This document shows, piece by piece, positions 1 through 37,375 of a stretch of DNA of 37,375 bases (position 1 is its first letter; each line of letters starts with the position of its first letter). This DNA comes from an uncultured Clostridia bacterium (lineage in GTDB: Bacteria > Bacillota > Clostridia > Oscillospirales > Ruminococcaceae). The notes under the pieces are model-generated. The model saw only the letters and a list, made by a program, of their open reading frames with translations, made no database searches and was not told the DNA's origin. Position numbers and translations under genes: made by a program. The stretch is from positions 1 through 37,375 of the forward strand of contig CANRLU010000011.1 in the NCBI GenBank assembly GCA_947631535.1, in the 5' to 3' direction.

Positions 1-1
1 C

Positions 2-67
2 GGCGACAAGGCCGAAATGCTTTTATACGGACTTACTGACAGAGAATTGAGGTGCGATAATGTTTGA
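2..67 (+). CDS. C-terminal end of an upstream gene, possibly glutamate 5-kinase (ProB), partial
   Basis: Open frame from window start reads ...GDKAEMLLYGLTDRELRCDNV* and overlaps the proA start codon by 8 nt. Position before proA and a tail resembling the HRDN(L/M)V ending of short ProB proteins. Confidence 0.4.
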   Translation, partial: GDKAEMLLYGLTDRELRCDNV

Positions 68-1310
68 TTTTGAACCTGTAGGAATAAAGGCCAGAGAAGC
101 CTCGCGCGAGCTCGCGCAGGCGGAGACCGGCAAAAAGAACAAAGCTCTTGAGACCATCGCGGAGGAGCTTGTGAACAACAGGCGCGCGATAATCGACCGC
201 AACCGCATAGACGTTAAAGCCGCAGAGGCAAAGGGAGTCAAAAGCTCGCTCGTTGACAGGCTCTATCTCAACGAAAAGAGGATAGAGGGCATCGCGGAAG
301 GCGTTCGCAAGGTCATAACCCTCGACGACCCCGTGGGGCTCATAGATTCGGGCGAAACAAGGCCCAACGGGCTTCGGGTGATAAAGATAAGGGTCCCGCT
401 CGGAGTGGTCGGGATAATATACGAGTCGAGGCCGAATGTGACCGTAGATGCTGCGGTGCTCTGCCTTAAATCCGGCAACGCCGCTGTCCTCAGGGGCGGC
501 AGCGACGCCGTGAACACCAACCTCTATCTTGCGGAGATAATGCAGCGCGCCCTCGAAACTTCGGGGCTACCGAGAGAGGGAATACAGCTATTAAACGACT
601 CCTCTCGCGAGGCGGCGAACGCTATGATGAAAGCCCGCGGATATATCGACGTGCTCATTCCGAGGGGCGGCGCGGGACTTATAAAAAGCTGCGTGGAAAA
701 CTCCACCGTGCCGGTCATCGAGACGGGCGTCGGCAACTGCCATATCTACGTCGATTCGTCGGCGAGCATACCTATGGCGCTCGACATCGTGGACAACGCC
801 AAGACCCAGCGTCCGGGCGTCTGCAACGCCTGCGAGACGGTGCTCGTCCACCGCGACATAGCCGAGGACTTCCTGCCGAAGCTCAAAAAGCGCCTCGACG
901 CGCATAATGTCGAGATACGCGGCTGCGAGCTCACCAAAATGATTCTCGGCAAATGCGTCGTACCGGCGACGGAAGAAGACTGGGCGACGGAATATCTCGA
1001 CTATATCCTCGCGGTAAAGGTAGTAGACAACATTTACGACGCCATCGAGCACATAAGAACGTATTCCACCGGTCACTCGGAGTGCATAGTAACCGAGAGC
1101 TTTACGGCGGCGCAGGAATTTCAGCGTCAGGTGGACGCGGCGGCGGTTTATGTAAACGCCTCCACGCGCTTTACGGACGGATTTGAGCTCGGCCTTGGCG
1201 CGGAGATAGGCATTTCGACCGCAAAGCTCCACGCGCGCGGGCCTATGGGCCTTAAGGAGCTCACGACGATAAAATATCTGATAACCGGCAGCGGCCAGAT
1301 AAGGCAATAA
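60..1310 (+). CDS. proA: Glutamate-5-semialdehyde dehydrogenase (gamma-glutamyl phosphate reductase)
   Basis: 416 aa. Typical ProA motifs: PLGVVGIIYESRPNVTVDAAVLCLKSGNAAVLRGGSDA, VIETGVGNCHIYVD, NASTRFTDGFELGLGAEIGISTAKLHARGPMGLKELTT. Confidence 0.97.
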   Translation: MFDFEPVGIKAREASRELAQAETGKKNKALETIAEELVNNRRAIIDRNRIDVKAAEAKGVKSSLVDRLYLNEKRIEGIAEGVRKVITLDDPVGLIDSGETRPNGLRVIKIRVPLGVVGIIYESRPNVTVDAAVLCLKSGNAAVLRGGSDAVNTNLYLAEIMQRALETSGLPREGIQLLNDSSREAANAMMKARGYIDVLIPRGGAGLIKSCVENSTVPVIETGVGNCHIYVDSSASIPMALDIVDNAKTQRPGVCNACETVLVHRDIAEDFLPKLKKRLDAHNVEIRGCELTKMILGKCVVPATEEDWATEYLDYILAVKVVDNIYDAIEHIRTYSTGHSECIVTESFTAAQEFQRQVDAAAVYVNASTRFTDGFELGLGAEIGISTAKLHARGPMGLKELTTIKYLITGSGQIRQ

Positions 1311-1329
1311 AGTTAAGAGGAAAGATATT

Positions 1330-2331
1330 ATGAGCAAACGCAGAAAAAAGAAGCCCGCCGATTTGGCGCAGACCCCTCCCGATAAGGACAATACCGCCGT
1401 CGGGGCGTCCGCGGAGGAAAAAGCCGCGGAGAAAAAGGCCTCCGAGGATAAGGCTCCCGAGGATAAGGCTCCCGTGGAAAAAGCTGCGGAGGAAACGTCC
1501 GACGGCAAGGGCAAAGAGGGCTTTTCGGAGCGGAAAATCTCCGACTCTGAGAACAAGAGGATACACGAGAGGTTCAAATTCGACTGGGAGCTTGAGGAGC
1601 ATCTGCTTGAAGCCCTCGACGAAGACGCCTCGGAGCTTGCGGAGCCGGAAGAAACCGAGCCCGAGCCCCCCGAGATAAAGAGCATAAGCTGGAAGCAGGC
1701 GCTTCAGGCGGTCTTCGGGCTGTTCCTGCTCGTGTTCGCGATAATAGGCGTTATCGCGACGGGCTTCAAGGTCTCGGACGTGATAAAGGCTTCAAAGGAC
1801 ACCTCGGCGCAGCAGGCCTACTTTGAGGAATTCATAATGCCGCTCGTGGCCTCCGACGCGCCCATTTTCGACGGCGCATCTTCGCTCAACGAAGACGTCA
1901 TACTCACCGCCGCCTGCTGGGACATCATCTTCAACCCCTCGGTTTACTATGAATACTCCAACGGCGTTTACAGCGTTTCCTACCTCGACATCGACCGCAG
2001 GATAACCAAGCTTTTCGGCCCCGGGCTCACCTATACCCACAAGACCGTCGGCGACACCGAGCTCACCTTTGAATACGACGAGGAAGCGGGAATGTATTAT
2101 ATCCCCGCCTACCCGCGCTCGCCCGCATACTACCCCGAAATAACCGCGATGGAAAACAGGGACGGCGTTACCGAGCTCACCGTGTGCTACAGGCTACCGA
2201 TAACCAACTGGATAGAGTCGCTCGACACCGTGGAGAAAACTATGATATACACCGTTGTCCCGACGGATACGGGCTATAACGTGTCGGCGATAAGGATAGG
2301 CGAGATAGGTTCCGACGGTGAAGCTGACTGA
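1330..2331 (+). CDS. Hypothetical single-pass membrane protein with charged low-complexity N-terminus
   Basis: 333 aa. Lys/Glu/Ala-rich repeats (EDKAPEDKAPVEKAAEE), one TM segment (ALQAVFGLFLLVFAIIGVIATGF), then an extracytoplasmic domain. Starts 20 nt after proA with an AGAGGAAAG ribosome binding site. Confidence 0.75.
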   Translation: MSKRRKKKPADLAQTPPDKDNTAVGASAEEKAAEKKASEDKAPEDKAPVEKAAEETSDGKGKEGFSERKISDSENKRIHERFKFDWELEEHLLEALDEDASELAEPEETEPEPPEIKSISWKQALQAVFGLFLLVFAIIGVIATGFKVSDVIKASKDTSAQQAYFEEFIMPLVASDAPIFDGASSLNEDVILTAACWDIIFNPSVYYEYSNGVYSVSYLDIDRRITKLFGPGLTYTHKTVGDTELTFEYDEEAGMYYIPAYPRSPAYYPEITAMENRDGVTELTVCYRLPITNWIESLDTVEKTMIYTVVPTDTGYNVSAIRIGEIGSDGEAD

Positions 2332-2380
2332 CGCTCGGAATATAAAGCGTCGCGGTATCAACAGGCTGAAAATATATAAA

Positions 2381-2403
2381 AAGGCGGGATATTCTCCCGC
2401 CTT
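2381..2403. terminator. Probable bidirectional intrinsic terminator between convergent genes
   Basis: AAGGCGGGA-tattc-TCCCGCCTT stem flanked by A- and T-rich tracts, between the convergent 1330-2331 and 2409-4250 genes. Confidence 0.7.
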
Positions 2404-2408
2404 GATTT

Positions 2409-4250
2409 TTATTCTCTTTCCGCCCCGAAGCTCACCCGCGAGGCGAATATCGCGGCAGCTGCAGGAGCAAGAAGTATACCCGCTGCGCATATGGCCGAGA
2501 CCGCAAAATACGCTCCGAAGAGCGCCGCAGCGCCCGACGCCGCAAAGCCCAGGGCTCTTACCGCCTCCGAGGTCGCAAAGCCGAGCTTTTCCGCCCTTGC
2601 TGCCGACTCCGAAAGCCCGATGAGCGGCAGTATATCCCTTAGATCGTTTCGCAAAAGCAGCGCCGAAGCGCATCTCTTTGCCTCCTCCGCTCCAGAAGCG
2701 AGAGCAAAGCTGCAATCGGCCGTACTAAGGACTGCGCAGTCGCTCACGCCGTCGGCGACGGCTATTTTATATCCCGCGCTTTTTTCCTCGCGCAGGGCTT
2801 CGCACTTGGCAATAGGCCCGAGCCCGCAGATAAGCCTTTCGGCTCCCACCTCCGCAGCAGCTCGATCAGGCTCAAAAACGCTTCCGCCCGAGATAAGCAG
2901 GGTGTCAACTCCCCTCTCCGAAAGTTTCTTTACCGCCGCAGCGGCGTTGGGCTTTACGCTGTCTTCAAAAGCGATGAGTCCTATCGCCTTGCCTCCTGCG
3001 AACACCGCCTTTAAAAGCTTTCCCTCAAGCTCGGGACGTCCTTCGGCGAGGGGTTCGCAGTCCTCTTTTAATGAGCTTAAGACTATCCTGCGGCCGTCTA
3101 CCGTTCCCGTTATCCTCCCCGCGAGCCTCTCGCAGGATATGCAGGGCGGGACGGCAACGCCGTTTCTCAGGCAGCGCTCGGTTATTGCCGCGAAATCGCC
3201 GCCGTCGGCTCCGTCGCACAGAGCCGACGCCAGCCTTATTATGTCCTGCGGACCGGTCTCCCCAAGAGGCGTCACCCCGCAGACCGAGAGCCTGCCCACG
3301 GTTGCGGTGCCGTTATAGTCTATGACGGCGCGGGTCACGCCGCGAAGCGTATCTATGGCAGAGGGGTCGCGGAAGCGAACGCCCTCCGAAGCGGCCTTTT
3401 TTGCCGCAAACAGCCTTGAAAACGCCCTTGAGGCCCCGAACGCGCAGGGTGAGCCCGCCAAAAGTGTGAGCGCGAGCGCAAAAGCTGCGTTATCGACCCC
3501 AGAGACCGCAAACACCACCGCAGATACCGCGATCGGCGCAGCAGTCCCGATAAGGCATCGCAAAACGAAGGCGCGGCGGTCGGTCGGGCTCTTTTTTGAC
3601 TTCGGACGCTCACAGCAATAAGACACCATTTTAAAAAGCTCGCTCACGCCGTCGGCACGGACGGTGAGAAATCCGCTGATATTGCGGCTCCCCGCCTTTA
3701 CGCGCTCGCCCTCGGAGCGAAGCATCGCGTAAAGCTCGCCGGTTATGGGTTTTTCGTCTATCTCGGAGCGGCCGGCGATTATCTCGCCGTCGCAGGGGAC
3801 TGTCTCGCCGGGGCGTATCGACACTATATCCCCCTCTTTGATATCTTCGGCGGGAACGGTCTTTTCGGCGCCGTCACGCAAAACTACGGCGGACTCGGGC
3901 AGAACGCCGGAAAAATCGCTTTTTGAGACTGCCGCGGGAGTCGTTCTGTCTTTAAGATATTTTATGACCGCAAGTGCTGCGATCACCGCCGCCGCAGGTG
4001 CAAAGAGCGAGCGTCCTCCGCCGCACCAAAGCCTGTCGTAAAGCGAGAACAACGCCGCCGCTGCGGCCGATGCGCAGCAGAAAGCGCCGTCAAAAAGCGC
4101 GGCTCCGGCTATATAGACCTCCAGAGCGAAGAGCAAAAGCTCGATGAGCGCATAAAGAAGCGGCGCGCCCTGCAAAGTCCCGAGCCACCAAAGCAGCCCG
4201 CATATAACGGCGCAAAGCACTATCCCGACAGGCGACACCGATCTTTTCAT
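2409..4250 (-). CDS. P-type ATPase-like protein (P1B-like architecture) with degenerate signature motifs
   Basis: 613 aa. Recognisable order of P-type ATPase landmarks: actuator EDIKEGDIVSIRPGETVPCDGEI...PITGE, SPCAFG in place of CPCAL, VIDYNGTAT in place of DKTGTLT, LISGG in place of MLTGD, VADGVSDCAVL in place of GDGxNDAPAL. Confidence 0.8.
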   Translation of the reverse strand: MKRSVSPVGIVLCAVICGLLWWLGTLQGAPLLYALIELLLFALEVYIAGAALFDGAFCCASAAAAALFSLYDRLWCGGGRSLFAPAAAVIAALAVIKYLKDRTTPAAVSKSDFSGVLPESAVVLRDGAEKTVPAEDIKEGDIVSIRPGETVPCDGEIIAGRSEIDEKPITGELYAMLRSEGERVKAGSRNISGFLTVRADGVSELFKMVSYCCERPKSKKSPTDRRAFVLRCLIGTAAPIAVSAVVFAVSGVDNAAFALALTLLAGSPCAFGASRAFSRLFAAKKAASEGVRFRDPSAIDTLRGVTRAVIDYNGTATVGRLSVCGVTPLGETGPQDIIRLASALCDGADGGDFAAITERCLRNGVAVPPCISCERLAGRITGTVDGRRIVLSSLKEDCEPLAEGRPELEGKLLKAVFAGGKAIGLIAFEDSVKPNAAAAVKKLSERGVDTLLISGGSVFEPDRAAAEVGAERLICGLGPIAKCEALREEKSAGYKIAVADGVSDCAVLSTADCSFALASGAEEAKRCASALLLRNDLRDILPLIGLSESAARAEKLGFATSEAVRALGFAASGAAALFGAYFAVSAICAAGILLAPAAAAIFASRVSFGAERE

Positions 4251-4401
4251 TGCTGCACTCCTCCGACAAATTATATATAATCAGTATAACACGTTATGTC
4301 GAAAAATGCAATATCGAGGGGGTAGGAAGATGTGCCTAAATCGTAGACGTTTTCGTTTGATGACGGAGAAAATAGCGGCGGTCGCCGTGGCTTTTTCTTC
4401 C

Positions 4402-4510
4402 ATACCCCCTGCCCCCTCTCCCTCAGAGAGGGCGAGGGGGTTCCACCCTGTCACCCTGGTCGTTCACCGTTCGGCGAACGACCGACCCCTCCCCTCGAGG
4501 GGAGGGGTAT
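4402..4510. repeat. Intergenic multi-hairpin palindromic element
   Basis: Successive hairpins CCCCCTCTCCCTCAGAGAGGGCGAGGGGG, GGTCGTTCaccgttcgGCGAACGACC and ACCCCTCCCCtcgaGGGGAGGGGT, with ATACCCC...GGGGTAT able to close the outside. No credible coding. Confidence 0.65.
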
Positions 4511-4758
4511 TTTGGTTCCTTGAAAACACTTACAAGGGCCGGAATTTGGTGCGGTTCTTTCAGACGCGAATGTGCGCAGCCTGTGTGAGTAAATGAGTAG
4601 GGCCTTTGAGTCGAAAGCGACGAAAATAAACGTGACCCTTTTATCATTCTTTGTGTCGCCTTTCCCTTCTCTGGCGTATCTTTTTGCGTCACTTTTCTGC
4701 ACGAGAAGAGAAGTGACGGAACTCTCCCCAAATTTCAATAAAAAATTTTCATTATCTC

Positions 4759-4787
4759 TTGACACAGCTCATCTAATATGCTATATT
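4759..4787 (+). promoter_or_regulatory. Sigma-A-type promoter for degV-like gene with overlapping palindrome
   Basis: TTGACA (4759-4764), 17 nt spacer, TATATT (4782-4787); perfect 10 bp inverted repeat CATCTAATAT-gct-ATATTAGATG at 4770-4792 overlaps the -10. Confidence 0.75.
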
Positions 4788-4869
4788 AGATGTAGTGATA
4801 TTGATATCGGTCTTTTCTTGATATTTCCATACAAATCGACAGTTTAAGAACGTTAAAAGGAGAATTGAG

Positions 4870-5727
4870 ATGTCTTACAGAATTTTTGTCGAATCGTCGG
4901 CGGATTTCACGCCCAAAATGCTCAAAAGCTTCGGGCTCGACCTCGTGCCGTTAAAGCTTATTCGCGGCGAGCAGACAATGACCAACGAAGAAATGGACCC
5001 CAAGTTTTTCTACGACCTTGAGCGCAAGGGCGAAATGATGACCACCTGCGCCGCAAACATCAGCGAATACACCGAAGCGTTTGAACCTCATCTTCAAAAC
5101 GGCGAGGATATAATTTTGCTCGGATTTTCGTCGGGGCTGAGCTCTTCGGTCAACAATGCCGAGCTCGCGGCGGAGGCGCTGCGCGAAAAATATCCCGACA
5201 GGAAGATCTATATTATCGACACCAAGTGCGCCAATAACGGTCAGGGCCTGCTTGCCGACCTCGTGACGAGAAAGAGGGCCGCCGGCGCCACGGTTGACGA
5301 GGCCAAGGCCTATGCCGAAAAGATGATGCTCAAAATATATCACTCTTTTACTATGCCTTCGCTTATGTATCTCAAAAAAGGCGGGAGGATATCCACCGCC
5401 GCGGCCGTTGCGGGGACCGTCCTCGGGATAAGGCCGATACTCTATGTGAGAGACGACGGCAAGATATATATTTCCGGCAAAGTGCGCGGCCGCAGAGCCG
5501 CAACTAAGGCTCTTTACGACGCCTTTGTGAAGCACGCCGTGAACCCCAAGAGCCAGGACGTGTATATCGCTCATGCCGACTGTCCCGAAGACGCCGAAGA
5601 GCTCGCGCAGATGCTCAAAGGCAAAGTGAAAAGCGTGACGATCAACTACATCGGGCCGGTGTTCGGCTGCCATTGCGGCCCCGAGGCGCTCTCGCTTTAC
5701 TTTATCGCCGACGAGCGCGAACCATAA
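4870..5727 (+). CDS. DegV family fatty-acid-binding protein
   Basis: 285 aa. DegV signatures: YRIFVESSADFTPKM, ILLGFSSGLSSSVNNAELAAE, IYIIDTKCANNGQGLLADL, YLKKGGRISTAAAVAGTVLGIRPIL, HCGPEALSLYF. RBS AAAGGAGAATTGAG. Confidence 0.93.
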   Translation: MSYRIFVESSADFTPKMLKSFGLDLVPLKLIRGEQTMTNEEMDPKFFYDLERKGEMMTTCAANISEYTEAFEPHLQNGEDIILLGFSSGLSSSVNNAELAAEALREKYPDRKIYIIDTKCANNGQGLLADLVTRKRAAGATVDEAKAYAEKMMLKIYHSFTMPSLMYLKKGGRISTAAAVAGTVLGIRPILYVRDDGKIYISGKVRGRRAATKALYDAFVKHAVNPKSQDVYIAHADCPEDAEELAQMLKGKVKSVTINYIGPVFGCHCGPEALSLYFIADEREP

Positions 5728-5740
5728 GAATTATCCGCCA

Positions 5741-5769
5741 AAAAAGCCCCGCTTTTAACGGGGCTTTTT
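5741..5769 (+). terminator. Intrinsic terminator downstream of degV-like gene
   Basis: AAAAAGCCCCGcttttaaCGGGGCTTTTT. Confidence 0.85.
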
Positions 5770-6101
5770 CGGGGTAAAAACCATATGAAAAGATTGGGGA
5801 AGATGTCGTGACATTTGATCTGCGGCAGGAAGCATCGCCTGCTGCGAATATACTATAGCGCCGCCGCGGACGGTTTTCCCGAACAAAAGTGGCTTTTTTA
5901 TATTATTTTATCCGAACTTATTATACCGTCAAGCGGGACAAAAATCAATAAAGTATCGGTTGAACGCGCTTCAACAACGGCTTGAATGATTTTTGTCTTC
6001 AATTATATAGTGTCATTTCCGGCGAAAAAGTTTGCAGGGAAATTGTAAATTTTTTGTGAATTTTTTGTTACGGGCTTACAGTCGGAGTGCAGCCCCCTTT
6101 C

Positions 6102-9100
6102 TCACTTCCCTACTTCCCTCACCTCCGCTTTTTTCGGGGCGCGGGGGTCGAGGGACAGCCTGCCGCGCTTCAGCGATACCCCGTAAAGGCCCTCCCGTAA
6201 TGCGCGGTAATACCACGCCGCCGAGCCGGTGTATATTGACCAGCCGCCGCGTCCGCAGCAGTTTTTATTGGAATACACGTCGCCGCAAAGATAATACGGC
6301 TCGGTCTTGTATCTTTCGATGCCGCCGAGCGAGCGGTTTATCGGGCTGAGCGCATCAAGTATCTTTTCGCCCTCGTCAGTGAGTCCCGCTTTCAGGCAGG
6401 CCATTCCGAGCCATACGGCGCCGTGGGTGTACTGCCCGCCGTTCTCGCGCATACCCTGCGGATAAAACTTCACATAGCCAGGGTCGGGGTCGGCGCTTTC
6501 GGAAAACGCCGGCGCGAAAAGCTTTATCACGCCGCGCTTTATATCCGCGAGCTCGGAATATGCGTTTTCGAGAGCGGTGCGCGCAAAGCCGTCGCCGCCG
6601 AGGCCGGCAAATTCCGCGAACGACTGCGCTATGCTGTCTATTTGGCACTCGCGGCTTTCAGACGAGCCGAGTTTCGCCCCGCTGTCGAAGTATCCGCGAA
6701 GATACCAGCCGCCGTCTCTGCCCCTGCTCTCGACCGCTTTAGCGAGCTCGTCCGCTCGGCCGACGATCTTTTCGGCAAAATCATATTCTCCCTCAAGCTT
6801 TGCAACTTCCGAAAATCTCCGCAGGACGATTATAAAGAATTCGGTCAGCCACACCGACTCCCCCTCGCCGCCGCTCCCCACCGAACCGAAGCCGTCGTTC
6901 CAGTCGCCCGAGCCTATCAGCATAAGCCTGTTTCTGCCCGCTTTTTCAAGGCTGTGCTCAACGGCGCGGCGGCAGTGGACAAACACGCTGTCGGTCTGCG
7001 AAGTCTTGTACACCTCTCCGTAGCGCTCTTTTTCGCCCTCTTTGAGCTCGAGCCCCTCGCACCAGGCGGTCCCGAGCTCAAGTATACCGTCGTCGGCGGT
7101 CTTGCCGAGATATTCGCAGACGGCATATGGCAGCCAGAGCGCGTCGTCTGAGATGCGGGTGCGTATTCCCCGAGTTTTCTGACCGACCATCGGGTGCCAC
7201 CAGTGCATAACGTCGCCCTCTCTGAACTGCGCCGTGCAGCAGCGGAGTATCTGCGCTTTCAGAACGCGCGGGTTCTCAGAAACGATCCCCACGGCGTCCT
7301 GGAGCTGGTCGCGGAAGCCGTATGCGCCGGAACACTGGTAAAATCCGGTGCGCGCATATATCCTCGCGTGGAGTGCCTGATACCTCAGCCACACGTTGGC
7401 AAGGAGGTCGTTGTATCTGCTGCCGGAATTTATCTCTATCACGCGCTCGCGGGTGTCGGTCTGTTCGGAGAAGTATCGCGGCATTTCCTCAGCGGCCATT
7501 TCGCTAAGGCCGTATGAGAGGTAAAAGCTCACCTTTTTCCTGCCGCCGATGCCGCACATCACCGCGCCTATAAGCCCTGGCGACGGTTCGGCGCAGTCGT
7601 CCCACCTTCCCGTAAGAAAGCTTTCGCGGTCGGTGCAGACCTTTGCCTCCTCCGAAGCCGAGATGCACATATATCCCGCCGTTCCGGAAGCTGCCGAGCA
7701 GAGCGACAGCCCGTTTTTTATGCGTTTCGGGGATATCATATCCGAGTGCTCGCGGGTCACGCCGAGGCAGGGCTCGGTGTAATAGCAGAGCTGCCCTTGC
7801 CCCTTGAGCGCGATATCGGCGGTCACGCGCTTGCACATTCCCTTTGCCGAAACGCTCACCTCTATATGACACTTATACCCCTCTCCCCGCGAGAAATACT
7901 CCGCCCTATACGGCGAGAAGACCGCCGCGGAGCCCCTTATCAGGTCGAATATGCCGTCTTCGGTCTTTAAAAGAAGACGTTCGCCGAGGTTGTCGCGGGC
8001 GGGGTCGTTGTCCCAGGGGGTGAGACGGTTCTCACGGGAATTGAAGGCATAGGTGAACCCGAGCGAGCCGTTTGAGACGAGCGTCCCGAACACGGGATTC
8101 GAGAGCACGTGGCACCACGGCAGCGGCGGTTTTTCGTTTATAACGTAGCTTTCGCCGCAAAAGCCTCCGCAGGCGACCGGAAGCTCCACCTTTTGAGCGA
8201 CAGGCAGCGAACTTTTGATAACGGCATACTCCCCCGCCTTTTCCGAAGGGGAAGACGAGGCGATCTCGTCGGTGCAGATGTGGCAGGCGGCGGCGCGGCA
8301 CAGGTCGTAAAGACCGTCCCGCGTTTTGGCGAGGTCAAGCGGGAGTATCCCGCCGTAAACCGAGCTTTCGAGGCCCTGCTCCTTTGCCGCCGAGATAAGC
8401 TCGGAATAATGCGCACGCTCGTATCTGCCGCCGTCGTCGAAGGCGAATAACAGCTGCACCGAAAGTCCGCAGAGCCGCAAAAGCTTATAAGCCCCGAGGT
8501 ATGCCGAGAGCTTTTGAGAGTCGTTTTTCGAGTTGAGGTCTACGAGTATGAGCGGCACGTCGGTGGATATCGAAAGCTCCCATAAAGCGCGCAGAGGAAG
8601 TCTGTTGAGCTTAACTGCTTCGCGCTTTGCGTCGCTGCTGCCGGTGCCGAAGAGGACGGCGGGCAAAAGCGCCGACGCCACCCTGCCCGCGGCGGTGTCG
8701 AGGCGGGGAAGAGTGCAGTATCTGGGCCGCTTTCTGCGGATATTCGAGACGCGGTTTATAAGCTCTTCTCTCGAATCGGCGCACACCGAAAACAGCGTGA
8801 GTTCCGCCTCGGATTTCGGCGGGAGTTCTAACGACGCGCGAATGAACACGCACGGGTCGGGCTCGGATATAAAGCTCGGTGAAATGTCTTTAAAGCGTTT
8901 GCCGAGGCCCGCAACGCCATCGGGACATTCGAGCACCTCGCCCCTGTCAAAGCTCACGCATTTCTTTACGTCCTCTATAAAGCCTATCCCGAGCCATATT
9001 TTCTTTTCTCCGCGCACGCGCGTCGCCGTTACTATATCCCACTCGGCGTCGCGCTCAAGCCTTAAAAACATCTTTGAATAGGCAGGGTGAGCCTCCTCGG

Positions 9101-12100
9101 CGGCGTCGGACTGAAGCGAGGGCTCGATACAATTTATCACCGACACCGGCAGGGCCTCCTGCGTTTCGTTTTTCAGGGCAAACGTTCTGAGCTCGCAAGG
9201 ATATTCCGAATGGAGCCGCAGCTTCATTCCCGCAGAGAGCTTTTCGGTGCTGCGGTAAAACGCCGCGCCGTCGTCGCTGAATTCGGTGCAGAGCCCCGGG
9301 GCCTTGTCGGGCAGGAAACTCAGCGAGAGCGCGTCGCCGCCGTCGCTTATAAAGCTGAAAAAGCCTTTCGGCCTCATCATAAGGTCGCGAGTGCGGCAAT
9401 AGACGTTTTCCGAGCGGTACATCGAAACGCAGACGCCGTTGTCGGCAGCTATAAGGGTCATCTCGCCGTTGCACAAAAGCTTTGCCCGCGGCTCAGAAAG
9501 GCTGCACCCCTCAAACACCTCGGTCTCGCTCTCTTTCGGCTCGGGAGCCTGTCGCTTCGGCCTGCGCAGTGTGTTCTCAAACACCGCCGTTCCGAGGTGA
9601 AATCGCTCGTCTAAAAGTTCGAGCGCGCCTTTCACCCTCAAGTCGCGCATAAAGCGCTTCTGGATTATGTCTCCGCCCAGAAAATTGTCGAGCGCGCAAA
9701 GACTCATTCCCACGTGGTGAGCCATATAACTGCGGACGGGCTCGGGCTTTTCGGAGCCCGACGCCGTGAAATCGAGCGCCTCATAAAGTCCGTAAGAGCC
9801 GTACATGCCGTATCCGGCTATCCGGCGGAGGTTTTCGGGACCGTCGCCCCCCGCAAGGCAGAGCGAGAGATAGGTCGAATACGGCGAAACGACATAGCTG
9901 TTCTCAAGCCCGCGCTTTATTCCCGTGTTGGGAACGCCGTGGGCCATATAGCGGTAATTCAGGGCGCTGTCGAAGCTGTAATATCCGCTCTCGGATATCC
10001 CGTAGGGTCTGCCGAGGCTTTTGGCATACTGCTTCTGCACCCAAAGGGCATATCTCAGACTTTCGCCGAAGAGCGAGCCATCGGGGCTTTTGAGGAAGAT
10101 CTCGGGCATAAAGAATTCAAACATCGTTCCCGAGTAAGAGGCCGCCCCGCCGAAGAACCCCGCAGACAGCATAGACCTCGAGAGCCTAAGCCAGTGACTT
10201 TTGGGAACCTGCCTCGAAGCTATCGCCCAGAAGGACGTAAGGCGCGCCTCGCTCATAAGATAGTCGTAGCAGTTGGGGCTCTGCACGCCCTTTTCGGGGT
10301 CGATGCCTATCGCCATAAGCCCTCTCACGCCGTTGTAAAACACCGAGAGGTCGCAGGAATCTATCAGCTTTTCTATCCGCGAAACGAGCCGATTTATCCG
10401 CTGACCGCCGTCGGTCTCTTTAAGACCCTCTTTGAGGGCGGCAAGGCAGCAGACGAAATTGCCGCTGTCTACGCTCGAAACGTAAGGAGAAGGGCATATT
10501 TTCAGCGTAACGGTGTCGTACCAGTTATAGAGGTTCCCGTGATACTTTTCGAGACGCTCCACGGTGTGAAGAGTCCTCTCGAGGCGCTCGGCGGCGGCAC
10601 TCAAGTTTATCAGCCTGCGGTCGAAGGCCGCAAGCACCGAGAGCATATAGAGCCCGATATTAGTGGGAGAAGTGCGGTGAGCCACGCGGTATACCGGCGA
10701 AAACTGCACGTTGTCGGGCGGGAGGTCGTTATCGGCGGCGGTGACGTATTTTTCAAAGAATCCCCACATATCCGCGAACTGCTTTGAAAGCTCCCGAGAA
10801 TCGCGGTATTTTATGCGGCGCTCAGAAAGCGCGAGCCCGCCGTCGTTGAGCGCGAGAAGCGCCGGCATCGAAGAAAATACGGCGCCCATAAGCCTTATGA
10901 AGTAGTCGGGCGACCATAGCAGCGAGAGCGATGCCGTCTCCGCCCAGAGATAATATCTTAATGGATTGGCGCCGGAACGCTCGGAGGCGTCGGAGGTCGT
11001 CCAGTCGAGAAGATGCCGTCCGGTCATAAGCCGCCAAAGGGCGGTGAACATCGCTCTTAAGGACTTTACCGCGAGCGTGGGCAGCATTACGGTGCTGTAA
11101 AGGATATATCTTAAATTCTGCGAGGCAGAGCTTAAAAGTCCGGAATAGAAACGCCGCCCGAAGGTGCGGTCTTTGAGAAACACCCGCAGCGTTCCGAGTA
11201 TAGACGGAAAGAGCCACAAAAACAGCGAGGCCAAGGCTATAAAGGCGGCGGAAGCGGGATATATGAAGAAGGCGAGGAACATCGACGAGAAAACTGCCGG
11301 CGGCGTTGCGGCCCGGCGAAGATTGTCGGCAAGCTTTAGCTTTGAAAGCGGTCCGTACTTTTTAGAAAAGAGCTCGGGCAGGTTCTGGAAGTCGCCGCGT
11401 ATCCAGCGGTCGGCGCGGCGGTAATAGCTCTGGGGCGTGGACGGAAAGCCCTCGGTAAAGCATACGTCTCCGGCGTAGGCTGTCCTTAAAAGCTCGCCCT
11501 CAAGGATATCGTGGGAAAGTATCCGCTCGCCCTTGAGGCTGTTCGTACACTCAAGCAGTGCGGTGACGTTTATAAGCCCCTTTCCGCAGAATGTGCCGCG
11601 CCCGAAAACGTCCTGATAAAGGTCGGAGGCTTCCTCGTCGTAGCTCGAGCGCGAACCTATCCCGCCGAGGCTCTTGGCAAATTCGGTGCGGAGCGAATCA
11701 CGAAGGCGGGTGACCATTCGCGGGCAGATTATGCCATAGCCCGACACCACCTTTCCGCCGCTCACCTTTACCCTGTTAGACGGGTGCAGAGCTATGGACA
11801 AAAGCTCGCTCACGGAATCCATAAGCGGGTAGGTATCGGCGTCTACGGCGCAGATGTAGTCCGCCCCGACAAGGCGCTCAACTTCGCCGAAGGAGGCGTA
11901 AAAATCGCCCTCGCCGGTCTTCATATATTTCGCGATATCCATAAGCGCGCCACGCTTTCTGAGGGCTCCCATATATTCCTGCTGCGTTTCGGAAAAGCTC
12001 CGCTTTCTCACCACGCAGGAAAATCTTCCTTTGCAGATCTTATTCAGCCGCGACACCGTCTCGCCGAGACTTTCGATAACGGCGCGGTCTTCCGAGGTTA

Positions 12101-13160
12101 TAGGCACCTGCTCGGCGGGAAGATCAACGAGCGCGCAGATCAGTATATTCTCGGCGGTATCGAGGCAATGCAGCCTTAAAAGGCGGTCGTAGAGGCGCTC
12201 CGCGTCCTCCGGGTCGAAAACGGCCGCCGAAAGGACTATCGCCGCCTTGGTGCTTTTTACTTCATTCGAGCCAGCGTCGAGGCGCATAAGCCTTGCGGCT
12301 CCTCTGCCGCGCCTTAAAACGGCGTCGCTGAACGGGCGCAGGGCCTCGATCGACGGGAGAAACAGAAGAATTGCCGTAAAAGGAGCTTCGGCAGCAAAGG
12401 CAATAAATACCGACAGTGCCGCGGCCGCCGCAAACAGCAGCAGCGAGCATACTACCGCCGTTTTCTCGGGAAGTCGGGCTTTTTTTATCACGGCGAGGCT
12501 GCCGATATCGAGGTCGGCCCCGCGGTATTTCTCGAGCAGGTCGTCGCAGAGCTCAAGCTCGTCAATGCCGTATTCCGCCGCGCTGCGATATATCGCCTCG
12601 CGGTAAAAAAGGCGGGTGCGGGGGTCGCTTTCGCGGTAGGCCCTGTCCTCCGAGAGCTTTATCGCCACGGGGTTCAGAACGTCGTTTATTCTTTCAATGT
12701 CGAGACTGCCGAGGTCTGAAAGAAGCATAATGCAGCGAATAAGCCCGCTGTCCCAGCTTTCGGCAAGAGCGCATATTTCTTCGATGAGCGTATAGACGAG
12801 CCCATAGCCGAGGTATTCAAATTCGCAGCCGTAGACCCGCCTGTTCTCGCTCGCTCCGCGAAGCAGCATTATCACGGTATCGGTATCGGGGAAGCGGTCG
12901 TTTGAAGCGCGTATCAGAGCTTCGGCGAGCTCGAAACCGCCGTCAAAGAAAACGCTGCGCTTTTCGCTGCCGCAAGGTCCCGACCCCGCGCAGCTGAGCA
13001 CCGTGTGGAAATTATCGGCGAAAAAGGCTGCCGTATCGTTGGGAATACCGTAGGTGCAGAGCTCGGAATACAACCTTTTAAGGGCCTTTATCCGCCCCGA
13101 CGTTCTGCGTGACAGCTTTTTAAGGCTCACAAATCCCTTGCTCCCGCCGCCTTTGCTCAT
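6102..13160 (-). CDS. Cyclic beta-1,2-glucan synthase-like protein (GT84, glycoamylase-like domain, C-terminal GH94 phosphorylase-like module)
   Basis: 2352 aa. GT motifs [57 protein letters not shown]; multiple TM segments; middle region [13 protein letters not shown]...[14 protein letters not shown]; C-terminus [60 protein letters not shown] (GH94 catalytic Asp context). Confidence 0.9.
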   Translation of the reverse strand: [2352 protein letters not shown]

Positions 13161-13253
13161 ATAAAAATACTTCCTTTCGCGCGCATTTTAAGGATAGTAT
13201 TTCCTGCGCCGTGCAAATTTATGCGGCGGGCGTCGAGGCGGAGCGCCTTTGAA

Positions 13254-13339
13254 GGGGCGAAGCCCGCGCGCTTCGCGCGCCCGCCGCTTGCGCGGCGGCC
13301 TCCGTCCCCCCTGCGGGGGGGACGGAGGGGCTTCGCCCC
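13254..13339. repeat. Four-stem cloverleaf-like palindromic intergenic element
   Basis: Outer 12 bp perfect stem GGGGCGAAGCCC (13254-13265)/GGGCTTCGCCCC (13328-13339) enclosing hairpins GCGCGC-ttc-GCGCGC, CCGCCGC-ttgc-GCGGCGG and CCTCCGTCCCCCC-tgcg-GGGGGGACGGAGG. Confidence 0.85.
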
Positions 13340-13432
13340 GTCACCAAGGCTCACACCCCTGCTGTGCTCCCTTTTGCAGCGGGTATTCGCAGTTTGCACA
13401 TAAGGCGGCTGCGGCTGCGGGTTTTATTCTAC

Positions 13433-13461
13433 TTGCGTTTTCTGATTTAATGTGCTATAGT
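13433..13461 (+). promoter_or_regulatory. Probable promoter for apgM
   Basis: TTGCGT, 17 nt spacer, TATAGT preceded by TGTGC (extended -10-like), about 55 nt upstream of the ATG. Confidence 0.6.
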
Positions 13462-13515
13462 TGGAACCGAAGGCGGCTTTGCGCCGCTGCAGCGATAAAT
13501 TAAGGAGTATGTGCT

Positions 13516-14724
13516 ATGAAATATGTTGTCTTGCTCTGCGACGGTATGGCCGATTACCCCGTCCCCGAGCTTTCCGGCCTCACGCCTATGGCTAAGGCCG
13601 TTAAACCCAATATGGATAAACTCGCCTGCCGCGCCGAGGTGGGTCTCGTGAAAACGGTTGCCGACGGCCTCAAGCCCGGCAGCGACGTCGCCAACCTCTC
13701 GGTGCTCGGCTACGACCCCGCGCTCTATTATTCCGGCCGCTCGCCGCTCGAAGCGGGCTCCATCGGAATAGATATGAAGCCCACCGACGTATCACTTAGG
13801 TGCAACCTTGTCACCGTCTCCGACGAGGAGAATTACGAAGACAAAACTATGGTGGATTACTGCGCCGGTGACATCTCCACCGCCGACGCAAGAGTGCTCG
13901 TCAACTCCCTCAAGGAGGTATTCGACAACGACGAGTTCACACTATATTCCGGCGTGAGCTACCGCCACTGCCTCATATGGGACCACGGCACCCTCGACCT
14001 CGGCACCCTCACCCCGCCTCACGACATCACCGGCAAGCCGCTCAAAGGTCACCTTCCGGAGCGCCCGAACGCCGCAAAGCTCTACGATATGATGAAGCGC
14101 AGCTATGACGTCCTCAAAAACCACCCGCTCAACCTCGAAAGGGTAAAGCGCGGCGAGCGTCCCGCCAATTCAATGTGGTTCTGGGGCGAAGGCGTGAGGA
14201 AGCCTCTTGCTTCGTTCAAAGAAAAATACGGCGTGAACGGCACGATGATCTCCGCAGTCGATCTTTTAAAGGGTATAGGCAAGTTCTCGGGAATGAACGT
14301 TGTGAACGTCGAGGGCGCGACGGGTTACCTCGACACCAATTTTGAGGGCAAGGCGCAGGCCGCGATAGACGCCCTTAAAAATGGCAGCGACTTCGTTTAT
14401 ATCCACGTTGAGGCGCCCGACGAGTGCGGCCACAGATATGAGATAGAAAACAAGGTGAAGTCGGTAGAACTCATCGACAAAAAGATACTCGGCCCGCTGC
14501 TAAAAGCTCTTGAGGAATACGACGACTACAAAATCATGATCCTCCCCGACCACCCGACCCCGCTCGCTTTAAGAACTCACACCAACGACCCCGTGCCCTA
14601 TCTCATTTATCACAAAAAGTCAGAGAAAAAAGGCGTAGAAGTCTTCAGCGAGGAGTCGGCGAAATCGACCGGCATATTCGCGCCGATAGGTCACGAGCTT
14701 ATGGAAAAATTCATAAAAGGATAA
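13516..14724 (+). CDS. apgM: Cofactor-independent phosphoglycerate mutase, archaeal-type (ApgM)
   Basis: 402 aa. MKYVVLLCDGMADYPVPELSGLTPMAKAVKPNMDKLA, GSDVANLSVLGYDP, YSGRSPLEAGSIGIDM, FVYIHVEAPDECGHRYE, LPDHPTPLALRTHTNDPVPYLIY. Confidence 0.93.
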   Translation: MKYVVLLCDGMADYPVPELSGLTPMAKAVKPNMDKLACRAEVGLVKTVADGLKPGSDVANLSVLGYDPALYYSGRSPLEAGSIGIDMKPTDVSLRCNLVTVSDEENYEDKTMVDYCAGDISTADARVLVNSLKEVFDNDEFTLYSGVSYRHCLIWDHGTLDLGTLTPPHDITGKPLKGHLPERPNAAKLYDMMKRSYDVLKNHPLNLERVKRGERPANSMWFWGEGVRKPLASFKEKYGVNGTMISAVDLLKGIGKFSGMNVVNVEGATGYLDTNFEGKAQAAIDALKNGSDFVYIHVEAPDECGHRYEIENKVKSVELIDKKILGPLLKALEEYDDYKIMILPDHPTPLALRTHTNDPVPYLIYHKKSEKKGVEVFSEESAKSTGIFAPIGHELMEKFIKG

Positions 14725-14730
14725 AAACAG

Positions 14731-14756
14731 CCGCCCTGCGTTGAATCGCGGGGCGG
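14731..14756 (+). terminator. Intrinsic terminator downstream of apgM
   Basis: CCGCCCtgcg...cgcgGGGCGG followed by TTGATTT. Confidence 0.55.
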
Positions 14757-14777
14757 TTGATTTATAGCAAAAATGGG

Positions 14778-15344
14778 TTATTCGGCAGGCTGGAAGTATT
14801 TTTTGAGCGGCTTGTAAATCAGCGCGGCTACAACCGCAGTGATGACCGTTTCAGCGCCCATATACCAGCCGTTATAAGCAAGCGAATAGACAACGCTTGT
14901 CATACCGTAATCGTTCGGCCAGAGAGCGTCCCAGATCCATACGCCGGTGACGAAATGGCAGGCAAAGCGAAGCAGGAATGTCACAACTATTCCGAGAACA
15001 AGCTCAAGAACGCCGTTGTTGAACTTTCCTTTAAACATTCCGGCAAGACCGATAACGGTATAGGCAATAACATAATCGAAGAGAATAATTGCAATTACCA
15101 TAAGCGCCGAAGTGCCGTAGCGGACATTGTCAAGACCCAAAACAAGCTGCAAAAGGCTGTAGACGAATCCGCTGAGAAGTCCCCATTTCCAGCCGTAGCG
15201 GAAAGATATGATGACAAGCGGAAGCATACTTACTATTGTAAGTCCGCCGCCCATAGGCATATCGATCTTAAACAGGCTGAGGATTGTGCCGACAGCGATC
15301 AAAAGAGCGCTCTCGACAAGCATAAGTACCTTTTTGTTTTTCAT
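14778..15344 (-). CDS. thiT: Energy-coupling factor thiamine transporter S component ThiT
   Basis: 188 aa, about six TM segments; MLVESALLIAVGTILSLFKIDMPMGGGLTIVSMLPLVIISFRYGWKWGLLSGFVYSLLQLVLGLDN is typical of ThiT. Supported by the upstream TPP riboswitch. Confidence 0.93.
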   Translation of the reverse strand: MKNKKVLMLVESALLIAVGTILSLFKIDMPMGGGLTIVSMLPLVIISFRYGWKWGLLSGFVYSLLQLVLGLDNVRYGTSALMVIAIILFDYVIAYTVIGLAGMFKGKFNNGVLELVLGIVVTFLLRFACHFVTGVWIWDALWPNDYGMTSVVYSLAYNGWYMGAETVITAVVAALIYKPLKKYFQPAE

Positions 15345-15373
15345 TTAAATTTCCTCCTTAAGGGCGGGGCAAA

Positions 15374-15413
15374 TGAAAAAAGCCCCAAAAATGATTTCGT
15401 CATTCCTGAGGGC
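15374..15413 (-). terminator. Riboswitch expression-platform terminator upstream of thiT
   Basis: Minus strand GCCCTcaggAATGAcgaaaTCATTtttGGGGC followed by TTTTTT, between the TPP aptamer and the thiT RBS (AAGGAGGAAAT). Confidence 0.75.
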
Positions 15414-15433
15414 AAATCAACATATAAAGCAAA

Positions 15434-15527
15434 AGCTCCCTACGCCGGTATTAACCGAATCAGGTTTAAGGGTCAAAGATCGCATCTTTATCTCAACTCG
15501 TCAACGAGTCCCCCTGTTTTGACGGGG
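15434..15527 (-). ncRNA. TPP (THI-box) riboswitch aptamer
   Basis: Minus strand reads CCCCGTCAAAACAGGGGGACTCGTTGACGAGTTGAGATAAAGATGCGATCTTTGACCCTTAAACCTGATTCGGTTAATACCGGCGTAGGGAGC, with the conserved CTGAGA-like, ACCTGAT..GG.TAATACC..CGTAGGGA core. Confidence 0.95.
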
Positions 15528-15594
15528 AATATAATACCACAGCGGTAATTATTTGTCAAGCGTTTTCCGGGAGTAATTTTAAGCACGATTTTCG

Positions 15595-15631
15595 TTTGCC
15601 TCGCTCATCGCTCGGCAACTGGGGAGACCCC
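15595..15631. repeat. Short dispersed intergenic repeat, copy 1
   Basis: TTTGCCTCGCTCATCGCTCGGCAACTGGGGAGACCCC; near-identical motif at 34470-34504. Confidence 0.6.
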
Positions 15632-15685
15632 TTAATTTTGAAAAAGGCTTGACCGAAAACTTTTAAGATTTAAGGGCAAAAAGCA

Positions 15686-15709
15686 ACGGAGCCGAAAGTG
15701 CGGCTCCGT
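15686..15709. terminator. Hairpin, probable intrinsic terminator of the 15755-16483 gene
   Basis: ACGGAGCCGaaagtgCGGCTCCGT with flanking A/T tracts. Confidence 0.5.
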
Positions 15710-15754
15710 TCGCTTTTAATGAAAAATGAAAGTAAGGAGGAATGAGAAGATGTC

Positions 15755-16483
15755 TTAATTTACCGACGGGCGGATACCCGTCACAAACCGCGAGGTCCAG
15801 TAACCTGTGGTGATGTTGGCGGTTTTTACAGATTCGCCGGGCTTGGGGGCGTAAACTATCAGCCCGCCTCCGGCATATACTCCGCAGAAGCTCGCTTCTT
15901 CGCCGGGCTCGGCGGAAAAGTATACTATATCTCCCGAGGCGAGGTCGGAATATGCTATCTTTTCGCCCGCTTTGATCTGGTCTTTTACAAGACGCGGAAA
16001 TTCTATTCCGGCAGCCCTCACGCAGTAATATACGAGACCCGAGGCGTCGAAGCCCTTTTCGGGAGAGCTTTCGCCCGACTCGAATTTTACGCCGAGCTGC
16101 GCGGCGGCAGTGTCGATTATCGTCTGAGCTATGTGGGTGGGAAGCTCGCTCGCGGGCCCGTCGGCAGAAGTTTCGGGCTCGGTGACGTCAACTTCAGGCT
16201 CGGTGGTTTCGTGCTCCGTGACCTCCGGCTCCGTAACTTCGGGTTCCGCAGTCTCAGGTTCGGTGACTTCGGGTACTTCGGTCTCGGGCGGAAGAGCCTG
16301 CGAGGTGCCGTCGGTGGTATCGGCAGGAGTTACGTCGCTCACTGCGGGAACGGTGCCCGATGTGGGTTCGCTGCGGGTCGATGCAGAGCTCTGCTTTTCG
16401 ACCGCGCCGCAGGCGGCGAGCATCGCGCAGATGAGTATTCCCGCGACGACGGAATTGATTATGCTCAATTTGCATTTTTTCAT
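15755..16483 (-). CDS. NlpC/P60-like lipoprotein, predicted catalytically inactive
   Basis: 242 aa. Lipobox-like LICAMLAACG, (TEPEV)n linker, then an NlpC/P60-like fold: AQLGVKFESGESSPEKGFDASGLVYYCVRAAGIEFPR...SDLASGDIVYFS...CGVYAGGGLIVYAPKPGESV. Ala replaces the FDCSGL cysteine. Confidence 0.82.
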   Translation of the reverse strand: MKKCKLSIINSVVAGILICAMLAACGAVEKQSSASTRSEPTSGTVPAVSDVTPADTTDGTSQALPPETEVPEVTEPETAEPEVTEPEVTEHETTEPEVDVTEPETSADGPASELPTHIAQTIIDTAAAQLGVKFESGESSPEKGFDASGLVYYCVRAAGIEFPRLVKDQIKAGEKIAYSDLASGDIVYFSAEPGEEASFCGVYAGGGLIVYAPKPGESVKTANITTGYWTSRFVTGIRPSVN

Positions 16484-16722
16484 TTTTACGACCCCCTTCT
16501 TAATCTGTGATTACATTATAGCGCGTAAAAACGCAGGATTCAAGAACAGAGCGATTACAAATGGTTACGGTTTGATTACAGTTTTCGGGAAAATAATTAC
16601 GGAAAAATTACAAATGAGGGGGAGAAAGAAAAAGTTGTGTCCTGCCTCGGCTTTTTCGACAAGCCGTGAGCTCTTAAAAGCGTCCTGCGCCCGATACTGA
16701 CGCTTCCCTACCCTCTTTAGGG

Positions 16723-16751
16723 TTGACGGACGTCAAAAAATGTTATATAAT
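16723..16751 (+). promoter_or_regulatory. Promoter for GH43 gene
   Basis: TTGACG, 17 nt spacer, TATAAT; -35 lies in the palindrome TTGACG-GA-CGTCAA (16723-16736). Confidence 0.7.
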
Positions 16752-16820
16752 TGAAGCGGCATTTGCTGACGGGAACATTATATCGAAACATTTACCCGAA
16801 ACATTATAAAGGAGGATATT

Positions 16821-18290
16821 ATGAAAAAATTTTTTGCTGTGTTTGCCGCGCTGCTTATCATCTTTACGCTCGCGGTGCCGGTGCACGCCGAAAACCCCGT
16901 TGTTCAGTCGTCGTTCACGCCCGACCCCGCGCCGGTGGTTTTTGACGGCGTTCTCTATTTCTACTGCGGCGAGGATTCCGAGGAAGACAACGGCTTCTAC
17001 AATATGACCGACTGGCATTGCTTCTCGACCACCGATATGGTCAACTGGCTCGACCACGGCGTTATTATGTACCCCGAAGACTTTGAATGGGCAGAGCCGG
17101 GAAGCGCCTGGGCCGCGCAGTGCATCGAGCGCAACGGCAAGTATTACCTTTACGTGACCGTCACTACCGACGGCGGCCGAGCGATAGGCGTAGCCGTTGC
17201 CGACAGCCCGACGGGGCCCTTTAAAGACGCCCTCGGCAAGCCCCTCTGCGGTCCCGACTGGGCTTACATCGACCCGACGGTTATGATAGACGACGACGGT
17301 CAGGCTTACCTCTACTTCGGCAACCCGACTTCGTTTTACTGCAAGCTCAACGAGGATATGATATCGCTCGACGGCGGCGTTATGCAGCACGATATGACGG
17401 TAAAATCCTTCGGACCTATGCCGGGCGGCGGCACGAGCTACACCGAAGGGCCCTGGCTCTATAAGCGCAACGGCATCTATTATCTTGTATACGCTTCAAA
17501 CGGCGTTCCGGAGGGTATAGCCTACTCCACTTCCGACAGCCCCGTAGGCCCTTGGGAGTATCAGGGTCTCATTATGAACCCCGGTTCTTCCACGACTATC
17601 CACCCCGGAATAATCGAATATAAAGGGCACGACTACTTCTTCTATCACGGCGTTCTTCTCCCGAACGGCGGCTGGAACAAGCGCTCTACCGCCATTATGG
17701 AATTCGACTACGAAGAAGACGGCTCTATCCCGCTCATCGAGCACTCAATCCTCGGCGTGGAGCAGCTCGAAAACTTCAATCCATTCGGAAAGCACGAGGC
17801 CGAAACGATGAGCAACTCGAGCGGAGTAAAATCCGTCACCTCGGACAAGAGGGTCTATATCGGCAGCATCTCCGACGGCGATTACATAAAGCTCAGCGGC
17901 GTAGACTTTGAAGACGGCGCAAAGAGCTTCTCGGCAAATATCTACTCCGACACCAAAGGGAGATTGGAGATCCACCTCGACAGCCAGTACGGCAAGAAGA
18001 TAGGCACCATAGACCTCGACGGAAGCAGCAAATTCAAGGACGTCAGCTGCGCCCTCAGCGCCAACAGCGGCGTTCATGACCTCTTCTTCACCTTTATGGG
18101 CACCAGGGACTCCGACTTCAGATTCGATTACTGGGAGTTCTCTAAAGAGGAGACGGCAGGTTCTTCGGGTTCATCTTCCAACACCGTTATATACTGCGCG
18201 ATAGGCGCGGCGGTCGTTCTGCTCGCGGCAATAGTTATTGTAATTATCGTAAAGAGCTCGAAAAAGCGCACCGCAAAGGCCGACAAATAA
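16821..18290 (+). CDS. Membrane-anchored glycoside hydrolase family 43 protein with C-terminal CBM6-like domain
   Basis: 489 aa. Signal peptide; GH43 residues in context DPAPVVFDG, DPTVMIDDDG, TEGPWLYKRNGIYYLVYA; CBM6-like HEAETMSNSSGVKS...FRFDYWEF; C-terminal TM anchor VIYCAIGAAVVLLAAIVIVIIVKSSKKR. Confidence 0.9.
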   Translation: MKKFFAVFAALLIIFTLAVPVHAENPVVQSSFTPDPAPVVFDGVLYFYCGEDSEEDNGFYNMTDWHCFSTTDMVNWLDHGVIMYPEDFEWAEPGSAWAAQCIERNGKYYLYVTVTTDGGRAIGVAVADSPTGPFKDALGKPLCGPDWAYIDPTVMIDDDGQAYLYFGNPTSFYCKLNEDMISLDGGVMQHDMTVKSFGPMPGGGTSYTEGPWLYKRNGIYYLVYASNGVPEGIAYSTSDSPVGPWEYQGLIMNPGSSTTIHPGIIEYKGHDYFFYHGVLLPNGGWNKRSTAIMEFDYEEDGSIPLIEHSILGVEQLENFNPFGKHEAETMSNSSGVKSVTSDKRVYIGSISDGDYIKLSGVDFEDGAKSFSANIYSDTKGRLEIHLDSQYGKKIGTIDLDGSSKFKDVSCALSANSGVHDLFFTFMGTRDSDFRFDYWEFSKEETAGSSGSSSNTVIYCAIGAAVVLLAAIVIVIIVKSSKKRTAKADK

Positions 18291-18309
18291 TTTCACATAA
18301 AGCATAAAA

Positions 18310-18337
18310 GATCCCGCACCAAAGCCGGTGCGGGATC
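18310..18337. terminator. Intrinsic terminator between convergent GH43 and SGNH genes
   Basis: GATCCCGCACCaaagccGGTGCGGGATC followed by CGTTTTTTT. Confidence 0.85.
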
Positions 18338-18347
18338 CGTTTTTTTA

Positions 18348-20612
18348 TTATTCTTCGGGATAGCCCTTTTCAAGGAAGCGGCCGTAATCGCCCCAGAAGT
18401 AATCGCTCGCATATTCCTCGTAAAGCTCGGGGTCTACGTAGATTTTGAGCTGCGGGTCGCAGCCGTCGGTCGCGAGGGATTCCGACATGCTGTTAGGCAC
18501 CGAAACGTCTCCCGCGCCGATGCCCTCGGGAATGATGAGCACTTTCACCGACGAGCCCCGAAGCGCCCAGCCGTCCATCCTCGAAACGTTTTTGCCGAGG
18601 GTGAGCTTCTCGAAGCGTGTATCCGCAAAGGCGTCGGCGGCTATTGTCCTCACCGGCGTGCCGCTGACGGTGTCGGGCACCGTTATTTCGTCCTGAAGCT
18701 TTCCGAGGTCGCTGAGCCCGGTGACCGTAAACGAGCCGTCGTCGGCCCTTTCGAGCTTAAGATACATATTGTCGCTCGTGATAACGCTCCTGTAGCCGGG
18801 CAGAATGTCGGAAAGCAGGTAATCCTCGTATTCCTCCCAATCTATGAATATGCTTATCTCTCTTATTCCGAGCGAGGCGGGGTCTTCGGGAAGAGTGAGC
18901 TCGCCAAGAGGAGTCCCCGCCGCAAGGTGGACTTCGAGCCCCTCCCTTACGCCGGCAAAGGCATAGGGCGATATCTCCCTGATGTTCTTGCTGAGCTCTA
19001 ACTTTTCAAGGAGCTCCGCGCCGTCAAAGGCGTCCATATCTATCAAACGCACGGGCAGACCGTCGTGCTCTGCGGGAACGCTCAGCTCGGAGCGCATCTT
19101 TCCGTTGTCGGTAAGAGAAACGACTATCGCATAGCTCCCGCTCGGGTCGGTCGAGTATTCAAAGCTCTCCTCAAGGCTGATGATATCCGCATAGCGCTTG
19201 AAGCCGTCTGCGTTTTTGAACGCATCGTAGTCGTAGGGCGAAACATACAGCTTAAAGCCGTCGGCGCAGCCCTCTCCGAAGCCCTGCTCGGGAAGCTTCA
19301 CAAGGCGCGGGTCCACACCCTGCGGGATTATAACTCCGCCGAGATTCCTAACGCGCTCAACAGCGCCCTCCTCTATTTCGGATATATTCTTTCCGAGCGT
19401 GAGGAGCACGAGCCTGTCGCACCCGATGAGCGAGCCGCCGCAAAGCGTGGTGACGGGTATGCCGTTTATCTCGTCGGGGACCGTAAGATATGCCTTTTCG
19501 CGGCCTGTTTCGGTAACTCCGGTTATCGCCCAACCCCTGCCCTCCGAAAGCCTCTCAAGGTCGAAGTCTTCGCAGTCAGGCCGCTTGCCTGCGGGCTGCG
19601 GAAGCTCGCTTACCGGTATCGTCACCTCGTCGGAGGACATCTCGCGCCTGATGTCGTCGATAAGCTTTACCGTCCTCACGGTGACGCCGGAATTGTTGAG
19701 GTGAAACTCCGAGTCGTAAAAATAGCCGCCGTCAAGGATATAGTCGTAGATGTTGCTTATGACCTTGCAGTCGAGCGAGAGAACGAGATTGCGGTAAAAA
19801 TCTTCGATATCTTCGTCCGAGACACCCGCGAGCGCCTCTTTATTCATCGGCGGGAAGCTGAAATAAACCTCTCCGCCCTTTTTGCGGACGTACTTTACGT
19901 AGTCGTTCACATAGTCGATATATTCCTCGTAGTCGGTGGTAACGCCGTCAGTGTAATCGGTCCTGAAATCGAGGGTTATGGCGTTGCCGTATCCCGAGAG
20001 GATATTATACGGGCGGTCGAACACGTTATCGCCGTATTCGTTGAAGTTCTCCTTGCGGTAGGCGCCAGCGTTTTCGGGGAGCGTGCCGTCAAGGATATAT
20101 CCGAGTTTATCCCCCGCGAAGCCCCACAGCGCCCCGACGAGCCGCTCGTACTCACCGCTGTCAACGTCTTTGAGCATATATGCGCTGCCGTCGAGGGCCT
20201 GCGCGGCGGTCTCGGAGTTGAAATACAAGGACAGCGTCTGCGCGTTGAGCTCCGGCGCGAGTATCATTATGTCGCCCTCGTTGATGTCGGCCTTTGAGAG
20301 GTCCATCATAAGTTTTGTGCCGAGGTTGGCGTAAAGCCCGAAGTTCACCACGTCATACCCGAGCTCCTCGGATATGAGCCCGCTGTCGAGTCCGAAGGCG
20401 GCAGAGCTCCCCGCGACGATAACTATCTTCGGACTGTCGGCGCTTTTCAGGCGGTCGTATTTTTCCGAGAGCTCGCCCAAAAAGGTATCGTTATAAACGG
20501 GCGGGAGCGCAAAGGCTATTATTATAACGGCAAGTATCGGCACAAGAAACAGCGCGAGCATAGGCGCAAAGACCTTATAAAAGCGCTTTCTTTCGGTATT
20601 TTTCACACTCAC
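18348..20612 (-). CDS. SGNH/DltD-AlgX-like membrane protein with three C-terminal BspA/LRR_5-like modules
   Basis: N-terminal TM; SGNH-like VIVAGSSAAFGLDSGLISEELGYDVVNFG...ILAPELN and FYDSEFHLNNSG (Dxx-H); then modules such as LTVPDEINGIPVTTLCGGSLIGCDRLVLLTLGKNISEIEEGAVE. ORF extends to 20726 but GTG at 20612 has RBS GAGGAGG and avoids overlap with the MBOAT gene. Confidence 0.75.
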   Translation of the reverse strand: MSVKNTERKRFYKVFAPMLALFLVPILAVIIIAFALPPVYNDTFLGELSEKYDRLKSADSPKIVIVAGSSAAFGLDSGLISEELGYDVVNFGLYANLGTKLMMDLSKADINEGDIMILAPELNAQTLSLYFNSETAAQALDGSAYMLKDVDSGEYERLVGALWGFAGDKLGYILDGTLPENAGAYRKENFNEYGDNVFDRPYNILSGYGNAITLDFRTDYTDGVTTDYEEYIDYVNDYVKYVRKKGGEVYFSFPPMNKEALAGVSDEDIEDFYRNLVLSLDCKVISNIYDYILDGGYFYDSEFHLNNSGVTVRTVKLIDDIRREMSSDEVTIPVSELPQPAGKRPDCEDFDLERLSEGRGWAITGVTETGREKAYLTVPDEINGIPVTTLCGGSLIGCDRLVLLTLGKNISEIEEGAVERVRNLGGVIIPQGVDPRLVKLPEQGFGEGCADGFKLYVSPYDYDAFKNADGFKRYADIISLEESFEYSTDPSGSYAIVVSLTDNGKMRSELSVPAEHDGLPVRLIDMDAFDGAELLEKLELSKNIREISPYAFAGVREGLEVHLAAGTPLGELTLPEDPASLGIREISIFIDWEEYEDYLLSDILPGYRSVITSDNMYLKLERADDGSFTVTGLSDLGKLQDEITVPDTVSGTPVRTIAADAFADTRFEKLTLGKNVSRMDGWALRGSSVKVLIIPEGIGAGDVSVPNSMSESLATDGCDPQLKIYVDPELYEEYASDYFWGDYGRFLEKGYPEE

Positions 20613-20625
20613 GGTCTTCGCCTCC

Positions 20626-22110
20626 TCAGAACTGGAAATAGATGAACGAGCTTGCGCCGTTGCCCGAAAGAAGTAACAGCCAGGCGGCGGCGACGGTCCA
20701 GCAAAGAACGACATACATAAACGCACGGTCGGAAGCCGCGGCTCCGAAGCCGCTTTCGGAGTGGTTTTTAAGGGCTATCTGCCTGTCTAACTGACCGGTG
20801 ACGATTATCGAGAGCAGCGCCGCTGCGGCGGGAACGAGCCCGAGCCCGAGCGCTTCAAGCGAGGCAGAAAGGTTTATCCCTCCCCAGCCGGCAAAGAGCT
20901 GCTTATAGAGCACTCCGAGGTCGGAGAGGCTGTTTGCCCTGAACGCCACCCAGGCGATAAGCACGAGCACAAACGTGCCGAGGCGCTTAAGCGCAAGGAG
21001 CCACTTCGATTCGGGCGGGACTTTCAAAAGCGCCCAGAATTTCTTTCGCGGCTTTTCGGTGAGATATCCTATTATCTGATACAGTCCGTGCATAACTCCC
21101 CAGAGGATATACGTCCACGCGGCGCCGTGCCAGATTCCGGAAATCAGAAACACTATAAATATGTTTGCAAACTGCCGTGCGCGCCCTTTTCGCGAGCCGC
21201 CGAGGGGTATGTAGATGTAATCCGTGAACCACGACGTCAGCGAGATATGCCATCTGCGCCAGAAGCCCTTTATATCCGTCGCGCTGTAGGGGTCGTTGAA
21301 GTTCTGCATAAGCTTTATCCCCATCGTCCTTGCGCAGCCTATCGCTATGTCGGTGTAGCCCGAAAAGTCGCAGTATATCTGCACGGCAAAGAACACCGTG
21401 GCTATAAGAACGGTGAAGCCGTTGAGCAGCGAAGGGTCAGCGCTCCCGACGCCGTTATACACCGCATCGACGTATTTCGAGAGCTGATCCGCTACGGCTA
21501 TCTTCTTGAAGAAGCCGACCGCCATCATCTTGAGACCTGCTGCGGTGTCGGCCGCGGAAAACGGGTTATCCGCCCGAAGCTGAGGCAGAAGGTTCTCGGG
21601 GCGCTCGATAGGTCCGGCTACGAGCTGCGGGAAGTAGGAAACATAAAGCGCGTAATAGCCGAAGTGGTGCTCCGCCTTCATATTCCCCCTGTAGACATCG
21701 ATGACGTAGGAGAGCGTCTGGAAGGTGTAAAAAGATATTCCGACGGGCAGAATGAGGTTCAGCGTGAACTCCCCCGCAGGTATCCTTATGAGATTCAGAA
21801 ACGCCGTGATGTTGCGCGAAAGGAAGTTGAAGTATTTGAAGAAGAACAGCACCGCAAGGCTCGCGGTCAGGGCTGTTATCAGAAGGAGCTTTTTTATACC
21901 CTTTTTCTGCGCTTTTTCTATCCCCAGAGCGCAGAGGTAAGAGACAACGGTCGTGAAAAGAATAAGATAAATAAGGTCGGGCTGCCAGCTCATATAGAAG
22001 TAGTAGCTCGCCGCAAGGAGCATTGCCCATCTTGCTTTTTTCGGGATCACCCTGTAGAGCAGAAGGACTACGGGGAAGAAGATAAGGAATGAGAAGGAGT
22101 TAAATACCAT
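20626..22110 (-). CDS. MBOAT family O-acyltransferase (AlgI/DltB-like)
   Basis: MVFNSFSFLIFFPVVLLLYRVIPKKARWAMLLAASYYFYMSWQP; GYYALYVSYFPQLVAGPIERPENLLPQL; DFSGYTDIAIGCARTMGIKLMQNFNDPY; FLISGIWHGAAWTYILWGVMHGLYQ with the MBOAT His. Start at 22110 has RBS AAAGGAG. Confidence 0.95.
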   Translation of the reverse strand: MVFNSFSFLIFFPVVLLLYRVIPKKARWAMLLAASYYFYMSWQPDLIYLILFTTVVSYLCALGIEKAQKKGIKKLLLITALTASLAVLFFFKYFNFLSRNITAFLNLIRIPAGEFTLNLILPVGISFYTFQTLSYVIDVYRGNMKAEHHFGYYALYVSYFPQLVAGPIERPENLLPQLRADNPFSAADTAAGLKMMAVGFFKKIAVADQLSKYVDAVYNGVGSADPSLLNGFTVLIATVFFAVQIYCDFSGYTDIAIGCARTMGIKLMQNFNDPYSATDIKGFWRRWHISLTSWFTDYIYIPLGGSRKGRARQFANIFIVFLISGIWHGAAWTYILWGVMHGLYQIIGYLTEKPRKKFWALLKVPPESKWLLALKRLGTFVLVLIAWVAFRANSLSDLGVLYKQLFAGWGGINLSASLEALGLGLVPAAAALLSIIVTGQLDRQIALKNHSESGFGAAASDRAFMYVVLCWTVAAAWLLLLSGNGASSFIYFQF

Positions 22111-22378
22111 CGCCGTCGGCTCCTTTCCCGCGCTTTTTTGTGGTAAACAGCGCGACCGCAAGGCTTAAGAGCAGCGCGAAAAAGAGTTCTTCGGGCTTTG
22201 CGCCAGCGGCGAGCATAAGCCCTATAACGAGCAGGTGCAAAAATGCGTTCAGCGCCGTGAGCGCAATAAGCGCCGTTTTATCGAGCTTTCCGAGCGGCAC
22301 CGAAAGAATATGAACGGCAGCTATCGCGGCCATTATCACCCAGAACCATACGGTGCCCAGAGCTTCGTAATTTCCCAT
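22100..22378 (-). CDS. Small hydrophobic membrane protein (about three TM) within the O-acylation operon
   Basis: 92 aa, TM segments WFWVIMAAIAAVHIL, ALIALTALNAFLHLLVIGLMLAAG, FFALLLSLAVALFTT; its 3' end overlaps the MBOAT start codon by 11 nt. Confidence 0.75.
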   Translation of the reverse strand: MGNYEALGTVWFWVIMAAIAAVHILSVPLGKLDKTALIALTALNAFLHLLVIGLMLAAGAKPEELFFALLLSLAVALFTTKKRGKGADGDGI

Positions 22379-22397
22379 TCAAAGACCTCCCGCTGCG

Positions 22398-24497
22398 TTA
22401 ATACGACGACGGGTCGGCAAGATATGCCTTTATGTCGTCTGCAAGATTGCGGGTGCGCTCCTTTGCGCCCTCGTCGTTTAAGTGCCACTCCGAATCGTAG
22501 AATTTTGAGTGCTCCATAATGTATTTACCCACGTCGGAGATAACGGGGTAATCGAGCACCTCGGCACAGTAGGCGTTTACCTTGTCATACTTTTCCTGCG
22601 TGAGCTCATCGGGACGCAGTCTTGAGAGGTCGTGAGGGCCGAAGCTCATAACAAGGACCGCTCCCCGAGCCGTTATCTTTTCGTTGACGGCGTTGAGGTT
22701 GTCGTCGTAAAGGTGAGCGCTCGAAATAGTCTCGGTGGCGCCGCCGAAGTTGCCCCTTACGGAGGTCCTGACCGTCCCTATGTCGCCGTATTTGTTTATG
22801 TCCGCGTCGAGCTGATATTCCTTGCCCGACTGGTGTATAGCCGGAGTGAGCGAATTGTCCGAGGTGTCGCCCACCTGGAATTTGCGGAAGCAGTCCCAGA
22901 AGCCGGTGTAGTCCGACATATCGACGTCTCTGAATATGTCGTAGCACTGCTCATTCCCGCGGAACATCTTCGCGTGGAACTCGTTGGTGCCCATAGGCGC
23001 GCCTCCGCCGTATTCCGGTGCGTGAACGATTATATCTCCCTCGCCGCAGTATTTCGAGATGACGTCGAGGAAGAAGAGCGACGGGTTGGCGGCGTTGGTG
23101 CCGTAGTTCACCACGGAGTAACCCGGCATAAGCTCCTCAAAGAGCTCGGAATTTATGCCGTTTAACGACGACGACCCCGAAACCACGACTATCTTTTTGC
23201 CCTCAAGCGTTCTTAGGCGGTCGTATTTTACGTTGAACGAGCCCTCTATCTGTCCGGAATAGACCGGCAGGCGCTGAGCGTTGAGGACTACCGTCGAGAC
23301 GTTTCGGTCAAAGCTCTCGTCATAGACGGTCACCACCGAGTCGAAGAACACTACCTCTTCAAGGCTTTCGCAGGCGCTGAAGGCGTCCTTTTCCACCGTT
23401 TTGACGGTCCGCGGTATGACCACCCGCGTGATATCGCCGTCAAACGCGCCCGAAGCTATCGAGAGAACGGGCTGGCCGTCGATCTTTTCGGGTATCACAA
23501 CAAGTCCGCCGTCGCCGGTATAGCCCTTTATCTCTATGCCGGTCTTCATTTCGGTGCGCTGGTTGAGCCTGCCGAAGCCGAAGGTCGAGTCGGTTATTAC
23601 CTCTATTTCTTTTTTCTCATAGATAAAATCGGAGTCGGGCGATTCCTTTGCCCACACTACGTGGAGATCGAGGCTGTCGCCCTCGACATAGCACACTCCG
23701 CCCATATTCGAGAACCCGGGAATGTCGTTTGCCGAGGCGTAGTCTTCATATTCCGCCGCAGAGGTGCTGTATCCCACGGCAACATATCCGTCGCGGAGGA
23801 ATTTTCCGTTAGATTCCATAGTCTGCTGCATAGAGTAAATATCGCTGTAAGAGGCCGAAACGGTATAGGTGTCGGCACCGGTGTCCGAAACATAGCCGCC
23901 GTCGAGGTGATAAAATATGCTGTAGTCGGAATTTCCGGTGAAATTGGCGTATAACACTTTGCTGCCGTCGATATAAAACGTATATGTAGGCTCGGTGCTT
24001 ATAAGCCTGCCGCCGTCTTCAAGATATCCTCCCTCAGACCAGCCCGCAAATTCTATCCTCGACTTTCCCTCGGCGCTCAGAGTGACCTCGGAGGGCCCCG
24101 CGAGCAATACCTCCGACTCCGAAACGCTGCCGTTTTCGCTGTTCTTCTTCACTTCAAGATACACGACCTCTGACTTCGGCACGACTATCATATCTACGGT
24201 GGTCGGCGCAAATACGTCTTTAAGGCGCAGCCTGCCGTCCTCCTCGTCGTAATCGGCGCCGGCAGTGTTGCCGAGGTAGATATATCCCTCGTCGATGCTC
24301 ACCTTGAAAGTGACCGTTCTGCCCGCCTCGACCTCGGTGATGTTCTTCCCCGAGATGCTTATTCCGTCGCATCTGCGCAGGATCACCCTGACGCTGTAGC
24401 TGTCGCCCCGCACGGCTTCCTGTCCGCACCCCGCAAGCATAAGCGCAAAGACAACGGCGAGCGCCGCGGCAATAAACCTCCTTGCAAGACCTTTCAT
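22398..24497 (-). CDS. SGNH-like lipoprotein with N-terminal InlB_B/Listeria-Bacteroides-type repeats and a BspA-like module
   Basis: 699 aa. Lipobox LMLAGCG; region SIFYHLDGGYVSDTGADTYTVSASYSDIY...; BspA-like IPEKIDGQPVLSIASGAFDGDITRVVIPRTVKTVEKDAFSACESLEEVVF; C-terminal SGNH-like KIVVVSGSSSLNGINSELFEELMPGYSVVNYG...HAPEYGGG and FYDSEWHLNDEG. Confidence 0.78.
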   Translation of the reverse strand: MKGLARRFIAAALAVVFALMLAGCGQEAVRGDSYSVRVILRRCDGISISGKNITEVEAGRTVTFKVSIDEGYIYLGNTAGADYDEEDGRLRLKDVFAPTTVDMIVVPKSEVVYLEVKKNSENGSVSESEVLLAGPSEVTLSAEGKSRIEFAGWSEGGYLEDGGRLISTEPTYTFYIDGSKVLYANFTGNSDYSIFYHLDGGYVSDTGADTYTVSASYSDIYSMQQTMESNGKFLRDGYVAVGYSTSAAEYEDYASANDIPGFSNMGGVCYVEGDSLDLHVVWAKESPDSDFIYEKKEIEVITDSTFGFGRLNQRTEMKTGIEIKGYTGDGGLVVIPEKIDGQPVLSIASGAFDGDITRVVIPRTVKTVEKDAFSACESLEEVVFFDSVVTVYDESFDRNVSTVVLNAQRLPVYSGQIEGSFNVKYDRLRTLEGKKIVVVSGSSSLNGINSELFEELMPGYSVVNYGTNAANPSLFFLDVISKYCGEGDIIVHAPEYGGGAPMGTNEFHAKMFRGNEQCYDIFRDVDMSDYTGFWDCFRKFQVGDTSDNSLTPAIHQSGKEYQLDADINKYGDIGTVRTSVRGNFGGATETISSAHLYDDNLNAVNEKITARGAVLVMSFGPHDLSRLRPDELTQEKYDKVNAYCAEVLDYPVISDVGKYIMEHSKFYDSEWHLNDEGAKERTRNLADDIKAYLADPSSY

Positions 24498-24746
24498 AAT
24501 AATGCTCCAATCAATACGGTAATTATTTTTATCCTACCACCCTTTAAAGCCGTGTGTCAACGGCTTTTTCACTTATCTTGACCTTTCTGCTTGCGCGAAA
24601 ACATCAATTTTATCATTCTGACAAAAGCTTGTTATTTTTCGCAATAATTTTATAGACATAATGCAAGGACTTTTGCGCCGAAATACGTTATTATTGCAGT
24701 ATCGGCAAATTTACCCGCCGCATAAATTTTACTTGGAGGACATCTG

Positions 24747-27362
24747 ATGAAGCGATTATTTTCGATCATTACAGCCGTTGTAATGCTGTGCGGATTATGC
24801 GGATTATGCGGCTGTTCAGCAGGAAGCAAAGAGCCCGGACTTACCGCTCCCGAGACCACCGCTATAGCGGAAGCGGAGCTTAGCGAACAGACCGTGACCG
24901 CAGAGGCTACCGAGCCCGTTACCACCGCGACCGAAGCGACCACCACGGAGGCGACGACCACCGAAGCCACGACAACGGAGGCAACTACCACCACGGTGAC
25001 CACTACCACCGAAGCGACGACCACCACCGTTACCACCACTACCGCCGCGACTACCACAACTCCCGCGCCGACAACGCCTGCAACGACTACTACCCCCGTC
25101 CCGACGACCGTCGCCACGACCACGACTCCGGCTCCGACCACCGTCGCCACGACTACGACTCCGGCTCCGACCACCGCCGCGACCGCTGCGGCGACTAACA
25201 CCTCTCAGAAGAGCTCGAAATTCCGCAGGCCGCTCTCAAACGAAATGCCGATGCTGATAGTACATATCGACACCTGGTGCTTCCCCGACCCGCAGAAGGT
25301 GATAAACCTTATCCCCAAGGAGCTCAGGCCTTATGTTGTGTTCAACATCTCCCTCTCGATAGGCCACGACGACAACGGCGTTTTCCAGCGCTCGGGTTCG
25401 GGCGAAAACGGCGGCTACGAGACGGCTAAATCCTGGATACGCGCCTGCGCCGAGGAAAGAGTGTGGGTAATGGTGCAGCCCGCGAGCGGCGGATTCAGCA
25501 ACTTCCCCGACTATAAGAAGGACGACGACCTCGAGGAGACCCTCTTCGGCGAATTCTTCCGCGATTATCCCAACTTTATAGGCTTCAACTACTGCGAGCA
25601 GTTCTGGGGCTTCGACGACAAATACGACCAGGCCGGCACGAAGCGCTCTCCCACCCTGCCGCAGCGCTATGAGCACTTCGGAAACCTGCTTGAGCTCTGC
25701 AACAAATACGGCGGATATCTCGTCGTAAGCTGGTGCGGAAATCAGTGGGGGCAGTGGTGCAGCCCGCTCGCGCAGCTTAAAACTCACAGCTACTTCGCAA
25801 GTCAGCTCTCGAAATATGCCGACAACTTCATTCTCTGCGACAAATACACCCAGAGCTCCTACAAGCACGATGTCCAGAGCCAGGTGCTCGGGTTCTACCT
25901 CTCGGGATACTGCGGCAACTTCGGCGTGAGATACGACGAGACCGCCTGGAGCGACAACATCGACGGCGAATACACGCAGTCCACCGGCCTCTCGATAATG
26001 CTCGAAAGTATGCTTATGAACGGCGCCACCGTTATAGACGGCCCCGAGCTAATATGGGCCGACGATATCCACGAGATAGGCAGCACCAACGACTCCGACG
26101 GCTATAAGTCCCGCCAGTGGGATACCTATGACGTCTTCGACAACGTGACCTTGGATATGTTCAAGAAGATAGTTGACGGCTCGCTGAGGATACCTACCCG
26201 CGAAGAGGTCATTAAGAGAACGAAAGTCGCGATAATCCAGGACGTCACCTCGGGAAACGACGACCAGAAGTTCTGCACGCCCGAAAATCTCTTTGAAGGG
26301 GTCTACCGCCTCAAGGGCGACGGCGGTCTGCGCAACAACTTCTATCACTACAAGACCACCGGCAGGTATCCCACCATACCCGAAATATACAGGTTCAAGA
26401 ACCGTAACCTCGAAAGTCAGTTCACCAAGCTCGTAAAGGCATCGTCATACAACAGCACCTGGGGATCCGTGAGCAACAAGATGAGCGATCTCAATATGCT
26501 CTTCCCCGAGGAATACACCGGAGATATGTATGCCGCAAGGCTTGAAAACACCTGGTTCACCTACAGCTATTATCTGAAGAATCAGGCCGCGAACGCAACT
26601 CTCGACCTTAAATACAACACCTGCGATTCGCTGGGTCTGAAATACTCAATGTATTCTTCGGGAATAATCAGGGAATATCCCGACCACATAGATTTCTGGC
26701 TCAACAACTACGACGACAACAACGCCCGCACCCTCCGTACCGACGTTATCACCATCAAAGGCGCCTCGCAGAAGCCGGAATTCACCCTTACCGCGCGCAC
26801 TTCCTCGCAGGTGAAGCCCTCGGCCGAAGAGAGCTGGTCTGACGGCGTTTACACCCTCACCGTAAAGCACAACGGCCCCGTTGACATAACAATAAAGTGC
26901 AGCGGCACTGCGGAGGGCAGAAAGACCTCTTACACCAAGACCACCCTCAGCGAGCCCAAAAAACCTGCGGCCTACACCGGCGAGCGCCAGTATGAGGCGG
27001 AATGTTTTGAAACAAAGGGCGTTGAAAGGGTAGTAACCAACGGCTACGGCACCGGCAACGAAGGCTATACCGCACAGGGATATCTGATATTCGGCCGCGA
27101 GAACGCCTCCGTTAAAGACACCGTTTCGGTGCTCGAAGAGGGAGAACACGTTCTCGGGATAAGGTATTCCGTAACCTCCGACGCAACTCTCGCCCTTTAT
27201 GTGAACGGCACAAAGGTGGGCAATATAACCCTGCCGAAGTCCTCGGGCTGGAGCACCAAGAAGTTCAACGTGACCCTTAAAAAGGGCTCGAACAAAATTG
27301 AGCTCAAAGCCGAGAGTTGGCTCAGTTCAAAGCTGCTGCTCGACAACTTCACTCTGAAATAA
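24747..27362 (+). CDS. Glycoside hydrolase family 98 protein with Thr-rich linker and C-terminal CBM35/CBM6-like module
   Basis: 871 aa. Lipobox-like LCGLCGC; Thr-rich linker; MPMLIVHIDTWCFPDPQKVINLIPKELRPYVVFNISLSIGHDD, YETAKSWIRACAEERVWVMVQPASGGFSNF, FFRDYPNFIGFNYCEQFWGFDD match the GH98 catalytic domain; C-term YEAECFETKGVERVV...LLLDNFTL. Confidence 0.88.
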   Translation: MKRLFSIITAVVMLCGLCGLCGCSAGSKEPGLTAPETTAIAEAELSEQTVTAEATEPVTTATEATTTEATTTEATTTEATTTTVTTTTEATTTTVTTTTAATTTTPAPTTPATTTTPVPTTVATTTTPAPTTVATTTTPAPTTAATAAATNTSQKSSKFRRPLSNEMPMLIVHIDTWCFPDPQKVINLIPKELRPYVVFNISLSIGHDDNGVFQRSGSGENGGYETAKSWIRACAEERVWVMVQPASGGFSNFPDYKKDDDLEETLFGEFFRDYPNFIGFNYCEQFWGFDDKYDQAGTKRSPTLPQRYEHFGNLLELCNKYGGYLVVSWCGNQWGQWCSPLAQLKTHSYFASQLSKYADNFILCDKYTQSSYKHDVQSQVLGFYLSGYCGNFGVRYDETAWSDNIDGEYTQSTGLSIMLESMLMNGATVIDGPELIWADDIHEIGSTNDSDGYKSRQWDTYDVFDNVTLDMFKKIVDGSLRIPTREEVIKRTKVAIIQDVTSGNDDQKFCTPENLFEGVYRLKGDGGLRNNFYHYKTTGRYPTIPEIYRFKNRNLESQFTKLVKASSYNSTWGSVSNKMSDLNMLFPEEYTGDMYAARLENTWFTYSYYLKNQAANATLDLKYNTCDSLGLKYSMYSSGIIREYPDHIDFWLNNYDDNNARTLRTDVITIKGASQKPEFTLTARTSSQVKPSAEESWSDGVYTLTVKHNGPVDITIKCSGTAEGRKTSYTKTTLSEPKKPAAYTGERQYEAECFETKGVERVVTNGYGTGNEGYTAQGYLIFGRENASVKDTVSVLEEGEHVLGIRYSVTSDATLALYVNGTKVGNITLPKSSGWSTKKFNVTLKKGSNKIELKAESWLSSKLLLDNFTLK

Positions 27363-27379
27363 ACGCATAAAATCATAAA

Positions 27380-27412
27380 AATAAGGGAGCCGAACGGCTC
27401 CCCTTATTTTTT
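27380..27412. terminator. Bidirectional intrinsic terminator between convergent GH98 and GH30 genes
   Basis: AATAAGGGAGCCgaacGGCTCCCCTTATTTTTT. Confidence 0.85.
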
Positions 27413-27414
27413 GC

Positions 27415-29439
27415 TCACTTCAGCTTATAAAGCTTTATTTCGGCGATGTTGCAAAGATAGTCTCCCCCGCCCGACGGAACGTCGTAGCGGATATAGCGGT
27501 ATTCGCTGCCTTTGAGCATCGCGAAGTTCCAGCCGGTGGCGGGAGAAGCGGTTATCTCGTAAAGCTCCGTCCAGTCCTTGCCGTTGTCGGAACCGTAGAA
27601 CTTTCCGCCCACCATTCTTCCGGCAAAACCGCTCCTCGGGGCAAATCCTATAGCGTCGAACTCCGTCTTCTTTCCGAGGTCGATCTCAAGCCAGCCGTCG
27701 GCAACGCCGTCAAAGAAAGTGTCGGTTCTGCCGTCGATAACGTGGTCCACGGTGTCAGAACCGTTATTCCAAGCCGTAGAACCGGTTATCTTCGCCTTCT
27801 TCATCGAGACTTCCTCGAGGTCGGTGCTGCCCGCCTTGGCGTTGTGAAGAACGAACGTCGTGACGGAATTTCCCTTTAATTCGGCGACAAATCCGCCGTC
27901 GTAGGTGTAAATGTCGTCGAGCTCGGCCCACTGTTCGCCGTCGTCTCTGCTGCCGCTCGTGCGGGTGACGTTTACCCTGCTTCCTATCGTCTCGAACTGC
28001 GAGAGGTCGAAGTTAAAGGTGCGGTCAGAAGCCTTGGGGTTTATCGCGACTACTACGAGGGTGCCGTCGGCTTCGTTATAGGCGGCTATGGAGTCGTCTC
28101 CGGTGCTGATAAGGGTGTATCCCGGGCGGATATAGCGCGTAAACTGACCCATAGTGTAGTATTTCTGAGTGAGGATTATGTCGTCGTTGTCGTGGTCGGC
28201 TACGGCAAGGCCCCAATAGCCGGTGTTGAGGTCTATCATACCCGAATCCTGCCGCCCGAGATAGCCCTCGGCGCAGATATGCTTGTCGATAGCCTGCCAC
28301 ATTACCCACGCGGCCGGTGTGAGGGAATTCATATCCGAGATTATCTTTTCGCCGAACCAGATAGCGGCGCCCATTTCTCCGGCGTCTTCGCCCGCGGAGC
28401 CGTTGCCGTCCACTTCGCTCATCCAGAGCTTAAAGCCTTCGTCGAGCGAGAGCTGACCGAGCTCCCCTGCCCTCGTGGGGTTATAAGTGTGGGTGTTTAT
28501 CCTGCCGATAACCTTTTTTGCGGCGTCGGAATAGGACTGATACTCAATTATCTGGAGCTCGGTTGAGGTCTCGTCGCTCGCGGCAACGATAACGTTGTCG
28601 AGGTCATACTGCTTGAGCGCCTCGGCGGTGAGCTCGATTATCTTCGACTGTGCCTCGCCGGCGTCGAAGTGGCAGCCCTCCTGCTTATAGCTGTAGGCTC
28701 CCCAGAAGTTGGTGTTGGGCTCGTTCATCGGGGAAACGCTCGTTACCGTTATCCCGAGGCGGTTCTGAATGTAATCGGTCACGTGTGCGAGATATTCCGC
28801 AAATGCCTCGTAGGAATCCTCCCTGAGATTGTTTTTGTTGGAATCCGTTCCGCCCGACGAGCAGCCGCTGACCGTCATAAAGTAAGGCGGGGAATTCGAG
28901 AACACCTCGACTATCGCGCTGTCCCCCGCGGCTTTTACGCAGCGGTCGAGGACGTTGAGCTGGTTGTAGTCGGCGGTATAGTCGTAGTTGCCGTCTTTGT
29001 CCATCCAGCCGGGGACCATCGAGTCGGTCCTCGTGATGTGAGTGTGCGAGGGGTCGTCGCCGCCGCCGATGTTATATCTCATAATGTTCATCTTCAGGCC
29101 GTCTTCGCCGAAGAAAAGGTCCGCCGCCTGCTGCGCGAGACTGTCGGAATATCCGACTCTGTTGGCCCACCAGCAGAGGCTCGTGCCCCAGCCCTCGAAG
29201 ACGCCGCCGTTCTGCTTAAAGGCGTTGAGCGGCGAAACCGTGACCGTCGCGTCGATATTTACGCTGTCCGGCGTGACTATGAGCGAAGGGTCGATGTATT
29301 CCTCGGTCACTTCGGGAGCAGTGCCCGCATTTTCGGCATTTTCAGCATTTTCCGCCTCGCCGGCGCATCCTGCAAGCATACCCGCCATTGCAATGCCGAG
29401 CATAAGTGAAACAACTCTTTTCAAAATTATATTTTTCAT
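27415..29439 (-). CDS. Glycoside hydrolase family 30 lipoprotein with C-terminal F5/8 type C (CBM32-like) domain
   Basis: Lipobox GMLAGCAG; GGVFEGWGTSLCWWANRVGYSDSLAQQAADLFF, LKMNIMRYNIGGGDDPSH, SVSPMNEPNTNFWG (acid/base), LWMSEVDGNGSAG (nucleophile context); C-term discoidin-like DGRTDTFFDGVADGWLEIDLGKKTEFDAIGF...YRYIRYDV. ATG at 29439 has RBS GGCGGAAAG; the ORF track start is further upstream. Confidence 0.88.
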   Translation of the reverse strand: MKNIILKRVVSLMLGIAMAGMLAGCAGEAENAENAENAGTAPEVTEEYIDPSLIVTPDSVNIDATVTVSPLNAFKQNGGVFEGWGTSLCWWANRVGYSDSLAQQAADLFFGEDGLKMNIMRYNIGGGDDPSHTHITRTDSMVPGWMDKDGNYDYTADYNQLNVLDRCVKAAGDSAIVEVFSNSPPYFMTVSGCSSGGTDSNKNNLREDSYEAFAEYLAHVTDYIQNRLGITVTSVSPMNEPNTNFWGAYSYKQEGCHFDAGEAQSKIIELTAEALKQYDLDNVIVAASDETSTELQIIEYQSYSDAAKKVIGRINTHTYNPTRAGELGQLSLDEGFKLWMSEVDGNGSAGEDAGEMGAAIWFGEKIISDMNSLTPAAWVMWQAIDKHICAEGYLGRQDSGMIDLNTGYWGLAVADHDNDDIILTQKYYTMGQFTRYIRPGYTLISTGDDSIAAYNEADGTLVVVAINPKASDRTFNFDLSQFETIGSRVNVTRTSGSRDDGEQWAELDDIYTYDGGFVAELKGNSVTTFVLHNAKAGSTDLEEVSMKKAKITGSTAWNNGSDTVDHVIDGRTDTFFDGVADGWLEIDLGKKTEFDAIGFAPRSGFAGRMVGGKFYGSDNGKDWTELYEITASPATGWNFAMLKGSEYRYIRYDVPSGGGDYLCNIAEIKLYKLK

Positions 29440-29646
29440 TTTCTTTCCGCCTTTCCGGTAGTTGTACGTTTGGATTATGCCAAAATTATAACACCGCCTT
29501 TTTTTATTTTCAAGCTTTGTCAAAGGATTTTTGCGGCAAAATAAATTTCGTTATTATCTGTCAATATTATTTAGTTATTTATCATTCAAAGACGGCTGAA
29601 AAAGTGGTAGAATAGCAATATCACCTCAAAAAAGGAGACGACTAAA

Positions 29647-30363
29647 ATGAAAAAAGCAATAATCGCGATAGTTGCGGTACTCGCGGCGGCAGCCTGCTTC
29701 TTTGCGGGGACGGTAGCGGCTCGGGCAAGCGAGGGCGGAAGCCAAAACGGCGCCGACCAGAAAGAGCCCCCGAAGTCCGGCGCAGCAGCCGCCGAAGACG
29801 TTATCACCGAAGAGGAGGAGCCCGTAATGAAACCTCACAACGTATTCTTCTCGCCCAACACCGGCAGCGACGAACGCGGCGACGCCTCGCAGTGGAACCC
29901 CGTGAAAACCAAGGAAAAAGCCGAAGAGCTCGCCAAAAACATAACCCTCGCCGAAGACGAGGAGATAGTCCTGCTCGAATATATGATGACCGTTGACGTT
30001 AAAACTCAGGCGGCGGCGGGAGTATTCTCCGACGCGGGCGGCGTGAATATGATACCCTTCACCGGCAGTGCCGACGGCTATTACTTCAAGGGCGACATAG
30101 TGGGCACCGGCTGCGACACCCAGAAGTACGCCCCCAACGACGGCGGCGTGATGTTCTCGGCAAGGTATATGCTCAAGGGCAAGGATTACACCGGCCAGTC
30201 CTGCAGCATATTCATTGAGAACAACGGCCCCGCGCTCGACCTCTGCGTTCCGACTGTCATCACCGACAGCAAGGCCCTCGCCGATTGGCAGGACTACGAC
30301 CTGCGTGCAATAGTCGTACCCGTGGACGGCGGCGTTTCGGTAAACGTCTACAGGATCCACTGA
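29647..30363 (+). CDS. Orphan secreted/membrane-anchored protein of unknown function
   Basis: 238 aa. N-terminal hydrophobic segment AIIAIVAVLAAAACFFAGTVAA, low-complexity Glu/Ala region, then a globular domain (NVFFSPNTGSDERGDASQWNPVKTKEKAEELAKN...). RBS AAAGGAGACG. Confidence 0.75.
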   Translation: MKKAIIAIVAVLAAAACFFAGTVAARASEGGSQNGADQKEPPKSGAAAAEDVITEEEEPVMKPHNVFFSPNTGSDERGDASQWNPVKTKEKAEELAKNITLAEDEEIVLLEYMMTVDVKTQAAAGVFSDAGGVNMIPFTGSADGYYFKGDIVGTGCDTQKYAPNDGGVMFSARYMLKGKDYTGQSCSIFIENNGPALDLCVPTVITDSKALADWQDYDLRAIVVPVDGGVSVNVYRIH

Positions 30364-30381
30364 AAACAGCTCGGATAAAAT

Positions 30382-30420
30382 GAACGGCGCTCCCCGTCTT
30401 ATAAGACGGGAACGCCGTTT
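30382..30420 (+). terminator. Intrinsic terminator
   Basis: AACGGCGctCCCCGTCTTataAGACGGGaaCGCCGTTTT. Confidence 0.8.
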
Positions 30421-30580
30421 TCTCTCGGGAATCCGCACAAAAGCGGACTCCCGCTTTTTGCTTCACTCCATCTCCATTGTTGGCTTTCTGTCAGATATAT
30501 AATACCACGTTTGTTCGCGCTTTTGGTGTTCTTAAAAAAGACTTTTTTAAACAATGGAAAAACCGCAGTATATCGGGCAA

Positions 30581-31228
30581 TTACAGCTTGAAGCACTTCT
30601 GTATCGCCTTCTGCTCGCCGAGGACGAGGACGGAGCTTTCGGTGTCGAGCAGCGTGTCGGCCGTGACGTTCATATTCAGCTTACCGAGGTCGCGGACGCC
30701 GAGAATGTTGATGCCGTATTTCTTGCGGATATCGAGCTGACCTATCGTTTTGTTATACCACTCCTCGGGTATAGCCACTTCAAAGATGGAATAGCCGTCG
30801 TCGAGCTCGATGTAGTCTAAGATGTGGTCCGAGGTGCAGCGTATGGCAGTCCAGGCCGCGAGCTGCTTTTCGGGGTATACCACCTCGTCGGCGCCGTTGC
30901 GGAGCAAAAACTTCTCCTGAACGCCCCGCGAAGCCCTCGCGATGACCTTTTTCGCACCGAGCTCCTTAAGCAGCGAAGCCGTTTCGAGGGAGCTCTGGAA
31001 ATTGTCTCCTATCGTAACTATGCAGGCGTCGAAACTTTTTATGCCGAGCGATTCGAGAAAGCTCTTGCTTGTACTGTCGCCTATCTGGGCGTTAGTGACG
31101 TATTGAAGAACGGAATTTACCCTCTCTTCGTTTTCGTCCACGGCCATAACCTCGTGGCCGAGCTTGTTGAGCTCTAAAGCGATGTGTTTTCCGAATCTTC
31201 CAAGACCTATGAGCAATATAGATTTCAT
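30581..31228 (-). CDS. ktrA: Potassium uptake regulatory subunit KtrA/TrkA (RCK-N and RCK-C domains)
   Basis: 215 aa. Rossmann motif ILLIGLGRFGKHIALELNKLGHEVMAVDENEERVN; ELGAKKVIARASRGVQEKFLLRNGADEVVYPE; directly downstream of ktrB. Confidence 0.92.
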   Translation of the reverse strand: MKSILLIGLGRFGKHIALELNKLGHEVMAVDENEERVNSVLQYVTNAQIGDSTSKSFLESLGIKSFDACIVTIGDNFQSSLETASLLKELGAKKVIARASRGVQEKFLLRNGADEVVYPEKQLAAWTAIRCTSDHILDYIELDDGYSIFEVAIPEEWYNKTIGQLDIRKKYGINILGVRDLGKLNMNVTADTLLDTESSVLVLGEQKAIQKCFKL

Positions 31229-31238
31229 AAAAATTCTC

Positions 31239-32564
31239 CTATCCTATCGTCAGTTTTTCCTGCGGGAGCCTTGCGGTGTTGCCCTTCGTGCCCGAAAGCG
31301 CCGCGAATATAAGGGTGAGACCGCCCACGCGCCCGAGATACATCAAAAGAATGAGTATCGCCCTCGAAAGGTGGCCGAGGCCGGGGGTTATGCCGAGGGT
31401 GAGCCCTACCGTTCCGACTGCGGAAGCCGTCTCAAAGAGGCAGGTGAGAAGCGGCAGCTGCTCGACGCGGCTTATGATCAGTCCGCCGCCGATAAACAGC
31501 GTGAGATAAAGCGTGAGGATGGTGGAAGCGCTCCTTACGGTATCTTCGTCGGTGCGCCTGCCGAAGAAGTGGGTATGTTCCCTGCGGCGGAACACCGATA
31601 CCGCCGTCGAAACGAGCACCGCAAGGGTGGTAGTCTTCATTCCGCCGGCAGTGGAACCGGGGGAGCCGCCCACGAGCATAGGTATTATCATCACGGCTAT
31701 GCCGACTTCGCTGAAGGCGTTGAGGTCGGCGGTGTTAAAGCCTGCCGTCCTTGTGGTCACCGACTGAAACACCGACTGCGCTATCCTCTCGCCGATGGGA
31801 AGTCCCGAAAGCTCGCCGAAGAAGAAATACACCGCCGGAAGCAGCACCAAAAGCGCCGAAGTCGTGAATACGACCTTGCTCTGCATACTGTATCTGCGGA
31901 AGTGAAATTTATTCGTCCTTATGTCGTCCCAGGTGAGAAATCCTATGCCGCCTATGGTTATGAGCGATATCACCGCTATGTTTATAAGCGGGTCGGCGCT
32001 GAAATATGTAAGCGAAGAATACTGATCCTTTACGCCCATAAGGTCGAAGCCCGCATTGCAGAAAGCGGAGATCGAATGAAACAGGCTGTACCATATCCCT
32101 TTGAGCAGGCCGAACTCGCGGCAGAACGACGGCGCCATTATGACCGCGCCGGTCAGCTCGAATACTGCGGTAAGCTTTATGATAAAGCCGGTGAGCTTTA
32201 CGACGTCGCCTATTTTATGGGCCGAGATGGCCTCCTGCATAGTGCTGCGCTGCTTAAGGCTTATTTTTCTGCCCGAAAACGAGGCGAGCGCCACCGCAAA
32301 GGTGACAACGCCCATTCCGCCTACCTGAATGAGCATAAGAATTACCGCCTGCCCGAAGCCCGACCAATAGGTGGCCGTATCGCGGACAACGAGGCCGGTA
32401 ATGCATACGGCGGAGGTAGAGGTGAAAACAGCGTCGGCAAAGCTTGCGCCGCCCTCCCCTCTGGTGGATATGGGCAGCATAAGGAGCAGAGCTCCCAAGA
32501 GTATGAAAGCGGCAAAGCCGAGAATTATTATCTGTGACGAAGTCATTTTTCTGAATATCGGCAT
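31239..32564 (-). CDS. ktrB: Potassium transporter membrane subunit KtrB/TrkH family
   Basis: SSQIIILGFAAFILLGALLLMLPIS, TSTSAVCITGLVVRDT, HSISAFCNAGFDL, SVTTRTAGFNTADL, GGSPGSTAGGMKTTT, ETASAVGTVGLTLGITP. ATG at 32564 chosen over the ORF-track start by homology. Confidence 0.93.
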   Translation of the reverse strand: MPIFRKMTSSQIIILGFAAFILLGALLLMLPISTRGEGGASFADAVFTSTSAVCITGLVVRDTATYWSGFGQAVILMLIQVGGMGVVTFAVALASFSGRKISLKQRSTMQEAISAHKIGDVVKLTGFIIKLTAVFELTGAVIMAPSFCREFGLLKGIWYSLFHSISAFCNAGFDLMGVKDQYSSLTYFSADPLINIAVISLITIGGIGFLTWDDIRTNKFHFRRYSMQSKVVFTTSALLVLLPAVYFFFGELSGLPIGERIAQSVFQSVTTRTAGFNTADLNAFSEVGIAVMIIPMLVGGSPGSTAGGMKTTTLAVLVSTAVSVFRRREHTHFFGRRTDEDTVRSASTILTLYLTLFIGGGLIISRVEQLPLLTCLFETASAVGTVGLTLGITPGLGHLSRAILILLMYLGRVGGLTLIFAALSGTKGNTARLPQEKLTIG

Positions 32565-32688
32565 TTTATCACCGTCCGTTCGCGTAATTATATCTATTAT
32601 AACCCTTATCTTCGTCAAACGCAAGACAAACGGTAAATTTTTATATTTTTTGCGCCTCGGGACATAAAATTTTTGTCGGCAAATGATA

Positions 32689-32717
32689 TTGCTTTCCTGC
32701 AAAAAAAGTAGTAGAAT
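32689..32717 (+). promoter_or_regulatory. Probable promoter for the SLC13/ArsB-like gene
   Basis: TTGCTT, 17 nt spacer, TAGAAT, about 45 nt upstream of the ATG. Confidence 0.55.
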
Positions 32718-32762
32718 ACCGTTGTTTGCGAATACATTATGAGCGGATAAAGAGGTAACGAT

Positions 32763-33890
32763 ATGAAAGCTTTATTTTTAAGGCTGAAAGATTTCGTAAA
32801 GAAAAACACCGTTATGTTCGCTGCGCTGTGCGCGGCAGCGATAACGAGCATTATAGTCCCGCCGGACAGAGAATACATCGGCTATTTTGACTTTAAAACA
32901 CTCACCTGTCTTTTCTGCGTTCTCGCGGTGGTGTGCGCCCTCAAAAACGTGAACTTCTTCTATGTCCTCGCCGAAAAGATAGTCGAGCGCTTTAAAAACG
33001 CCCGAATATGCATACTTGCGCTTGTTTACATAACCTTCATCGGCTCGATGCTCATAGCCAACGATATGGCGCTCCTTACGTTCCTCCCGCTCGGATATTT
33101 TGTTCTCACCGCCTCGCGCAAGCGCAAATATATGGCGTTCACCTTTATTATGCAGAATATAGCCGCCAACCTCGGAGGTATGCTCACGCCGTTCGGCAAC
33201 CCGCAGAATCTCTATCTTTACACGAAGTTTCAGATACCCGTCGGAGAATTTATGTCGATAATGGCGCCGCCGTTTGCAGTCTCCGTAGCGCTTATAACGC
33301 TTTGCTGCATAGTGTTCGTAAAAAACGAGCCTATGCGCTTTGAGGAGGAAAAGCTCACCCTCGAACCAAAGCGCACGGCGCTCTATCTTGTGCTGTTTCT
33401 GCTTGCAATAGTTATAGTCTTCCGCGGTATCCCCTACTGGATAGGGTTGATAGTTATCCCCGCGGTGCTGCTCGCTGCCGACCGCAAGGCTCTTAAAATG
33501 GTGGACTATCCCCTGCTGCTCACCTTTGTATTCTTCTTTATCTTTGCCGGAAATATGGCAAGGATAGAAGCCGTGCGGAGCTTCTTCTCGTCGCTTTTAG
33601 AGCAGAGCACGCTTTTATTCAGCGTAGTATCCTGCCAGTGCATTTCAAACGTTCCCTCGGCGATACTCCTCTCGCAGTTCACCGATAATTATCCCGACCT
33701 GCTCGTGGGCGTGAACATAGGCGGCATCGGCACACTTATCGCCTCGCTCGCATCGCTGATAACCTTCCGCGAATACACAAAGCATCACCCGCACCACGCA
33801 AAATATTACGTCGAATACTTCTCGGCCTTTAATTTCGGATTCCTGTTTATCCTGCTCGCGTTTATGTTCGCGCTCAAACACTTTATATGA
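32763..33890 (+). CDS. SLC13/ArsB/NhaD-superfamily anion permease
   Basis: 375 aa, many TM segments; IAANLGGMLTPFGNPQNLYLY and CQCISNVPSAILLSQFTDNYPDLLVGVNIGGIGTLIASLASLI. Confidence 0.85.
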   Translation: MKALFLRLKDFVKKNTVMFAALCAAAITSIIVPPDREYIGYFDFKTLTCLFCVLAVVCALKNVNFFYVLAEKIVERFKNARICILALVYITFIGSMLIANDMALLTFLPLGYFVLTASRKRKYMAFTFIMQNIAANLGGMLTPFGNPQNLYLYTKFQIPVGEFMSIMAPPFAVSVALITLCCIVFVKNEPMRFEEEKLTLEPKRTALYLVLFLLAIVIVFRGIPYWIGLIVIPAVLLAADRKALKMVDYPLLLTFVFFFIFAGNMARIEAVRSFFSSLLEQSTLLFSVVSCQCISNVPSAILLSQFTDNYPDLLVGVNIGGIGTLIASLASLITFREYTKHHPHHAKYYVEYFSAFNFGFLFILLAFMFALKHFI

Positions 33891-34398
33891 CTGCGGAGCC
33901 GAGGCAGGAAGCTTCTATCACCCTGTATGCCGGCTTATAGGCAGACTTATATTGCAGGCTGTGCGACACCATAGGATACCCCGCCTTTTTGTATCGCACA
34001 AGATATTCCTCAAGCTCTTGCTTTGAAAACCCGAAGCCTATCTCCTCAAAACCGTTCATCATAAGCCCGAGCTTTGCGGCAAAGCTTTCAATATTACCCC
34101 TATGGCGTTCCGCCGAGACGACAAAATCGCGGTTGAGCTTTTCAAGGGGATACGCCGACACATCGAGCGCCGCAAGATTGACCCTTATAATGCCGTTGCC
34201 GATGTTTTCATAAAGCACGGCGCCCGGGCAGCGTTCTGTCTGCTCAAACTCCCGACGGAGCATTTCAAGGCTCTGCTCGGGGTCTTTTATTATATGACCG
34301 CCGCCGAATTCGTTCTGATAGATGAGCTTTACCGCGTCGCAGGGCTCGAGGAGCGGATATTTTTTTGCGTGCTCATTTAAGATTTCTATAAGCTCCAT
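33883..34398 (-). CDS. Conserved hypothetical protein
   Basis: 171 aa soluble ORF, MELIEILNEHAKKYPLLEPCDAVKLIYQNEFGGGHIIKDPEQ..., RBS GGAGGCGG, typical codon use; overlaps the convergent permease gene by 8 nt. Confidence 0.75.
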   Translation of the reverse strand: MELIEILNEHAKKYPLLEPCDAVKLIYQNEFGGGHIIKDPEQSLEMLRREFEQTERCPGAVLYENIGNGIIRVNLAALDVSAYPLEKLNRDFVVSAERHRGNIESFAAKLGLMMNGFEEIGFGFSKQELEEYLVRYKKAGYPMVSHSLQYKSAYKPAYRVIEASCLGSAVI

Positions 34399-34469
34399 AT
34401 TTCCGCCTCCTGTAATTTTGACTTAATTTTAACCCCTGCGCGGGGAAATGTCAAGAAATGAGGGATTTA

Positions 34470-34504
34470 TTTGCCTCGCGCGGCTCGGCAAATGGGGAGA
34501 CCCC
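34470..34504. repeat. Short dispersed intergenic repeat, copy 2
   Basis: TTTGCCTCGCGCGGCTCGGCAAATGGGGAGACCCC; matches the motif at 15595-15631. Confidence 0.6.
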
Positions 34505-34536
34505 GTTTAACAAACTTAAAGACGTGCGCTTGTGTT

Positions 34537-34862
34537 TTAATCAATTTTGCCTACGAATCGGTAAAATATTTCAATTTCTTGCGTTCCGGTGCCGTCAAGG
34601 TCCTTTGTTGCTTCGTGTACGACTATTTTTTCGATGAGCGTGTTGAGCATTTCGGCAGTCAGCTCCGTGGGTTCGGAGTATTGCTTGATTAAAGCTACCC
34701 ACTTCTCAGCATCGGCAGCAGTCTGCTTTTTAGACGCAAGATCGGCTTTGAGCTTGTCAATTTTTTCGACTAACTCTTGCTGTTCTGCCTGATACTTCTG
34801 CGACAACATTTTGAAGTTATACTCACTAATGCGCCTGCTCGACCAATCTTCAGATGGCTTTT
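34537..34862 (-). pseudogene. C-terminal remnant of a large serine recombinase (DUF4368-like tail)
   Basis: Frame reads ...KPSEDWSSRRISEYNFKMLSQKYQAEQQELVEKIDKLKADLASKKQTAADAEKWVALIKQYSEPTELTAEMLNTLIEKIVVHEATKDLDGTGTQEIEIFYRFVGKID*, the coiled-coil tail seen in Firmicute serine recombinases; catalytic and DNA-binding domains are absent. Confidence 0.75.
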
Positions 34863-34882
34863 GTCAAGGGGTAGAATCAACA

Positions 34883-34928
34883 TTTTAAAAGCATCTGAAC
34901 TTTCCTACTTTCAGATGCTTTTTTAAAA
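34883..34928. terminator. Symmetric hairpin, probable bidirectional terminator
   Basis: TTTTAAAAGCATCTGAA...TTCAGATGCTTTTTTAAAA. Confidence 0.6.
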
Positions 34929-35006
34929 TAAGATGTCCCCTATAATTGTCTCAATATTATCCCAGTTAGCGCAGTGCAACGGGTTAATATACTTATGAGG
35001 AATATT

Positions 35007-35147
35007 ATGATATCGGAGCAATACTCGCTTTATGCCAAGCGCAAGCAGATTCAAAAGCAACTCAAGGAGGTCGAAACAGTCAAGGGGAATGTGGATAGGA
35101 TTCTTGAAAATGAGGAAGAAAGAGAGCTGAAGTCATTTGTGATTTAA
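35007..35147 (+). CDS. Small ORF, possible fragment of a mobile-element protein
   Basis: MISEQYSLYAKRKQIQKQLKEVETVKGNVDRILENEEERELKSFVI*, coiled-coil-like; RBS-like GAGGAAT. No family recognised. Confidence 0.3.
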   Translation: MISEQYSLYAKRKQIQKQLKEVETVKGNVDRILENEEERELKSFVI

Positions 35148-35274
35148 TAGGTAGTCCCCCAAATCTGTGTAAAGTAGAAATAAGCGATGAAACAGAGATG
35201 AAAATATTATGGTTAAGAAAATCTGGGATTAAGTCCAGTCTCCCTGCCAACAGTATAAAATGGAAAAGCTGGGT

Positions 35275-35305
35275 TGTCAAGGGCGGCGGAGAGCCGCCCT
35301 TGACA
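35275..35305. terminator. Perfect 13 bp inverted repeat downstream of the transposase
   Basis: TGTCAAGGGCGGC-ggaga-GCCGCCCTTGACA. Confidence 0.6.
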
Positions 35306-35325
35306 TTTTCGGCTGGCTGTTTTAG

Positions 35326-36213
35326 TTATTCGGGAATCCGATCTCCGAAAAAGATAGACAGCTGTGCGTAGATAATGCCCCAGTCCTGACGGCGTCCCGT
35401 CCATTTAGCGGTTATGTTCATCATCGCAAGATACAGCATCTTGAAGAGGCTGTCATCAGTCGGGAAGACCGACTTTTCCTTGGTCACTTTCCTGAGCTGA
35501 CGGTTGAATCCTTCAATTGCATTTGTCGTGCAGATAAGCCTGCGAACCTCTTCGGGGAACTTGAAATAGGTGCTTAGATTCGCCCAGTTCTCACGCCAAG
35601 ACTTTGAAATCTTAGGGTATTTCTTGTCCCACTTCTCCGAGAAGACATCTAATGCATCAAGTGCGGATTGCTCGTCTACAGCGCCGTATACTGCTTTCAG
35701 ATCTTTCATTAACTCCTTGATATCTTTGTAACTGACGTATTTGCTTGAATTACGGAGCTGATGGATAATGCAGTTCTGTATCTCGGTTCTCGGGAAGACC
35801 GCTTCGATCGCGGCGGAGAAACCTGTCAGATTATCCGTACACGCAATGAAGATATCTTCAACCCCTCGGTTGCGAAGACTGTTGAGTACCGTCGCCCAAA
35901 ACTTGGCGCTTTCGTTCTCGCCTACCCACATGCCGAGGACGTCCTTTTTACCTTCAAGATTTATCCCTATCGCTATGTATACAGCTTTCTTGACAATCTG
36001 TCCTTCGCTGCGAACGTGGTAATGGATAGCGTCTAAGAACACCACCGCATAGACGCTCTCAAGCGGTCTTTGCTGCCATTCTTTGGCGATAGGCAGTATC
36101 TTATCCGTAATGCGGCTTACGGTAGTATCTGAGACCTCTATGCCGTAGATGTCACGTATATGAGTTTCTATGTCCCCGATAGTCATTCCCTTTGCGTACA
36201 TAGACAGGATTTT
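35326..36213 (-). pseudogene. IS256-family transposase, C-terminal part (separated from N-terminus by a palindromic insertion)
   Basis: KILSMYAKGMTIGDIETHIRDIYGIEVSDTTVSRITDKILPIAKEWQQRPLESVYAVVFLDAIHYHVR...CTDNLTGFSAAIEAVFPRTEIQNCIIHQLRNSSKYV...TTNAIEGFNRQLRKVTKEKSVFPTDDSLFKMLYLA. Confidence 0.93.
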
Positions 36214-36217
36214 CTTT

Positions 36218-36384
36218 ATGAACGCGGGGTTTTGCCCAAGAGGACGAGCAATCAATCGTACAACAACGCAATTAAAACTCTTTGAGGACAAGCGGTCAGT
36301 CATTTATGACCGCGACGTCCGAAAAGCAAGTTTTAATGCTTTGTTTGATTGCAAAGTCCGATTGGTAGCAAAACTAGCTTTCAT
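36218..36384. mobile_element. MITE-like imperfect palindrome inserted in the IS256 transposase gene (boundaries approximate)
   Basis: Two ~80 bp arms are imperfect reverse complements (ATGAA[C/A]GC, GTTTTGC, [A/C]GGAC, GCAATCAA, ATTAAAACT shared) around the perfect centre GCGGTCAgtcatttaTGACCGC-type core at 36292-36313; it adds about 164 nt between TSISQ and KILSMY. Confidence 0.75.
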
Positions 36385-36389
36385 TGATG

Positions 36390-36731
36390 TCATTGGCTTA
36401 TACTTGTCTGGTTCTTCTTAAGTACCTGAGGCTCAAATTCTCCCTTTCGGTCGCGCGGAACAGATACTTCCACATCACCGAAGCTTGTTCTAAGCTTCTT
36501 GCTGCTATGACCGTTTCGGCTATTGTCTGTGCTTTTGTTCTTGTAGTCATACCTCGAATAACCGAGTTCGTCCTCAATCTCTGCATCGAGCCCGTTTTCC
36601 ATGAATTCAGCAATCGTCTCCTTGAAAAGATTTTGGATATCTTCCATGCTGCTGATATTGTTTTCCTGCAACAGTTCTCTGATTTTTGCTCTGCGTGCCT
36701 GTTCCTCAGCACTTCGATTTCTTCTGCTCAT
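36390..36731 (-). pseudogene. IS256-family transposase, N-terminal part
   Basis: MSRRNRSAEEQARRAKIRELLQENNISSMEDIQNLFKETIAEFMENGLDAEIEDELGYSRYDYKNKSTDNSRNGHSSKKLRTSFGDVEVSVPRDRKGEFEPQVLKKNQTSISQ*. Confidence 0.92.
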
Positions 36732-36824
36732 ATTTAAACCTCCGTTGTGATGCCTCTATTTTACATCACTTTTAAGGTTTACATGGAGTGCTGTTTTATT
36801 TACTTTCATCTATCCTGACAACAT

Positions 36825-37375
36825 TTAGCCATCAATTTGATTCTTTCTGATTACTTTATTTATAATCTTCTTCCCTTGTTTTACAATCTCCTGTCCCATA
36901 AAATCTTTCAGTACAATAAGTGCAAGGAAATATAAACCTACGCTTCCGATTATAGCAACTAACGTTTGCAAAATTAAATTTTCTATGAAATGCATACAAA
37001 AGATACACCACGCTGTTATCAGAATACCGCCAATAATATAGTTTCTGATTCTCGGTATGGCATTTATAATTCTTTCGTCAAGCCTGACACAAATAAATAC
37101 AGCTATCAGCAGTGTTGCCAGTTCGGAAATTATGCTGCCTATTGCGGCGCCGTTTTCAGCAAAAAAAGGAATCAGAATAATGCTTATAATCAAATTGATC
37201 ACTGCACCGATAACAGTGCAAAGTAAAACTTTCTTTTCTTTTTTATAAAGCACAAGTACATCGTAATACAGTACATTTGCACAAGCATTTATAAGGATTA
37301 TCGGAGCAAGGATCCTCATAGTAAGTGCAGCAGGTGCAAACGAGTCTTCGGCGATAATTCGGATAATCTGATCAC
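36825..37375 (-). CDS. Polysaccharide flippase / MOP superfamily exporter, C-terminal part (gene continues beyond window)
   Basis: Open frame to the window end ...IIAEDSFAPAALTMRILAPIILINACANVLYYDVLVLYKKEKKVLLCTVIGAVINLIISIILIPFFAENGAAIGSIISELATLLIAVFICVRL. Confidence 0.85.
   Translation of the reverse strand, partial: DQIIRIIAEDSFAPAALTMRILAPIILINACANVLYYDVLVLYKKEKKVLLCTVIGAVINLIISIILIPFFAENGAAIGSIISELATLLIAVFICVRLDERIINAIPRIRNYIIGGILITAWCIFCMHFIENLILQTLVAIIGSVGLYFLALIVLKDFMGQEIVKQGKKIINKVIRKNQIDG

Follow-up and report, generated by a model that had tools for sequence, protein, structure and literature searches.

The window, a 37,375-nucleotide stretch of DNA from an uncultured Clostridia bacterium, carries a cassette of four minus-strand genes in close succession, and all four open reading frames (ORFs) were found where the original prediction had placed them. 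In gene order they encode a lipoprotein, a small protein, an MBOAT O-acyltransferase and a transmembrane (TM)-anchored protein, with intergenic gaps of 19, −11 and 13 bases. Since they are framed by a sigma-70-like site and a 13-pair terminator, the four genes resemble one transcription unit. The terminator 3′ of the set is strong; promoter-like sites of this type are weak evidence alone, with 5 observed against 4.3 expected in shuffles. The features of the locus are:

24531–24560, minus strand: promoter-like site TTGACA-18-TAGGAT upstream of the lipoprotein gene (a pattern match, not proof)
22398–24497, minus strand: lipoprotein of 699 aa with a lipobox (LAGC, Cys24), a beta-rich stalk (aa 32–300), an LRR_5 module and a C-terminal SGNH domain
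22401–23285, minus strand: SGNH domain of the lipoprotein (aa 405–699; Ser442, Asp668, His672), from alignment, profiles and predicted fold
22100–22378, minus strand: small protein of 92 aa with three hydrophobic helices, between the lipoprotein and MBOAT genes
20626–22110, minus strand: MBOAT O-acyltransferase of 494 aa (PF03062, E = 7.2e-35, 121 bits against a cut-off of 27)
20629–20646, minus strand: acyl-shuttle motif F489-I-Y491-F-Q-F494 at the MBOAT C-terminus (motif function according to PMC12148441)
18348–20612, minus strand: TM-anchored protein of 754 aa with a GTG start, one TM helix (aa 10–42), an SGNH domain and three LRR modules
19620–20519, minus strand: SGNH domain of the TM protein (aa 32–331; Ser69, Asp300, His304), from alignment and predicted structure
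18351–19580, minus strand: C-terminal LRR region of the TM protein, about aa 345–754 (PF13306, E = 1.6e-7, above cut-off)
18309–18338, minus strand: intrinsic terminator-like hairpin of 13 pairs, then TTTATGCTTT (a pattern match, not proof)

The first gene had been described as a lipoprotein with repeats and a BspA-like module ahead of a C-terminal SGNH domain, and the lipobox, the LRR_5 match and the predicted fold confirmed this. The protein has an N-terminal signal, and its lipobox cysteine was aligned and invariant in all 25 related lipoproteins. The BspA-type LRR_5 module (PF13306) was located at about aa 333–400, with the profile match covering aa 347–399 (E = 3.4e-6) at a score of 27.4 bits that is slightly below the Pfam cut-off of 27.7 bits. 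Matches to the Listeria-Bacteroides repeat (11 of the 25 related lipoproteins) and to a divergent InlB B-repeat (10 of 25) were assigned to the stalk. An AlphaFold2 model of the full-length lipoprotein (pLDDT 82.5) had BspA-type LRRs and SGNH enzymes as its structural matches. Multiplied forms occurred at related loci. Three lipoprotein-SGNH paralogues stand in a row before the MBOAT in L087 (5209–11385, minus strand; genome G438), and a fused lipoprotein with tandem B-repeat–LRR–SGNH units is encoded in L010 (4372–8040, plus strand), where Asn replaces the block V His of the first SGNH domain and the second domain is intact. A tandem like that of L010 was found in L013 (3750–7501, plus strand), split into ORFs of 789 and 453 aa, apparently by a frameshift.

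In the last gene, the TM helix, the SGNH domain and the LRR_5 matches were all located in the order foreseen, with the SGNH domain first and the BspA-like modules behind it. The three LRR modules begin near aa 376, 510 and 643, and a search for DNA-level repeats between them found none. BspA-type LRRs (PF13306, E ≤ 0.1) were present in 22 of 24 TM proteins and in all 25 lipoproteins. In two related loci, L009 (9338–11470, plus strand) and L013 (9407–12286, plus strand), the TM-anchored SGNH domain was preceded by a DUF4234 region and additional TM helices.

As judged from alignments, the SGNH regions of the lipoprotein and the TM protein are homologous: they shared 28% identity over 304 aa (E = 9e-25), and their profile-profile comparison gave 99.95% (E = 6.6e-38). 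Both proteins have a predicted SGNH fold, as the original prediction had proposed, and in the structural search both models matched SGNH enzymes. The AlphaFold2 model of the TM-protein domain (pLDDT 91.4, pTM 0.90) had a rhamnogalacturonan acetylesterase as its top PDB match (E = 2.7e-4, Foldseek probability 1.00) and also matched other SGNH enzymes, including CjPatB (8tlb, probability 0.77). Foldseek probabilities for the best SGNH matches reached 1.00 and TM-scores by target were modest, about 0.33–0.53, so the fold class is clear yet a close structural relative was not found.

The active-site blocks were compared in the TM and lipoprotein domains and in the SGNH domains of MBOAT pairs with a single partner. 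The block I Ser, which lies in an [AGS]-G-S motif and is the nucleophile of the cassette domains, was kept in all TM (24/24), lipoprotein (27/27) and single-partner domains (10/10), and the block V His in 24/24, 26/27 and 10/10, respectively. Over the 51 TM and lipoprotein domains, Ser and the block II Gly were found in 51 and His in 50, in canonical order. Block III reads PE (APE), with Glu in place of Asn in 51 of 51 domains of both clades; AlgX and AlgJ are likewise without the block III Asn and yet are counted as SGNH-like (PMC9487903). The acid four residues ahead of His was Asp in 23 of 24 TM domains, and Asp, Asn or Gly in 16, 8 and 3 of the 27 lipoprotein domains, in which Asp or Glu is frequently found at −2 instead. 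The shared motifs G-S-S-x-x-x-G and FYDSE[FW]HLN therefore stood in part: the Ser and His blocks are present in both proteins and both clades, whereas the second Ser of G-S-S is Asn, Ala or Gly in several relatives, and the acid of the His block varies within the lipoprotein clade. Because Ser and His are kept and the lipoprotein acid is variable, both heads look active, as had been suggested from their motifs, with the TM head the more constrained.

Neither SGNH domain was assigned to a Pfam or NCBIfam family in profile searches. The AlgX/AlgJ family PF16822 had no matches at E ≤ 1 among the window proteins. The DHHW profile PF14286 and the TDHHW motif were absent from both SGNH proteins, while the two other MBOAT partners of the genome, used as the positive control, both matched PF14286. 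Both proteins also failed to match DltD (PF04914) in the Pfam search, and the nearest PDB entry to the SGNH profile was DltD 7dxm, at a non-significant E of 0.096, so that any kinship with DltD would be distant. The PatB/DUF459 profile was unmatched by either protein, and resemblance to PatB (8tlb) is in fold only. The suggested HMM search for the DHHW, ALGX and DltD families thus gave no match for either protein, and since S precedes H, the domains are not permuted.

Among solved structures, the MBOAT was best aligned with DltB (E = 2e-30 over aa 107–398 of 494). Its WHG motif (His328) was invariant in all 35 MBOATs compared. The FIYFQF terminus was invariant in 11 close relatives, and FxYxxF ended all 35 MBOATs; it stands on the C-terminal part that DltB lacks, since the alignment stops at aa 398. 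In PatA, the Tyr of FXYXXF is auto-acetylated and PatB takes an acetyl-Tyr peptide as donor; the shuttle motif is located on the MBOAT in acyl-CoA systems and on DltX in the Dlt system (PMC12148441). With the DltB equivalog TIGR04091, the window MBOAT scored 157 bits against a cut-off of 375. An acyl-CoA donor is favoured over D-Ala-DltC because FIYFQF is on the MBOAT and because this score is far below the DltB cut-off; the donor is probably an acetyl-like acyl-CoA. The acyl-transfer reading of the MBOAT and its SGNH partners was thereby strengthened, although the MBOAT is not DltB and the SGNH domains are not those of AlgX, AlgJ or DHHW proteins. We consider it highly likely that the four-gene set is a surface MBOAT-SGNH acylation system, and it very probably carries small acyl groups across the membrane onto a surface polymer. 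Glycan as the acceptor for both proteins, and LRRs that bind glycan or protein, as in the original proposal, are putative. It is a separate, third system of this genome, because the other two MBOATs pair with DHHW proteins (L002, L003).

The small protein had no match in Pfam or NCBIfam. Eighteen of the 22 contiguous cassettes encode it; it was missing from the L033/L034/L089 clade and ambiguous in L092. A role as the equivalent of DltX was rejected for two reasons: the MBOAT itself carries the shuttle motif, and that clade has no small protein.

A protein search recovered ten relatives, all in the order lipoprotein-SGNH, small protein, MBOAT, TM-SGNH and with mostly unrelated flanks. As these had come via the TM protein, whole-genome surveys with SGNH profiles were carried out on samples at the level of genus (31 genomes), family (149), order (345), class (341) and phylum (300). 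Relatives and surveys together gave at least 23 distinct cassettes, 22 contiguous and one split, the halves of which sit at the ends of two contigs in G399. Weak profile matches in G000:C7, G044 and G086 (E between 1e-5 and 5e-7) were discounted; for G000:C7, the matching protein (L032) resembles a glycoside hydrolase. The cassette was found in 7 of the 31 genomes of the window's genus, which marks it as an accessory system. It was spread over several families of the order; elsewhere, the class sample had it once (G704), and of the 300 genomes in the phylum sample the window's own was the sole carrier.

The consistent association with the MBOAT held in the neighbourhood survey: every lipoprotein-SGNH lay with an MBOAT and a TM-SGNH, and none was found apart from a cassette in the genomes surveyed. 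In G449, an MBOAT and a TM protein were present and a lipoprotein was undetected, and several genomes had an MBOAT with only one SGNH protein. The order lipoprotein-SGNH, MBOAT, TM-SGNH was fixed in the 23 cassettes while flanking genes varied. In all 23, the lipoprotein carried its SGNH domain at its C-terminal end or close to it, and the partner protein immediately behind its TM helix. The swap in domain order, at first regarded as unusual, is hence no one-off: it is a fixed, old trait of the whole family.

Flanking genes were considered as a clue to the acceptor and discarded, as no conserved family flanked the cassettes beyond the few related ones with glycosyltransferases or Wzy_C. L009, L012 and L013 apparently adjoin polysaccharide genes, with Wzy_C upstream of L009 and L013; the flanks scanned held three Wzy_C and five glycosyltransferase proteins in total. 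Most cassettes, including that of the window, lie outside any glycan synthesis cluster. An origin from mobile elements was also set aside, since phage and plasmid records gave distant matches at the SGNH level only.

In a tree of 61 SGNH domains, the reading of which is limited by rooting and long branches, the lipoprotein domains formed one clade (99/92) and the TM domains another (87/74). The TM clade grouped (96/85) with the SGNH domains of most ordinary pairs in which an MBOAT has a single partner. The lipoprotein clade was the faster-evolving, divergent one. The simplest reading of this tree is that the SGNH pair arose once, the TM protein representing the standard MBOAT partner and the lipoprotein an added branch. 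In the MBOAT tree, a single cassette clade was weakly supported (63/61). Distances of the lipoprotein, TM protein and MBOAT correlated (r = 0.87–0.94; 0 of 5000 permutations), which is expected for genes inherited together and so is no proof of physical contact.

The nearest working model for the cassette, by analogy, would be AlgI/AlgJ/AlgX. For alginate, the proposed route of acetyl runs from AlgI to the membrane-anchored AlgJ and on to AlgX, which has a carbohydrate-binding module (PMC4148444, PMC10641220). As in AlgI/AlgJ/AlgX(/AlgF), and in the cellulose system WssH/I/F/G, one MBOAT is accompanied by two SGNH proteins; as in AlgI/AlgJ/AlgX, one of these is TM-anchored and the other is further out with a binding module. 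AlgJ and AlgX are circularly permuted (H-S-G-N) with a DXH motif (PMC9487903), whereas the cassette domains have S before H and no match to PF16822. BspA LRRs and a B-repeat-like stalk take the place of the carbohydrate-binding module, a lipoprotein, from a Clostridia bacterium, serves as the outer enzyme, and AlgF was not seen in the cassette, a 3-TM small protein being in its place. PatA/PatB, which O-acetylates peptidoglycan, shares the C-terminal FXYXXF Tyr on the MBOAT and a non-permuted SGNH partner, and CjPatB is among the fold matches of the TM-SGNH; PatA/PatB has one SGNH protein, in contrast to the two of the cassette, which also has LRR modules and lacks a PatB/DUF459 match. MBOAT-DHHW systems (PatA1/PatB1-type SCWP O-acetylation) are likewise Gram-positive MBOAT/SGNH pairs, but DHHW is a different, permuted SGNH family that neither cassette protein matched. 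DltB/DltX/DltD resembles the cassette in its DltB-like MBOAT core, acyl-Tyr shuttle and SGNH partner; however, DltX, DltA and DltC were not seen, the DltB score was below cut-off and the DltD family was unmatched.

Unnamed pairs of an MBOAT and a single TM-SGNH (L035–L040, L091, L093, L094 and L096) have a homologous SGNH protein adjoining the MBOAT, and those of their MBOATs that were checked end in FxYxxF. They differ from the cassette in that the SGNH protein is about 310–335 aa, without LRR and without a second SGNH. One of them, L096 (3439–5867, plus strand), on the Pseudomonas asturiensis plasmid pCC1524 (NZ_CP047266.1), has its MBOAT and homologous SGNH beside glycosyltransferases, with the SGNH annotated as a 'hypothetical protein'; this homologue extends the SGNH family beyond Clostridia. 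A search of literature on MBOAT or SGNH proteins with leucine-rich repeats, covering papers readable without subscription, found no description of the cassette. The cassette adds an SGNH clade, unnamed by Pfam and NCBIfam, to envelope modification in gut bacteria.

We favour, as rather likely, an O-acylation machine of the envelope whose two catalytic heads stand at different heights and would work as a three-step relay. By homology, the MBOAT would load Tyr491 with an acyl group brought across the membrane, the likeliest being acetyl from acetyl-CoA. The SGNH domain of the TM protein, which starts straight after the membrane helix, would accept the group on Ser69, as its phylogeny and anchor suggest. 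From there it would go to Ser442 of the lipoprotein, whose SGNH domain ends a stalk-plus-LRR arm of approximately 370 residues, and finally to an envelope glycan or polymer more distant in the wall. With the domain order opposed in this way, one SGNH domain would be placed at the membrane and its counterpart at the arm tip, and the LRRs beside each may be docking surfaces. Transfer from the TM-SGNH to the lipoprotein-SGNH is itself plausible, at slightly under an even prospect. Against this reading, G449 has no detectable lipoprotein and other genomes have an MBOAT plus one SGNH protein, so the second head is dispensable for acylation as such. The faster evolution and variable acid of the lipoprotein clade, the Glu of block III in both clades and the position of most cassettes outside glycan synthesis clusters also count against it. 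A broader reading, which we regard as speculative, is Gram-positive acylation at a distance: the MBOAT would feed two paralogous heads, one at the membrane and one at the tip of a lipid-anchored arm, the inverted order would have been selected for this geometry, and the LRRs would dock the heads to each other, or else to a target in the wall or at the surface, which may be a protein.

Both SGNH domains may instead draw on the acyl-Tyr of the MBOAT for different acceptors or positions, without a relay, the TM protein acting close to the membrane and the lipoprotein at a greater distance from it. The Ser and His and the block I and V motifs kept in both clades are consistent with this, as is the TM-type SGNH that occurs alone with an MBOAT in other genomes and in G449, and the lipoprotein has been multiplied (three in G438, the fused tandem in L010) as though for several acceptors. 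However, the one shuttle Tyr would need access to a domain held far out on a long arm, and we consider parallel transfer rather unlikely. It is also unlikely, in our judgement, that the TM-SGNH writes the modification as a transferase and that the lipoprotein-SGNH, as an O-acyl esterase, trims or recycles it. Esterase activity is the default for SGNH domains, acetylesterases are among the best SGNH matches of both proteins, and the lipoprotein clade is the divergent one; against this, block III departs from that of hydrolases identically in both clades, and an obligatory partnership with an MBOAT in one operon is what transferases typically show.

That the lipoprotein is a binding scaffold with a dead or dying SGNH enzyme would fit its variable acid residue and the His lost from the first of the two L010 domains, but Ser is kept in 27 and His in 26 of 27 lipoprotein domains despite a median pairwise identity of 28%, and L010 retains its intact second domain, so we regard it as very improbable. 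A D-alanylation (Dlt-type) system, to which the best-aligned solved MBOAT structure and the non-significant DltD match point, is the least credible reading given the DltB model score, dltA and dltC unrecognised among the window genes, and a shuttle motif on the MBOAT as in acyl-CoA systems and not on a DltX-like microprotein.

For the question why some acylation systems, that of alginate included, need two SGNH enzymes, related Clostridia give a matched series in which an MBOAT is combined with one SGNH, with two, or with tandem or triplicated outer SGNH domains. Since the pair seemingly arose once and its opposite order is fixed, the favoured relay, parallel transfer and the transferase–esterase division could be separated by single active-site mutants.

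Several other genes of the window encode carbohydrate-active proteins. A 2352-aa cyclic beta-1,2-glucan synthase-like protein (6102–13160, minus strand), with glycosyltransferase, glucoamylase-like and GH94 parts, matched NdvB/cyclic glucan synthase structures (E = 3e-261); no homologue was found near the cassette in the relatives read. The cassette is surrounded by glycoside hydrolases (24747–27362, plus strand; 27415–29523, minus strand; 16821–18290, plus strand), namely GH98, GH30_2 with an F5/8 domain and GH43 with CBM6, and the GH30–GH98 pair was syntenic only in L004 and L005 among the relatives. At 15755–16483 (minus strand) lies the gene of an NlpC/P60 protein whose N-terminus is signal-like and which has a long low-complexity stretch of the EVTEPE type; a Mutator-family transposase (PF00872) is encoded at 35326–36303 (minus strand).
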